Positions 1 through 64,000 of a stretch of 64,000 nucleotides of DNA are shown piece after piece. The stretch is from Candidatus Poribacteria bacterium (lineage in GTDB: Bacteria; Poribacteria; WGA-4E; WGA-3G), in the NCBI GenBank assembly GCA_022821965.1, contig JAJECN010000022.1:62001-126000 (forward strand), given 5' to 3'. Both the position numbers and the translations under genes were made by a program. A model generated the notes under the pieces. It made no database searches, had not been told where the DNA came from, and worked only from the letters and a program-made list of their open reading frames with translations. Numbering within the stretch: the first letter of the stretch is position 1; each line of letters starts with the position of its first letter.

Positions 1-1
1 A

Positions 2-2164
2 CCTATCGTTCTTGATATTGACGCGAAACCAGCGGTGCGAAATCAGACAGGGCGCGCCGATACAACCAATCAGAGCAGCAATGCTGGCGTGCAAGTTTCT
101 GAATCAGTCTTAGCCGCTAATGCACAAGGTGAATCGCTCAGACCCTCCGCAGCGCAATGGACACAAGCAACCGGTCCCCAAGGGGGTCCCGTGTCTGATA
201 TATTTGCGACATCTGAAGGCGTGCTTTACGCCTTCTCACCAACAGGCACCTATAGGTTGGCAGCAAACGCTATGGCGTGGGTACCGGTTGACGTTGACGC
301 TTCGACCGAAGGGGGGCGGGTTCCTATGACAGAGCATCAAGGAACACTCTATATTGCCGCTACTGATACGGTCTTTGCCTCAACCGATGACGGTGAGACA
401 TGGAATACATTCTGCCCCCGCCCTGAAGGAAATGCCATTGGATTCATCATCGTGGATGGAAGACAAGGAACCGCCTCCGGTATTACAATGTATCTTGCCC
501 TTGAGAATAAAGGTGTGTTCCGCGCTACGGATGCTGGCAAGCAGTGGTCTCTCCTTGACAATGGATTGAAGGGAAACCGAACGATTTCCACACTGGCAAC
601 AATTGGAGACACGGTATTTGCTGGCACAGACAGCGGTCTCTACCGACTTAATAATTCAGGCGCGTGGGAACGCTTGCTCGTGGATGTCTCCGACACTATC
701 TATGCCTTAGTGGTTTCTGAAAGTAGTCTCTATGTCGGAACAGGTCCTAATTTTCTTGCCTTACAACAGATTGGATCAGAACCAACGGAAATCGCGCAAA
801 TGATGTTCAACAATAATTCAAGTTTGAGCAAAATTTTCTGCTCGACTGACCTCGGAACGTCTTGGGCTGACATAACGCCTACGGAGGGGTCTCACCCTAT
901 AAGGGCACCATTTGGTATAAGTTTATCAGTCGCTGGTAGGACGATCTTAGTGCAAGCCACCACCCAGTTTCGGTCAAGAGATGGCGGAAAAACTTGGGTT
1001 GACCTTCGGGCTGGAATAGATTCGCTTAGACAAAATGTTTTTCCGTCTGTGGCAGTGAACGAGAACACCTTTTACAAAACAGGTTTGACTGGTATCTACC
1101 GCACGACCGATGCTGGCGAGTCGTGGCATCTCTTCATGGACGGGATGGTCGGAACCCGAATACTGGATCTGGTCTCGGTCAATCATAAACTCTATGCGCA
1201 TGCTGGTGGTGAAATTGTACAGTCAACAGATGGCGGTGAGTCGTGGAAATCCGTTCCGGTTGATGCGAATAAGTTTGCGCACAAACCGGTCAAAGCGGAA
1301 CAATCTCACCGCAATTTCTCTGCCGAGTCACGCTTAGCAATTGCTGGCAATACTCTTTACATAATTTCACCTGAAAAAGACAATCTGCGCGTCTTCCGTT
1401 TGTCAGCGGATGGCAATACCCTCATTCCAGTTCAAAGGGAAGCAGATGTTTCCTCCATTGAGTTGTTGGCAGATGGTAAACATATTGAACAAGTTCACGT
1501 ATCTGGAAATCATGAAGGAGACGATAACTCTGTAGAAACATTGCGGCGTAGAGAACATGAGCGAATTGGGGCGTTTGTCGTCAGTCGCGGGGTGCTTTAC
1601 GCAGAATACAAACGGCAGCTTTTCAAATGGAAACCCAGCGATGCGGCGTGGAAAGACACCGGATTGCTCGATACCGGTGAGCAGCCCGAAGCCGATTTGA
1701 AATGCGGGTTCAGGTTAGCCGTTTCAGGCGAGACTGTCTACGTCGGCAAACGGGATGGCAAGTTGTTCCAATCGCAAGATGCCGGAAGCAGTTGGAGAGA
1801 CATTACACCGAACCTCCCATTTCACTTCACCTGTTTCAAGGAAATTATGTTTGCGGGGTCAACGGTTTACATCGCGACGGACAGCGGCGTTTTAGCATCA
1901 AAAACCGGAGAACACTGGCGCGTCATTGCCGATGAAGTCGTTATAGATAGGTTCGCTGTGGACGGCATCACGATTTACGGTGCCGGTGATACGGGAGTCT
2001 ATCGCTTAGATCTTCATGACAAGTGGGAACGGATTTCACCGGGCGTGCCGGGTCAAGTACTCTCACTCGTCGTCGATCGCGACAAACTTTACGTCGCCAC
2101 CAAACACCGCGGAATGTTCCACATCTCACTTGAGGAAGAAAACTACACCCTATCTCAAAAATAA
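2..2164 (+). CDS. BNR/Ycf48-like beta-propeller protein, 5'-truncated by the window edge
   Basis: Open frame from the window edge (listed start GTG at 35). Repeated Asp-box/BNR motifs: STDDGETW, SRDGGKTW, TTDAGESW, STDGGESW, SQDAGSSW. Confidence 0.75.
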   Translation, partial: PIVLDIDAKPAVRNQTGRADTTNQSSNAGVQVSESVLAANAQGESLRPSAAQWTQATGPQGGPVSDIFATSEGVLYAFSPTGTYRLAANAMAWVPVDVDASTEGGRVPMTEHQGTLYIAATDTVFASTDDGETWNTFCPRPEGNAIGFIIVDGRQGTASGITMYLALENKGVFRATDAGKQWSLLDNGLKGNRTISTLATIGDTVFAGTDSGLYRLNNSGAWERLLVDVSDTIYALVVSESSLYVGTGPNFLALQQIGSEPTEIAQMMFNNNSSLSKIFCSTDLGTSWADITPTEGSHPIRAPFGISLSVAGRTILVQATTQFRSRDGGKTWVDLRAGIDSLRQNVFPSVAVNENTFYKTGLTGIYRTTDAGESWHLFMDGMVGTRILDLVSVNHKLYAHAGGEIVQSTDGGESWKSVPVDANKFAHKPVKAEQSHRNFSAESRLAIAGNTLYIISPEKDNLRVFRLSADGNTLIPVQREADVSSIELLADGKHIEQVHVSGNHEGDDNSVETLRRREHERIGAFVVSRGVLYAEYKRQLFKWKPSDAAWKDTGLLDTGEQPEADLKCGFRLAVSGETVYVGKRDGKLFQSQDAGSSWRDITPNLPFHFTCFKEIMFAGSTVYIATDSGVLASKTGEHWRVIADEVVIDRFAVDGITIYGAGDTGVYRLDLHDKWERISPGVPGQVLSLVVDRDKLYVATKHRGMFHISLEEENYTLSQK

Positions 2165-2451
2165 TGGATGTTTTTACTCAAATGATAAGAGGATGGCAAA
2201 TTGAGTAGCATCTGAGTCAACTGAAGTCCCAACGCTAATTGGTGCCGAAATTCCGCAAAATTCAATACGGATAGAACATTAGAAAACCAAAAACTGAATA
2301 GCTCTGAAGAGGTGCCAAATCTAAAATATAGGCAAACCGAAAAAACCACAATCCAACAGATTGTGGTACAAAAGCTGCCATACACATGGAGTTTCCCTGC
2401 TGAGGCTTTAGCGTCGGTTAATTCCTCCCTGACAACGCTTCACAAAAGATC

Positions 2452-3543
2452 TCATTCCGCCAACCGCCGATAAATTTCCTCCAACTTCTCAAGAGACGCC
2501 GCACTGTCAAATTTCTGCTGAATCGTTGCGCGGGCGTTTTTACCCAACTCATTTGTAAAATTAGGTTCGGTCAACATCCGATGCAGTGCTGTTGCTAACG
2601 CTTCTGGCTCTTGTGGTGGAACCCGGACACCGTTTTTCTCATCCTCAATCAAATCTGCAATGCCACCGACATCCGAAGCAATGCAGGGCATTCCGATTCC
2701 CATCGCCTCAATCAGGGCATTTGGCGAACTCTCGTGGAGCGAAGGGAGCACAAAAACATCTGCAGTCAAAAGCACAGAAAAGACATCCTCGCAGAAACCG
2801 GGAAACGCTATCTGTTCTGAGAGTCCGTATTCTGCTACGAGTGCACGGAGTTCTGCTTCCAGTTCACCTTCACCGAGAAACATGCATCGCCACGCGACAT
2901 CCTGCTGGTTCAGTAAATTCAACGCCTCAATCAGATACCGATGCCCTTTTTCGGGTGCGAAGCGTCCTACACTGACGATTAACTTCTCCTCGGATACTTC
3001 CGGTTGGTTCCATTCTTGGGTCGGTAATTCCAATAGGTTTGGAATGCTAACAATCTTTTTTTCTGGATACTGTTTGTGGAGGGACCGCTGAATCTGCGCT
3101 GAATTCGTCAGTAGGATGTCAGCAGTGTTGTAAATAAGTTTTTCTGTGAGCCAGAGCCGAAACTTTCCGTATCTGGCGTGGTAGTCGCCGCGTTGTGAGG
3201 CAATGAATGGAATCTTCCGCCACAGCCTAAGTTTACGGGAAAGTCCACAAAGGAAATTGGAATACCATAACCAACTATGTACGATGTCCGGTTTAACCGC
3301 GTTGATAATACCACCGAGTGCGAAGGCTTTTTCCAATAATTTTATGCGCCTATCTTTGCTTCCAAATGTGGCGACATCCTTTACACAGAGAATCTCAGCA
3401 AGTTCGGCTATGCGTTCCCCTTCAGCACGGCTCAGCACAATATAAGCCTCATATTGCTCCGGTGGCAACCGATCTAACGTCTTGAGCAGCTGCGACTCGG
3501 CACCATCCTTTGTCATGGAATCGATGACATAAAGAATCCGCAT
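2452..3543 (-). CDS. Glycosyltransferase family 4 (GT1-type)
   Basis: MRILYVIDSMTKDGAESQLLKTL N-terminus; VSVGRFAPEKGHRYLIEAL; HESSPNALIEAMGIGMPCIASDVGGIADLI. Internal ATG at 3543 preferred over the longer ORF. Confidence 0.85.
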   Translation of the reverse strand: MRILYVIDSMTKDGAESQLLKTLDRLPPEQYEAYIVLSRAEGERIAELAEILCVKDVATFGSKDRRIKLLEKAFALGGIINAVKPDIVHSWLWYSNFLCGLSRKLRLWRKIPFIASQRGDYHARYGKFRLWLTEKLIYNTADILLTNSAQIQRSLHKQYPEKKIVSIPNLLELPTQEWNQPEVSEEKLIVSVGRFAPEKGHRYLIEALNLLNQQDVAWRCMFLGEGELEAELRALVAEYGLSEQIAFPGFCEDVFSVLLTADVFVLPSLHESSPNALIEAMGIGMPCIASDVGGIADLIEDEKNGVRVPPQEPEALATALHRMLTEPNFTNELGKNARATIQQKFDSAASLEKLEEIYRRLAE

Positions 3544-3801
3544 TTTTTTAACTTTCCTTGCGGTTCGATTTTTTAACTTTCCTTGCGGTTCGATAAGGGA
3601 AGTCGTGCTAACACGCCCCTCGGCGGACACCCGTCCCGGCACGTTGTTTGGGACTACAATCTTTCGCTAATATTGACGACTGACGACCGATAACTATTGT
3701 AGGAAGGAATGGTGATTCCGGACACCAGTCTCCTATCCACCGCTGGCGGGGTTTCCTAACCTCGCTACTGACTGCTGATTGCCGATCGCTGATAGCCAGC
3801 A

Positions 3802-5319
3802 CTACCAATACGTGTAGAGCAGAACTTCGCTGATGATGAGTTGCGCAACGAGTATCCCCATCACCCAGTAGAAATCTGATATTGGACGCGGCGTAAGATG
3901 TTTCGCGACAGGGATAACGAAGAATGGCACCATGAAAATCCATATCCGCTCAACTTCCATTGTAAACAGTGTCGAAAATGTGAAAAAGAGGAGGGTGATT
4001 AGGAAACCGACGATGAACGTGTCTAATTTTTCATGACGAAATATCCAAGGGAGACGCGCGCTATCACTCGCCTGTTCAGATGATACGCTGTCCCGTTTCC
4101 ACTGTTTCAGTGTAGATAGAATCTCTCGGAGCCAAACCAGCGTTATCGGAAATCCTACACCAATCAGGAAGGCAAACAGGTTGGCAAAACTCAGATGGAA
4201 ATAACGGGCGATGCTTTCATAACCTGTCCCCATGCCTGCTTCATCCTTTTTGATAGCCGCCCAGAGTGCTTCGATCGGACGGAACCCGGTCAGGATGAAA
4301 AGCAATAGGTAAAATCCGATAAATCCTGAAGCAGCGAATAGCAAAACCTTCAGATACTGCCGGAACTGCTTCCGCTCCAATAAAGCAACAACACACAAAA
4401 ATACACCGACAACGACCGTTGAATACGTCATGAACATTCCGAGTGCAAGCGAAAGCCCTGTTAGCAAACTGTAGGGACGGAACTCATGCCACTTCTGGTC
4501 GGGTATGGTTTCCCGTTCCCGCGCTTTATAAAAGAGGTAGATGCTTAAAATTGGGAAAACGCTGAAGGGACCGTCCATCGAGGTACCGGTGAACATCACG
4601 AAATTGGGGGTGACGAGGAAGAGGAGAAGTGCATACCGTCCGACCTTTTCGCCATAGAGGTGCACGCCGAGGCGATAGATCGGTATCACTGTGAGCGCAG
4701 TGAAGAGAATTGAGACTAAGGATGCCGATACGAGATTGTAACCGAAGAGTCCACTGACATGCCATAAAAAAAGCACACCCCCCGGCGGATGGGTGCGCGT
4801 GTGTCCTGAAAGTGTATCAAACAGTTCGGGTTCGCTATACTCCTTGAGAAACCTACGGATGCCGAGTTCGTCAACCCGCGGCACATCGCCATAATACTCC
4901 AATGACGTGCGTGTATACGGTTCCAGAAGCGTTAAGATCCGTTTCTGTTCACCATCCTCTTCATATTCCCGATAGCCGTCAATTTGGGCAACGCTAATAT
5001 GAATAGCGAGGAAACAGACGAATGCTATGCCGATTAAGTGTCGTTCAGACGCATCCGAAAGTAGGTATCTGTGGCAGAGATAGAGGAAACCTGCACACAC
5101 GAAAATAGCCGGTAATATCCACCAACTCAGGTCGAAACTCGGTTCAGCATAAAGCGGCACAATGTGCTGTCGAAACCGCACCGCACCGAGATTGACAGAG
5201 GTCTCGCGCATGATGTAAAACAGGAATATGTGGTAGACACAGAAAAATAGCGCGAGCAGCCCAATCTGGACGGGAATTAATCGAATCGCTTTTTGGATAC
5301 GCTGCTGTGAGTGATTCAT
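3802..5319 (-). CDS. Polytopic membrane protein, glycosyltransferase-39/PMT-like
   Basis: Many TM segments; THPPGGVLFLWHVSGLFGYN resembles the luminal motif of ArnT/PMT-like proteins. Confidence 0.6.
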   Translation of the reverse strand: MNHSQQRIQKAIRLIPVQIGLLALFFCVYHIFLFYIMRETSVNLGAVRFRQHIVPLYAEPSFDLSWWILPAIFVCAGFLYLCHRYLLSDASERHLIGIAFVCFLAIHISVAQIDGYREYEEDGEQKRILTLLEPYTRTSLEYYGDVPRVDELGIRRFLKEYSEPELFDTLSGHTRTHPPGGVLFLWHVSGLFGYNLVSASLVSILFTALTVIPIYRLGVHLYGEKVGRYALLLFLVTPNFVMFTGTSMDGPFSVFPILSIYLFYKARERETIPDQKWHEFRPYSLLTGLSLALGMFMTYSTVVVGVFLCVVALLERKQFRQYLKVLLFAASGFIGFYLLLFILTGFRPIEALWAAIKKDEAGMGTGYESIARYFHLSFANLFAFLIGVGFPITLVWLREILSTLKQWKRDSVSSEQASDSARLPWIFRHEKLDTFIVGFLITLLFFTFSTLFTMEVERIWIFMVPFFVIPVAKHLTPRPISDFYWVMGILVAQLIISEVLLYTYW

Positions 5320-5323
5320 GTCT

Positions 5324-6448
5324 CTATACGGCTTTATCGGTTTGAACTGCCTCCAATTGCTGCGCTGCTTCTAACAACGCATTGGCTAAAAATTCTGGAT
5401 TCACTTCGTCTTTTCCTCGGAAGGTACGCACGCGTTCACCACGAACCTTCAGAACGGCAAGTTCTTTACCGCCCAAATGTATACCAACCTCGGCGTTACG
5501 TGTCTCACCGGGTCCGTTGACTTCACATCCCATCACCGCCACGGGGATATTAATACCGTGTTTCTCTAAAAGTTCCTCAGCGACAGCGACGATGTTTTCA
5601 TAACCTGCGGTAGGGTCGCCGCGCCCGCAGAACGGGCAAGAGACGACGTCGAGCATGTCTTCTGCCATACCGAGTGCGCGGAGGAGTTCTTTGGCGGTCA
5701 AGACCTCTTCAACCGGATCGCCAGTAATCGAGATGCGGATGGTATCGCCAATTCCTTCCAGCAGGAGCGTACCGATGCCGAGCGTCGATTTGACGTGTGC
5801 CCGCCGAGGCGTACCAGCTTCCGTCACACCGAGATGCAAGGGATATGGGACTTTCGCTGAAAGCTGACGGTTCGCTTCTATCATCCGAAGTGGATCACTC
5901 GACTTGACGGAGATAGCGATGTCTCTGAAATCGTGTTCCTCACAGATATTGACGTGCCGCATCGCGCTTTCCACCAAAGCCTCCGCTGTTGGGGACGGAT
6001 ATTTATCTAACAAATCCTTCTCAAGCGACCCCTCGTTAACGCCGATACGGATCGGGATATTCGCTGCTTTCGCTGCAGATAGTACCTCTGCAATCCGTTT
6101 CTCGCTACCGATGTTGCCCGGATTGATGCGCACCTTTGCCACGCCTGCGTCCACCGCCGCGAGTGCATACCGATAGTTGAAGTGGATATCCGATACTATT
6201 GGGACCGAGGCACGCTTCACAAGCGTACTCAGTGCCTTTGCATCCGGTGCTTCAGGAACAGCGACCCGGACAATCTGTGCGCCCGCCTCTGCACATCGCT
6301 CTACCTGTGCGAGGGTGGCATCAACATCGTGCGTCAGTGTTGTCGTCATCGTCTGGATAGAGATGGGGCTGCCGCCGCCGATCGGGATGTTCCCTACCAT
6401 GATTTTTCGTGTAGGGCGTTTGTTGCTGAGCTGTATTAGTTCTTTCAT
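5324..6448 (-). CDS. ispG: 4-hydroxy-3-methylbut-2-enyl diphosphate synthase
   Basis: VGNIPIGGGSPISIQTMTTTLTHDVDATLAQV; SCPFCGRGDPT; VMGCEVNGPGE. Confidence 0.96.
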   Translation of the reverse strand: MKELIQLSNKRPTRKIMVGNIPIGGGSPISIQTMTTTLTHDVDATLAQVERCAEAGAQIVRVAVPEAPDAKALSTLVKRASVPIVSDIHFNYRYALAAVDAGVAKVRINPGNIGSEKRIAEVLSAAKAANIPIRIGVNEGSLEKDLLDKYPSPTAEALVESAMRHVNICEEHDFRDIAISVKSSDPLRMIEANRQLSAKVPYPLHLGVTEAGTPRRAHVKSTLGIGTLLLEGIGDTIRISITGDPVEEVLTAKELLRALGMAEDMLDVVSCPFCGRGDPTAGYENIVAVAEELLEKHGINIPVAVMGCEVNGPGETRNAEVGIHLGGKELAVLKVRGERVRTFRGKDEVNPEFLANALLEAAQQLEAVQTDKAV

Positions 6449-6605
6449 ATTTTTTATGGTTATTAGTTATCGGTTGTCAGTTTCTGAAAGTAAATATCGC
6501 ATGAACAACTTTTCTGAAAGGGAACACGGTAGCACAAACTAAAAGTTTATGCTACATGCACATTAATAATGTATTCAATTAGAAATAGTATTATATAGAA
6601 ATCTC

Positions 6606-7709
6606 TTACCTGATAGCCGATAACTGACGACTGGCAACTTTTAAATCTCTAATAAATTTTTCGTTTTCTTGCTGTGTGCCGATGGTCACACGTACTGCAT
6701 CTGGATAACCGTAGCCTGCTATCGGACGGACGATAACTCCCTTTCTCAGAAGCGCGTCGGCGACATCTGCACCCGATTGACCGACGTGCAACATGATGAA
6801 ATTGCCTTCAGTCTCGCGATAGCGAAGTCCAAGGTCATCAAAAGCATTGTAAAGGAAGGCTTTACCGATGTTGTTGTGTTCTTGGCTCTTCACGACGTGA
6901 TCGGTATCCTTCAGTGCTGCGCGTGCCGCTGCCTGCCCTATCAAACTGCAATTGAAGGGTTGGCGAACGCGATTCAATGTCTCAATCAGCGCGGGTGGCG
7001 CGATACCGTAGCCGACGCGCAGCCCAGCAAGCCCATAAATCTTAGAGAACGTCCGAGTGATGGCGAAGTTCCGTCCCTCCAGCACATAAGGGAGCGTTTG
7101 CGGATAGTCTGAACGTGAAACATACTCATAATAGGCTTCGTCAAAAACAACCAGCACATCGTTGGGCACCTGCTCCATAAATGCCGCTGTCTCATCCACT
7201 GTGACCATCGTACCTGTAGGGTTATTCGGATTCGCGACAAAGATCACCTTTGTTTTATCGGTGATTGCCGCTGCCATGGCGGCGAGGTCGTGTGTATCAT
7301 TTTGCATCGGGACGACAACTGCCGTCGCACTGCAGAGTTTCGTTACAAGACTGTAGACGACGAACGCGCCCGCCGCATAGATTACCTCATCCTCAGGTGC
7401 GATATAAGCCTCAGCGATTAATTGCAACACGTCATTCGATCCGTTCCCGAGAATCAGGTGTTCCTCAGAGATGCCGATATGTTGTGCGAGATCCCTTTTA
7501 AGGTAGTAGGCGTTACCATCGGGATAGAGATGCACCTGCGTGGCACTCTCAGCAATCGCCTGCGTCGCTAATGGCGATGGACCCAGCGGATTTTCGTTGG
7601 ATGCCAGTTTGATAATATCGGTAATACCGAACTCGCGCTGGACCTCCTCGATCGGTTTACCACCCTGATAGGGTTGAATCGTGTCAATGCTGGGTTTCGG
7701 TTTTAGCAT
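6606..7709 (-). CDS. hisC: Histidinol-phosphate aminotransferase
   Basis: KLASNENPLGPSP; FVANPNNPTGTMV; TRTFSKIYGLAGLRVGYG (PLP lysine motif). Start chosen at MLKPKPS. Confidence 0.93.
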   Translation of the reverse strand: MLKPKPSIDTIQPYQGGKPIEEVQREFGITDIIKLASNENPLGPSPLATQAIAESATQVHLYPDGNAYYLKRDLAQHIGISEEHLILGNGSNDVLQLIAEAYIAPEDEVIYAAGAFVVYSLVTKLCSATAVVVPMQNDTHDLAAMAAAITDKTKVIFVANPNNPTGTMVTVDETAAFMEQVPNDVLVVFDEAYYEYVSRSDYPQTLPYVLEGRNFAITRTFSKIYGLAGLRVGYGIAPPALIETLNRVRQPFNCSLIGQAAARAALKDTDHVVKSQEHNNIGKAFLYNAFDDLGLRYRETEGNFIMLHVGQSGADVADALLRKGVIVRPIAGYGYPDAVRVTIGTQQENEKFIRDLKVASRQLSAIR

Positions 7710-7825
7710 AGCGTTGTGTTTCTCAATTGCCTCGGCTCTCTTATTGCAAACGCATTCACTGAACGCGTTCAAATACACTTCTATTATAACACACCCTCTC
7801 CTTTTTCGAAAAGGAATTTTTCATC

Positions 7826-7942
7826 TATGGTGAAATATACAATTATGTATACACCAAAAGAGGGCGAGGATAAAATCTTCGCCAGCGGGGGTGCGGGTCT
7901 CGCTTCTATTGAAATGTAAACTTATTTTCATAATTCACCATA
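7826..7942. repeat. MITE-like repeat, copy A (~117 bp)
   Basis: Near identical to 9843-9960 and 47405-47521. Terminal inverted repeat TATGGTGAA...TTCACCATA; internal hairpin GGCGAGGAT...ATCTTCGCC. Confidence 0.85.
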
Positions 7943-7970
7943 AACGTCTGTACGCATAACCCACCCACAA

Positions 7971-7999
7971 TTGACTTTCAGATAGATATCTGATACAAT
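7971..7999 (+). promoter_or_regulatory. Putative sigma-70-type promoter for the AAA/PD-(D/E)XK gene
   Basis: TTGACT - 17 bp - TACAAT, 30 bp upstream of the ATG at 8030. Confidence 0.55.
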
Positions 8000-8029
8000 A
8001 CTTTTCACCTGAAACAGTAGGAGAAAAAC

Positions 8030-9634
8030 ATGAGACGATTTGGAACTCAAGGTCCCGTCAATCCACAAGATAATTACGTCGTTGCACGGAGTGAGGAACT
8101 CACCGATTTCATCAACCGTGTTAAAGATGGACGATATATTGTGCTGTTCGCGCCGAGGCAGACAGGTAAAACGACGTTTTTCCAAGATGCCCTCAAAGTA
8201 CTCGCAGCGGAAGGGAAAGACTATTTTCCAATACAACTCAATTTTGAAGAGTACGAATACATAACGCCTATCGAGTTTTATCACTCACTTTGTAAAGAGA
8301 TTTGTAAGGAAATCCAGAAGGTCTTCCGAGTCCGTGGTGAACAACTTTCTTCGGAATTCAACAATTTTTTGGCGAACGCGCAGATGACGAACCATCTCTC
8401 GATGCGTGAATTTTTTGAACAGTTCACCCTCTTCGTAGAGAATCAACGGGTCGTTCTCATTATTGACGAATTTGACGGCATTCCACGCGATGCGCTCAAC
8501 GGATTCCTCCGTTCGCTTCGCCGGATATATCTTACCGGACGCGAAGGACGTGCGCCATATAGTGTCGGTATTGTCGGAGTTAAAAACATTACACAACTCA
8601 ACTACGACCGCTCTATCTCGCCATTTAACATACAAGACGAGTTTACATTGCTAAATTTCAGCATAGAACAGGTGCGTGAACTTCTTGCCCAGTACACCGA
8701 TGAAGTCGGACAACAATTCGCACCGAAAGTCATTGAAACAGTTCACAAACAGACAGCAGGACAACCCTTTCTCGTCAATAGGTTCGCGCAGATTCTCACA
8801 GAGGAATTAAATATCTCCAAAACCGAGACGATTCAGATGTCTCACTTCTCACAAGCACACGAACAACTCTTATCGGAAAGAAATACTAACATTTCACACC
8901 TCATTACAAATGTCCGCAGAGACCCACGTTTTGAGAGGATGCTTATGCGCATTGCTTTCTACGGTAGTAGTTCCCATTTTACCTTCCACAATGAAATCAT
9001 CAGTGAACTCGCCACTTATGGTATCATCACAAAGGGACAAGACGGAATGTGTCAGATTCTCAACCCTATCTACCTCCACTGCGTTATCCAAGCACTCAAG
9101 CCCCTTATAAATGGACTTGAGGACGAATATTTCTCCCAAGAGGGTCCCGCTGACTTTTCGGAATATATTACATCCACCGGACAACTTCAGATGCGCACCC
9201 TCATGGAAAATTTCAATGATTTCATCGCACGCGCCGGATTCAGAATACTTCAAGTCCCAGATACACCACAAGAATTCGTCGGGCAATATCTCCTTTTTGC
9301 CTATCTCGATGAATTTGTGAAAATCGTTGGTGCTGCCATGTACTTAGAAGTTCCAACCGGTAGAGGCAGAGCCGATCTCGTCATTTCTCACGGCGGCCAG
9401 ACATACGTTGTTGAAACGAAGGTGTGGCGTAGCGAACGAAGCTATCAGGCAGGTAAGCAACAACTCGCTGCATATTTGAGGTCGGAACGCGCAACGGCAG
9501 GCTACTATGTAGTGTTCGATTATCGCGAGAACTCGGAACAGCGTGTGGAAACAGATACAGTGGATAATCTCACAATTCACAGTTACGTCATCCCTGTCAT
9601 TCAAGCACCTCCATCACAAATCTCACCTGAATGA
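8030..9634 (+). CDS. AAA-like ATPase with C-terminal PD-(D/E)XK nuclease-like domain
   Basis: N-terminus NYVVARSEELTDFINRVKDGRYIVLFAPRQTGKTTF (Walker A), VVLIIDEFDG (Walker B); C-terminus GRGRADLVISHGGQTYVVETKVWRS...QLAAYL (D...ExK). RBS GTAGGAG. Confidence 0.82.
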   Translation: MRRFGTQGPVNPQDNYVVARSEELTDFINRVKDGRYIVLFAPRQTGKTTFFQDALKVLAAEGKDYFPIQLNFEEYEYITPIEFYHSLCKEICKEIQKVFRVRGEQLSSEFNNFLANAQMTNHLSMREFFEQFTLFVENQRVVLIIDEFDGIPRDALNGFLRSLRRIYLTGREGRAPYSVGIVGVKNITQLNYDRSISPFNIQDEFTLLNFSIEQVRELLAQYTDEVGQQFAPKVIETVHKQTAGQPFLVNRFAQILTEELNISKTETIQMSHFSQAHEQLLSERNTNISHLITNVRRDPRFERMLMRIAFYGSSSHFTFHNEIISELATYGIITKGQDGMCQILNPIYLHCVIQALKPLINGLEDEYFSQEGPADFSEYITSTGQLQMRTLMENFNDFIARAGFRILQVPDTPQEFVGQYLLFAYLDEFVKIVGAAMYLEVPTGRGRADLVISHGGQTYVVETKVWRSERSYQAGKQQLAAYLRSERATAGYYVVFDYRENSEQRVETDTVDNLTIHSYVIPVIQAPPSQISPE

Positions 9635-9842
9635 TTCCGTCCAAAATACAGGTTCGTTTAGTTTTCTCTTTTGTAGCGTATCCCGTTAGGTTGCGCTAAT
9701 TGATGCACAGGAAACCAACGGTCTCCTATGCTACAAGGGGTTCTCTGCGTAATTGATGCACAGGCTAACAGCCTATGCTACAAGGGGTTCGCGGATCGGT
9801 AGCAAGGATTTGCATTGAAAATAGGTTTCCAAACTACAAAAC

Positions 9843-9960
9843 TATGGTGAAATCTATAATTATGTATACACCAAAAGAGGGCGAGGATACAATCCTCGCC
9901 AGCGGGGGTGGTAGGTCTCGCTCCTATTGAAATGTAAACTTATTTTCATAATTCACCATA
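9843..9960. repeat. MITE-like repeat, copy B (~118 bp)
   Basis: Same orientation and near identical to copies A and C; TATGGTGAA/TTCACCATA ends. Confidence 0.85.
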
Positions 9961-9989
9961 AATAGTCCTGGTCCAAAATATCTGAGTGC

Positions 9990-10017
9990 TTGACAAAAAA
10001 ATGGATTTCGCTAAAAT
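9990..10017 (+). promoter_or_regulatory. Putative promoter upstream of the DUF1080 gene
   Basis: TTGACA - 16 bp - TAAAAT. Confidence 0.5.
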
Positions 10018-10080
10018 AGTGCAGGATTGTAATTCTGATTATACCAATTTGCTCATGCTTAGCATAGGAAAGGAAAACTC

Positions 10081-10704
10081 ATGACACAAACACCACCAGA
10101 ATCCGCAGTTGTTCTCTTTGACGGCACAGACCTCAGCAACTGGACAAGCCTCGATGGCAGCGAACCGGGGTGGGAAGTCGAAGACGACGCGATGCTTGTC
10201 ATCCCACGCACCGGCGACATAATAAGCAAAGAAACCTTTACGGATCACTTCGTGCATATCGAATTTAGGTGTCCGGATATGCCTGAAGCCAGCGGACAGG
10301 CAAAAGGCAACAGCGGCGTATTCCTCCAAGGCAGATATGAAGTTCAGGTCTTGGATTCCTACGGTATTGATGTCCCTGGGATGGGCGATTGCGGCGCAAT
10401 TTACAACCAGTTCGCACCGCTCGTTAACGCTTGTAAACCACCGCTTGAATGGCAGTCCTACGATATCACCTTCCGCGCACCGCGTTTCAACGACGCGGGT
10501 GAGATGACCGAAGGACCCCGCATCACCGTTATTCAGAACGGCTTGGTCATCATCAATAACGCGCAGCTGGCGGGTTCAACAGGCGGGAGCGTCGGTGAGG
10601 CTGCAGAGCCGGGTCCACTCCGCCTGCAAGATCACGGCAACGATGTTAGGTACCGGAACGTCTGGGCAGTCGCACTTCCACTTGAAGGCTCGGATCAGTA
10701 TTAG
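10081..10704 (+). CDS. DUF1080 / 3-keto-disaccharide hydrolase-like protein
   Basis: VVLFDGTDLSNWTSLDGSEPGWEVEDDAMLV; GNSGVFLQGRYEVQVLDSYG. Confidence 0.88.
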   Translation: MTQTPPESAVVLFDGTDLSNWTSLDGSEPGWEVEDDAMLVIPRTGDIISKETFTDHFVHIEFRCPDMPEASGQAKGNSGVFLQGRYEVQVLDSYGIDVPGMGDCGAIYNQFAPLVNACKPPLEWQSYDITFRAPRFNDAGEMTEGPRITVIQNGLVIINNAQLAGSTGGSVGEAAEPGPLRLQDHGNDVRYRNVWAVALPLEGSDQY

Positions 10705-10843
10705 AATGGTTGTCGGTTGTCGGTTGTCGGTTGCCAGTAAAGAGATTTATTGTGGCAGCAACAAACAATCTAACTACCACAAGAGATTAACTGATGGCTG
10801 ACGACTGACAACTGACGCCTGATAACTCATAGAGAGGAATTTT

Positions 10844-11794
10844 ATGGCAACCCATCAAGATCTACCTACAATTCCGAGACGACGACTGGGAAGGACGGAA
10901 TTGAGCATCCCTGTGGTTCCGTTCGGGACGCAGGGGTTCGGAAACAACTTTGGATTCGTTTCTGACGAAGAGGCTGTCGCACTCATCAAACACTCGGTAT
11001 CGATCGGTGTGAACCACTTCGATTGCGCACGCTGCTATGGGGATTCCGCGCGGAAACTCGGTTTAGCGATGAAGGAGATCCCGCGCGAGGATGTCATCAT
11101 TACGGGTCGGCTCTGCTGCCACTCTGCAGCAAAGTGGGGTGGCTATGGAGAGGGTAGACCGGATTACTCCGCCGAACGCGCAATCGCTGACCTCGAAGAC
11201 CAACTCCAACTTCTCAACATCGACTACTTCGACGGCATGCTCATCCACGACCCAGGCGAGATTGATCCAACGCTCGAAAAGGGTGGCACACTTGACGGTT
11301 TGCTCCAGTGTAAAGCGCGTGGACTCGTGAACTACCTTGGATATGGGATGCGTCAGCACGATTTCCACCTCAAGGCGATGGCAACAGGCGATGTAGATCT
11401 CATCCTCTGCTTCAACGACTATAACCTCATCCGGCAGACTGCCGCTGACGAGGTACTGCCCGCCGCTGCTGAAGCGGACATCGGTGTTATGAACGGCTGG
11501 TCAATCCTACGCGGTATCCTCACAGGCGTTGATATCGATGCTGAAATTGAACGTGGACGCTGGAAAAAAGAAGGTGATGTTGCGGCAGCATACCCAATTT
11601 GGGAATGGTGCGTTGAAGAAGGCATAAGTTTGCTTCAACTTGCACTCCAGTTCTGTCTGAAAGAAGATCGGATTCAAGGCAACAACATCGGGAGTCTCAA
11701 CGTTGAGCAACTCGAAGCAAACGTCCGAGCCGCCAGCACCCCGTTGCCTGATGAAGTCTGGGAAAAATACGAAGCATGCTTCGGGGATAATTAG
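10844..11794 (+). CDS. Aldo/keto reductase
   Basis: RRRLGRTELSIPVVPFGTQGFG; GVNHFDCARCYGDS; YFDGMLIHDP. Confidence 0.88.
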   Translation: MATHQDLPTIPRRRLGRTELSIPVVPFGTQGFGNNFGFVSDEEAVALIKHSVSIGVNHFDCARCYGDSARKLGLAMKEIPREDVIITGRLCCHSAAKWGGYGEGRPDYSAERAIADLEDQLQLLNIDYFDGMLIHDPGEIDPTLEKGGTLDGLLQCKARGLVNYLGYGMRQHDFHLKAMATGDVDLILCFNDYNLIRQTAADEVLPAAAEADIGVMNGWSILRGILTGVDIDAEIERGRWKKEGDVAAAYPIWEWCVEEGISLLQLALQFCLKEDRIQGNNIGSLNVEQLEANVRAASTPLPDEVWEKYEACFGDN

Positions 11795-11930
11795 CGGTTG
11801 ACTGTCGGAGACCATCAGTCGCCAGTTTTCCCAACAAAAGCAGGCGCGGTTTACAACCGCGCCGAACCTGTCACCGAACCCATTTACCGACAACTGATAA
11901 CTGAAAACTATTCCTCTGATAACTCTAACC

Positions 11931-13658
11931 ATGAAACAGCACCGCTTATTATGGGCATTTAAATTCCTTTTGCCCTACAAGTACCTCTATCTCTTCGGAA
12001 TTCTCTGTAGCCTCGCAATGGGAGCGGCGCAGCTCATAATCCCTTGGGTCCGAAAACTCATCATTGATGATGGACTTATTCAGCAAAACAACGAAGCCCT
12101 AATTACAGCGATCTTGATTTTTGGTGGTGTCGTGGTACTGTCTATCGCACTCACTTGGGGAATGAACTTAGCCTTTGCTTTCGTAACGGGTCGCTACGCC
12201 GCGGATATGCGCACAGGTATCTTCAAACATCTCCGCAGCCTTTCGGTATCCTACTTTCATGGTGAACGCACCGGACAGATTATATCAAGGCTAACTAATG
12301 ATGTACCGGTCATAAAAGACACTGTTACTTCCACCCTTACGCAGCTTGCAACCCAAATACTCAGCTTGACTTTGGCTTTCATTGTCGCCCTAAGAATCGA
12401 ACCTAAACTAACACTCATCATGCTGCCAGTCATCTGTGCAGCAGGTTTGCAGACACTGATTTTCGCGCCATTTAATCGGCGTGTCGGTCGTGCCCGCCAA
12501 GACTATGCCGCCGACGTTTTATCAGAGTTACATGAAGGTATCACAGGCTCTAAGGAAATACTGGCATTCGGTCGTTCAAATTGGCAGATCGCTCAATTTC
12601 GGGAGCTGTTTCTACGTTTGGTGGGTGTGGAGCGAAGACAGGCTGTTGTACAATCTGCTTCTTTCTCAGTAACATATCTTTTTATGTGGATACCGTCGCT
12701 CCTCCTATTTTTGCTGGGCGGCAGACTTGTGGTGCAGGGCGAGATGACTGTCGGTACTCTTTTTGCCTTCATCGGTTACGTTGAAGCGATGGCCTCCCCG
12801 ATCCGTTCATTCCAAGGAAGCATTGGTAGGATACAAACAGCGATGGGAGCCGTAGATCGGATTAATGAGTTCATGAATGTTCAACCGCAGGTATCGGAAC
12901 TACCCACAGCAAAACCGTTGCAGAATGTCGAAGGGACTCTCACAATGGAGAGCGTCTCTTTCGCATACGAACCTGAAAAACCGGTCGTTCAGGATATTAC
13001 CTTTACGATTCCGGCGCGTCAAAAAGTGGCGATCGTCGGCGCAAGCGGTGTCGGAAAAAGTACACTTGTAGACCTCCTACTCCGTTTTTACGACCCTCAA
13101 CAAGGGAAAATATACATTGACGGATTCGACATTCGCGAAGCGACACTCGACTCCCTCCGCTCCCAAATAGCGGTCGTCTTTCAAGACCCTTTCCTATTTG
13201 CTGGCACAGTCCGAGACAACATCCGATTCGGGAGACTTGATGCCAGCGATGAAGAAGTCGTCGCTGCGGCGAAAGCGGCTAACGCCGACCAATTTATTTC
13301 GCAGCTGCAGCATGGTTACGACACACCGATTGGCGAGCAAGGCGTTACGTTGTCGGGTGGCGAAAGACAGCGGATCGCCATTGCCCGCGCGGTTCTAAAG
13401 AACCCTAAAATTCTCCTGTTAGACGAAGCGACTTCAGCCCTCGACAATCGGACAGAACGAGAGATATGGGAAGCACTAGCGCATTTGATGGAAGGCAAAA
13501 CCGTCCTGATTATCGCGCATCGGCTTTCAACCGTCACTCAGGCGGACCAGATTATTGTGCTCGTAGATGGGAAAATCGCAGAAATCGGAAATCACGAAGA
13601 ATTACGCCGCGCCGAGGGACCCTATACAGATATTTTCGCGATGCAACGCGCAAGTTGA
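11931..13658 (+). CDS. ABC transporter, fused permease/ATP-binding protein (MsbA-like)
   Basis: N-terminal TM domain; VAIVGASGVGKSTLVDLLLRFYDP; LSGGERQRIAIARAVLKNPKILLLDEATSALD. Confidence 0.94.
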   Translation: MKQHRLLWAFKFLLPYKYLYLFGILCSLAMGAAQLIIPWVRKLIIDDGLIQQNNEALITAILIFGGVVVLSIALTWGMNLAFAFVTGRYAADMRTGIFKHLRSLSVSYFHGERTGQIISRLTNDVPVIKDTVTSTLTQLATQILSLTLAFIVALRIEPKLTLIMLPVICAAGLQTLIFAPFNRRVGRARQDYAADVLSELHEGITGSKEILAFGRSNWQIAQFRELFLRLVGVERRQAVVQSASFSVTYLFMWIPSLLLFLLGGRLVVQGEMTVGTLFAFIGYVEAMASPIRSFQGSIGRIQTAMGAVDRINEFMNVQPQVSELPTAKPLQNVEGTLTMESVSFAYEPEKPVVQDITFTIPARQKVAIVGASGVGKSTLVDLLLRFYDPQQGKIYIDGFDIREATLDSLRSQIAVVFQDPFLFAGTVRDNIRFGRLDASDEEVVAAAKAANADQFISQLQHGYDTPIGEQGVTLSGGERQRIAIARAVLKNPKILLLDEATSALDNRTEREIWEALAHLMEGKTVLIIAHRLSTVTQADQIIVLVDGKIAEIGNHEELRRAEGPYTDIFAMQRAS

Positions 13659-13829
13659 ATGGCTATCAGTCCTCAGTACTCAGTTATCAGTACGATTTTT
13701 CTGCGAAAAATCTTTCAGTGAGCAGTTGCCAGTTAAGGAAACCTGATGAACCAGACTCTCACTACGAGGCACTCTTAACTGGTAACTCGTAACTGGAAAC
13801 TGGTAACTATTCCCTCTGACAACTGACAA

Positions 13830-14906
13830 CTATAACTCATCCAAAAACTTATGCGTCACACGTGGGAGTGGATAATCTCGTAGTGCTGCAACCTCAATCC
13901 ACTTCGCGTCTCTCGGTCCATTCAGAACAACCTCGCCTGCTTGATAATCGCATTCAAACACATCTACGACGACCTTGAAATGGGTGTAGGCGTGCCTGAC
14001 ACGGGTGAGGTATCGCACGTTGGTGACAGAGAGGTTGACGACATCGGCAATATGACGAATGCAAGCGGTTTCGGCGGTTTCACCATCGGCGAGTTGCCCA
14101 CCGGGAAACTCCCAGAGTCCACCGAGTAGTCCATCCAGCTGCCGTTGCGTAATCAATACCTCACCTGCCCTATAGATAACCCCAACGGCGATGTGATGTT
14201 CAGGAACAGGTTTCGTCTCCCGTCGCTTCGGGAATTCGGCTTGGTACCCTGTGTGGAACGCCTCACAAAAGGAATTCACGGGACAGACAAGACAGACTGG
14301 CGATTGCGGGCGACACATCGTTGCCCCCAACTCCATCATCGCCTGATTGAAAAGTCCCGGCACGTTTTGATCCAAGAGTTCATCCGCTTTCGCCTGAAAC
14401 AACTTCGCTGACTTTGCGTCGTTAATCGGTGCGTCCATCAGAAACAGGCGCGCCAGCACGCGTTTGATGTTTCCATCCACAGCGGCATACGGCGCGTCAA
14501 AAGCGATGCTCTGCACCGCCGCTGCACTATAATCGCCGACACCGGGCAATTTCCGAAAGGTGGCATAGTCCTGTGGCACCTTCCCATCCAATTCGTTCAC
14601 AATAACCTGTGCTGCCTTGTGGAGATTCCGTGCCCTCGCATAATACCCCAAGCCTTCCCATACCTTCAGTACATCTTGTAGCGGCGCGACTGCCAAACGC
14701 TGCACATCTGGAAAACGTTCAATGAATCTCTCATAGTATCCGACGACCTTCTTGACCTGCGTCTGTTGGAGCATCACCTCGGAGATCCAAATGCGGTAGG
14801 GATCGTCTGTGTTCCGCCACGGCATGTCGCGCTGGTACTTCTTGAACCACGCTACGAGCGCGTCTCGGAAATCTTGGTAGTGTTCGGGTAAGGGTTTTTT
14901 GTGCAT
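13830..14906 (-). CDS. mutY: A/G-specific adenine glycosylase
   Basis: MPWRNTDDPYRIWISEVMLQQTQV; LPGVGDYSAAAV HhH motif; CRPQSPVCLVCPVNSFC 4Fe-4S loop; C-terminal NUDIX-like domain. Confidence 0.95.
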   Translation of the reverse strand: MHKKPLPEHYQDFRDALVAWFKKYQRDMPWRNTDDPYRIWISEVMLQQTQVKKVVGYYERFIERFPDVQRLAVAPLQDVLKVWEGLGYYARARNLHKAAQVIVNELDGKVPQDYATFRKLPGVGDYSAAAVQSIAFDAPYAAVDGNIKRVLARLFLMDAPINDAKSAKLFQAKADELLDQNVPGLFNQAMMELGATMCRPQSPVCLVCPVNSFCEAFHTGYQAEFPKRRETKPVPEHHIAVGVIYRAGEVLITQRQLDGLLGGLWEFPGGQLADGETAETACIRHIADVVNLSVTNVRYLTRVRHAYTHFKVVVDVFECDYQAGEVVLNGPRDAKWIEVAALRDYPLPRVTHKFLDEL

Positions 14907-15073
14907 ATTTATCTGAATCGCGGATTGTCGCGGATTTCACGGATTTCGCGGATTTTGGGTATTCTTGTTTTTAGATTTTTTGTCTGAAGCAGGATTTTCA
15001 GGATTCACGGATTTTCAGGATTAGAGCGGCTGTCGGATTGACACGTGATTTTTGGGCATTGATTGCCGATGGT

Positions 15074-15796
15074 TTATTCGTCATCCATGGCAATCCGGAA
15101 GCCGACGCTATGAATAGCCTGTATCGGTTCATACGCGGCACGGTTGGCACAGCGTGCGGCGAACTCACCTCGGGCAATCCATGAACCGCCACGAATCACC
15201 TTCCGGCGACCTTCGCTTGCGCCGATTGGATTCTCCGCAGGCGAGTATTTATATGTCTCCATGTGAAACCAATCGGAACACCAATCGTAGGCGTTGCCCG
15301 CCATATCGTAGCATCCGTAAGGACTCACACCGGACGGATAACTCCCGACAGGCATCAACCGCTTATTCCCCGATTCCGATGTGTTTGTCCTACTCGCATC
15401 CCATATATCTCCCCAAGGATACTCGCGAGCATCGGTGCCGCGTGCTGCTTTCTCCCACTCCGCCTCTGTCGGCAAGCGATATTCCGCGTTTTCAAGTGAA
15501 CCGAGCCACTCCAAAAAATGGGTCGCATCGTTCCAGCTCACACCAACGACTGGGAAATCGGGCGCGTTGAGATGTTCTTCTGTCCAGAACAGCGGTTGTG
15601 GATGTCCCGTCGCTTCTACAAATCGGGCGTACTGTGCGTTCGTGACCTGATACGTGCCGATGGCGTAAGCATCGAGTTGGACACTGCGTTGGGGTTCTTC
15701 TGGATCGGTTTTCCGCATTCCAGTCGGAATCGTTCCCATCGTGAACTCACCAGCGGGGATATGGATTAAAGGATAGTCAAATGTTTCGATGTGCAT
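15074..15796 (-). CDS. SUMF1/formylglycine-generating-enzyme-like protein
   Basis: IPAGEFTMGT; YQVTNAQYARFV; RLPTEAEWEKAARG; YPWG; VIRGGSW. Confidence 0.92.
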   Translation of the reverse strand: MHIETFDYPLIHIPAGEFTMGTIPTGMRKTDPEEPQRSVQLDAYAIGTYQVTNAQYARFVEATGHPQPLFWTEEHLNAPDFPVVGVSWNDATHFLEWLGSLENAEYRLPTEAEWEKAARGTDAREYPWGDIWDASRTNTSESGNKRLMPVGSYPSGVSPYGCYDMAGNAYDWCSDWFHMETYKYSPAENPIGASEGRRKVIRGGSWIARGEFAARCANRAAYEPIQAIHSVGFRIAMDDE

Positions 15797-16131
15797 GTAG
15801 GCGCGTTCGTCCTCTGATACAGCGTTACAATAACAGTGTTAGTATAGCACATCACTAACTTCTGTTTCAATTTCTTCTGTAGGCGCGAACTCCCGGTCGC
15901 GATACGCATTGACTTATGATTGGAAACTGAACACCTCTGAATAACTAACGAAATACCTTTGATTTTTTGGCTAACCTATGATACACTTTGAAATACGCCT
16001 TGTGTCCCATATATTGACGATAAAACAAGAATACACGATGAACTCCGTTCAGAGTATAATCTGAGAAACTTGCGAGTGCGAAAGTTCGGTTCTGCACGTA
16101 AACAGTTTGGTGATTTTGCCAAGAAGGTCCT

Positions 16132-17043
16132 GTGAGAATGACAAGAGAAGAAATTATTGAGAAATTTCAGAATTTGAATATATGGAAGAGCAAAGATCAA
16201 CGGGCAGTGCATAAGCCGTTATTAGTTCTATACGTAATTGGAAAATTGCTGCGTGGTGAAAATAGGCTCATTTCATACGCTGATGTAGAAGACGACCTTC
16301 GGAATTTGCTAAAAGAGTTTGGACCATTGAAACCAAATCACCGCCCTCAGTATCCATTTTGGCGGTTGCGAAATGAAAAAGATAGAATCTGGGAAATACC
16401 TGATGCCCACGGAATTCAGGAATACATACGAAAGGATGGAACTTCAACTGGTGATGCTCGTATAGCAGATTTAAGACGTTACGGTGTAGGTGGTTTTCCT
16501 GAACCTATAGCCTATCAACTTCGGCAACAGCCGCAAATCGCTTTTGAGGTTGTACAGAACCTATTAAATTCCCATTTTCCATTCTCGTATCATAGTGATA
16601 TTTTACAGACAGTCGGGATAGTGCTTCCGTTCCTACAGTTCCAATCTCGGATTCCAGACTTCCGAGAAAATGTCCTAAGAGCCTACAATTATAGCTGCGC
16701 TGTTTGTGGTTTTGATGTGAAGTTACGAAATCAGCCCGTTGCCTTGGAAGCTTCCCACATAAAATGGCACCAAGCAGGCGGCCCTGATACAGAAGTCAAT
16801 GGATTAGCACTCTGTTCCTTACATCATAAACTATTTGACCGTGGGGTTTTTACGTTGTCATCAAAGTTAAAAATCCTCGTTTCAGAATATGCTTATGGAT
16901 CTGTCGGTTTTGACGAATGGCTGATGAAATTTCATAATAAAGAGATTAATTTTCCGCAGAGGCGAGCGTACCATCCTCACGAAGATTTTATAGATTGGCA
17001 TCTCAGAGAAGTATTCAAATGGCCTGAGCGTGAAAAAATTTGA
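16132..17043 (+). CDS. Putative phosphorothioated-DNA-binding (SBD-like) HNH endonuclease
   Basis: N-terminus RAVHKPLLVLYVIGKLLRGENRLISYADVEDDLRNLLKEFGPLKPNHRPQYPFWRL resembles the sulfur-binding domain of ScoMcrA-type enzymes. C-terminal HNH: CAVCGF...EASHIKWHQAGGPDTEVNGLALCSLHHKLFD. GTG at 16132 or ATG at 16138. Confidence 0.82.
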   Translation: MRMTREEIIEKFQNLNIWKSKDQRAVHKPLLVLYVIGKLLRGENRLISYADVEDDLRNLLKEFGPLKPNHRPQYPFWRLRNEKDRIWEIPDAHGIQEYIRKDGTSTGDARIADLRRYGVGGFPEPIAYQLRQQPQIAFEVVQNLLNSHFPFSYHSDILQTVGIVLPFLQFQSRIPDFRENVLRAYNYSCAVCGFDVKLRNQPVALEASHIKWHQAGGPDTEVNGLALCSLHHKLFDRGVFTLSSKLKILVSEYAYGSVGFDEWLMKFHNKEINFPQRRAYHPHEDFIDWHLREVFKWPEREKI

Positions 17044-17069
17044 CATTTAAAACATAATTGTGTTAGAAT
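17040..17069 (+). promoter_or_regulatory. Putative distal promoter upstream of the sspB-like gene
   Basis: TTGACA - 18 bp - TAGAAT. Confidence 0.4.
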
Positions 17070-17301
17070 CTAAGTAAATATTGAATAAACTGGAATTCCT
17101 AATTTCAGTTTAAGATACAATACAACTAAATCTGATATTTTGATACCTAATCAGTAAACGTAATGAAAAATCGAGATATAAAAACTGCTGTCAATACACT
17201 ACATAGAACTGATGACAACTGCCCTGTCCGGCAATTCTTCGCGTCCTTTAGTCCCTTATGTCTATTGGGCTTGAATAACAAGCCGATTTACCCCCCCCCA
17301 C

Positions 17302-17330
17302 TTTACAAACGATAAGCGTTTTACTATACA
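17302..17330 (+). promoter_or_regulatory. Putative proximal promoter upstream of the sspB-like gene
   Basis: TTTACA - 17 bp - TATACA, immediately downstream of a C9 tract (17291-17299). Confidence 0.4.
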
Positions 17331-17492
17331 AAATATTTACGGCATCTGCCAATGCTCCGCGCCCGCGCGTCATCTTGCTCGATGGCATTCCATGTGGGTT
17401 GTTTTTATTGTCATATTTTCCGCTGTTACTCTCACTTTTTTCCCCCTATTGCTGTCTGCATCAGGAACTGTTCTATTTCGGGAGGACGAGAT

Positions 17493-18470
17493 TTGAGTAA
17501 CGCGTACACAATCCCTCTACAGACAATTACGCCATCTTTCTCGGGACACCAGACGTTTCCATTCCGATACACATGGTTAAAGAAGGGTGTTGAAGCCGTG
17601 ATAAAAGATCCGGCAGTCTTTTCATCCGAGAACGCCTCTGTTACGTTAGGGGTCGGAAAAAACATGGTGAGCTCCATCCGCCACTGGTGCCGCGTATCAA
17701 GGCTCATTGAAGAAGGGATAGGTCAACCTAAACAACCTCCCATGGGTCTCGGTGAGCAAGCAACGGTCTTTCGGCGTGGTCAATTCTCGCCAACTGACCT
17801 TGGCAGAGCCATCTTTGACGAAAACGGATTCGACCCATACCTCGATGATCCAGCCACTTTGTGGTTGATTCACTGGCAGATAGCAACCAATACCAATCAG
17901 GCGACTGCGTGGTATTGGGCATTTAACATTTTAAGAGGAAACCAATTCACACCGCCCATATTCGCACGAGAATTGTATAAATGGGCACAACAACAGAAAA
18001 AATCCATGCGGACTGTTTCTGAAAACACACTTCAACGGGATGTCAATTGCTTTATCCGTACTTACTGTCAGGCGCGCCACACCGAGGCCGTCGTTGAGGA
18101 GACGTTTGACTGTCCACTCGTTGAACTCAACCTAATCGCCGAATTACCAGATGGGAATGGATATGAATTCCAACGAGGCAGCAAAGAAACACTGCCAATT
18201 GAAGTCGTTGCGTGGACGTTAGATACTTTTTGGAAAAGCAACTCCCTTCAAAAAAAAACACAAACACTTTCGTTTTCGAATTTGATGTATGACCCATCAA
18301 GTCCCGGGCGGGTTTTCAGATTAGACGAAGACACGATGACGACGTATCTTGAAAATCTTGAGCAACTCACGGACGGTGCGTTGCGATACGATGAAACAAC
18401 AGGGGTAAAGCAGGTTTACCGACACAGAGATTTAAACCAGATGGAACTTTTAAAGAGGTACTATGAATAA
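17493..18470 (+). CDS. DUF4007 family protein (SspB-like)
   Basis: SFSGHQTFPFRYTWLKKGVEAVIKDPAVFSSENASVTLGVGKNMVSSIRHWCRVSRLI. TTG start at 17493 with GGAGG at 17481 preferred over the annotated M at 17352. Overlaps the next ORF by 8 nt. Confidence 0.82.
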   Translation: MSNAYTIPLQTITPSFSGHQTFPFRYTWLKKGVEAVIKDPAVFSSENASVTLGVGKNMVSSIRHWCRVSRLIEEGIGQPKQPPMGLGEQATVFRRGQFSPTDLGRAIFDENGFDPYLDDPATLWLIHWQIATNTNQATAWYWAFNILRGNQFTPPIFARELYKWAQQQKKSMRTVSENTLQRDVNCFIRTYCQARHTEAVVEETFDCPLVELNLIAELPDGNGYEFQRGSKETLPIEVVAWTLDTFWKSNSLQKKTQTLSFSNLMYDPSSPGRVFRLDEDTMTTYLENLEQLTDGALRYDETTGVKQVYRHRDLNQMELLKRYYE

Positions 18471-21400
18471 CGTCCCCTTATCAGATATTTTTCACATCAC
18501 AGAACGTTTTCAGCGTTCTGTACATCTGGAGCGCGATTTTTATACCGAAAACGCGTTAGATGGGTACGTTGTGACTGTCAAAGCGCGGGAAACCCTCACC
18601 CGTCTTATTTCAGCACAAGAGAATAGTGCAACCTCGAAAGCATGGTCCCTCACTGGTCCTTATGGATCAGGAAAATCAGCGTTCGCGCTCTTTGCTGCAA
18701 AACTACTCGGAGATACCAACACACCTACAACACAACAGGCTTTAAATCTATTGAGACGTGAAGACATCGCATTATACGAACGATTTATGCACATAAAGGG
18801 GAATGGAGATTACTCGCTATCCGGTTTTTGTCCGGTGCTTATTTCAGGAGAGCGCGCCCCGCTTCCAATCGCCCTTCTGCGTGCTTTAGAACAGGGTCTT
18901 AAGACCTTCGGAATCCCATCTTCCAGTTCACTGCGGCGGAACATCAAAAAATTACTGAAAACAGAGACAGTCTATAGAACGCCATCAGCATCTGAAATCA
19001 CGGCACTTTTTGAATCGGCGACGCGCGTGATTCGTAAAAACGGCGGCACCGGTCTGTTGTTAGTTATTGACGAACTCGGTAAGTTCCTTGAATATGCCGC
19101 GCAATCTCCAGCACAAGGCGATGTGTTTGTGCTACAAACCCTCGCTGAATTTGCCACACGCAGCGATCAGACCCCGCTATTTCTGTTGACAATTCTGCAT
19201 CAGGCTTTTGAACAATACGCACACCGAGTCGCAAAATCACAGCGCGAGGAGTGGGCAAAGGTACAAGGACGGTTTGAAGATATTGCCTTCGTGGAACCCT
19301 CTGAACAGGTACTCCGCCTGATTGGATCCGCTATCAAAAGGACTTCAAAAGGTAAGGAAAGCAATTTATCACTGCCCATTGAATTCAATCTCAAACCGAC
19401 GCAACTTGCCGACGAAAGCTTTAGCGAACTCCTAAGAAACTGTCTACCGCTCCACCCGACCGTAGCACTTGTTATCGGTTCAATTTTCCGACGGTTCGCA
19501 CAGAATGAACGTTCTCTTTTCGCTTTCCTGAGTTCAAATGAACCTTATGGACTACAAGACTTTCTTTCAAACCGGCACTATGATAGTGGTGTGCTGCCGA
19601 TGTTTTCGGTCGCCGATCTGTACGATTATCTCAACACCACTATAGGGAATCGACTATCTGCCGCACGCGACGGTGATAAGTGGGTAGAAATTGAGATGGC
19701 TATTAATCGGTTGGCAGATCCATCACCGACCACAGTGAGACTCATTAAGACTATCGGATTACTCAGTATCGTCGGAGAAGTAAGCACTAACCTGAAAGCC
19801 TCAAAACATATACTCCGTTATGCCTTAGACGATCACACCGAAGAATTCGCGAAGGAATTTGAGACAGCACTAAAGACGTTAGAAAGACGTTCAATTGTTA
19901 CTTATCGTCGCTACAACGATGTTTACGCACTGTGGGAAGGGAGCGACATTGATATCGAAGCGATGTCTCACGAAGCGGAAGGACACCTCGATCCAAATGA
20001 GACACTTACGAATTACCTTTCAAAACTCACACCGCCGCGACCTCTTATTGCCCGCCGGCACCTGTTTGAGAAAGGCACACTTCGCTATTTTGACGTTCGG
20101 TACACCGATCTTGAAAATTTTGATGCGAACCTGAATAAATCCTGTAGTGAAGCAGACGGACTTGTGCTTTATGTACTTCCAGCAAGTGAAGATGAAGTCA
20201 GTCAGTTCATCGAAAAAGCAAGTGGAAAAGACGTTACAGAACGCCAAAATGTGTTAATTGCAATCCCACACTCCACCCGTTTTCTCCGCGATGCTGTCAC
20301 TGAACTCGCCTGTCTGCACTGGATTTCGGAAAATACGGCCGAACTTGAGGGCGATGCGGTTGCGAGACGTGAACTTTCAATCCGGTGGGTAGAAGCGGAG
20401 CGAAATGTATCCGATCAGTTAGCAGTCGTTTTTGGCAGCGACAGCGAGGAGTCTTGCAAATGGTTTCACAAGGGACAACGGGTAGGTATCAACTCTCAAC
20501 GTGCGAGAAATGAACACTTGTCAAAAATCTGTGATGAGGTTTACCACAAAACCCCTTTTATTCGGAATGAACTGATCAATCGGCGGAAAATCTCTGGTGC
20601 TGTAACGACTGCCCGAAAAAAATTAATTCAAGCGATGCTTGAAAACGGTGATCAGGAAAACCTCGGTATTACTGGTTATCCTGCTGAAATGAGCATCTAC
20701 CGCTCACTCTTATCGGATACAGGAATCCATCGTGAAGTTTCCGGTATGTGGGGATTCCACCCACCAAAAACGGACGATAAAAACGAAATAAAACACACAT
20801 GGAACGCAATTGAGGCTTTTCTTGAAGCGTGTGAAGGTGAGCGACAACCTGTCGTGAAACTCTATGAACGTTTGATGGCACCACCGCTTGGGGTGCGAAG
20901 CGGTCCTCTGCCTATTCTTTTGTGCGCGATGATGCACCATTACAAAACAGAAATCGCGCTTTATGAAAACGGATCCTTTATAGCAGATTGGTCAATGCCG
21001 GTTTTTGAAAGACTTCTGAAAGCACCGCAACAATTTGAACTGAAACGTTTTCAGATGACAGGAATCCGCTCCGATCTATTTTCACAATTTTCAAGGGCGT
21101 TCAATCAATCAACAGAAACCCAAAAACCAGATCTGCTGACGGTCGTCACGCCGCTTATGCGTGCTATTGCGCAACTTCCGAAGTATACTTTGGTAACACA
21201 AGAATTGAGTGACAATGCGAAAAATTTTCGTAAAACCGTCTTGAATGCGCGTGAGCCTGACGAACTCCTCTTTACACAACTGCCGGCAGCATTTGGATTT
21301 CCTGTTTTTAGTACGCAGATAACAACAGATTCACAAGCAGTTTCGGAATTTTTTAGTGCACTGCAAAGCGCATTGTCGGAATTAGAAAAGGTTTATGACC

Positions 21401-21951
21401 GCCTACTGAATTCGGTTGAACTTCTGTTGATCGAAGCATTCACCTTGACACCAACTGCGGAGAAACTCCGTGCTGAACTGGTGGCAAGAGCCGAACCTTT
21501 GTTATCGGTGACAATTGAAATTGATCTCAAAGGATTTTTAGTCCAAGTCTGTAGTGGTGGACACGATCACACGGGTTGGCTTGAGGCAATCGCGACCTAC
21601 CTCGCCAAAAAACCACCCTCAGCATGGGTAGATGCCGATAAAGCCCAGTTTGAGATTAACCTTTCTCAGATCGCGAGGAAGTTTCGGCACTTTGAAGCGG
21701 TGTCCTATGAAAAACTGGCGCGCACTGAATCATCAACAGGCGAGCCGATCCGAGTGGGTATCACCGCCCCGAATCGAACAGAACAGGAACGGGTTGTTAC
21801 CTTGACACCGACTGCTGATGAGCAAACCGCTGAAATGGAAGATGAGATTAGGAAAGTATTCTACAAGTTTGACGTAGACGATAATCCAGAACTCCATATC
21901 GCAATTTTGGCGCGAATTTCACAAAAATGGATGCAACAACTTGATGAATAG
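18463..21951 (+). CDS. Large P-loop ATPase (SspC-like)
   Basis: Walker A GPYGSGKSAFALFAAKLLG; Walker B GLLLVIDELGKFLEYA; 1162 aa, between the DUF4007 and PAPS-reductase-like genes. Confidence 0.72.
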   Translation: MNNVPLSDIFHITERFQRSVHLERDFYTENALDGYVVTVKARETLTRLISAQENSATSKAWSLTGPYGSGKSAFALFAAKLLGDTNTPTTQQALNLLRREDIALYERFMHIKGNGDYSLSGFCPVLISGERAPLPIALLRALEQGLKTFGIPSSSSLRRNIKKLLKTETVYRTPSASEITALFESATRVIRKNGGTGLLLVIDELGKFLEYAAQSPAQGDVFVLQTLAEFATRSDQTPLFLLTILHQAFEQYAHRVAKSQREEWAKVQGRFEDIAFVEPSEQVLRLIGSAIKRTSKGKESNLSLPIEFNLKPTQLADESFSELLRNCLPLHPTVALVIGSIFRRFAQNERSLFAFLSSNEPYGLQDFLSNRHYDSGVLPMFSVADLYDYLNTTIGNRLSAARDGDKWVEIEMAINRLADPSPTTVRLIKTIGLLSIVGEVSTNLKASKHILRYALDDHTEEFAKEFETALKTLERRSIVTYRRYNDVYALWEGSDIDIEAMSHEAEGHLDPNETLTNYLSKLTPPRPLIARRHLFEKGTLRYFDVRYTDLENFDANLNKSCSEADGLVLYVLPASEDEVSQFIEKASGKDVTERQNVLIAIPHSTRFLRDAVTELACLHWISENTAELEGDAVARRELSIRWVEAERNVSDQLAVVFGSDSEESCKWFHKGQRVGINSQRARNEHLSKICDEVYHKTPFIRNELINRRKISGAVTTARKKLIQAMLENGDQENLGITGYPAEMSIYRSLLSDTGIHREVSGMWGFHPPKTDDKNEIKHTWNAIEAFLEACEGERQPVVKLYERLMAPPLGVRSGPLPILLCAMMHHYKTEIALYENGSFIADWSMPVFERLLKAPQQFELKRFQMTGIRSDLFSQFSRAFNQSTETQKPDLLTVVTPLMRAIAQLPKYTLVTQELSDNAKNFRKTVLNAREPDELLFTQLPAAFGFPVFSTQITTDSQAVSEFFSALQSALSELEKVYDRLLNSVELLLIEAFTLTPTAEKLRAELVARAEPLLSVTIEIDLKGFLVQVCSGGHDHTGWLEAIATYLAKKPPSAWVDADKAQFEINLSQIARKFRHFEAVSYEKLARTESSTGEPIRVGITAPNRTEQERVVTLTPTADEQTAEMEDEIRKVFYKFDVDDNPELHIAILARISQKWMQQLDE

Positions 21952-21963
21952 AGAGGGAAAAAC

Positions 21964-22800
21964 ATGGAACAAAAAATCCGCCACGTCCTTGGACTCTCCG
22001 GTGGTAAAGATAGTTCTGCACTCGCTGTTTATATGCGGGATAGAGTACCGGAGATGGAATACTTTTTTTCTGATACAGGCAAAGAATTGCAGGAGACTTA
22101 CGATTTTTTAGATCGGTTAGAGGCGTTTCTCGGCAAACCGATTGTACGCCTCAACATGAACGCCGATGCCAACAGTAACCGAGATTTCGATCATTGGCTG
22201 ACAGTCTACGGTGGTTTGCTGCCGTCATCGCAAATTCGCTGGTGCACCGTTAACCTCAAAATAAGACCTTTTGAGGAATACATCGGTGAGGATAACGCGT
22301 ATCACTATATTGCTATCCGTGCCGACGAAGATCGTATCGGTTACAAGCCTCCGAGTATCTCCTCTCTCCATAATATTGAACCCAAATACCCATTCAAAGA
22401 GGACGGCATTACGAAAGAGGACGTGTACCGAATATTGGAGGAAAGTGGACTCGGTTTGCCCGATTATTATAAGTGGCGGACGCGTTCCGGTTGCTATTTC
22501 TGCTTCTTCCAGCGTAAATCCGAGTGGGTTGGACTGTTAGAGCAACACCCAGACCTTTTTGAACTCGCCAAGGGTTATGAGAAATTCAATCCAGAGACAG
22601 GCGAACGGTTCACGTGGTGTCAGGGCGAAAGTTTGGAGGAACTATCACAACCAGATCGGATCGCGGAGATCAAGGCAAATACTGAAAAGGCGATGGCATC
22701 TAAGAAAGCGGCAAAACCGAATCGTCGTTTGATAGAGATTCTCACTGATGTTCTTGATGATGAGGACGACGAGGAGCCATGTCTGCCTTGCCATAAGTGA
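21964..22800 (+). CDS. PAPS reductase/ATP pyrophosphatase family protein (SspD/DndC-like)
   Basis: PP-loop HVLGLSGGKDSSALAVYM; CYFCF and terminal CLPC cysteine pairs; 278 aa. Confidence 0.82.
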   Translation: MEQKIRHVLGLSGGKDSSALAVYMRDRVPEMEYFFSDTGKELQETYDFLDRLEAFLGKPIVRLNMNADANSNRDFDHWLTVYGGLLPSSQIRWCTVNLKIRPFEEYIGEDNAYHYIAIRADEDRIGYKPPSISSLHNIEPKYPFKEDGITKEDVYRILEESGLGLPDYYKWRTRSGCYFCFFQRKSEWVGLLEQHPDLFELAKGYEKFNPETGERFTWCQGESLEELSQPDRIAEIKANTEKAMASKKAAKPNRRLIEILTDVLDDEDDEEPCLPCHK

Positions 22801-22842
22801 CAGAAATAAACCCATTATGTTTGAAAGGGAACAGATAATAGA

Positions 22843-24966
22843 ATGAGACTTCGGACAATACCTGATATTCAACCGCTCTATATATTGCCAAAGGACCCTG
22901 TGACGAAAGATGTCCTGATTCCGTGCTTTCAGTCTGCGACCTCTGTTGATTGCATGATGGGTTTCTTTTCAAGTGAAATTCTGGTATCACTCGCGCCAGG
23001 TTTGGCAAGTTTTATAGACTGCTCGGACGAAAGTTTACGTCTTATTATCAGTCCACTTCTGAGAACCGAAGATAGGGAAGCAATCGAACTGGGTACGACC
23101 TCCGTTGAAGATATCGCTCGTGAGTCTTTAGAGGATTTTATTGTTACAGAAAACGCCATTGCACAACATACACTAAAGTGTCTCTCGTGGATGCTACGTC
23201 ACGGACGCGTGGAAATCAAAATTGCTTTGATGAAAGATGCTCTTTTCCACCCGAAAGTCTGGCTCTTTCGCGAAGGCAATGACGTAATAGCAGCACACGG
23301 ATCCAGTAATATGACGTACGCCGGTATTGAAAAAAATATTGAGCAAGTGTCTATATCCAAATCGTGGGAGGATACCAATCAGTCCTATATAACAGAAAAG
23401 TTTTGCGATCAGTTTAGGCAACTTTGGACAAATTACGATGAGACTTGTACTGTCATACCGATACCACGAGCGATTGAGGAAAATCTGTTGAAAACTTATA
23501 ATTCAGATATCCCACCAACCGAGGCAGAATTGCACACACTCTACGAAGAGCAAACTGGTTCTATAGATGAATCTTCGGCATCCTATAACTATGATAAGCT
23601 ATCTCGCCCTCCATTTGCCATACCCTCATACCTGCGGTATGAGGACGGTCCTTTTGAACATCAAGGTAAGGCAATTAAAGCGTGGTGTGAAGCTGGTTAT
23701 CATGGCATTTTAGAAATGGCGACTGGTTCTGGGAAGACAATTACCGCCATGATTTGCGCCCATAGGCTTTATAATGTAGAAAAACCACTCCTTATTGTCG
23801 TGGCTGCGCCTTATATTCCTCTTATTCAACAGTGGTGTGATGAGATTTTATCCTTTAGACTCAAGGCAGTTAACCTAACCGAAGCGAACGGAGCAAAGGG
23901 ACGTGCCCTTGAACTTAACAAGCTCAAACGAAGACTCCGAAACGGCAGCAGTGACGTTGAAGTAGTTGTAGTTACGCACCGCACACTTTGTAATAGTGGT
24001 TTTAAAACTGAACTTGAGAAATATGACTGTAAAACTTTGCTTATCGCGGATGAAGTACACAATCTCGGAAGTGAGGGATTCATAACCGATCCGCCCGATT
24101 TCTTTGATTACAGATTGGGACTATCAGCAACCCCTATCCGCCAGTATGATGAAGTGGGAACAGAGCAGCTATTTTCGTTTTTTGGTCCTATTGTTTTCCA
24201 GTTCACCCTTGAGGAAGCGATCGGGCGATGTCTCGTTGAGTACGAATACTACGTCCATCCGGTAGAACTTACAGAGGATGAAATGGAGAAATGGTACGAG
24301 CTCACGGAAAGGATCGGGAAAAATGCGTGGCGACAGGAAGAAGATCCAAACGATGAGTACCTTATGAAGCTGCTCCGGGATAGACGTGCTCTCTTGGAAA
24401 ATGCTGAAAATAAGATCGCTGTGTTAGAAAATGTTTTGACACAACGCGAAGACTTCGACAGACTCTGCCATACGTTGATTTACACGTCTGACAAGGCACC
24501 GCAGCAGCTGAAAGATGTTAACGCCTTACTGAACAAACACGGTGTTCTCTTCCACCAACTCACACATGAAGAGACACCCGACCGGAAAAAAACCGCCCAA
24601 ATTATCCAGTCTTTTCAGGAAGGAACATTACGCATTTTAACTGCCAAACGCGTTCTTGATGAAGGGATCAATATTCCACAGATTGAAAAGGCTTTTATTC
24701 TTGCGAGTACCACAGTGGAACGTCAATGGGTGCAACGTCGTGGACGGTTGCTCCGCACTTGTAGCAAGACAGGCAAAACACACAGTGAAATCCACGACTT
24801 CATGGCTTTACCGCCGGATTTGGATAATCTGGACACTCGCGCTCGCGCCTTAATAGAGTCCGAACTCAAACGGATCCAAGCATTCGCTTACCTTGCGAAA
24901 AACTTTGGCAGACCTGATGGTCCTTTGAGTCACATCGACCAACTTGTTAAAGCCCTTTACACATAA
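22843..24966 (+). CDS. PLD-type nuclease / SF2 DEAD-DEAH helicase fusion (dnd/ssp restriction-module-like)
   Basis: HPKVWLFREGNDVIAAHGSSNMTYAG (PLD HxK); EMATGSGKTITAMICAHRL (Walker A); LLIADEVHNLGSEG (DEVH); LSATP; QRRGRLLR. Confidence 0.85.
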   Translation: MRLRTIPDIQPLYILPKDPVTKDVLIPCFQSATSVDCMMGFFSSEILVSLAPGLASFIDCSDESLRLIISPLLRTEDREAIELGTTSVEDIARESLEDFIVTENAIAQHTLKCLSWMLRHGRVEIKIALMKDALFHPKVWLFREGNDVIAAHGSSNMTYAGIEKNIEQVSISKSWEDTNQSYITEKFCDQFRQLWTNYDETCTVIPIPRAIEENLLKTYNSDIPPTEAELHTLYEEQTGSIDESSASYNYDKLSRPPFAIPSYLRYEDGPFEHQGKAIKAWCEAGYHGILEMATGSGKTITAMICAHRLYNVEKPLLIVVAAPYIPLIQQWCDEILSFRLKAVNLTEANGAKGRALELNKLKRRLRNGSSDVEVVVVTHRTLCNSGFKTELEKYDCKTLLIADEVHNLGSEGFITDPPDFFDYRLGLSATPIRQYDEVGTEQLFSFFGPIVFQFTLEEAIGRCLVEYEYYVHPVELTEDEMEKWYELTERIGKNAWRQEEDPNDEYLMKLLRDRRALLENAENKIAVLENVLTQREDFDRLCHTLIYTSDKAPQQLKDVNALLNKHGVLFHQLTHEETPDRKKTAQIIQSFQEGTLRILTAKRVLDEGINIPQIEKAFILASTTVERQWVQRRGRLLRTCSKTGKTHSEIHDFMALPPDLDNLDTRARALIESELKRIQAFAYLAKNFGRPDGPLSHIDQLVKALYT

Positions 24967-24977
24967 CGGAGGATACT

Positions 24978-25223
24978 ATGTCGTATAACAAGCAAAAAAT
25001 GGTGGAACTGATCCTCAATGAATCTGAATCTATTGAGGAGAGATGCGATGGTTACAGGAAAAAAATTCTTGACGCAATCATTGAAATCCTTAACGCGGAA
25101 AGAGATCATAAAGCGCAAAGGACAAGTATCCAAAAACAAGTAAATCAAGCATGCCATAAGGCTGGTGACTTTCTCGCGAGGAAACACGATATAGATAATC
25201 CAACGACAGAGGTTATCCAATGA
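24978..25223 (+). CDS. Small conserved-position protein of unknown function (81 aa)
   Basis: RBS GGAGG; 4 nt ATGA overlap with the SMC-like gene. Confidence 0.65.
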   Translation: MSYNKQKMVELILNESESIEERCDGYRKKILDAIIEILNAERDHKAQRTSIQKQVNQACHKAGDFLARKHDIDNPTTEVIQ

Positions 25224-27337
25224 AACTAATCAGTGCAAAATTTCAGAACTTTCGTCTGCTACGAGATTTAAGATTGGATTTTTCGACAAGTAACGATAAA
25301 AAACTAACCGTCATTCGCGCCTCAAACGAGAGCGGAAAAACGACTATCTTAACAGCACTTCAGTGGGCACTCTACGGCGACAACGCCCTGCCTAACAGAG
25401 GTAGGGGACATCGCCTATTTCCAATTGATTGGGATGTCCCTGATGGACGGGCAATTCCGATATCTGTGCAAGTCGATTTTGAAAAACCTGCATCAGAGTT
25501 AAATCGGAATCAGACGAGCCGCTACTGTCTCATTCGTTCCGTAGAGGAGACAACCGAGGGGCTCAGACAAAACTCAAAAGTAGAATTGTTTGAACTGACA
25601 GAAACCGGGAGTGCTCCGATTCCTCCACCACTAGAAGCACAGATATCCCGACTCCTGTTACCTCTTCATTTGCGTGAGGTGTTTTTCACCGACGGCGACC
25701 GAGCACTGAGTTTCATCGAATCAGAAAACAATAATACACAGGTTAAAAATGCTATTCAATCGTTGTTAGGTCTTGACGTGATTGAGTCTGCACTCGATCA
25801 CTTGAAAAAGACGCTCGCTGGACTCAATAGAGATTCAAAGAATATCGGATCCGATACAGAAATCACCGCAATCGTTACAGAATTAGAGGAGATAGATCAA
25901 AAGATTGAACGTCTTGAAAATGAAAGAGACGATGCGAAACTCCAATTTGATGCAGTCAATCAAAGTCTAACAGAAATTGATAAAGACCTTGAAGTAGCAT
26001 TGGTTAATGGGGATCAAGAAGAACTTAATCGTGAACTGCAAAAAGCAGAGGCAGAACTAAAGAGAATCAGAAATCAAGAAGAAAAACTGGTTTCCGAGCA
26101 TTCACAACTCTTTAGAAAACCGCCTCTGTTCCGTGATTTGCTTGCCCCGGTTTTGAAAAAAAGTTTTGAGAAATTGGATAAACTCCGCGATCAAGGGAAA
26201 CTGCCGAGAACAACAATTCCGGTGCTTGCCGAACGGTTAACAGATGTTACCTGCATCTGTGGCGAATCGCTGGATCGACACTCAGAAGACGGGAAGCGTC
26301 GCAGAGCACATATTGAACAACTGATTAGTGAGAGTCAGAAATCTGATGAATTCCAAAAATGTCTCACCGACCTCTATTACGGTTCATTGGCACTGAAACC
26401 GATAGAGACCAACGATGCGCAACACTGGATCGCTGAGTACAAGAGAAACGCAATCCGTCGAGATGAACTTGAAACGCGACGCGGGGAATTAGAGAAAGCC
26501 TTAGCAGCACTTGAAGTCCAACTTGAAAACATAGGAGACATTGACATTCAAGAACTTCGTGCCGCCAAACAAGACTATATCGCTCAACGCGATTCTTTGA
26601 ACCACATCCGTATAGAGCACGAAAGAGAACTTGAACGTCTGAAGGAAAGGCAGAGGTCCTTAAGCGCAACGCGTAATAACCTTATCAGTAAACGGAGGAG
26701 AGGGAAAGGAATATTAGCCAGATTAGACACCACACGCGACATAGATCAAATTCTTAAAAATTCCTACAACCGAATCACAAACGAGGAATTGCAAAAAGTG
26801 AGTCGGTTGATGAACACTCTCTTTTTAGAGATGATTGGTGCGGATGCCGAACAGAACGCAATCATTCATAAAGCGGAAATCAGTGACAAGTTTGATATTC
26901 TCGTCTACGGACCCAATGAACGTGCTTTGAATCCTGATCGAGATTTAAACGGTGCCTCTCGGCGAGCATTAACGATAGCGTTTATTCTCGCTCTGACTAA
27001 GGTAAGTGAAGTTGCAGCACCAAATGTGATTGACACACCCCTTGGAATGATGGACGGGTTCGTCAAACGTTCCGTTCTCAAAACTGCTATTCAAGAAAGT
27101 TCACAACTCATTCTCTTTTTAACGCGTTCTGAAATTAAAGACTGTGAGGATATTATATCAGATAAGGCGGGACGTATAATCACCATCACTAATTCAGCAC
27201 ACTATCCCAATATATTGGTGAACGATCCACATATAAACGAACCTCAGGCACTCCGATGTCCGTGCCAGGGCCTCGGAGAATGCGATATGTGTAAGCGGCG
27301 AACGGACGCTGAGGTGGAAGTCCAACCGGCACCTTAG
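25220..27337 (+). CDS. DndD/SMC-like ATPase
   Basis: MKLISAKFQNFRLLRDLRLDFS...VIRASNESGKTTILTALQWALYG; long coiled coil with central TCICGE; C-terminal ABC signature-like region LNGASRRALTIAFILAL and PNVIDTPLGMMDG. Confidence 0.85.
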   Translation: MKLISAKFQNFRLLRDLRLDFSTSNDKKLTVIRASNESGKTTILTALQWALYGDNALPNRGRGHRLFPIDWDVPDGRAIPISVQVDFEKPASELNRNQTSRYCLIRSVEETTEGLRQNSKVELFELTETGSAPIPPPLEAQISRLLLPLHLREVFFTDGDRALSFIESENNNTQVKNAIQSLLGLDVIESALDHLKKTLAGLNRDSKNIGSDTEITAIVTELEEIDQKIERLENERDDAKLQFDAVNQSLTEIDKDLEVALVNGDQEELNRELQKAEAELKRIRNQEEKLVSEHSQLFRKPPLFRDLLAPVLKKSFEKLDKLRDQGKLPRTTIPVLAERLTDVTCICGESLDRHSEDGKRRRAHIEQLISESQKSDEFQKCLTDLYYGSLALKPIETNDAQHWIAEYKRNAIRRDELETRRGELEKALAALEVQLENIGDIDIQELRAAKQDYIAQRDSLNHIRIEHERELERLKERQRSLSATRNNLISKRRRGKGILARLDTTRDIDQILKNSYNRITNEELQKVSRLMNTLFLEMIGADAEQNAIIHKAEISDKFDILVYGPNERALNPDRDLNGASRRALTIAFILALTKVSEVAAPNVIDTPLGMMDGFVKRSVLKTAIQESSQLILFLTRSEIKDCEDIISDKAGRIITITNSAHYPNILVNDPHINEPQALRCPCQGLGECDMCKRRTDAEVEVQPAP

Positions 27338-27346
27338 GAGATTGAT

Positions 27347-27850
27347 ATGGCACCACAATACGACAACCCTTTCCGCAACATGACGATTATTTCACCCAGG
27401 ACGCAGCAAGAAAACTACGATCACTACTGCCAAACAGGACAGGGCGCGAAAGCCGATAACACTCCGTTTCCACGGAAGGTGGATCTTTGGTTTGCGGGCC
27501 TCTCACTGGCAGTGCGGAAGAATCTTAAACCGATGGATTTAAAGAAAGAGGAAACCGTTAGTATCATTAACGGTGATATTTTTAACACTGATGGTTGGCA
27601 GGCACAAGCGATAATGCTGATAGCGATAGCAGTTGAGGGAAACTTAGAGGCTGTCCTAAATCCACGTCGTATGATGGATATTGCCAACGGTTTAGCGGCT
27701 GCCGGTGTCAATGACATCATAAAAATGCTAAGCGAAGGACCTGAAAAAGCGATATGGAATCTGTCTGAAGCCTTTGAAGGCGTATTGCAATCTGATACTG
27801 GTACAGGGGAACAATCGGACCAGGATCGACTCGCTGAAGCCCTGCTATGA
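27347..27850 (+). CDS. Unknown protein, possibly Dnd-system-associated small protein (167 aa)
   Basis: Operonic position; segment PFPRKVDLWFAGLSLAVRKNL...AQAIMLIAIAVEGNLEAVLNPRRMMDIANGLAAAGVNDIIKML is reminiscent of dnd-associated protein 4-type proteins (unverified). Confidence 0.55.
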   Translation: MAPQYDNPFRNMTIISPRTQQENYDHYCQTGQGAKADNTPFPRKVDLWFAGLSLAVRKNLKPMDLKKEETVSIINGDIFNTDGWQAQAIMLIAIAVEGNLEAVLNPRRMMDIANGLAAAGVNDIIKMLSEGPEKAIWNLSEAFEGVLQSDTGTGEQSDQDRLAEALL

Positions 27851-27860
27851 TTCTATAACC

Positions 27861-27890
27861 TTACAGAAATTGCCCAAACTTCAGTATAAT
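27861..27890 (+). promoter_or_regulatory. Putative internal promoter for the 96 aa-455 aa-DGQHR tail
   Basis: TTACAG - 18 bp - TATAAT, followed by AGAGGTG RBS and ATG at 27908. Confidence 0.45.
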
Positions 27891-27907
27891 TTAGAGGTGT
27901 ATGAACT

Positions 27908-28198
27908 ATGCCGAAAGAGTTACCACCATCTTTAAAAGTAGGTACCGGATGGATAGAATTGGAAATCATCTCCGAACCGGATGTAGTTTTAACATTCAAA
28001 GGTTACGCGCCTATACTTCACGTTCAAAAAATTAGCAATAACCTTGAGTATATCTTCTACATATCAGCATCCTCTTTAGGACGTTCTCTTGAAGAGCTAC
28101 GCGAAAAGAATGAAGGTGTTTTCCAAGGCATTCAGTTTCGCGTCCGTAAAAAGGAGTCCGCTAAAACCGCCCCTTACGAGGTTGAAGCGATAGAATGA
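27908..28198 (+). CDS. Hypothetical protein, 96 aa
   Basis: RBS; overlaps the next gene by 4 nt. Confidence 0.6.
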   Translation: MPKELPPSLKVGTGWIELEIISEPDVVLTFKGYAPILHVQKISNNLEYIFYISASSLGRSLEELREKNEGVFQGIQFRVRKKESAKTAPYEVEAIE

Positions 28199-29562
28199 CC
28201 CAGTTAAATTTACAACACACTTGCTCCGAAATTTTTACATACCTGGGTGTTAGCCCAAATCCATTGCGGATAGCGGAACTAATCAATCGCGTCCAACCGA
28301 GTTGCTGGACTTTTAGATTCACATTCAATGGTACCGGGCGAACAATAGTACAAATCGACTGCGATCACGCCATCTCCGACACTGATACCCTTACGTTAAT
28401 TGATGGATCATTGAAAGAAGTTTTCTTTGCTGATTCTCTTTCTTTGCATCAAACAGAAAAATTCTTCACAGTCAATATCTGTGAACTCTTCAAAAACCTC
28501 CCATCTTCAAACCAGATTACACTCCGTAATAATCTATCTAAGGGCACGGATTCCCTTTTGACACTAAAGGGATTTGGGAGATCTCACACTACGCCAAAAG
28601 AGTTACAAAAAATTTCCACTGTTTCTTCTTATTTTTTGGAAAATACCTGGCTCGGGGCTCCAGATTTCGCGGACTCAGCGTATTACATTCGTTGGATGGT
28701 ATTTGCGGAAGAATATGTAATCCGACCTCAGAATCGGTATATAAATAAATTGGGATCCACAGATTACTTCACTACGCAAACAAATCTGTACAACACACAT
28801 GGAATTCACATCGGTCATGCCAGTTTTTATACCGCCCCATCGCTTACAAATAATGAACTGTACACTATGTTCGGTCCAGTTCATCCACGAAAGGAAGATT
28901 GGCTGATTAGAAAGAATAAAGACCCATACTGGATTGTAGAAATTGGTTCGGAAACATTAAAACGGACTACAATTTGTGGAGGACATACACGCAAATTAAT
29001 TGATGAATTAGTTGATTCTGTTGAAAATGCACGACTTTCAATCACAGAATCAAATTTGTATCAAAACTATAAAGAAAAGATGCAATGGGAACAACAAACC
29101 GAATCGTCGCGAAATCTGAAAGTAAGGCAAGAGCGGGCGCGGGTGGGCAATAGAGTGCTTTTTAAAGGTAAACCGTTGATGCTTGTTCCTTCAAACGAAA
29201 ACGAAGTGCTTGTCTTGCTTGCTAAATTAGAGGCACTTAACGCCCTTCCTTTTCATGAATTCCTCTTATGGGAATATACACCGCGCGCTGGCATAGATGC
29301 AATAGCCTCCTACCAAATAAGGGAAGTTGATGCACAATCCATGTTTGTACCGATTGAATTAGAATATCACTTTGAGAATTTTAATGATCACGGACATCCT
29401 TATCATCAAGTTAATCTTGTAACTTGCTGGGATTTCCGCAATAACGAAACCACTGCAAAATTGCATAAACACAATGAATGGTTATATGAATACCGAGACG
29501 ACGCATCTGTCTTTATCGTTGTACTATCTCGTATCCCCAACCTTCAAATTGAGGACAATTAA
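28195..29562 (+). CDS. Hypothetical protein, 455 aa, no family recognised
   Basis: Long ORF in an operon-like cluster, translationally coupled to the 96 aa ORF; 3 nt gap to the DGQHR gene. Confidence 0.7.
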   Translation: MTQLNLQHTCSEIFTYLGVSPNPLRIAELINRVQPSCWTFRFTFNGTGRTIVQIDCDHAISDTDTLTLIDGSLKEVFFADSLSLHQTEKFFTVNICELFKNLPSSNQITLRNNLSKGTDSLLTLKGFGRSHTTPKELQKISTVSSYFLENTWLGAPDFADSAYYIRWMVFAEEYVIRPQNRYINKLGSTDYFTTQTNLYNTHGIHIGHASFYTAPSLTNNELYTMFGPVHPRKEDWLIRKNKDPYWIVEIGSETLKRTTICGGHTRKLIDELVDSVENARLSITESNLYQNYKEKMQWEQQTESSRNLKVRQERARVGNRVLFKGKPLMLVPSNENEVLVLLAKLEALNALPFHEFLLWEYTPRAGIDAIASYQIREVDAQSMFVPIELEYHFENFNDHGHPYHQVNLVTCWDFRNNETTAKLHKHNEWLYEYRDDASVFIVVLSRIPNLQIEDN

Positions 29563-29565
29563 TCA

Positions 29566-30645
29566 ATGAGTAATAAAATTGGCGAAATTGCCGGAGTCGT
29601 TCAGAAAACTCAAGCGAATCAGAAGTACTTATTTGGGACAATTCCCTCTGACAAGGTTAAAAACGTGACCTTTGTTCCAGTAAACGAATCCAGTTCCCGT
29701 AAGACCCCTCTTAATGAACAGACAGAAGAGGGTTACCAACGCCCTGGCTCGTTGTCACGTATGAGAGCCTTCGCTAGGTTCCTCAAAGATCATCCTAACA
29801 GCATTATACCACCAATCCTCCTCTCTGGACGCGGCAATTGGCATTTCAAACCAAATGGGGAAAGACAAGAGGTAGGAAAACTTATCATTCAAGAGAAAGC
29901 CGCCATTCTTGATGGTCAACACCGTCTTGGCGGCTTTGTGCACTTATATGAATCTGAAGATGATGTACGTGAAATCTCCTTCATTCTTCTTCCTGATCTG
30001 GATCCTGAAGAAGAAAAGAAGGAATTTCTCGTCGTTAACAATACGCAAAAAGGTGTCCCTAAATCGTTAACTATATACCTGGAGGATACGGAAGAAGCAC
30101 AAGTTGCGTGGGGGCTCAATGAAGAGGCAGACAGTCCTTTTAATGGGAAAATTACAAAAACGACATTACAACGCTCACAACTTTTTAATCTTGCCAGCGT
30201 AGCAAAACAAGTTAAACGCTTGTTTGCTATTGGCGGCGTTCAAGACTTAGATGTTGGACAGAAGATTGATTTTATGTCCCGGTTTTGGACAATAATTGCT
30301 GACCATCTTCATGAAGAATGGACAGATATTGAAAAACTTGATGATCCTGAAATAAAAGGCAGTCGCAGAAACTCTTTTGAGTACAAACTCCTTGAGCTCA
30401 CCGGACTTATAGCTTGGGCACACACTGGTGCCCACATTTTTTCCCGTAGTTACAGCGAGGAAACGGGTATGAATTGGGATAATGTCAGCCGCCTAGTAGA
30501 AGCAGCATCTGAAATAAATTGGCGTAAAAATGGTGACTACGCAGGTATGACTGGTGAGTATGGCGGCAAAATTATGGCAGACGATATGATTCGTTTATTA
30601 CCACCCGAAAGTGCTGAAACAGGTTTACATCAGGCTCTGAGTTGA
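29566..30645 (+). CDS. DGQHR-domain protein (DndB-like)
   Basis: Signature IIQEKAAILDGQHRLGGF; QRPGSLSRMRAFARFLKDHPNSIIPPILLS; FLVVNNTQKGVPKSL. Confidence 0.85.
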   Translation: MSNKIGEIAGVVQKTQANQKYLFGTIPSDKVKNVTFVPVNESSSRKTPLNEQTEEGYQRPGSLSRMRAFARFLKDHPNSIIPPILLSGRGNWHFKPNGERQEVGKLIIQEKAAILDGQHRLGGFVHLYESEDDVREISFILLPDLDPEEEKKEFLVVNNTQKGVPKSLTIYLEDTEEAQVAWGLNEEADSPFNGKITKTTLQRSQLFNLASVAKQVKRLFAIGGVQDLDVGQKIDFMSRFWTIIADHLHEEWTDIEKLDDPEIKGSRRNSFEYKLLELTGLIAWAHTGAHIFSRSYSEETGMNWDNVSRLVEAASEINWRKNGDYAGMTGEYGGKIMADDMIRLLPPESAETGLHQALS

Positions 30646-30681
30646 ACTCGGCAACTAATTAGACAATATAAAACAGAAAAG

Positions 30682-30718
30682 ATACCACCGTCCCTGACTT
30701 GGGGAACGGTGGTATTTT
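30682..30718 (+). terminator. Rho-independent terminator of the PT defence cluster
   Basis: ATACCACCGT...ACGGTGGTAT perfect 10 bp stem followed by a T run. Confidence 0.85.
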
Positions 30719-31469
30719 TAGGATTTACGCAGCTACCCCTTGTCCGGACGGATCTCCGGGCACATCCGAAAACGTGCACACATCCCTATATCCCATCCAG
30801 ATATGCCCTATCCAAAAAACCAAATATTTCCCTTGACTTTATTACTTTATATACGTTATACTTAAAATATATTATGTTTTCAATCAAAATAAAACTAAAA
30901 CTGTCTGCAACAATAATAAAATGTAGTATTCTATAAGAACTAAATTTTGGACAATTTTTCACAGATTTTCATGTGATAGATTTCTATACAGATGCCGCCC
31001 CTACGGGGCTGCAGCTCTTGGAAACCGATGAGATGCTTTTTCTACGAGTTAGGTTCGCGTGAAAACTCATAAAAAATATTAAAAGATTTGAACATTGCAT
31101 GTCAAACAAACTTATGGTAAAGTTCACACTTATTTGGCGATTACAAAAGGTTCACAGCCATCACGCACAGAACACTGATAAAAATATGACCCGGCAGAGT
31201 ACCTGAGGAAAGGAAACGCATTTCTTGTATCAAACGCAAAATAACGCAAAACTCGTCGAGAAGAACCGCAGGAGCACCCGCTTCACGACAAATCTATTTT
31301 GCATTGAAAGGTGAAATAAGGACAAAACGCAAACCTAAACGCAACCAGAACACGCGGGAGTGGGAAACTTAAAATATACGCCGAATGTCTCTCAGTTGAC
31401 ATCTGCCATCAGATATGTTATTATTTTCATACGCTCCGAAATTATCCGTCTCCTAAAGGATAAAACCTC

Positions 31470-32648
31470 TTGACTATGAGAGATCAACGCACGCTTTTTG
31501 ATCTGACACAAGATGGTCTGATCATCGGTGAAAAGATTCAGCGCATCTATCCTGAATTCGATGTGTCTGCCTTTGTTGCGGATGTCCGGACGGAGATGGA
31601 GGGGCAGACGATCTATAACGTGACGAATGCTATCGGTCGCGTCCTGCGCCAGTATCTGCCACAGGATTATTCCGATGCGCTTGCTATCTTGATGGATTTC
31701 GTTGAAATGGAGGCTCCACCGGAACCGGCTCGACATCCCACTGCCGAAACTGAGACGAGTCTGAGACCGATTGCCCATTTTATCAGTCTCTACGGGTTAG
31801 CGGATTTTGACGCATCTCTGGACGCTTTTTGTGAACTCTCTAAACATCGGTGTACGCGTGGTGGGGAAATTCGGGAGTTTATTATCAAGGACACGGAGCG
31901 GTGTTTTGAACGTTTTGGTGAATGGGTTAGGAACGAAAATGCAAATCTCCGTCTGTTTGTAGCTGCATCGCTCTGCATGCGTGGGACATGGCAGAAATGG
32001 CTGCGTCCGTTTATTGAGAACCCACAACCGATTCTAGCACTTCTGGAGACACTCAAAGATGATCCGGATGGACGTGTCCGGGAGCAGGTCGCTACAGATA
32101 TGCGTGATATTGTTAAGGAGTATCCAGAGGCGGGGTATGCTACGTTGGAGCGGTGGGGGCAGGACGGTAAACCGGAAACGCAGAAAATTCTCAAGCAGGC
32201 ACTCAAGTATCAGGTGAAGATTGGCGACGAACGCGCCTTTAAACTCCTCGGTCTGGGCGCGGTGCCGAAGTTAGGTAAGGCAGACATCACGTTGACCGAG
32301 CTGCAATCTGAACGTCTGGCACTTTCCATCAACGACGTTTTCCGTTTTTCATTCAGTTTACAGAGTGAATCCGATGCGGATCAGACGATCCTGAACTATT
32401 ACGTTGTCGCTTACAAACGTCCATCAGGACACATCACGCGCAAACGCTACCGCCTCAGTCAACGGACGTTGAAACCGAGACAGCGTGTCGCGTACGAAAA
32501 GTCTTTGTTTCCATTGCCGTCACTCAAGCAGTACGATGACGGTAAGGCGTGTCTTGGGTGGCACCGTTTTGAGTTGGAGATAAACGGCAATGTGCTTGGC
32601 GGTTTTGACTTTGAAGTGACCGCGCCGAAAGATCGGAAAACCTTTTGA
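31470..32648 (+). CDS. AlkC/AlkD-like DNA alkylation repair (HEAT repeat) protein
   Basis: HEAT-like segment LRLFVAASLCMRGTWQKWLRPF...DPDGRVREQVATDMRDIVKEYPEAGYATLERW plus C-terminal Ig-like segment as in AlkC. Confidence 0.65.
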   Translation: MTMRDQRTLFDLTQDGLIIGEKIQRIYPEFDVSAFVADVRTEMEGQTIYNVTNAIGRVLRQYLPQDYSDALAILMDFVEMEAPPEPARHPTAETETSLRPIAHFISLYGLADFDASLDAFCELSKHRCTRGGEIREFIIKDTERCFERFGEWVRNENANLRLFVAASLCMRGTWQKWLRPFIENPQPILALLETLKDDPDGRVREQVATDMRDIVKEYPEAGYATLERWGQDGKPETQKILKQALKYQVKIGDERAFKLLGLGAVPKLGKADITLTELQSERLALSINDVFRFSFSLQSESDADQTILNYYVVAYKRPSGHITRKRYRLSQRTLKPRQRVAYEKSLFPLPSLKQYDDGKACLGWHRFELEINGNVLGGFDFEVTAPKDRKTF

Positions 32649-32985
32649 ACTGGCTGCTATAAACATGCCGTCGCTATGCGACTGAAGAGGTTTTGAAGTC
32701 TTTGAGGTTTCCGTGTAAAATCCGGTGCGGTTGGGAAACCGCACCTACCGGGCCTGGGGATCCGGTGCGGTTGGGAATGCAGGTCGCAACCCCCTTTATC
32801 CCCCTTATCCCCCTTCCCAGTAACGGGTGGGGACCCCGGGGGTAGGTGAGTACACCGCAAAACCGAACCTACCTGGCTTAGACATTACTAAAGAGGCGAG
32901 GTTAAAAACCTCGCCAGCAGGGGTAGAAGCTTTAGAACAAAAGCCCCCCGTAACTAAATCTATCATCGGGATATGGGACACAAAG

Positions 32986-33726
32986 ATGACCATTAACGGA
33001 ATTTTCTTTGACTTATACGGCACACTCTTGGTGTACGGAAATATGGATGCTGCATGGTCTGACTGGTTAAACGAATTTCATAAACAACTCAGATTGCACG
33101 GGTTGACATGTTCAATAGAATCATTTGCGAAAAGGTGCGATCAGTTTTTTGGTAAAAGCGAACCAACACCGCGACAATACAATATGACGGTGTTTGAACA
33201 ACGTATCCACAACCTCTGTTTGGATTTAGATCTGAATCTAACTCCTGAAGATATAACAGAGATTGCGAACAAAATCGCCAGTGCTTGGCAAAAACATATA
33301 TTGCTCGATGCTGAGGCATTAGACATCCTACAAATACTACATCACTCCAAAAAACTCGCGCTCATTTCCAATTTCGATCATCCACCGCACGTTCATTCAG
33401 TTCTCAATGAACTCGGTTTGACGGATTTTTTTGATTCGGTTGTTATCTCCGGTGAAGTGGGGGTCAAGAAACCGGATCCACGCATATTTGACTCGGCTTT
33501 TGTGCAGACTGGCATGAAGCCTGAAGAAGTCGTTTATGTTGGAGACACGGAAGACTATACAGCGGCAGCTCGTGCTGCGGGTATTGTGCCGATAGTGATA
33601 CAAAGGGAAAATGAGGGTAATGCGTTTGATTTCAGCGTAAATAAAGATAGTTCGGAGGGAAAAGAATTCACGCTTAATGTAAGGACGATAACTCAACTAT
33701 CGGAACTTATAGGACAGTTTGTTTGA
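32986..33726 (+). CDS. HAD superfamily hydrolase
   Basis: MTINGIFFDLYGTLLVYG; ALISNFDHPPH; GVKKPDPRIFDSAF; VYVGDTEDYTAAARAAG. Internal ATG at 32986 preferred. Confidence 0.88.
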   Translation: MTINGIFFDLYGTLLVYGNMDAAWSDWLNEFHKQLRLHGLTCSIESFAKRCDQFFGKSEPTPRQYNMTVFEQRIHNLCLDLDLNLTPEDITEIANKIASAWQKHILLDAEALDILQILHHSKKLALISNFDHPPHVHSVLNELGLTDFFDSVVISGEVGVKKPDPRIFDSAFVQTGMKPEEVVYVGDTEDYTAAARAAGIVPIVIQRENEGNAFDFSVNKDSSEGKEFTLNVRTITQLSELIGQFV

Positions 33727-33771
33727 ATCGTATGTTGACGGTTGATTGCCATAACGAAAGGAGTCGCACAC

Positions 33772-34506
33772 ATGACAGGTGAAGAGAAATTCAAAGTAGA
33801 CCTTGAAGGGTATCTCGTTATAAAGAACGTTTTGACCGACGATGAAGTCGCCGAGATGAATGAGATTATTGATAATGGGGATCGCCAAGGACCGCCGAGT
33901 CTCTGGGGTGAACCCTTTAAAAGGCTTATCGACCATCCGAAAGTTTTGCCGTATCTTATTGATTTGTTAGGTACACATGTCCGACTCGATCATGACTACG
34001 CCCTCTTCATGGAGAAAGGGCAAGGGCGCGGCGGATTACACGGCGGCGAGGATGGTGGACGCGCCGGTGGACACGTCGGTGATCATTGGTATAAGTATCG
34101 GGATGGACATATACGGAATGGGTTGTCCGTGATGACGTATAATCTGGCGGATGCACCCGCAGGGGCGGGTGGGTTTGCTTGTATCCCAGCGAGCCATAAG
34201 AGTAATTTCGTACCGGAAATTCCGTCAGAGGTTCGGCGATTTGAGCGTCCTGCACATTACGTTGTCCAGCCACCTGTCGAGGCGGGAGATGTGCTGTTTT
34301 TCACGGAGGCACTCATTCACGGGACGATGCCGTGGACAGCGGAACATGAACGTCGGTCGCTGCTCTATAAATACAGTCCTGGACATTCCGCGTGGTCGGG
34401 GAACTATTACGACATCGGTAAATATGAGGGGTTGACGGAACAACAGAAACGAATGCTGATGCCGCCATCCATCGGTAGACGACCGCCAGTTGTTGATTCT
34501 GAATAA
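33772..34506 (+). CDS. Phytanoyl-CoA dioxygenase family protein (paralogue 1)
   Basis: FKVDLEGYLVIKNVLTDDEVAEMNEII; HGGEDG; GGFACIPASHKSNF; GDVLFFTEALIHGTMPW. Confidence 0.9.
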   Translation: MTGEEKFKVDLEGYLVIKNVLTDDEVAEMNEIIDNGDRQGPPSLWGEPFKRLIDHPKVLPYLIDLLGTHVRLDHDYALFMEKGQGRGGLHGGEDGGRAGGHVGDHWYKYRDGHIRNGLSVMTYNLADAPAGAGGFACIPASHKSNFVPEIPSEVRRFERPAHYVVQPPVEAGDVLFFTEALIHGTMPWTAEHERRSLLYKYSPGHSAWSGNYYDIGKYEGLTEQQKRMLMPPSIGRRPPVVDSE

Positions 34507-34704
34507 AGAAATCCAGTGAGGTTACATGAAGGTTAATAATTTAATCGGGTAATCTCTGAACGTGCGATAAATCGCACTACTACGAACAGCCCCGTTTGTA
34601 GTAGGGAGACCATTATTTTCACTAAATCGCACCATTATCTGTAGAACCTCTTTTCTGACAGCCGATTGCTGATGGCTGAAAGCCAAGTGAAAGGATTATT
34701 TACT

Positions 34705-35436
34705 ATGACAGGTGAAGAGAAATTTCAGGTAGACCTTGAAGGGTATCTCGTCATAAAGAACGTTTTGACTAATGACGAAGTTGCTGAGATGAACGATATT
34801 ATTGATAACACAGAACGTCAGGGACCTCCAAGCCTGTGGGGTGAACCCTTTAAGCGGCTGATTGATCATCCGAAAATTCTGCCCTATCTTCTCAATCTAT
34901 TGGGTCCGCATGTCCGTTTAGATCACGATTACGCTATCTTCATGGAGGAGGGTCCCCATATTAATGGCTTGCACGGTGGCGAAGATGGCGGTGGACCCGG
35001 CGGTCCTGAAGCGGATCACTGGTATAAGTATCGCGACGGTATCATGCGGAACGGATTGTCTGTGATGACTTACAATCTGGCGGATGCTCCCGAAGGTGCG
35101 GGTGGATTCGCCTGTATTCCGGGAAGCCATAAGAGCAACTTTTTGCGGGAAATCCCGACAGAGGTTCGGCGATTTGAGCGTCCTGCACACTATGTCGTCC
35201 AACCCCCTCTGGAAGCGGGGGATGTCGTCTTTTTCACAGAGGCACTCGTTCACGGAACGATGCCGTGGAAGGCAAAACATCAACGGCGGTCATTGCTTTA
35301 TAAGTACAGCCCTGGACACTCCTCATGGGCACAACACTATTACGACATCAGCAAATACGGAGAATTGACGGAACAACAGAAACGGATGTTGCTGCCGCCT
35401 TCTATTGGTAGTCGTCCGCGCGTTGTTGAAGGTTAA
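34705..35436 (+). CDS. Phytanoyl-CoA dioxygenase family protein (paralogue 2)
   Basis: Co-linear, highly similar to the 33772-34506 product. Confidence 0.9.
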   Translation: MTGEEKFQVDLEGYLVIKNVLTNDEVAEMNDIIDNTERQGPPSLWGEPFKRLIDHPKILPYLLNLLGPHVRLDHDYAIFMEEGPHINGLHGGEDGGGPGGPEADHWYKYRDGIMRNGLSVMTYNLADAPEGAGGFACIPGSHKSNFLREIPTEVRRFERPAHYVVQPPLEAGDVVFFTEALVHGTMPWKAKHQRRSLLYKYSPGHSSWAQHYYDISKYGELTEQQKRMLLPPSIGSRPRVVEG

Positions 35437-35438
35437 AC

Positions 35439-36605
35439 ATGGCAAAGGTTCAACTTACTGGAAATCAAAGCGATTTTCTTAAAATTGTTGTTGCGGCGGC
35501 AGGGCGCGGGGACCTTGATACTGTTCGCCAATTGCTTGATGATAATCCCGCTTGGATTCATACTGTCGGCTCACACGGTCGGACGATGTTGTGGGAGGCG
35601 GCATATCGTGGGAAATTGGAGATGGTTCAATTTCTGCTTGAACGGGGTGCTGATATAAATCTGCCGGGTTGTTACCATATCCAGCATCGCCTTGAGATAA
35701 CGCCTTACTGTGTGGCGCGGTATGAAAGGCGCGACAGCGTAGCAGATTATCTGCTTGAGCAGGGCGCGACAATTGACATCCATACCGCTGGCTATCTCGG
35801 AGACTACGATGCAGTCCAGGCACACCTTGATAGCGATCCAAGCCTCATCAACAAAGGATACCTTCAGGCAGTGATGCTACCGGCTGGGAAGCCTCATACC
35901 TTTGAACACCGCGAAACGGCGTGGGCAACTCCGCTCTGTTATGCCATCAGGGGCGAAGACCCAGCAATCGTTGAACTGCTTATCTCGCGAGGTGCGACCA
36001 TCGAGCCATATAGCGAACGTTTTCTGGATTATGCCGTCTCGGGGAATCGGATAGAGATTACCACGTTGTTACTCGAAAACGGGGCGGATCCGAACAAAGC
36101 ACCACGTATCTTGGACGACGGTTCCGAAATGAGCGAGCTGCTCAAAAGTTACGGTGTCCCACCGAAGGACATAAACGCGCAGGGGGACATGGGGTGGCCC
36201 ATGCTTGTTTACGTCTGTCGCGGCGATAATAGGGAACACCCCGAAGAAATCCTGAGACTGTTAGAACTGGGTGCCGATATCAATGTTCGGAATTACAAAG
36301 GAAAAACGGGGTTACACTATGCAGCGAAGGCGGGTTTTCTCAATGTCATCAATCTGCTCATCGAAAAAGGTGCGGACCTTGATGCCACTGACAATAACGA
36401 CGAAACCCCACTGTTTGATGCAATCCGATCAACAATAAAGGACGGAGAGAAACAGCGTGCTGCTATAGAGGCTTTGCTTGTTAAAGGGGCGAATCCGAAC
36501 CTTAAGAATGGGAAAGGTTTGACACCATTGCAAATCGCGAAACGAATGCGACGGGCGGATGCGGGGAGAATCGTCGAGTTGTTGCGGCGGTACGATGCGG
36601 TTTAG
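35439..36605 (+). CDS. Ankyrin-repeat protein
   Basis: GRTMLWEAAYRGKLEMVQFLLERGADIN; GKTGLHYAAKAGFLNVINLLIEKGADLDATDNNDETPLFDA. Confidence 0.9.
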   Translation: MAKVQLTGNQSDFLKIVVAAAGRGDLDTVRQLLDDNPAWIHTVGSHGRTMLWEAAYRGKLEMVQFLLERGADINLPGCYHIQHRLEITPYCVARYERRDSVADYLLEQGATIDIHTAGYLGDYDAVQAHLDSDPSLINKGYLQAVMLPAGKPHTFEHRETAWATPLCYAIRGEDPAIVELLISRGATIEPYSERFLDYAVSGNRIEITTLLLENGADPNKAPRILDDGSEMSELLKSYGVPPKDINAQGDMGWPMLVYVCRGDNREHPEEILRLLELGADINVRNYKGKTGLHYAAKAGFLNVINLLIEKGADLDATDNNDETPLFDAIRSTIKDGEKQRAAIEALLVKGANPNLKNGKGLTPLQIAKRMRRADAGRIVELLRRYDAV

Positions 36606-36618
36606 GACGTAGGTTGAA

Positions 36619-37350
36619 ATGAAAACACCTTACACACGCGAGAGACTCATTCGAGACTTTACCGATCTCGGCATCGAAAAGGGAGATACACTCTTTATTC
36701 ATTCCTCTTTTAAGAGTTTAGGACCGGTCGATGGCGGGGCAGGTACGGTAATCTCTGCGCTCGAAGCGGTTATTGGAGAGGACGGGCTGATTTTAATGCC
36801 GACTTTTAGTCTCTTGCCGAGTCGGGAAGAACGTGTTGCGTCATGGGATGTTGCGACAACGCCTTCAACAGTCGGATGGTTGACGGAGTTTTTTCGGCAG
36901 ATGCCCGGTACCTATCGCTCTGATCACTATTCGCACGCTGTTGCTGCGCGCGGGAAAGACGCGGAAATATTTGTAGCAGATCACCTCCGACGCGAAGGCT
37001 ACCAATCGCCGTGGGATCATCACCCGTGGGGAAAGACCTACGGCACGCATTCTCCGATGTTCCGTGCTTATAAGACAAACGCCAAACTTTTGATGATCGG
37101 TGTCGATTATGAGACCTCGACCTATATCCATCTTGTTGAGGTTATCCATTGGAACAAACGCCTTGCTGACGATGCACAGGCACAGTTTATCGGATTGAAC
37201 CGTCCAGCACTTGGTGAATTCTGGGAGGGACTGGGTCAGTTGCGGCGAGGTCCGGTGGGGGATTCGGATTGTCGGTTGTTCCACATTAAGATGTATGTGG
37301 ATACGCTTCTGGCAGAGGTGGAATGTAATCCTGAGCCGTATGTTGGATGA
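36619..37350 (+). CDS. AAC(3)-family aminoglycoside N-acetyltransferase-like protein
   Basis: LGIEKGDTLFIHSSFKSLGPVDGGAGTVISALEAVIGEDGLILMPTFS; RSDHYSHAVAARG. Confidence 0.88.
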   Translation: MKTPYTRERLIRDFTDLGIEKGDTLFIHSSFKSLGPVDGGAGTVISALEAVIGEDGLILMPTFSLLPSREERVASWDVATTPSTVGWLTEFFRQMPGTYRSDHYSHAVAARGKDAEIFVADHLRREGYQSPWDHHPWGKTYGTHSPMFRAYKTNAKLLMIGVDYETSTYIHLVEVIHWNKRLADDAQAQFIGLNRPALGEFWEGLGQLRRGPVGDSDCRLFHIKMYVDTLLAEVECNPEPYVG

Positions 37351-37950
37351 ACCCCAATTATTTACGCGTTAACAGGCGCGATTTACAACCGCGTACTAAC
37401 GGGATTCAACAGGTTTTGAAGGAAACCTCAAGGTTTCCGTGTAAAACTCGGCGCGGTTATAAACCGCACCATAGGTGTCAATTTAGGGATTTTTTCGTTA
37501 ATTTTTTCGCCGTAGATCTCCACAGATACCGCCCCTACGGGGCTTAGGTTCGTGCGGTTGCGTTTTTCTACAGAGATACCATCCCTACGGGATTCAAGCG
37601 GTTCTTGGAATCTGAAAGGTTTTTGTGTAAAATCCGGTGCGGTTGGAAACCGCACCATAGTGTCAATTTAGCCTTGTAGGTTGGGTTGAACGGCGTTGAA
37701 AATCAGACGTGTATCCTAAAAGAATCTCGAATCTAACAGACTGTCGTATAGACCCAAAAACTGAGTGAAACCCAACATCATATCTACATCTTTGGGAGAA
37801 AACGTTGGGTTTCACTTGATCTGTTTACAATGCGGCTGTTCAAAGCAAGCACAACTTTCTTTCATTGGCAAGCGTCGGGTGTGATCCGTTCAACCCAACC
37901 TACAATGAAACTTCTCTAAAATTGACAGTTATGGTGTGGTTACATGAAGT

Positions 37951-38922
37951 TTATGCTACATGCACATTCATTTCGATATTAAACCCCTCTTTCCGAATAC
38001 GTTGGTCGAAGTAGAGGAGCGTACAACCGATAACCCAGATCGGTATTGTGAAGGTATCAACACCTAAGTTGATAAGGTACATCAACACATAAGAGAGACG
38101 CAACTCCGCAAGATTTGTTGGCAGTTCCCACAAGCTCATCCATCGTACAGTGTCCAAAAGACTGCCTACTCCCTCAAGTCCGGTTAGAATAAGTAGGAAG
38201 GCAAAAACAGCGCGGAGTACAAAACCGATAGCGAAAGGAAGGAGGAAAATCGCGAGTATCGTGCCAATGACGCGCCACCGTCTCCCTCTGATTAGTTCAC
38301 GGCTGCGTCTTAATCCAGCCCGCATGGACCTTTCCTCCAGCAAAACAGTAGAAAGGAAGAAACTCCAGTAAGGTAGAAAGAAACCGACGATGCTAACTAT
38401 CATGATCGCAAAGAGCAAGCCAAGAGTGAAATTCAAGAGCAAAACATTTACATTGCCTACACCTACAGTGCTTATATAAGAATCTATGAGTACTATGAAC
38501 AGAATGTTTGCGAGAAATCCGCAGAGAAACGCGACCAATCCGATTAAAAGCGAACCAACGAAGCAGGGTAAAAATCGAGGCATTGCTTGTCTTAACACAG
38601 CACGGACTCTAATGTTTCTACCGAAATAGGCTTCGGTACTGGCAAACATGAGTCCACTTACTACGAAAATAGAAACACCGAAGATAATACTCACAGTAGA
38701 AATCCAGATTGCTATTTTCGCGCCTCTTCCAACCGAATCGTCAAGAAAAACGATTGAAATCACAATGAGCATTGCAACGAAGTAACCGGAGGCTATCGTA
38801 AGAAACGGCAAGAAATGCGCACGATAGAGGCTGAATATGGCATCCAGCAGATCTCCGAACCCCATTGGACGTAGTTTTTGGGGTTCATTATTCATTTGTG
38901 ATGGATTGGTCTGTTTTGACAT
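37951..38922 (-). CDS. Integral membrane protein (GDPD membrane-domain-like)
   Basis: LRPMGFGDLLDAIFSLYRAHFLPFLTIA; multiple TM helices; similar to the 46422-47306 product. Confidence 0.65.
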   Translation of the reverse strand: MSKQTNPSQMNNEPQKLRPMGFGDLLDAIFSLYRAHFLPFLTIASGYFVAMLIVISIVFLDDSVGRGAKIAIWISTVSIIFGVSIFVVSGLMFASTEAYFGRNIRVRAVLRQAMPRFLPCFVGSLLIGLVAFLCGFLANILFIVLIDSYISTVGVGNVNVLLLNFTLGLLFAIMIVSIVGFFLPYWSFFLSTVLLEERSMRAGLRRSRELIRGRRWRVIGTILAIFLLPFAIGFVLRAVFAFLLILTGLEGVGSLLDTVRWMSLWELPTNLAELRLSYVLMYLINLGVDTFTIPIWVIGCTLLYFDQRIRKEGFNIEMNVHVA

Positions 38923-39676
38923 TTTTATTTTCTGAACAAAGCATTTTAAGGGTGTAAACTTCCTCTAAAAATTTATCGTAGCTGATTGAACCACTGCCCC
39001 CCATCTTTTCAACAATCGGGCTGCCGATGGCACTCGCCAATGCTGCGCGTCGACCTTCAGAGAGCTTGGCACGACGGGTGAGATATTCACATATTGTGCG
39101 CGTTTCTGCCTCGGTGACTAACGCCGGTTGAATCCAAGCATCATACATAAGTTCTTGCGGTGAAACGCTATATGAACCTGCTTGAGGAAGCGTCAACTCC
39201 GCGCGTACGGTTTTAATAACAAGTGTCCCTGCAGCCAAATCGCCTAATCGTTGCCAATTTTTATTTAGCAACATAACAAGTAGACCTACGCCATAAAAGA
39301 GGGGAAGAAAATCGGCGATCCGCACCAAATTACGGATTGCAGAATCAGCGAAACTAATCGGATATCCGCCTTCTTTAATAACGCGCAAACCGAGTACACG
39401 CTTTCCGAGCGATTGCCCATTCGTGGCAATCTCAAATACTATGTAGTAGCCCCAGTTGAGTGCGAAGACAAGAACACCGCCTAACGCACTAAGCCACTTG
39501 CCGAGAACATCTCCAAGCTCCGAGATAAAACGCTCGTTGACGTAGTATCCGACAAGGGCAATCAGTAAGAGTAATAAGAAGTCAATAAGTGCTGCATAGA
39601 AACGCGAGCCAATACCTGCTTGCTGGAAGTTGATGTCGATCTGTTCTGGTGTTTCTACGGATAAGTGGTCGTTCAT
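38888..39676 (-). CDS. RDD family membrane protein
   Basis: GIGSRFYAALIDFLLLLLIALVGYYV; NGQSLGKRVLGLRVI. Confidence 0.88.
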   Translation of the reverse strand: MNDHLSVETPEQIDINFQQAGIGSRFYAALIDFLLLLLIALVGYYVNERFISELGDVLGKWLSALGGVLVFALNWGYYIVFEIATNGQSLGKRVLGLRVIKEGGYPISFADSAIRNLVRIADFLPLFYGVGLLVMLLNKNWQRLGDLAAGTLVIKTVRAELTLPQAGSYSVSPQELMYDAWIQPALVTEAETRTICEYLTRRAKLSEGRRAALASAIGSPIVEKMGGSGSISYDKFLEEVYTLKMLCSENKNVKTDQSITNE

Positions 39677-39797
39677 TTGTGGAAGCGAGTCCCTTTCTGC
39701 GCAAAAAGGTTGATTTTTGATACAAAATGTTGTCTAATTATGTTATAGGCAGTTTGTTTATTTCAATTATAACGCAATTTCAGTAAAACGGACAATA

Positions 39798-40736
39798 ATG
39801 TTATCTACAGAATTCATTGCCAAAAAACAGAAAACATGGGACGAACTTGAAGTACTGCTAAACCATTCACGTGGCGCGAGTGCGAGAGAACTTGACAGGC
39901 TTGGGTATCTATACCGGCGCGTTACGTCCGATTTAGCGGTCGCACGTCGTGATTTCCCACAAGATCAATGTGTCCGGTATCTGAACGCGCTTGCATCCCG
40001 TGCGCATTCTAAAGTCTATCAAACCTCTCCTTTCAAGCGTGGTACCTTCCGGGATTTTTTCCACTTCGGCTTCCCTACACTGTTTCGGGAAAACCTCAGT
40101 TTCATCGGAGCATCGTTCCTGATGTTCGTCCTTGCGTTTACTGCAGCATATTGGATCGCTCTGGCAACCCCCGAATTCGCAGAAAAACTCGTCCCTGACG
40201 ACGTTCTATCTCATATTAAGGAGTTAGAAGGCGGCGAGTGGAACGATACATCAGCGGAAAATCGAAATCTATTTGCCTCCTTTGTCATGACGAACAACAT
40301 TCGGGTCGCTTTCTTTGCCTTTGCGTGGGGCATCACATTTATGGTAGGCACTGTTTATATTTTAGTCCTCAACGGTATTCTCATCGGTGCGATTGCAGGA
40401 TTGTGTCACGTTCACGGGGCGGCACTGTCGCTCTGGTCGTTTGTGTCGCCGCACGGCTATATTGAATTAACAACGATTTTTATTGCTGGTGGTGCCGGGT
40501 TGAAGTTGGGATATTCACTCATCGCACCGTCGCTGTTTACGCGGAAGCGTGCTTTGACGGATGCTGCAAAAACGGCTATCCGTTTGCTTGCTGGATGTGT
40601 CGCGCTGCTCGTCGTTGCTGGGATTATTGAGGGTTTTGTGTCGCCTTCCAGTTTACCATCAACTTTCAAAATCGGATTTGGTGCTGTAACGGGTGTTTTA
40701 CTGTTTATCTATCTGTTTGCAATGAAAGAACGCTAA
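39798..40736 (+). CDS. Stage II sporulation protein M (SpoIIM)-like membrane protein
   Basis: FIAKKQKTWDELEVLL; NNIRVAFFAFAWGITFMVGTVYILVLNGILIGA; SPHGYIELTTIFIAGGAGLKLG. Confidence 0.85.
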   Translation: MLSTEFIAKKQKTWDELEVLLNHSRGASARELDRLGYLYRRVTSDLAVARRDFPQDQCVRYLNALASRAHSKVYQTSPFKRGTFRDFFHFGFPTLFRENLSFIGASFLMFVLAFTAAYWIALATPEFAEKLVPDDVLSHIKELEGGEWNDTSAENRNLFASFVMTNNIRVAFFAFAWGITFMVGTVYILVLNGILIGAIAGLCHVHGAALSLWSFVSPHGYIELTTIFIAGGAGLKLGYSLIAPSLFTRKRALTDAAKTAIRLLAGCVALLVVAGIIEGFVSPSSLPSTFKIGFGAVTGVLLFIYLFAMKER

Positions 40737-40923
40737 TGTAACGTGCGTTCGACTTCAGTAAAAATGTTGGGTTTCACTCGTTTCTCTATGACTTGAAGTT
40801 TCCTGAAAGTTTGAAGGTTCTACACTCAATATGCCTACTCTTTGAAGTTCCGTTCAACCCAACCTACAACGAAGTCCTGCGGACGCAAACTGGAAAGTTT
40901 GCGCTACAATGTCTTACAATGAA

Positions 40924-41002
40924 GTGCTGTGGGCGCAAACTGGAAAGTTTTGCGGCGTACTCGCCCAGATGCGACGTGCATCGCGCTACAATGTACTTTT
41001 AT
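40924..41002. repeat. Dispersed 79 bp repeat, copy 1
   Basis: GTGCTRTGGGCGCAAACTGGAAAGTTTTGCGGCGTACTCGCCCAGATGCGACGTGCATCGCGCTACAATGTRCTTTTAT, also at 53541-53619. Confidence 0.8.
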
Positions 41003-42357
41003 TAAATCCGAGACTTTGCTTTAAGTTCCAAGTATTTATTTACCACCGCCATCGTCAACTGATGTGCAGGAACATCAATTGTGATGACACCCTGACGGCG
41101 CAGAATCTCTAACGTCGCGTGTTTCTCTTGCAATAGACGCTCGGCAATGGCTTTCTGGTACATTGATTTGGAATCCGCGAGAGCCTGCTCCGCCAATTCG
41201 ACAATGCCAGAATCCGTCAAGGTTACGCAAGCAACGAGGTGATGTCTGGAGAGTTGTGCGACATAGGCGGCGACCCCTTCGGCAGAATCCTTGTCCAGAA
41301 TATCGGTGAAAAGGATAATGAGAGCACGTTTTCGCTGTTTTGAGGCGAGGTATTTGAACGCCGTTTCAAAGTCCGCTTCAACGGTATGAACCGGTAACGC
41401 ATAGATCGTTTCCAGCATGGTGAGAAACTGCTTTTTGCCCGGCTTCGGTGCAAGATACTGATGAACAGTATCAGCGAAAGCGATCAATCCCACCTTATCT
41501 CCCTTGAGTGTTGAAACGTAAGCCGTCATCAAAGTTGTATTGATGGCGTAATCCAATTTGAGCATCGCCTTTTGCGAGATCGCCCCGGCGGTGGAAGGTG
41601 TAGGGGTTTCTAAAAGGATCGGTGATGCCATAAGTCTACCGGTGTCTAACATAATCACAACATCTTGACTCCGTTCCGTCTCAAATTCTCGGACAATCGG
41701 TTTGCGCTGACGGGCGGTAGCGTTCCAATCAATCCGCCGAAAATCGTCGTCGGGTGAATATTCACGCAACCGCTCCATCTCCGTTCCTTCGCCGAATTGT
41801 CGAGAAGTTTTAAGCCCGATTTGGTGGAGCATCCCACGCTTCACTAAGAGTTCATATTGTCGCACTGCTTGTAAATTCGGATAAACCTTTACTTCGGTCG
41901 CTGCGGGTATCCGATGCCGCCGAATGACGAGTCCCAAAACACCCCAACACTGCAGATGAATATCAACGAATTGATAGATGCCTCGCCGTAACGGCGTGAG
42001 ACGATACGATATATCTATATCGTCCATCGGTGAAACATAGCAATCGTGGAGGACTTTCTCAAACAGGAACTCGTCGGGAAAATCGTCTTTAAGACGCAGC
42101 CTGACCCGATAGCGTGAGCGGTTAACAATTTTCAGGACCACGACGTTCTCTACACCCAATGAAAACTTTGAGTTCATCTCACGGCGAATCTCAACGTTCT
42201 GAGACACGGGGTTTGTTATATAATCTATTGTACTTACGATGAACAGCAGCACCACATACGCTCCACCGACAATCAACAGGTAAGGTGAAACGCTGTAAAG
42301 CACAATCGGGATAGCAACAGGAATCAGGAAGATGAGGAGACGATTGCTTAAATGCAT
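41002..42357 (-). CDS. DUF58 domain protein
   Basis: GTEMERLREYSPDDDFRRIDWNATARQRKPIVREFETERSQDVVIMLDTGRLM. Confidence 0.92.
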   Translation of the reverse strand: MHLSNRLLIFLIPVAIPIVLYSVSPYLLIVGGAYVVLLFIVSTIDYITNPVSQNVEIRREMNSKFSLGVENVVVLKIVNRSRYRVRLRLKDDFPDEFLFEKVLHDCYVSPMDDIDISYRLTPLRRGIYQFVDIHLQCWGVLGLVIRRHRIPAATEVKVYPNLQAVRQYELLVKRGMLHQIGLKTSRQFGEGTEMERLREYSPDDDFRRIDWNATARQRKPIVREFETERSQDVVIMLDTGRLMASPILLETPTPSTAGAISQKAMLKLDYAINTTLMTAYVSTLKGDKVGLIAFADTVHQYLAPKPGKKQFLTMLETIYALPVHTVEADFETAFKYLASKQRKRALIILFTDILDKDSAEGVAAYVAQLSRHHLVACVTLTDSGIVELAEQALADSKSMYQKAIAERLLQEKHATLEILRRQGVITIDVPAHQLTMAVVNKYLELKAKSRI

Positions 42358-42365
42358 CTTTAGAC

Positions 42366-43319
42366 CTAACGCGGAATTTCTGCCTCAGCGAGGAGTCGAT
42401 CAATTATATCATCCGGGGTTAATCCCTCAATCTCGGCATCCGGTTTCAGCAAAATACGATGGCGATAGACATGAGGTGCCAAGAGTTTAACATCGTCAGG
42501 TAGAATATAGTCTCGTCCTTGCAGTGCTGCATAAGTTTTGCTTGCTAACAACAGGGCGATAGAAGCCCGTGGACTCCCGCCCAAAACTAATTCACTTGAA
42601 TTCCGAGACGCCTCGGCTAAACCGACAATATAATTGAAGATTGAATCTTCTACGGTGACCTTCTGAATTTCCGCCTGACATTCTTCCAGCGATGCGCTAT
42701 CAACGATGCTTTCAATACCGACCGTCTCCAAGCGGGTGGCGTTAAACCCGTGGTGATAGTTCATCAAAATCTGGGTTTCCACCTCTGGGATAGGGTAATC
42801 CACTCGCAATTTGAAGAGAAAGCGATCAAGTTGTGCTTCAGGGAGCGGATACGTGCCCTCATATTCGATAGGATTCTGTGTTGCCAACACCATAAAAGGT
42901 GGAGGCAATTCATGGCGTATACCGTCAATACTTACCTGCCGCTCCTCCATACACTCCAAAAGTGCGGATTGCGTCTTGGCAGGTGAGCGGTTGATCTCAT
43001 CAGCGAGCAGCACATTCGTGAAAACGGGACCGCGCTTCAGATTAAATTGGTTTGTTGTTAAGTCGTAGACACTCGTGCCAACGATATCGGACGGCATGAG
43101 GTCGGGGGTAAACTGTACGCGGCTAAATTGTCCAGAAACGACCATCGCTAACGTTTTCGCTATAAGTGTTTTCGCGGTGCCGGGGACCCCTTCTAACAGA
43201 ACATGTCCACCTGAAAACAGACTGACAACAATAAGTTCAAAAAGCTCTGTCTGTCCGACAACAACCTTTTGTGCTTCTTGTTTCATTTTTTCATAAACTG
43301 TTTGAACGAGATTCGTCAT
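42366..43319 (-). CDS. MoxR-family AAA+ ATPase
   Basis: GGHVLLEGVPGTAKTLIAKTLA; VLLADEINRSPAKTQSALLECMEERQV; LATQNPIEYEGTYPLPEAQLDRF. Confidence 0.95.
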   Translation of the reverse strand: MTNLVQTVYEKMKQEAQKVVVGQTELFELIVVSLFSGGHVLLEGVPGTAKTLIAKTLAMVVSGQFSRVQFTPDLMPSDIVGTSVYDLTTNQFNLKRGPVFTNVLLADEINRSPAKTQSALLECMEERQVSIDGIRHELPPPFMVLATQNPIEYEGTYPLPEAQLDRFLFKLRVDYPIPEVETQILMNYHHGFNATRLETVGIESIVDSASLEECQAEIQKVTVEDSIFNYIVGLAEASRNSSELVLGGSPRASIALLLASKTYAALQGRDYILPDDVKLLAPHVYRHRILLKPDAEIEGLTPDDIIDRLLAEAEIPR

Positions 43320-43337
43320 ATATCAATGTGCCTTTTT

Positions 43338-43427
43338 ACAGGGGCGAGGTTGAAAACCTCGCCAGCAAATGTCAGATAATCGACAGGGGCGAGGTTGAAA
43401 ACTTCGCCAGCAAATGCGGATAATCCA
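43338..43427. repeat. Tandem duplication of a 45 bp unit carrying the GGCGAGGTT hairpin
   Basis: ACAGGGGCGAGGTTGAAAACYTCGCCAGCAAATG repeated with 45 bp period. Confidence 0.75.
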
Positions 43428-43464
43428 TGAGAAATAAGACGGAATTGGGATAGTTATTTCAAAT

Positions 43465-44604
43465 TTAGAAACTCCGATGTCCTACCAATTTTGTTCTGCT
43501 AATCTTTGTGCTTTCACGATGCGCCTCAACGCGCTGCGCGAGGTCAAGCAATTGTGCTTCCGATATATCGTTGGAAGATTCCAAGTCCATCACGAGTTCC
43601 GCAAGCTGCTCGTCATCATCAATAGCACCGCGTTGGGTTAATTCTTCCAAAAAGGCATCTGTACTTAGAGTAGGACTAACACGCCAACGCATACCGAGGT
43701 CATACCTGAATTGTTCGCGAATATGCCTCAAAATCTCCATGCGTGTATTCCCCTTTTGATACAAATCAGTCATCGCGTGGACGTACTCGGAACTCAAACG
43801 CCTACTCCTCTTCTGCGCATCTAAAGGTTTGCCGAACCGCCGTCCTCTCAATATCAGAAAAACGAAGACAGTGAGACAGATATAGATAGCCGCCAAACCG
43901 CCCGGTGTTCTAAATAAGAGCACCGCAAATGGATTTTGTGGCTTTGATTCCCGCGTGTAGTATTTCCACACAGCAAGCCCGATTCGGGCATTGGGTGGAA
44001 ACGTTGAAGTTAAGTTGTAAAGAAACATAGCATTGCCAACATGCCGCAGCCCACTCTTACGAAATATAGAATCGGAAGCAATAAAAAAGGCGCGTCCTTT
44101 TCCATCGCGCAGTGTTACAACGACAGCGTCGTTCTCTGTTCCGTAGAGCATCGCGACTTCGCGCTGAGAAGTCTTAATAGCAAAATTCGTACTCGCGCGA
44201 ATTTCATCAACCGGATGCTGAGGAAAAAGCGGCTCATCTGGAATTCGATATGAGAATTCCAACCTTTTCATTAGTTTTTGGAGTTCTAAACCGAACGCTG
44301 CGTAGAGTTGATGCAGCGCCTGATCTTTACCAGCCACAATTAACGTGCCTCCAGCATTGACAAAGTTTTTTATATCCTGGACCTCCGTTTCAGTAAGTGG
44401 CTCGTCGATGTCATGTAGGAACAAAGCATCGTACCTATCCAGTCGCGCTGGATATAGCACTGATATTTCTCTAACGTTGAACCTTAAGTTGCGTAAGATA
44501 CGGGAAAGCACCTCTCTATTCGATAGATATGAATCAGCCGATAACTCGGAACCAGCACATGTAATCAAGATGAGACTGAAAATAGATATTTGGACAATTC
44601 GCAT
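43465..44604 (-). CDS. DUF4350-like membrane-anchored protein
   Basis: N-terminal signal; LFLHDIDEPLTETEVQDIKNFVNAGGTLIVAG; position next to MoxR/DUF58. Confidence 0.75.
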   Translation of the reverse strand: MRIVQISIFSLILITCAGSELSADSYLSNREVLSRILRNLRFNVREISVLYPARLDRYDALFLHDIDEPLTETEVQDIKNFVNAGGTLIVAGKDQALHQLYAAFGLELQKLMKRLEFSYRIPDEPLFPQHPVDEIRASTNFAIKTSQREVAMLYGTENDAVVVTLRDGKGRAFFIASDSIFRKSGLRHVGNAMFLYNLTSTFPPNARIGLAVWKYYTRESKPQNPFAVLLFRTPGGLAAIYICLTVFVFLILRGRRFGKPLDAQKRSRRLSSEYVHAMTDLYQKGNTRMEILRHIREQFRYDLGMRWRVSPTLSTDAFLEELTQRGAIDDDEQLAELVMDLESSNDISEAQLLDLAQRVEAHRESTKISRTKLVGHRSF

Positions 44605-44634
44605 TTTGACTGTGGCTGAGCGGATACTATTAAT

Positions 44635-45264
44635 TCAGTTCCTCACATAGACTTTTTGTAAGAGGTCTCGATAATTCGCGACCGTCTCTGCATCACACGG
44701 CTTGTGTCCGTACCAGACTTCATCAAAAACAGTAATCGCAGGTCCGAGTGCGGTGTGTAGGTCGATGTCTTTTTGCGCTCGATGGAGATATTCGCGATTT
44801 GTTAGACTCCTATCATAGGGGAGCATACCGCGTTCTTGGAGGTGCAAAATAGCGGAGAGATAGAGGAAGCGGAGTGCGCCGCGAAAATCGCTTGCTGCCT
44901 CTGCGGTTTCCGCGCGAGCAAGGGCAGCTCTCTCTGTTTCTACATGCTCCAACTCGGTGTCCGACACGTCGTCGAATGCCTCGGTAATCAAATTCACTCG
45001 GATTTGGCGGATGAAAAAGACGATTACAATCCCCAATGCTACGGCTCCGAGAGGAAACAGAAGAAACCTGAGATCAGCATCCCAGTCCCGTCTGGGTTCA
45101 AGGAGTTTCAATAAAACTTCTCGGTATTTTTCGTAAGAAACCTCCATTTCTTCACGACGCTTCTCTAATTCTTCGCGAAATGCCTGTTCTTCAGTCTCCA
45201 TTGCGAAGAGCGCGAAAAAACCGATAAAGCACACTACGACACAAAGACAAACTCTTTTTTTCAC
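44635..45264 (-). CDS. DUF4129-like protein
   Basis: SDFRGALRFLYLSAILHLQERGMLPYDRSLTNREYLHRAQ...FDEVWYG. GTG start at 45264 with GAGGTGG RBS preferred. Confidence 0.8.
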   Translation of the reverse strand: MKKRVCLCVVVCFIGFFALFAMETEEQAFREELEKRREEMEVSYEKYREVLLKLLEPRRDWDADLRFLLFPLGAVALGIVIVFFIRQIRVNLITEAFDDVSDTELEHVETERAALARAETAEAASDFRGALRFLYLSAILHLQERGMLPYDRSLTNREYLHRAQKDIDLHTALGPAITVFDEVWYGHKPCDAETVANYRDLLQKVYVRN

Positions 45265-45266
45265 GG

Positions 45267-46376
45267 TTATACCACCTCTTTTACAGCATCCGTTTGCCCA
45301 TCTATCCGTTCGAGATAGAGTTGTGTCGTTAAAATCGCCCATATCGGCACCAAAAAGGTAGCAATCAAACCCTTGACAATAAGGATCGCCACCGTGGTGG
45401 GAACACTCAATAATTGCGGCAGCACTATCTCAATATCACCACCAATGAAGAGACTCAAGAACTTGAGAGGCGGTAACGCCTCGCGAATTGGTGCGAGATC
45501 CGAGATAAACATAGAAAACGCGAACAACGCAATACCGAGCAGTACAGAGGTAATAACAGAAGCAATCCAACCTGTCAGAAGATAAATCCCGAAAAAACGT
45601 AATCTTGCGCCGCTGACCAACGCATGACTCCGGCGAAAAATGCCGATGATGGAGTTATTCTCAAGGATGAGGCATGGGTTGTAGAGGCTCAACGTCACAA
45701 GAAAATAAATATGTAAAACATTGGAAACCGTAATCAAAAATAACGTCAACTCAAAGGGTAATATACGATTCAGCGAAGGTATCAACAATGAAACTAATCC
45801 ATAGAGACTGGCAACCACCTCCAGAATTAAGACGAAGAGCACAAGTGCCCCTAAAACCATCAATGCTTTGCGTCCAGTTTGCCGCCACATTTCACGCGCG
45901 GTTGGCGAAGTCAGATCCTGTGCAATATCGGTAGCCTGTGAGTCACGTGATATGCGGGCAACAGCGAGGGACAGTGGACAGAACGTTAGCAGTAGCAGGA
46001 TTAGGAGACTGTATTCAAAACTTCGGAAATTGAGTTCCCATCTCCATGTAATCCCTTTATCGTCGGTTGAATAGAAAGAGGGTATCAGATAGAATTGCCA
46101 ATTCACACCTGACGACTTTGTATCGGCACGAACACTCGTAATCGTGGGATGAATGGCACTGAGCGTGTTAACATTCGCAGTGACTGTGCCGTCAAGTCTG
46201 TTGAAGGAATCATTAATATCTTGCTCAAACCGTGAAATGCTAAAGAAAAACAGCGCAATATCCAATATAATTGCGATGATCGAAACCGGCATCATGATAC
46301 GCCAGAACAGACCACCGTGATTGCGATAGAGTGTAACAATTTTTCCAGCACGTCTGGTGCGTTGATTGTCAAGCAT
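45267..46376 (-). CDS. Polytopic membrane protein of the MoxR/DUF58 cluster
   Basis: Multiple TM segments; closely spaced with neighbours. Confidence 0.6.
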   Translation of the reverse strand: MLDNQRTRRAGKIVTLYRNHGGLFWRIMMPVSIIAIILDIALFFFSISRFEQDINDSFNRLDGTVTANVNTLSAIHPTITSVRADTKSSGVNWQFYLIPSFYSTDDKGITWRWELNFRSFEYSLLILLLLTFCPLSLAVARISRDSQATDIAQDLTSPTAREMWRQTGRKALMVLGALVLFVLILEVVASLYGLVSLLIPSLNRILPFELTLFLITVSNVLHIYFLVTLSLYNPCLILENNSIIGIFRRSHALVSGARLRFFGIYLLTGWIASVITSVLLGIALFAFSMFISDLAPIREALPPLKFLSLFIGGDIEIVLPQLLSVPTTVAILIVKGLIATFLVPIWAILTTQLYLERIDGQTDAVKEVV

Positions 46377-46421
46377 CTTGATTTCCTTACCACTGTCTTT
46401 GAAAAGTGTGGCAGCGACTTT

Positions 46422-47306
46422 CTAATCCGTTACCTGCATCTCAATATCAAAAGCCTCTTTCCGAATCCGCAGATCGAAGTAGAGCAGTGTCGAACCGATA
46501 AGTGCAATCGGCATTGTTAGCGTGGCAATGAGTAGCCCAACAAAACGCTGAACAGCGTAAGTAAACCACCCAGCCTCGGTTGGGGTTGGCGCAAATAAAC
46601 GGCGGAGCATATCCAATATACCGTTACCCCCGTCAGTTTGTTCAGTTGCGATGATCCCTGCCAATGTGAGAATAAACTCAATAGAAATGTAAAGAATGAT
46701 TGTTATCATTCCAGAGATTAGATAAATTGATAGCACAATTCCAAGCACTCGCCACCAACTACCTTTAACCAATTCCGTACTGCGCCCCAACGCATTCCAC
46801 GCTTTGCTCTCCTCAATCAGGACAGGTAGACTATAGAGATTCCACCGAACTCCAAAATAGATACCGAAAGGAATACCAATAACCGTAATACACAAACCTA
46901 CCGTACCCAATAGCCAGAGGACACTGCTGCCGAGATAGGGCCAAAAACGGCGGAACGCCTGTTGAAAGGCAGCTCCTGAGGTCATCTCTCTTCCTAAGTA
47001 GACTTGCGCGCTCGCGTACATTAACCCCGCAGTCACCAACAAAGAGATTACAGAAGTCGCCATTAAACTGAACCCTGCTATAATGAAAATCGTACTCGGT
47101 GTCGCTTCCAGTATAAAATAGGCAGAGATCAAATCTACTGCAAATCCCAAAACGAGATAAACGGCTGCAATCTTTAACAATAGGTGGTAGTGGTTACGAT
47201 AGACAGTAAATATCCCGTCCAGAATATCCGTGAAATTCATCGGTTGTAGAGGTGCCGTATCGGTTTGACTGTCATTTGTCTGCGCTAATTCGTTGCGTTC
47301 TTGCAT
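46422..47306 (-). CDS. Integral membrane protein, paralogue of the 37951-38922 product
   Basis: LQPMNFTDILDGIFTVYRNHYHLLLKIA; shared C-terminus IGSTLLYFDLRIRKEAFDIEMQV. Confidence 0.65.
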   Translation of the reverse strand: MQERNELAQTNDSQTDTAPLQPMNFTDILDGIFTVYRNHYHLLLKIAAVYLVLGFAVDLISAYFILEATPSTIFIIAGFSLMATSVISLLVTAGLMYASAQVYLGREMTSGAAFQQAFRRFWPYLGSSVLWLLGTVGLCITVIGIPFGIYFGVRWNLYSLPVLIEESKAWNALGRSTELVKGSWWRVLGIVLSIYLISGMITIILYISIEFILTLAGIIATEQTDGGNGILDMLRRLFAPTPTEAGWFTYAVQRFVGLLIATLTMPIALIGSTLLYFDLRIRKEAFDIEMQVTD

Positions 47307-47404
47307 GTTCTCTCCAAGGTCTGAGGGTCGTTATTATTACAAACTATCTTACCACATTTTGTGCTTTACATCAAATTTACGAACTATGTACCCGCAGGGG
47401 CATT

Positions 47405-47521
47405 TATAGTGAATATACAATTATGTATACACCAAAAGAGGGCGAGGATACAATCCTCGCCAGCGGAGGTGGCAGGTCTCGCTTCTATTGAAATGTAAAC
47501 TTATTTTCATAATTCACCATA
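47405..47521. repeat. MITE-like repeat, copy C (~117 bp)
   Basis: Near identical to 7826-7942 and 9843-9960; one terminus degenerate (TATAGTGAA). Confidence 0.85.
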
Positions 47522-47752
47522 TTTCTACACAGATACCATCCGTACGGGATTCAAGAGGTTTTTGAAAGCTTCAAGGTTTTTGTGTAAAATCCGGTGCGGT
47601 TAGGAATGCAGATCGCAAATGTAAAGCAAAGACAAATTTGGTTTCCGCGTGTGGGAGACCAAATTTGGGTGAGTACACCGCAAAACCGAACCTACCGGAC
47701 TGGATCTGCGACGGTTATTTTTCTTAAATTGACCCTATGGTTAAATAAAAAA

Positions 47753-47780
47753 GGCAAGAACGGCGTGTTCTTGCCTTTTT
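47753..47780. terminator. Bidirectional intrinsic terminator
   Basis: GGCAAGAAC-GGCGT-GTTCTTGCC flanked by A run and T run, just 3' of the LamG gene (minus strand). Confidence 0.8.
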
Positions 47781-47791
47781 GTGTAGAGCCG

Positions 47792-48592
47792 TTATTGCTT
47801 TATATATGCCCATGTAGTGGTGAGTTTGTCGGTGGGGGAAACGGCGAACGCCTTTTCTAATCCATCATCCATGATACTCTGAATCTCATCCTCACCCAGA
47901 GCCACACTAAAAATACCCACGTCGTCAATGATGCCTCTGTATTTACCGGCATAACCAGAGCCGATGAGCAAACTAAGATCACTCGGACTGGAGTCTCCGC
48001 ACGGATGGGCACCACATTTTAGCCACTTACTCTCGGCGGTAACTTCACCGTCTTTGTACATTTTATACTCGCGTTTTGAGACGTCTCTCGTCTCAGCGAC
48101 GTGAATCCATTCATCGTCTACGAAAGTACCAGGGGAAGGTCTCGTAACCTCCACATAAGGTTGACAATTTCCGCCACAATCACCCCAATAAAAGCTCAAC
48201 CGCCCATCAGGTTCCTGTGTCAAGCAGCCTTCACCGCCATAAGATTTGCAAACTGTGTTTTGGCGACCTGCACCTACGCTTTCAGGTCTAACCCAATAAA
48301 CAATTGTCACGTCTCCGTGGAACTGAAGTGATTTGTTATTACCCATATCCACAAAAGATGTGCCATCAAACTCCAGGGCCTTACCAAATTTGCCATCCAC
48401 CCACTTAGGTTTATTGGTGAGTGTACCGTCGTTCCCGTTTTGAGAGGAATCTTTTGCAATATCCCCCTTACCTTCGTCAAATTTCCATACACCTACGATA
48501 GTTTCAGGGTCTATCAGTGCATAACTTGAAGTCGTTAGTATACCTATAGTAAACAGAACGACTATACCTATCCATACCAATCTGATTTTCAT
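47792..48592 (-). CDS. LamG/concanavalin-A-like lectin domain secreted protein
   Basis: Signal peptide MKIRLVWIGIVVLFTIGILTTSSYA; VGVWKFDEGKGDIAKDSSQNGNDGTLTN; GIIDDVGIFSVALGEDEI. Confidence 0.88.
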   Translation of the reverse strand: MKIRLVWIGIVVLFTIGILTTSSYALIDPETIVGVWKFDEGKGDIAKDSSQNGNDGTLTNKPKWVDGKFGKALEFDGTSFVDMGNNKSLQFHGDVTIVYWVRPESVGAGRQNTVCKSYGGEGCLTQEPDGRLSFYWGDCGGNCQPYVEVTRPSPGTFVDDEWIHVAETRDVSKREYKMYKDGEVTAESKWLKCGAHPCGDSSPSDLSLLIGSGYAGKYRGIIDDVGIFSVALGEDEIQSIMDDGLEKAFAVSPTDKLTTTWAYIKQ

Positions 48593-48971
48593 CTGTCTAC
48601 TCCTTTTTATGTAGTAGGCGAGGTTGCAAACCTCGCCAGCGGCGTTTGAGCTTATAGTAGGCAAGGTTCCTACGGGGAAATACCCTATCAAAAACACCTC
48701 GCCAGCAGCGTTTGGGCTTTTTGTCTTGAATAACTTGTGTACGTATTTTTGAACTTTACTATAACAGATTTAGCGAAATAGTCAAGAAAAATTTCTGCTG
48801 CGTATATACTTGAGAACCCTTGTAGCATAGACTGTGAGTCTGTGCGTGTATAGGACGCAAACTAAAAGTTTGCGCTACAAAAGAGAAAATTAAATGACCC
48901 TGGTTGCTTTGCGCAGATAGATGTGGTATACTCTATCGTATGATAGGATTCATGACGAAGGAGACATAGGG

Positions 48972-49877
48972 ATGTCCACTGCGCGTGTTCGATGGAAGGA
49001 TAGATGCGTATATAGAATAGTGTCTATTTTTGGATGGTGGTGCTGTCGCCTTCCGAAAAGGTGGGCAATGCAATTGGGGAAAGGTATCGGCATCCTCTTC
49101 TATTATCTCGTCAAAAAACGGCGGGACATCGCTTTGGACAATCTGAAAATCGCGTTCGGTAGCTATCTCACAACATCAAAGCGCACAGAAATCTGCAAGG
49201 CGAGCTTTATCAACGTCGGTAAGACCTGCATTGAATTCCTACGATTTCCTAAACTAAATGCTGAAAACATTTGGAACGAGGTCTCCGTAGACGGAGCAGA
49301 AAATCTCCGCGCCGCTTTGGTAGGGGGTAAAGGCGCGATCGTCTTCCTGCCACATTTCGGGAATTGGGAGCTGCTTTCGCTTGTATACGGTGCCCTAATC
49401 CCGAATCGGGCGAAAGCTATCGCTTTCCCGATAAAAAACACTTTGCTTAACACTTACATTTGGCAGCACCGCGAGCAGATGAGTCTAAAACTGATTCCTC
49501 GGAAGCGTGCAATCCGAGAGACACTGGGTGCCCTTAAAAACAATCAGGCAGTCGGGTTTTTCGCAGATCAGAATGCCGGTCCAGAAGGTGTATTCGTCGA
49601 TTTTTTAGGGAAGCCAGCTTCAGCAGCCCGCGGTCCCGCCGTCTTAGCACGAAAGACCGGGGCACCGCTCCTCTTCTCCCTTAGTGTCCGTCAACCAGAC
49701 GATCGGCACCGAGTCTATATTTCATCTCCAATTCACGTCAAAGCCTCCGATAATCTTGAACAGGATGTTGAAATTTACACAACACAGATGTTGGCACAAT
49801 TGGAAACATATATTCATAAATACCCTGAACAGTGGCTATGGCTTCACAATCGTTGGAAAACACAACTTTCGAGATAA
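48972..49877 (+). CDS. Lysophospholipid (lipid A) acyltransferase, LpxL/HtrB-like
   Basis: GKGAIVFLPHFGNWELLSLVYG (HxxxxE/D type); GFFADQNAGPEGVFVDFLGKPASAARGPAVLARKTGAPLL. Confidence 0.88.
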   Translation: MSTARVRWKDRCVYRIVSIFGWWCCRLPKRWAMQLGKGIGILFYYLVKKRRDIALDNLKIAFGSYLTTSKRTEICKASFINVGKTCIEFLRFPKLNAENIWNEVSVDGAENLRAALVGGKGAIVFLPHFGNWELLSLVYGALIPNRAKAIAFPIKNTLLNTYIWQHREQMSLKLIPRKRAIRETLGALKNNQAVGFFADQNAGPEGVFVDFLGKPASAARGPAVLARKTGAPLLFSLSVRQPDDRHRVYISSPIHVKASDNLEQDVEIYTTQMLAQLETYIHKYPEQWLWLHNRWKTQLSR

Positions 49878-49885
49878 AAATTGTA

Positions 49886-49914
49886 TTGCATCAAGTCTGA
49901 ATTCATGTTAGAAT
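49886..49914 (+). promoter_or_regulatory. Putative promoter of the S41 protease gene
   Basis: TTGCAT - 17 bp - TAGAAT. Confidence 0.4.
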
Positions 49915-49983
49915 AGAACGAATCCCAAAAATGTTGACAAAGTTTACGTTAAAATAAATTTTAGATTACAAAGGGAAATCCTC

Positions 49984-51531
49984 ATGAAAAGATACACTTT
50001 GTCCTTCATCGTTTTAGTGATTGCTATCGGCATTCCATTTCTGCTCATTACTCCAAACGAAAGAGATGCGATGAGTGGAAATGAACGCGTGACGCGCGAG
50101 TTGCTAAACGACGCGCTCAGAAAAGCGGTTCAAATTGCGACAGAGAATTATTATAAGCCGATAGAAGATCCGAACAAGATGTATCGTGGTGCGATCAAAG
50201 GGGCGTTGGCATCCCTTGAAGATGATTACACGTACTATATCTTGAAGCGTGAGCATCAGCGCGCCGTCGAAAATCTCTATAACGCGGAATTTGGAGGACT
50301 TGGTGTTCAAATCTATGACGACCACCGTGGGTTCATTAAGATTTCTAAACCGATTCCGAATACCCCCGCTGCGCTGGCGAATCTCCAAGCGGGCGATTAC
50401 ATTACCAAAGTTGACGGTAAGCGGATCCATCTGAGCGAAAAAACTGGTATGACGCGTGCCAGCGTGATCGATTTACTGCGCGGAGAAACGGGTACTGATG
50501 TAACGATCACAGTGCAGCGCAAATTTCTTGAACCCTTCGATGTAACGCTGACGCGTGCGATTGTTCCGATCAGGAGCGTGAAATCCACGATGCTTGACGG
50601 GGATATCGGGTATATTCAGATTTCAGGATTCATCGGAAATAAGGAAGGGACAGAAGAAGAGTTTAAAAATGCGCTCACAGCACACAAAGCCGGGGGCATG
50701 AAATCCCTCATTTTAGATCTACGAGGCAATCAAGGTGGACTTCTGAACGCTGCATATCACATTGCGGATGCTTTTATTGACAAAGGTCTCATCGTGTCAA
50801 CAAAAAGCGAAACAAACAGAAAATTTGATGAAGAATATCCAGCGACCCCCAATATCTTGTGTCCACTGGATATTCCACTCGTTGTGCTCGTCAATGAATA
50901 TAGCGCGAGTGCTTCCGAAATCGTAGCGGGTGCGATTAAGGATACGCGTCGCGGGATACTCGTCGGTCAGAAAACTTACGGCAAAGGGGTCGTCCAAAAA
51001 CGCTACGAACTGTCAGATGGCAGCTCAATGTCGCTCACGATCTCAACTTATTATACACCGAATGGCACTTCAATTAACGAGGTAGGGATCACGCCACAGG
51101 TCTCTGTTGCGCGTGAAGAACCCGATGAGATAGAACATATCATGCTGAGAAAACTCGCTTCAACCGATTCCGTCGAAAATTTCGTTTCAAAATGGATTGA
51201 CGACGCGCATCAGAAACAGGGTGAAATGCCAAAAGATTTCTCTCTGCTTGAAAGGGATCTGCCGAAATTGCAGCAAACGCTTAAAGCGGAAGAAAATATC
51301 ACCCTCAGTCTACGATGGCTCAGCCCCCGTGCAAAGCAGATTTTTAACCTTTATGTCGGTATTGATCAGGTCGTAAATTTAGCGCACGACCAACAATTGA
51401 TAGAGGCAATCCGCATCATTGAAGCGAATGAGGTTGAGAAGTACCTTAACCCAACACCCGATGCAGCGGAACCTCCCTCAACGACACAAGCGAATATGCC
51501 TCCGGAACATGAGACGACAACTGAAGAATAG
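49984..51531 (+). CDS. S41-family C-terminal processing protease (CtpA-like)
   Basis: YRGAIKGALASLEDDYTYYI; PDZ region; LILDLRGNQGGLLNAAYHIADAFI; VNEYSASASEIVAGAIKD; GQKTYGKGVVQ. Confidence 0.94.
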   Translation: MKRYTLSFIVLVIAIGIPFLLITPNERDAMSGNERVTRELLNDALRKAVQIATENYYKPIEDPNKMYRGAIKGALASLEDDYTYYILKREHQRAVENLYNAEFGGLGVQIYDDHRGFIKISKPIPNTPAALANLQAGDYITKVDGKRIHLSEKTGMTRASVIDLLRGETGTDVTITVQRKFLEPFDVTLTRAIVPIRSVKSTMLDGDIGYIQISGFIGNKEGTEEEFKNALTAHKAGGMKSLILDLRGNQGGLLNAAYHIADAFIDKGLIVSTKSETNRKFDEEYPATPNILCPLDIPLVVLVNEYSASASEIVAGAIKDTRRGILVGQKTYGKGVVQKRYELSDGSSMSLTISTYYTPNGTSINEVGITPQVSVAREEPDEIEHIMLRKLASTDSVENFVSKWIDDAHQKQGEMPKDFSLLERDLPKLQQTLKAEENITLSLRWLSPRAKQIFNLYVGIDQVVNLAHDQQLIEAIRIIEANEVEKYLNPTPDAAEPPSTTQANMPPEHETTTEE

Positions 51532-51535
51532 GCAT

Positions 51536-53467
51536 ATGAATTCCAGAACCGAGACCCCCCCCGATGTCATCACCAAAAAAGCAGTAATTGTCGGATTAAT
51601 TTTGGTGGTTGTCAATGCCTATTGGGTGGGGATAGCGAGTGAACTCTGGTATGCGGTCTACACACTGGTTTCACCGTTCTCCAATGCCGTTTTCACGTTA
51701 GTCATACTCCTCGTTCTCAATGTTCTACTCCGTAAACTTTCACCACGTATCGCCTTTACCCCTGCAGAATTGCTGCTCGTCTACATTATGGTGACGATGG
51801 TGTCCACGATCTCTGGACACGCGATGATGGCGATCCTCATGGGAACGCTTGCACACCCTTTTTGGTTTGCAAGCCCTGAAAACGAATGGGCGCAACTCTT
51901 TCTGCACCACATCCCGTCATGGCTTACGGTACACGAGTTTGAATGGTTAGCCGGTTATTATGAAGGGGAATCCAGTCTCTACTGGGCAGAACATCTCCGG
52001 ATTTGGATTAGACCGGCACTTCTCTGGTCTGGATTCATTTTCTTACTCTACGGTTCATTACTCTGTTTAGGACTGCTACTCCGCAAGCAGTGGATGGAAC
52101 GTGAAAAACTGAGTTTCCCACTAACGCAATTGCCGTTGCAAATGACAACCAATCGGGGTTTCTTTCGCTCCCGTGCGCTCTGGTTCGGTTTCGGATTCGC
52201 TGCGTTGCTTCGTGTGATGGCTGGGTTGCACGACATTTTTCCGGTTATCCCTGCGCTGCCTCCCAACTATCGGCTCGACCAGCACTTTACGGAGCGACCC
52301 TGGAACGCGATAGGTTATGCCTCAATGTCCTTTAATCTTGCGGTTGTTGGACTGACCTATTTCATGCCGCTCGACCTTGCGTTCTCGACATGGTTCTTTT
52401 TCTGGCTCACTCGCGCGGAACGTGTGATTGCGAGTGCAGTCGGTGTTACAAATATCAGTGTCCTGCATCTTAACGATCGCGCATCGGGTGCTTGGGTAGG
52501 CATCGCCGTACTGACGCTTTGGATGAGTCGGCGGCACTTCGCTCGTTTCTTCCGACATGTGATTGGGCGTGAGTGGGGTGACGATAGCAACGAACCCGTC
52601 TCTTACCGGACGGTAGCAGTGTTGACAGTGCTAAGTGTAGGACTTGTTTTCGGATTCTGCTATGCGGCGGGTATGTCGTTATGGGCAATTAGTGTATTTT
52701 ATGCGCTATTTATCGCATTCGCTATAGCAATCGGACGCGTGCGTGCCGAACTCGGTCCGCCCTATCACGAAGTTATCGGTATCAATCCACGGCAAATGAT
52801 GGTCAGTATGTTCGGGACGCGACAATTGGGGGCTGCAAACCTCACAATAATGACGTTCCTCTACGCTTTTAATCGTTGCAACCGTTCGCACCCGATGCCG
52901 AACCAGATTGAATCACTTCGGATCGGTGAACGCTCAGGAATGCCCGGAAAAACCTTGCTGCTGGGAATGGCACTTGCCATTGGAGTCGGCGCGTTGGCGA
53001 CATTCTGGACCTATTTGCAAGTCGCGTATCATTACGGCGTTCTGGCGCGATGTCAAGGCGTTGTCGGACGATTTGGATGGGAGAGTTTCAACCCGCTTCA
53101 GAGTTGGTTACAGCATCCCAAAGAACCGGATATTAGCGCGATTACCTTTATGTGTGGCGGGTTCGCGTTCGTGTTCCTTCTCAATTTTTTGCGGACACGT
53201 CTGCTGTGGTGGACGCTACATCCATCGGGCTATGTGCTTTCGGGCGCATCGTGGGGCGGACTCATCTATTTTTGGTTTCCTGTGATGGTAAGTTGGTTGA
53301 TTAAGTTCCTGATTCTCCGCTTTTGGGGTTGGCAGATGTATCGTAAAGCGATCCCTTTCTTCCTTGGATTAGTTTTAGGCGACTACATTCCGCGAAGTAT
53401 CTTGAGTCTCATCAGTTTTGCTTTGAATCTCTATATGCCTTCGTCCGGTGCGGGTCATACACTTTAG
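51536..53467 (+). CDS. DUF6785/DUF6784-type polytopic membrane protein
   Basis: MNSRTETPPDVITKKAVIVGLILVVVNAYWVGIASELWY; many TM helices. Internal ATG at 51536 preferred. Confidence 0.65.
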   Translation: MNSRTETPPDVITKKAVIVGLILVVVNAYWVGIASELWYAVYTLVSPFSNAVFTLVILLVLNVLLRKLSPRIAFTPAELLLVYIMVTMVSTISGHAMMAILMGTLAHPFWFASPENEWAQLFLHHIPSWLTVHEFEWLAGYYEGESSLYWAEHLRIWIRPALLWSGFIFLLYGSLLCLGLLLRKQWMEREKLSFPLTQLPLQMTTNRGFFRSRALWFGFGFAALLRVMAGLHDIFPVIPALPPNYRLDQHFTERPWNAIGYASMSFNLAVVGLTYFMPLDLAFSTWFFFWLTRAERVIASAVGVTNISVLHLNDRASGAWVGIAVLTLWMSRRHFARFFRHVIGREWGDDSNEPVSYRTVAVLTVLSVGLVFGFCYAAGMSLWAISVFYALFIAFAIAIGRVRAELGPPYHEVIGINPRQMMVSMFGTRQLGAANLTIMTFLYAFNRCNRSHPMPNQIESLRIGERSGMPGKTLLLGMALAIGVGALATFWTYLQVAYHYGVLARCQGVVGRFGWESFNPLQSWLQHPKEPDISAITFMCGGFAFVFLLNFLRTRLLWWTLHPSGYVLSGASWGGLIYFWFPVMVSWLIKFLILRFWGWQMYRKAIPFFLGLVLGDYIPRSILSLISFALNLYMPSSGAGHTL

Positions 53468-53540
53468 TGTTGGTTGTCAGTTTTCAGTTGTCACGAGAGG
53501 ACGACCTTGTGGCCCTTGTAGCACAAACTTTCGAGTTTGT

Positions 53541-53619
53541 GTGCTATGGGCGCAAACTGGAAAGTTTTGCGGCGTACTCGCCCAGATGCGACGTGCATCG
53601 CGCTACAATGTGCTTTTAT
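53541..53619. repeat. Dispersed 79 bp repeat, copy 2
   Basis: Near identical to 40924-41002. Confidence 0.8.
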
Positions 53620-53656
53620 CAAACTCGCGAACTATGCATTCGCTGGAGATTAGAGA

Positions 53657-54700
53657 ATGACACCACTGCTCACTGTCGAATCCATTACAAAGCAATTTGC
53701 CTCTACCCCTGTTGTGCAGGATGTGAGTTTCTCGGTTTATCTGGGAGAAATTTTCGCGCTTTTGGGACCCAGTGGTTGCGGGAAAACAACAACCTTGCGT
53801 ATCATAGCGGGATTTGAAATTGCAGATGCTGGAACAATCTCAATGGCAGGAAAAACATTTGCGAACAGTGAGACCCACGTCCCTCCTGAATCACGAGGCA
53901 TTGGGTTTGTGTTTCAGGACTATGCCCTTTTTCCACACAAGAATGTGCTTGAGAATGTCGCTTTTGGTCTCCGAAAGGTGTCGAAAAAGACGCGACAAGA
54001 AAGGGCATTTGAGGTGCTGGGTATGGTCGGTTTGACGGATTTACATTCGCGTCTACCACACCATCTCTCTGGCGGCGAGCAGCAGCGGGTTGCCTTGGCA
54101 CGCGCGATCATTGCACGTCCCAAACTTCTCCTCTTGGATGAACCCTTCTCAAGTCTTGATCCGGGGTTGCGACAGGCGACGCGCGAAGAGGTCCGATCAC
54201 TTCTGAAAGCGGAAGGGATTAGCGCAATTCTCGTCACACACGCGCAGGAGGAAGCCTTGAGTTTCGCCGAACGTTTGGGAGTGATGAAAGAGGGTACGCT
54301 TGAACAGATCGGCACGCCTGAAGCGGTATACCGCCAGCCGAAAACGGCTTATGTCGCAGACTTTTTAGGGCAGACGAATTTCGTTCAAGCACACGTCAAA
54401 GACGGGATTGCGGAAACACCATTCGGACGCGTAAAAGTGGAGGGTGCTGACAGAGGGGACGTGCTTCTCTCTATCCGACCTGAATGCTTGAAGATGATAG
54501 CATCCGATTCTCAGAACAACCCCGCAAAAAGCGGGCGTATCGTAGGGCAGGAATTTAAAGGGCACGACTTCACTTATCGGGTTGAGGTAGACAGAAAGTA
54601 CTATTTCGTTCAGACCGACTACCGCTGTCCGTTTCAGGTTGGCGACACTGTGCTGTTGGAAGCCGCTTCGGCAGTGGCAGTCATGCCTGAAAACACATAA
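53657..54700 (+). CDS. ABC transporter ATP-binding protein with TOBE domain (PotA/FbpC-like)
   Basis: LLGPSGCGKTTTLRIIAGFE; LSGGEQQRVALARAIIARPKLLLLDEPFSSLD; C-terminal TOBE-like region. Confidence 0.92.
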   Translation: MTPLLTVESITKQFASTPVVQDVSFSVYLGEIFALLGPSGCGKTTTLRIIAGFEIADAGTISMAGKTFANSETHVPPESRGIGFVFQDYALFPHKNVLENVAFGLRKVSKKTRQERAFEVLGMVGLTDLHSRLPHHLSGGEQQRVALARAIIARPKLLLLDEPFSSLDPGLRQATREEVRSLLKAEGISAILVTHAQEEALSFAERLGVMKEGTLEQIGTPEAVYRQPKTAYVADFLGQTNFVQAHVKDGIAETPFGRVKVEGADRGDVLLSIRPECLKMIASDSQNNPAKSGRIVGQEFKGHDFTYRVEVDRKYYFVQTDYRCPFQVGDTVLLEAASAVAVMPENT

Positions 54701-54752
54701 GTGTGCCGAGCAACGCCTATAGGAGCGGTTTCTAACCCCGATATTTTCCGAA

Positions 54753-56798
54753 TTACAACAACATACCTCGGATTTCATTAATCCCTTGGATCATTCGTGT
54801 GAATGCTTCAACCAGCCGGTCAATTTCTGCATGGACTGTGGCATCATCACTATTCTCTAATGCATCAAGAACCCCGGGAAAAACAATCGCTGCATAGCCT
54901 GTGTTGAGTCCGGGTGCATAGATGAGATGCTTAAACCAAGGACGTAATGGCAAGCCTGCCTGATCCGTCAAATTTCGCTCTAATCGGTACAATCGTTGGT
55001 TTATCTCCGCAATCTGAGATAGATCGTTGGAAGCGAGGTAACGCGCAAGCTCCTGATTCAACGACCCTGCCACCTGTTGCCATTCTGTGAGTAAACCATC
55101 TAACTTCCCAACGTCTTTGGCAATTTTGTTCTTTGAACCAGAGTTCTGCAACAACTTTAAAGGGGTCATCAGGTCTGTCGCGTAAGTCTCGTAATCAAAG
55201 GGCAGAATATCGGCATTGGCAAGCTGCAGCGCGAGTGTACCCCAGATCTGTGCCATCGCCGCCTGATACTGAAACGTCGGATCGCCGAAGTGCTCCATCC
55301 AGTAGAAGTTATCTTGCATGGCATGGTAGACCCCGTAGGGACCACCGAATCCCATGCTAACAGCAGGGATGCCAGCATGTCCAACAAACGGCGAATGGTC
55401 CGAACCACTTCCAAGGTTGCCAACTTGTGGAATCTCCTTACCCTGAGAGGTCTTCCAACTCTCGTAAATCGGCTTTAGTGTTCCTGGATCAATAACGTTC
55501 TGCGTTACCTCTCGCATCAACTCTCGCAGTGATGGAATCGCACTAACATAGAACCGCCCACCAGTTGCGGCGATGTCTACATTGAGATAGGCAATGGCTT
55601 TTTGCTGGAGGGTTGCTTTTAAGTCCTCAACCCATTCGGTTGAACCGAGTATGCCGAATTCTTCAGCATCCCACGAAGCGAAAACAATACTCCGCTTGGG
55701 ACGCACGCCTGTTTTAGCGAGTTCCCCCAAACATTGTGCGACCTCCAAAAGCGAGGTCGTGCCACTGCCGGGGTCTGCTGCGCCATACACCCATGCGTCG
55801 TGATGGTTACCTAAGATCACCCACTGATCTGGATATTGCGTTCCTTCCAAAGTCGCAATGACATTATGGATTGAACGGATGCTGTGTTCACAACGCACCT
55901 TGAGACGAACCTTCGCAGGTCCCGGTCCGATATGATAGGCAAAAGGTAAACCTCCCTGCCACTGTGACGGAACATTCGGTCCCGCGAGTGCCCTCAGAAA
56001 CGGTTCAGCATCCCTATAGGCGATCGGAGCGACAGGAATCTTGGGGAGATCTGTCGCTTCGTCAATTGAGAGTCTTTCGGCATCTTTAGTCGCCGCCCAA
56101 CCGGGTGTCAGCGGGTCACTGGCGTGTTGAAAGATATACTTCACGGTGCCACGCTGTATCGCATCGTCTGAACGCCATGGACCGCGAGGGTAGACATCTC
56201 CGCGTATGTATCCATCGTCTGCTGGATCTGAGTACAGGATCAAGCCAACCGCGCCGTTATCACCCGCCACTTTTGCTTTCACACCACGATAGCTGCCTCC
56301 ATATCGAGCGATACAGATTTTGCCTTCTACTGAGATGCCCTGTTTAGCGAGAATTTGGTAGTCCTCGGGCAATCCTTTGTTGACATAGATGAGTTGGGCA
56401 GTTACATCCCCATCGGGTGAATAGGCGTTGTATCCGGGCACAATTTCGGTTTCATAAGAATCTTTGTCCCATTCCCAACTGGATTCCTTGCCGACGGCGA
56501 GATGTTGGGTAGGTGAAACAAGTTCTACATGCACCTCAAGGGGATGCGGAAGATATACATGATATTCGTACATCTGAACTTGTAAACCGTAGTTTCCAAA
56601 TTCTGTACGCAGGTATTCTGCTATCTTGCGGCTATTCTCTGTACCTGCAAGGTGAGGTTCCTCGCTCAGGAAACGCAATTTATGCTGGCATCTTTCTGCC
56701 GATACCAGTTCCTTAAAACGGATTTCATACTGCTTTTGTGAGGCAGCATTTTCTGCTGTGAACCCACGCATACCAAAGACATTATGCGAAGAAAGCAT
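54753..56798 (-). CDS. M28-family metallopeptidase with PA domain (glutamate carboxypeptidase II-like)
   Basis: VILGNHHDAWVYGAADPGSGTTSLLEVAQ; RSIVFASWDAEEFGILGSTEWVED; GSGSDHSPFVGHAGIPAV. Confidence 0.93.
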   Translation of the reverse strand: MLSSHNVFGMRGFTAENAASQKQYEIRFKELVSAERCQHKLRFLSEEPHLAGTENSRKIAEYLRTEFGNYGLQVQMYEYHVYLPHPLEVHVELVSPTQHLAVGKESSWEWDKDSYETEIVPGYNAYSPDGDVTAQLIYVNKGLPEDYQILAKQGISVEGKICIARYGGSYRGVKAKVAGDNGAVGLILYSDPADDGYIRGDVYPRGPWRSDDAIQRGTVKYIFQHASDPLTPGWAATKDAERLSIDEATDLPKIPVAPIAYRDAEPFLRALAGPNVPSQWQGGLPFAYHIGPGPAKVRLKVRCEHSIRSIHNVIATLEGTQYPDQWVILGNHHDAWVYGAADPGSGTTSLLEVAQCLGELAKTGVRPKRSIVFASWDAEEFGILGSTEWVEDLKATLQQKAIAYLNVDIAATGGRFYVSAIPSLRELMREVTQNVIDPGTLKPIYESWKTSQGKEIPQVGNLGSGSDHSPFVGHAGIPAVSMGFGGPYGVYHAMQDNFYWMEHFGDPTFQYQAAMAQIWGTLALQLANADILPFDYETYATDLMTPLKLLQNSGSKNKIAKDVGKLDGLLTEWQQVAGSLNQELARYLASNDLSQIAEINQRLYRLERNLTDQAGLPLRPWFKHLIYAPGLNTGYAAIVFPGVLDALENSDDATVHAEIDRLVEAFTRMIQGINEIRGMLL

Positions 56799-57005
56799 AA
56801 ATACGGCGAGTATGCAGATAAGACAGAAATTCGGTCTCCATGCCTGCCTTGGTAGATAGAATATATTTTTTAGTGCTATAATGAGTCATTACCCCCTTCT
56901 GTTTTGTGAATATCATACCACATTTCATACGCGTTTTCACTATATTTTTTTATCTATGTGATTTCCTATTATTTTTTGTCATGAAATGGAAAATGCCCTG
57001 AAAAA

Positions 57006-57035
57006 TTGACATTATACTGAATTATTTGTTAAAAT
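57006..57035 (+). promoter_or_regulatory. Putative promoter upstream of the response regulator
   Basis: TTGACA - 18 bp - TAAAAT; the -10 segment lies in an 18 bp tandem duplication (57028-57063). Confidence 0.5.
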
Positions 57036-57201
57036 AGAATGGAATGTTAAAATAGAATGGAAATCAAAATTACCCCGCGCAATTCAGTTTTCGGTTTTAT
57101 TCGTTTTGTACTGAGCACTATCACAAGGGAACGTCCCGAACCTAAAATTGCGCTATGGAAGAACTGAATGTCCGTAAAAATCGACTGCAAGGAAAACCTA
57201 A

Positions 57202-57894
57202 ATGGATGCAAAGATTCTAATTGTTGAAGATGAACGTGATATCGTGGACCTATTACGATATAACCTACAAGAAGCTGGCTTTGAAACGGATTACGTACGG
57301 AACGGTGCTGATGCTCTCCATCGCGCTGTCGAAAAACCACCGGACCTTATTTTGTTAGACTTGATGCTGCCAGAGGTGGATGGACTCATCGTCTGTCGCT
57401 TATTAAAGAATGATCCGAGGACGAAAAATATTCCTATCGTGATGGTAACGGCAAAGGCGGAAGAACGAGACCGAGTTGCCGGATTGGAACTTGGGGCAGA
57501 TGATTACATCACAAAACCCTTTAGCCCAAGGGAAGTCGTACTTCGGGTGTCCGCTGTGTTACGCCGTATTCAGGTCGGTAAACAGACAGAAGATACAAAG
57601 CAGATCGAAACACACGGGTTAACAATCGACCTCGACAAACATCAGGTATTGACCGACAACGGTCCAATCGACCTCACAGCAACCGAGTTTAAACTCATCA
57701 CCTTATTTGCCCGTTCACCGGGACGCGTTTTCACCCGCGATGTTCTGATGGATGTGATTTGGGGACAGGAGTATTACGGCATCGACCGAACGGTGGACAC
57801 ACACGTTAGCCGACTTCGACGCAAACTTGGGGAATTGGGTAAGCATATTGAGACTGTGCACGGGGTTGGGTATCGGTTTAAGGAAAGTATTTGA
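57202..57894 (+). CDS. Two-component response regulator, OmpR/PhoB family
   Basis: ILIVEDERDIVDLLRYNL; DLILLDLMLPEVDGL; MVTAKAEE; C-terminal winged helix FKLITLFARSPGRVFTRDVLMDVIWG...HVSRLRRKLG. Confidence 0.94.
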   Translation: MDAKILIVEDERDIVDLLRYNLQEAGFETDYVRNGADALHRAVEKPPDLILLDLMLPEVDGLIVCRLLKNDPRTKNIPIVMVTAKAEERDRVAGLELGADDYITKPFSPREVVLRVSAVLRRIQVGKQTEDTKQIETHGLTIDLDKHQVLTDNGPIDLTATEFKLITLFARSPGRVFTRDVLMDVIWGQEYYGIDRTVDTHVSRLRRKLGELGKHIETVHGVGYRFKESI

Positions 57895-58036
57895 AGACTG
57901 CGTCCCAAACCTTGATTTGAGGATGTGCTTTTAACGTTGCTAAATTTATAGTGCTTCCAAGCGAGAGGGAACCCTCAAGGTTTCCTCCCGCGTTGAATTG
58001 CACTTGTAGGGTTGATATACAGATCTCACTCGAGAC

Positions 58037-58411
58037 CTACGGAAACTCTATTCCGAGTTTTCGACACACCTTTCGGATTTTGTTAATCGCGCCGCCTATC
58101 TGCTTCCCGCCTCGCGTAACACCAAAAAGATGTTGGCTTACAACACGGCGAGAAATACCGAGAATGTTCCCAATCTCCTCCTGCGTTTTACCTTTATAGA
58201 AGTAGAGTTGAATACATTCCGCTTGACGTTTGGTTAGTTCCTTCGCGATAATCCAACGAATTTGCTTCAGGACGACCTGCCGTTTGGCACGGCGCGCCTC
58301 CGCATATTCGTCATCAGGTGCCCGATACCAGAAATAGTCCTCGGTTGTGAGCTGATCAAAATACTCCGGTGGCACCGGGATCTCCCAAAAATCGGGATTA
58401 AATTTGGGCAT
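58037..58411 (-). CDS. Sigma-70 region 4-like HTH protein
   Basis: LTKRQAECIQLYFYKGKTQEEIGNILGISRRVVSQHL. Confidence 0.7.
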   Translation of the reverse strand: MPKFNPDFWEIPVPPEYFDQLTTEDYFWYRAPDDEYAEARRAKRQVVLKQIRWIIAKELTKRQAECIQLYFYKGKTQEEIGNILGISRRVVSQHLFGVTRGGKQIGGAINKIRKVCRKLGIEFP

Positions 58412-59013
58412 AGATAAGCAACTCCCTCAAATGTGAGGCGACTGCGCCTATGCCTTAATCAAATTATCGATAAAGGGCAGAGGCACCATCGCCATAGACT
58501 AAATACTGAAGTGTGGCGTGGCTTATACGTAACATAATGGCTACCTCCTTATCCTCCTTATTGTTTTATAATTGGGAACGGTGCAAGGATGTCAAAGACT
58601 TTTTGCAAACCGCACATAACAGTATACCAAACAATGGAAAAATATGCGATAAAAATTCGGTTCAGCACGCGAGGATTAACAAAGACCGCGTCCTACACCA
58701 AAAGTAGCATACTTTGAAAATAGGGGACAGAGGGGTTTGAATCCTCCGTCCCTTTCCAAAGAGTGCGACACTTGGTGTCACACCGCAAGGGCGTAACACT
58801 AAGTGTCACACCTCCTCTGGTTTGCTAACATAATAAATACCTCCTTTTTTTCGCTTGCCACAATACAGCGGCAATAGGATACCATCGCCATAAAAAATGA
58901 CAATGATTCACTTAAACACATTTTCGGATGCACTTTTGCGCGTTTTCGCAAAAAAAAAATGAAAAAATTATTTTTTCCGGTTGGAAAGCGATGCGGATCC
59001 CTTTTACAAATTG

Positions 59014-60900
59014 CTATTGCCCTGGAACTTGGTTCATATCCCAGAGAGTAACTGCACCATCTTCACTTCCACTGGCAAGTGTTTGCCCATCAGGACTGAA
59101 TGCTACAGCTCGACTCCACCCCGGATGCCCAATAAAAGTCCCGATATGCTTGCCAGTGAAGGGATCCCATAATTCGATCGTTTGCCAACTGACACTTGCA
59201 ATTGTCCTCCCATCTGGACTGAAAGCAATGCCATAGACAGTACTATTTACACGTTTTAAGATATTCAACCACTCACCCGTTTCCACATCCCAGAGAGAGA
59301 TCCCACCGCCCTCACCGCCACTTGCAAGCACGGTACCATCTGGAGAAAATACGACAGTAGCGGTTTTATGCGTATGTCCTTTGAGAGTTGTTTTAATTTT
59401 GCCCGTGTGGATATCCCACAACCGAATTATCTCCTCGTCAGTCGCAGCGGCGATCGTTCGTCCATCAGGACTGAGTGAAATAGCTCTGACTCCGTTACTT
59501 GGATCCAGTTCTGTGATGTTCCCTGTGATAGTTTTCAGGAGCTTACCAGTTTCAACATTCCAAATACGAATCGTATTGTCCCAACTTCCACTCATAAGTG
59601 TTGCACCATCTGGTGAATAGACGATAGAAGGGATCCCTTCTTCATGTCCAGTGATAGTTTTTTGGAGCTGCCCAGTCGCCACATCCCAAAAACAGATTTT
59701 GCCATCCCAACTTCCACTGGCAAGCATTCGACCATCCGGTGAATATACTACTGAACTAACGTTATTGGTATGCCCAACGAGCGTTTTTAAGAGTTTGCCG
59801 GTCTGTACATCTCGCAACGGAATTGTATAGTCCGCCATCTCACTACTCGCGAAGGTTCTACCATCTGGTGAAAACGCCACCGATCTCACCATAAACGTGT
59901 GACCAGTGATTGTATTCAAAAGTTTACCAGTGTCCACCTCCCAAAAACGGAGCGTCTCTCCGTAACTCCTACTGGCAAGAGTTTCGCTATTTGGTGAATA
60001 AATTACAGCATCAACGCCAGACGTATGTCCAGTGAGTGTTTTTAGGAGTTCTCCAGTGTTAACATCCCAGATACGGATGGTCTTGTCAGATCCAGCACTC
60101 ACAAGTGCTGCCCCACCTGGTAAATAGATAACAGAATTAATGCCAGACGTATGTCCAGTGAATGTTTTTAAAAGTTCTCCAGTGTGGATATCCCAAATAC
60201 GAATTTTGGAATCCCGACCCGCACTCGCCAATGTCTGCCCATCAGGAGAATATGCGAGACTAAAAATCCTTTTGGGATGCTCAGTGATAGTTTTCAGAAG
60301 TTGTCCGGTAGTCACATCCCAAATACGAATCGTATTGTCCTCCCAACCGACACTCGCCAGCATCTTTCCATCATTTGAATGTGCGATAAAGTAGATACGA
60401 TCTGTGTGCCCTACAAAGGTTTTTAACAGCTTACCGGTGTGGATATCCCAAAGTTGAATTTCATTGTTCCAATTTGCGCTCGCAAGGGTTTCTCCGGTAG
60501 GGCTGAATGCTAACGAATGGATCCCGTGTGTGTTTCCTACAAGGACACTTTTCAATTTGTTGGTATGTATGTCCCATAAATAAACGCTGCCGTCAGTTGC
60601 AGCAGCAAGTGTCTTTCCATCGGGACTGAGGTGCATATCTTCAGTGAACGGTTCTGTAATTAGATCCAGTTCTTCACCGGTGTGGGCATCGTATATCCAG
60701 ATGCCGATTGAACTCAAAACGGCGAGGCGATGCCCATCCGGAAAATAGACGCAATCGGTGAGCGTGCCCTTTCCAAAACGGGCGATAGCTCCTTCTGGGA
60801 GATGCCATCGGGTGTAATCTTGCGCGAAACTACTCGGTAGAAAGAGAGCGGCGGTTAATAAAAAGATAAGCGTAAAGTAAAAAAATATCGCTGTTCTCAT
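59014..60900 (-). CDS. Secreted WD40-repeat beta-propeller protein
   Basis: Signal peptide MRTAIFFYFTLIFLLTAALFLPSSFAQ; many repeats of LKTLTGHTSGVDAVIYSPDG...IRIWDV type. Confidence 0.92.
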   Translation of the reverse strand: MRTAIFFYFTLIFLLTAALFLPSSFAQDYTRWHLPEGAIARFGKGTLTDCVYFPDGHRLAVLSSIGIWIYDAHTGEELDLITEPFTEDMHLSPDGKTLAAATDGSVYLWDIHTNKLKSVLVGNTHGIHSLAFSPTGETLASANWNNEIQLWDIHTGKLLKTFVGHTDRIYFIAHSNDGKMLASVGWEDNTIRIWDVTTGQLLKTITEHPKRIFSLAYSPDGQTLASAGRDSKIRIWDIHTGELLKTFTGHTSGINSVIYLPGGAALVSAGSDKTIRIWDVNTGELLKTLTGHTSGVDAVIYSPNSETLASRSYGETLRFWEVDTGKLLNTITGHTFMVRSVAFSPDGRTFASSEMADYTIPLRDVQTGKLLKTLVGHTNNVSSVVYSPDGRMLASGSWDGKICFWDVATGQLQKTITGHEEGIPSIVYSPDGATLMSGSWDNTIRIWNVETGKLLKTITGNITELDPSNGVRAISLSPDGRTIAAATDEEIIRLWDIHTGKIKTTLKGHTHKTATVVFSPDGTVLASGGEGGGISLWDVETGEWLNILKRVNSTVYGIAFSPDGRTIASVSWQTIELWDPFTGKHIGTFIGHPGWSRAVAFSPDGQTLASGSEDGAVTLWDMNQVPGQ

Positions 60901-61043
60901 ATCAACAATTTCTCCTTTTATAGTAAAGCCTACAATTAAATGGACATTAAGAGTCGGCGAGGTTCCAAACCTCGCCAGCGGGGGCGGGAAACCGTTGTTT
61001 TCCAAAATGTCAACATATTTTTCCGCTTTACTATAAGACGTTA

Positions 61044-61479
61044 TCAATCTGGAATCTGGTTCATATCCCACAGAATAACCGTGCCGTTATTCCCGCTGGC
61101 AAGTGTTTTCCCATCCGGACTGAACGCTATTGCTTCAATCCACCCCAGATATCCAGTGAAAGTACCTATGTGCTCGGCAGTGAAGGTATTCCATAATTCA
61201 ATCGTCTGCAGACTCCCACTCGCAAGTATTTTCCCATCCGGACTAAAAGCGATCCGATAGACAACACCCCGTGCTTTTACGATATTATGTAGCAATTTCC
61301 CAGTGTGCACATCCCACAAATAGGGGTCGCCACTACCACTTGCAAGCATAGTGCCATCTGGAGAAAATGTGACTGTATTAACTCCATGCGCCGTGAGGGT
61401 TGTTTTGACTTTGCCCGTGGGTATATCCCATAACCGAATCACTTCTTCATCAGTTGCCACTGCAAGCGTCCGTCCATCT
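61044..61479 (-). pseudogene. 3' portion of a WD40-repeat gene disrupted by ISAs1-type insertion
   Basis: DGRTLAVATDEEVIRLWDIPTGKVKTTL...ends WDMNQIPD; continues in the 62844-64000 fragment once IS + one TSD is removed. Confidence 0.88.
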
Positions 61480-61488
61480 GGATTGAGC
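61480..61488. repeat. Left target site duplication
   Basis: GGATTGAGC, repeated at 62835-62843. Confidence 0.85.
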
Positions 61489-61540
61489 CAGAGGCATTCA
61501 ATTGTCGGTGAGACCTCACAGAGGCAAAGGTAAATGATGC

Positions 61541-61578
61541 TATCAGAGATGGCGTGACTTTTCACGCCATCTCTGATA
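61541..61578 (+). promoter_or_regulatory. Perfect 17 bp hairpin in the IS transposase leader
   Basis: TATCAGAGATGGCGTGA-CTTT-TCACGCCATCTCTGATA. Confidence 0.8.
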
Positions 61579-61619
61579 GAATACACCTCATTATACAACC
61601 ACATATTTTGAGGTGAACC

Positions 61620-62825
61620 ATGACGAAAACAACGTCCCGCCACTTCCTTGACATCTTAGCAAAAGTCCCCGATTTTCGCAACAACCGAGGCAAACGACAT
61701 CCCCTCTCTGCCATCCTCGGTCTCGCTGTGATCGCTATGATGTGTGGCTGTCGCAGTTATGCTGCCATTGCCGAGTGGGGACGCACCTATCACTCGGATC
61801 TCCCAAAAGCACTCGGATTCAGACGCACAAAGACACCTTGTGCTTCAACATTCCATTATGTTTTCAAAGACCTTGATGCCATCGCTTTGGAAAACACACT
61901 CACAGACTGGGCACTAACCGTCTTAGAAGGCTTATCGCATGAAACTGACACGCAAGCACTCGCCATAGACGGCAAAACCTTATGTGGAAGTGATAAACAA
62001 GGCGCAACGATTAGACACCTCTTGTCTGTCGTCTCTCACCAACTCGGAATCACTCTCACACAACAACCTGTCAATGCCAAAACAAACGAGATACCAATCG
62101 CAACACAGATACTTCAGGCTCTCGATGTCTCTGGGAAGATCGTCACAACCGACGCCCTCCTGACACAAAAGGCGTTTTGTCAAACACTCCGTGAGAAAAA
62201 TGCCGATTATGTCCTGCCCGTGAAAGCCAATCAGAAACAGACGTATCAAGACATAAAACTTCTCTTTGAACCCGAAACGCCCCCGAAAACTGACGTTGAC
62301 CCCCAAGACTATCAAGCCCGCGTCTTTGAAACCCTCCATCAGGAAGCAGACGCACATTTCGATACCTACTCTTGTATGGAAAATGAACATGGGGTCATCA
62401 CGACACGAACATTGACGACTTCCACTTTGCTCAATGAACACTTAGCATGGCCAGGACTCGCTCAAGTTTATGAATATCGGACACACCGCAAGCATAGACG
62501 CACCGGAAAGATTACGCACCATGTGCAGTATGGGATCACGAGTTTGTCCACAGCACAAGCATCCGCCCAACGCTTATTGGAACTCCGCCGCGGACATTGG
62601 GCAATAGAAAATCTCTCCCACCGCACACGCGACATGCTTTTGGGGGAGGACGCTTCACAGGTTCGCTGCGGCAACATTCCACACGTCATGGCAACCCTGC
62701 GTAATACTGTGCTAACGCTGCTCCGCATATCAGGGTATACAAAAATAGCACAGGCATTCCGATTTTTCGCCGCACGTCCCACTGAAGCACTCAAAATCAT
62801 TCAAAACCCAATACTCGACAATTGA
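61620..62825 (+). CDS. ISAs1-family transposase
   Basis: DFRNNRGKRHPLSAILGLAVIAMMCGCRSYAAIAEWGR; ALAIDGKTLCGS; KIVTTDALLTQKAF; YVLPVKANQ; RGHWAIENLSHRTRDMLLGEDASQVRCGN. Confidence 0.95.
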   Translation: MTKTTSRHFLDILAKVPDFRNNRGKRHPLSAILGLAVIAMMCGCRSYAAIAEWGRTYHSDLPKALGFRRTKTPCASTFHYVFKDLDAIALENTLTDWALTVLEGLSHETDTQALAIDGKTLCGSDKQGATIRHLLSVVSHQLGITLTQQPVNAKTNEIPIATQILQALDVSGKIVTTDALLTQKAFCQTLREKNADYVLPVKANQKQTYQDIKLLFEPETPPKTDVDPQDYQARVFETLHQEADAHFDTYSCMENEHGVITTRTLTTSTLLNEHLAWPGLAQVYEYRTHRKHRRTGKITHHVQYGITSLSTAQASAQRLLELRRGHWAIENLSHRTRDMLLGEDASQVRCGNIPHVMATLRNTVLTLLRISGYTKIAQAFRFFAARPTEALKIIQNPILDN

Positions 62826-62834
62826 ATGCCTCTG

Positions 62835-62843
62835 GGATTGAGC
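62835..62843. repeat. Right target site duplication
   Basis: GGATTGAGC identical to 61480-61488. Confidence 0.85.
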
Positions 62844-64000
62844 GCAATAGCCTTGACTCCGATGCCTGGATCGGGTGCCGTTATATTTCCTGTGAACATC
62901 TGCAGAAGATGTCCGGTGGCAACATTCCACAAACGGATTTCATTATCCCAACTTCCACTCACAAGGGACTTACCATCGGGTGTATAGACGATAGAACGCG
63001 CCCCTTTCGTATGAGCAGTGATGGTTTTGAGGAGTTCTTCGGTATGCACATCCCACATACGGATTTTACCATCCCGATTCCCACTCGCCAATGTCCCACC
63101 ATCTGGAGAATAAGTCACTGAAAGAACTTCATCTGTATGTCCAGTGAGCGTTTTCACGATTTGCCCACTCTGTACGTCTCGTAGCACAATTGTATTGTTG
63201 CCTCTACTAATTGCGAGTGTTTTGCCATTCGGTGAAAAAGCCAATGACCTCGATCCAAACCTATGTGAAGTAAAGGTTTTGAGGAGTTCTCCAGTGCCAA
63301 TATTCCAAAAGCGCAGGGTTCCGTCGTATCCGCTACTGACAAGGGTTCCTCCATCGAGTGAATACTTCAAAGCGTCAACGTCCCGTGTATGACCCTTAAG
63401 AATTTTTATAGTCTTACCAGTGCCAACATCCCACATACGGATTGTCTTATCCCGGCTTCCGCTGACAAGTGTGGTGCCATCTGGTGAATAGATTATAGAA
63501 CCGACCCGATCTGTATGTCCGCTAAAGGTTTTCAAGAGTTTTCCGGTCCTAACATCCCAAATACGAATCTTGGCATCCCGCCCACCAGTTGCAAGTGTTT
63601 GACTATCAGGTGCATACACAATACTTTCGATGCGCTCGGTGTGTCCCGTAATGGCTTTTAGGCGTTCTTCAGTCCTTACATCCCAAATAAGAAGCGTATT
63701 ATCCCTCCAAGCGGTGCACGCCAATGTCTTTCCATCGTTTGAATATGCGATGAAGCGGATCCTTTCTGTATGCCCAACGAAAGTCTGTTTCAACTCACCG
63801 GTGCTAACATCCCAGAGTCGAACCGTGGTGTCCCGACTTCCACCTGCGAGGGTTTCTCCAGTTGGACTGAACGCCAACGAATAGATCCTGTCCTTGTGCC
63901 CCACAAGCAATTTATTGAGTTTGTTAGTTTGTAGGTCCCATAACGCGACTTCATGATCACTTGCAGCAGCAAGCGTCCTACCATCAGGACTGGGCACCAT
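62844..64000 (-). pseudogene. 5' portion of the IS-disrupted WD40-repeat gene (extends past window end)
   Basis: WD40 repeats, closely parallel to the 59014-60900 product; frame interrupted at ...GVKAIALNP by the IS. Confidence 0.88.

Follow-up and report, generated by a model that had tools for sequence, protein, structure and literature searches.

An SBD-HNH nuclease gene linked to SspBCD writer genes in Candidatus Poribacteria: loci with a lost writer and loci with a poly-C leader

The SBD-HNH gene and its neighbours in the window

The window, which is the whole stretch of 64,000 nucleotides analysed here, belongs to a 5.7 Mb Candidatus Poribacteria genome. It contains an SBD-HNH nuclease gene 449 bp ahead of the sspB start on the same strand, followed by sspB, sspC, and sspD, which are all intact and form one operon encoding the SspBCD writer of phosphorothioate (PT) marks (Table 1). 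The SBD-HNH open reading frame was confirmed at 16132-17043 and encodes a protein of 301-303 amino acids; the ATG at 16138 is the more probable start than the possible GTG at 16132, because AGAAGG is located 10 nt upstream of it and the homologues start at the same place. The listed open reading frame of sspB begins at 17352, and its likely start is the TTG at 17493. The SspD of the window retains the SGGKDSS loop and the cysteines. The gene order after sspD fits the original description of PbeABCD, in which PbeB has 66 amino acids (PMC6459918), and the 167-aa ORF at the PbeD position had no family match in Pfam, PADLOC, or NCBIfam searches. The sequence-only reading, which had placed an SBD-HNH gene directly beside PT-modification genes, was therefore correct on this point.

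Table 1. Features of the SBD-HNH/Ssp locus, in window positions.
Feature	Position	Strand	Basis or remark
c12 small-ORF-family remnant	15992..16135	+	Frame reading and relatives; ends 2 nt before the SBD-HNH ATG
SBD-HNH nuclease gene	16138..17043	+	NF045808, HNH_2, SBD fold match, dN/dS 0.06-0.16
Promoter-like TTGACA-18-TAGAAT	17040..17069	+	11/12, extended TG; -35 box overlaps the SBD-HNH stop codon
Leader ORF of 50 codons in the assembled sequence, "OFF" (not in frame)	17163..17315	+	Conserved MKN...NTA start
Run of 9 C (poly-C tract) within the leader ORF	17291..17299	+	All 12 type B loci have it, at lengths of 8-17 C
sspB (DUF4007)	17493..18470	+	PADLOC SspB 6e-98, DUF4007 1e-89, start alignment
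sspC (ORC/BrxC-type ATPase)	18463..21951	+	PADLOC SspC 1126 bits, E=0
sspD (PAPS-reductase-like sulfurtransferase)	21964..22800	+	PADLOC SspD 1e-114
PbeA-like PLD + SF2 helicase	22843..24966	+	PADLOC PbeA 4e-200
Small ORF, 81 aa, PbeB position	24978..25223	+	Position and size only
PbeC/DndD-like ABC ATPase	25220..27337	+	PADLOC PbeC 2e-54, DndD 1e-37
167-aa ORF, PbeD position	27347..27850	+	Position and size only
DGQHR/DndB-like protein	29566..30645	+	TIGR03187 1e-36, PF14072

The window protein matched NF045808 ("phosphorothioated DNA-binding restriction endonuclease") with 317 bits over residues 7-296, its full length, the curated cut-off being 180 bits, and Pfam gave HNH_2 only; the DUF262 (GmrSD_N) NTPase domain with DGQQR of the SspE/DndI type was absent. 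SBD structures were matched by sequence with E-values of 6e-9 for SprMcrA and 5e-6 for ScoMcrA. The AlphaFold2 model, built with 50 homologues, had a pLDDT of 90.8 and a pTM of 0.83, and the best PDB matches by Foldseek were 7ccd, 7cc9, 7ccj, and 5zmo (9e-8 to 7e-7), which are SBDs of SprMcrA and ScoMcrA in complex with PT-DNA. The TM score against 5zmo was 0.78 by target length, at 2.8 A.

The sulfur pocket of the SBD is represented by RAVHKPLL and YPFWRL, and H116, R117, Y164, and P165 of ScoMcrA correspond to H27, K28, Y74, and P75 of the window protein. No variation was found at H27, K28, and P75 across 102 homologues. The position of ScoMcrA A168 is occupied by Arg in the window protein and in nearly all homologues compared. 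The catalytic HNH motif is also intact, with H209, N223, and H231/H232 accompanied by C189, C192, and C228; these residues are invariant or nearly so, and H209, N223, and H231 do not vary among the 102 homologues. The identification made from the sequence alone was thus upheld by the model and by the pocket comparison with the ScoMcrA SBD that had been proposed with it, and its counter-possibilities, a disrupted pocket or an HNH enzyme unrelated to PT, found no support. In such a protein, the N-terminal sulfur-binding winged-helix domain would grip a PT in its sequence context and the C-terminal HNH domain would cut near it.

The dN/dS of the whole protein among close relatives was 0.06-0.16 in every gene context, which indicates purifying selection. 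Since the pocket and HNH residues are intact and dN/dS is low, the SBD-HNH protein of the window is, as judged from its sequence, a maintained enzyme and not a relic. A passive hitchhiker, namely a weak enzyme with residual or no activity and no Ssp function, has been proposed for certain dnd-linked homologues and would resemble one of them, Bsp48385I, for which low residual activity was reported (Lutz et al., PMC7461809), but the intact residues, the low dN/dS, and the repeated replacement of alleles at the same slot make this the least probable of the readings considered here.

Recurrence of the linkage and loss of the writer after sspD

An NF045808 gene above the cut-off was found in 32 of 85 Poribacteria genomes, which are mostly MAGs, with some contexts hidden by contig ends. 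Most of these genes are Ssp-linked, in two layouts. In type A, the distance from the end of sspD to the SBD-HNH start ranges from a 4-nt overlap to a gap of 42 nt, and in type B, the layout of the window, the SBD-HNH gene precedes sspB. The linkage is rare outside Poribacteria: among more than 70 close homologues from other phyla, SspB/SspC occurred within 10 kb only in L006 and L007, SspD was present in one of 50 non-Poribacteria genomes with close SBD-HNH homologues, and in Chloroflexota none of 27 SspD loci had an SBD-HNH gene within about 1.5 kb. In L006, a Chloroflexota MAG, the SBD-HNH gene is divergent beside sspA-sspB-sspC, and there is no poly-C tract. The survey of HNH genes near sspB that the sequence-only reading had advised showed that co-residence recurs across Poribacteria, and the idea that it calls for an explanation was supported.

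The conserved chromosomal site that holds the locus in the window (8030-15796 and 31470-37350) extends from a MutY/sulfatase-modifying-like pair to PhyH-like/ankyrin genes, and the same site (window; L148, L152, L154) is occupied by type A or by type B, depending on the genome. In several type B loci, a member of the c12 family immediately precedes SBD-HNH, the window keeping only a remnant. A longer c12 form (L154:16892-17549) stands beside a BrnT toxin gene (BrnT 4e-28), and the c12 ORF itself had no match in the Pfam search.

A second SBD-HNH-like subfamily, with NF045808 scores of 120-148 bits (below the cut-off) and often in tandem pairs, was located about 1-6 kb from DndC genes in at least 11 Poribacteria genomes. 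Examples are G000:C8:32054-32971 (L082) and L240:3975-4931, the latter beside DndC and DndD above the cut-off.

None of the 13 type A loci retained both SspB and SspC intact. Nine type A genomes contained neither protein genome-wide (only a fragment in G020 and G031), G082 was without SspB, and G013 was without SspC, whereas SspBCD without a linked SBD-HNH gene was intact with few exceptions. In G081, SspB carries two in-frame TGA codons, and in G034, SspB is a 49-codon remnant and SspC is broken. On the SspD tree, the association of type A with writer loss held in all of seven independent contrasts (p about 0.016). In the clade of G081, G082, and G084, the SBD-HNH gene follows sspD in all three genomes and the writer is at three different stages of loss; this single shared position combined with staged loss suggests that the nuclease arrived first and that the writer was lost later. 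Complete DndC, DndD, and DndE, all above the curated cut-offs, were kept in two type A genomes, G084 and G020, so that any incompatibility between nuclease and writer looks specific to Ssp.

No pocket difference separates the proteins of the two layouts: at the Y164 position, Tyr was found in 7 of 11 type B and 3 of 13 type A proteins, which is unconvincing as a separator. A degenerate nuclease in type B was ruled out by the intact residues and dN/dS.

These losses bear on the proposal that the protein is a PT-sensing co-effector like SspE or DndI, to which the host PT would serve as a licence and which would damage unmarked invaders together with SspBCD. The slot that it occupies in type A carries GmrSD/HNH, PbeA, or GIY-YIG nucleases at other loci, and all 12 type B loci link it to an intact SspBCD. 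Such an effector should need the writer, yet no type A locus retains one; it lacks the NTPase and DUF262 domains of SspE and DndI (PMC11662687); and stand-alone SBD-HNH copies exist in genomes without any SspC (G028, G019, G042, G048). The reading of the gene as analogous to SspE, which had been among the first suggestions, is accordingly unlikely.

In other loci, the slot after sspD contained PbeA, GIY-YIG, HATPase proteins, a type ISP enzyme, or GmrSD-family proteins, some of them with HNH and some without. This slot (window 21964-30645; L179-L207) is a swap site for effector modules, including PbeABCD-like, GmrSD/HNH with DndB-like, GIY-YIG with DndB-like, HATPase, type ISP, and SBD-HNH modules. 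In L183 (G045:C118), sspD is followed by a Pbe-like module and no sspB/sspC is present in cis, and G045 has other sspBC copies.

SspD followed a different course from its former partners. Type A SspD pairs showed dN/dS of 0.03-0.08, indicating strong purifying selection, and 0-4 of about 150 conserved sites were changed, the same as in complete systems, which rules out SspD decay as a general feature of type A; decay was seen in G079, G040, and one G021 locus. Across L143-L172, the selection persists even in genomes without SspB and SspC. An incompatibility model does not predict this continued constraint. It could be accounted for if SspD and SBD-HNH formed a two-gene unit of their own, with SspD as a partner, a brake, or a sulfur inserter at HNH nicks. 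The spacing of the two genes, from a 4-nt overlap to 42 nt, the intact SspD in most type A loci, and the genome-wide absence of SspB/SspC in 9 of 13 agree with this, but independent recent losses of SspB/SspC would give the same signal, SspD has decayed in the three cases above, and stand-alone nucleases exist. We consider such a unit quite improbable.

An intact writer behind a poly-C leader

SspB, SspC, and SspD were all intact in the 12 type B loci. Between the nuclease gene and sspB, these loci share a leader ORF with the MKN...NTA start that contains a run of C and is followed, after about 130-200 nt, by the TTG of sspB. In 7 of the 11 type B loci with a complete SBD-HNH gene, the stop codon of that gene is overlapped by the -35 box of a promoter-like TTGACA...TAAAAT, whose second element reads TAGAAT in the window. 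The poly-C leader was present in 12/12 type B loci vs 0/25 other sspB loci (24 without a linked SBD-HNH gene and one of type A); type B SspD represents at most two lineages, so that the 12 correspond to fewer than 12 independent events and the leader and the nuclease could simply be co-inherited. The tract is not a common feature of these sequences, as only 12 C/G runs of at least 8 were counted in the 1.09 Mb of fetched loci, 11 of which were the leader tract. The poly-C leader ORF (17163-17500), a candidate phase switch for a PT writer, occurred only in loci with an upstream SBD-HNH gene.

The tract has the properties of a contingency locus, being a homopolymer of variable length (8-17 C, as read from assemblies) at a conserved site within a reading frame. 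Beyond the tract, each of the 12 type B loci has one or more frames without a stop as far as the sspB start. At that start, TTGAGTAAC has stops in both other frames, and any frame left is closed after no more than about 9 codons. As assembled, the leader is in the open frame in 3 of 12 loci (L162, L158, L171) and out of frame in 9; the window is one of the latter, and the gain or loss of 1 or 2 C there would let the leader ORF reach the sspB start. The proportion of 3/12 fits a free-running switch and is also compatible with no coding role. In shuffles, an open frame after the tract arose by chance at 20-70% per locus. Because the open-frame evidence is thus weak for each locus, the pN/pS of 0.44 ahead of the tract and the share of leader indels in multiples of 3 (65%, from non-independent pairs) are counted as support only. 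An RNA attenuator was also considered for the leader and rejected, since the window leader folds like its shuffles (z -0.02). No report on point was found in a literature search for phase variation, phosphorothioation, and homopolymers.

At the genome level, by counts taken by hand, an intact Ssp writer without poly-C was present in 1 of 32 nuclease-bearing genomes vs 22 of 53 nuclease-free ones (p 9e-5). The sole exception was G071, which has a second, divergent SspBCD without poly-C (L204); in G050, both genes end at contig edges and are therefore not assignable. One of the early suggestions for co-residence, that cleavage is regulated, gained evidence here, because a poly-C leader precedes sspB at every Poribacteria SBD-HNH gene beside an intact SspBCD, the switching itself being a conjecture from this arrangement.

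The mark that is read and the coexistence of reader and writer

SBD-HNH alleles have been exchanged before near-constant writers. Between L154 and L163, SspC is 96% identical and SBD-HNH 62%, and between L156 and L158, SBD-HNH is 89% identical and SspC 71%. From these comparisons, the slot keeps an SBD-HNH gene, not the same one.

CpsCA, the motif known for Ssp, is not bound by the SBD of either ScoMcrA or SprMcrA (PMC7470945). The loop TGDA of the window protein aligns with the base-reading HGD loop of SprMcrA; the window protein carries the common G-D, as do 10 of 11 type B proteins. Both points favour a Gps context. It is possible, though doubtful, that the nuclease is a guard against foreign PT, which would read a context other than the one SspBCD writes (e.g. 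Gps-R) and would never see the host mark. In that case, it would act as a type IV barrier to the DNA of Dnd-type hosts, the linkage would reflect clustering in defence islands, and the poly-C tract would be unrelated. The failure to bind CpsCA, the shared G-D, and the free swapping of alleles (L154/L163), expected if the nuclease need not match its local writer, all speak for such a guard. It leaves unexplained, however, the loss of SspB/SspC whenever SBD-HNH sits after sspD and the association of 12/12 vs 0/25 with poly-C, and a Dnd-reading nuclease would face self-attack in G084 and G020, which keep complete DndCDE. As these two genomes have lost the Ssp writer, their nucleases appear to tolerate Dnd and not a constitutive Ssp. 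The early suggestion of a different motif specificity consequently stands as far as CpsCA binding and the G-D are concerned and is weakened by the repeated SspB/SspC loss in type A loci, of which two genomes retain DndCDE in full.

The explanation that we tentatively favour, short of holding it probable, is that a PT-dependent nuclease reads the Ssp-type mark and coexists only with a writer that is dead or apparently phase-variable. The SBD-HNH subfamily of Poribacteria would conflict with an always-on Ssp writer, and it would persist at loci that no longer have SspB/SspC (type A) or that keep sspBCD behind its own promoter and an ORF split by poly-C (type B). Slippage of the tract in the cell would move the leader ORF into or out of a frame ending on the sspB start, and this change would couple or uncouple translation of the writer, so placing sspBCD under control of the switch. 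OFF cells would then be able to use the nuclease on PT-marked DNA, for example that of phages grown on ON cells.

A further reading, somewhat unlikely as it stands, is a bistable PT defence, in which a PT-reading nuclease upstream of a phase-variable PT writer divides the population into ON and OFF cells. ON cells would be PT-marked and their Pbe- or GmrSD-type effectors would act on unmarked phage, while OFF cells would be unmarked and SBD-HNH would destroy PT-marked DNA, including that of phage from ON siblings. The same locus family without the switch would have lost its writer.

A resident PT writer is considered incompatible with an SBD-HNH enzyme, and the survival of exceptions is an open question (PMC7461809, PMC10853773); a known restriction partner is absent at most sspBCD loci (PMC8092258). 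One phylum here offers a natural experiment, in which a single nuclease family and a single kind of writer occur in loci with a lost writer vs loci with poly-C, sometimes at the same chromosomal site. The old puzzle of self-attack by a PT nuclease beside a PT writer thereby becomes testable. If the switch is real, this PT system would be phase-variable and accompanied by a reader of its own. The nuclease family is already known; the arrangement and the putative switch were not found in the literature searched, nor was a paper pairing SspBCD with type IV restriction.

Among known systems, the NF045808 enzymes EcoWI and SprMcrA and the SBD-SRA-HNH enzyme ScoMcrA share with the window protein the SBD and HNH domains, the pocket (H, K/R, P; Tyr in the window), and the fold. 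The window protein differs from ScoMcrA in lacking SRA and in the Arg at the A168 position. The class is reported to be rarely linked to PT writers, with less than 3.6% linkage to dnd (Lutz et al., PMC7461809), whereas the Poribacterial members are mostly Ssp-linked. In SspABCD-SspE and IscS-DndBCDE-DndI, an HNH nuclease gene adjoins the PT writer as in the window, but SspE and DndI are PT-sensing DUF262-HNH NTPases, and the window protein carries an SBD in place of any NTPase domain. What the window shares with DndCDEA-PbeABCD is the PbeABCD-like module that follows its writer; neither this published module nor SspBCD-SspFGH includes an SBD-HNH gene. The wHTH(SBD)-SAD-HNH proteins of Dnd loci (Rakesh et al. 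2024, PMC10853773) pose the same puzzle of a PT-reading nuclease near PT writers; they have three domains and reside in Dnd loci, whereas the proteins described here have two domains and reside in Ssp loci where either the writer has been lost or a poly-C leader is present. In phase-variable restriction-modification systems (phasevarions, PMC12707154), a homopolymer is likewise placed to switch a DNA-modification gene. The known phasevarions are methyltransferases, whereas the gene set concerned here is a PT writer and the tract is located in an upstream ORF instead of the writer gene.
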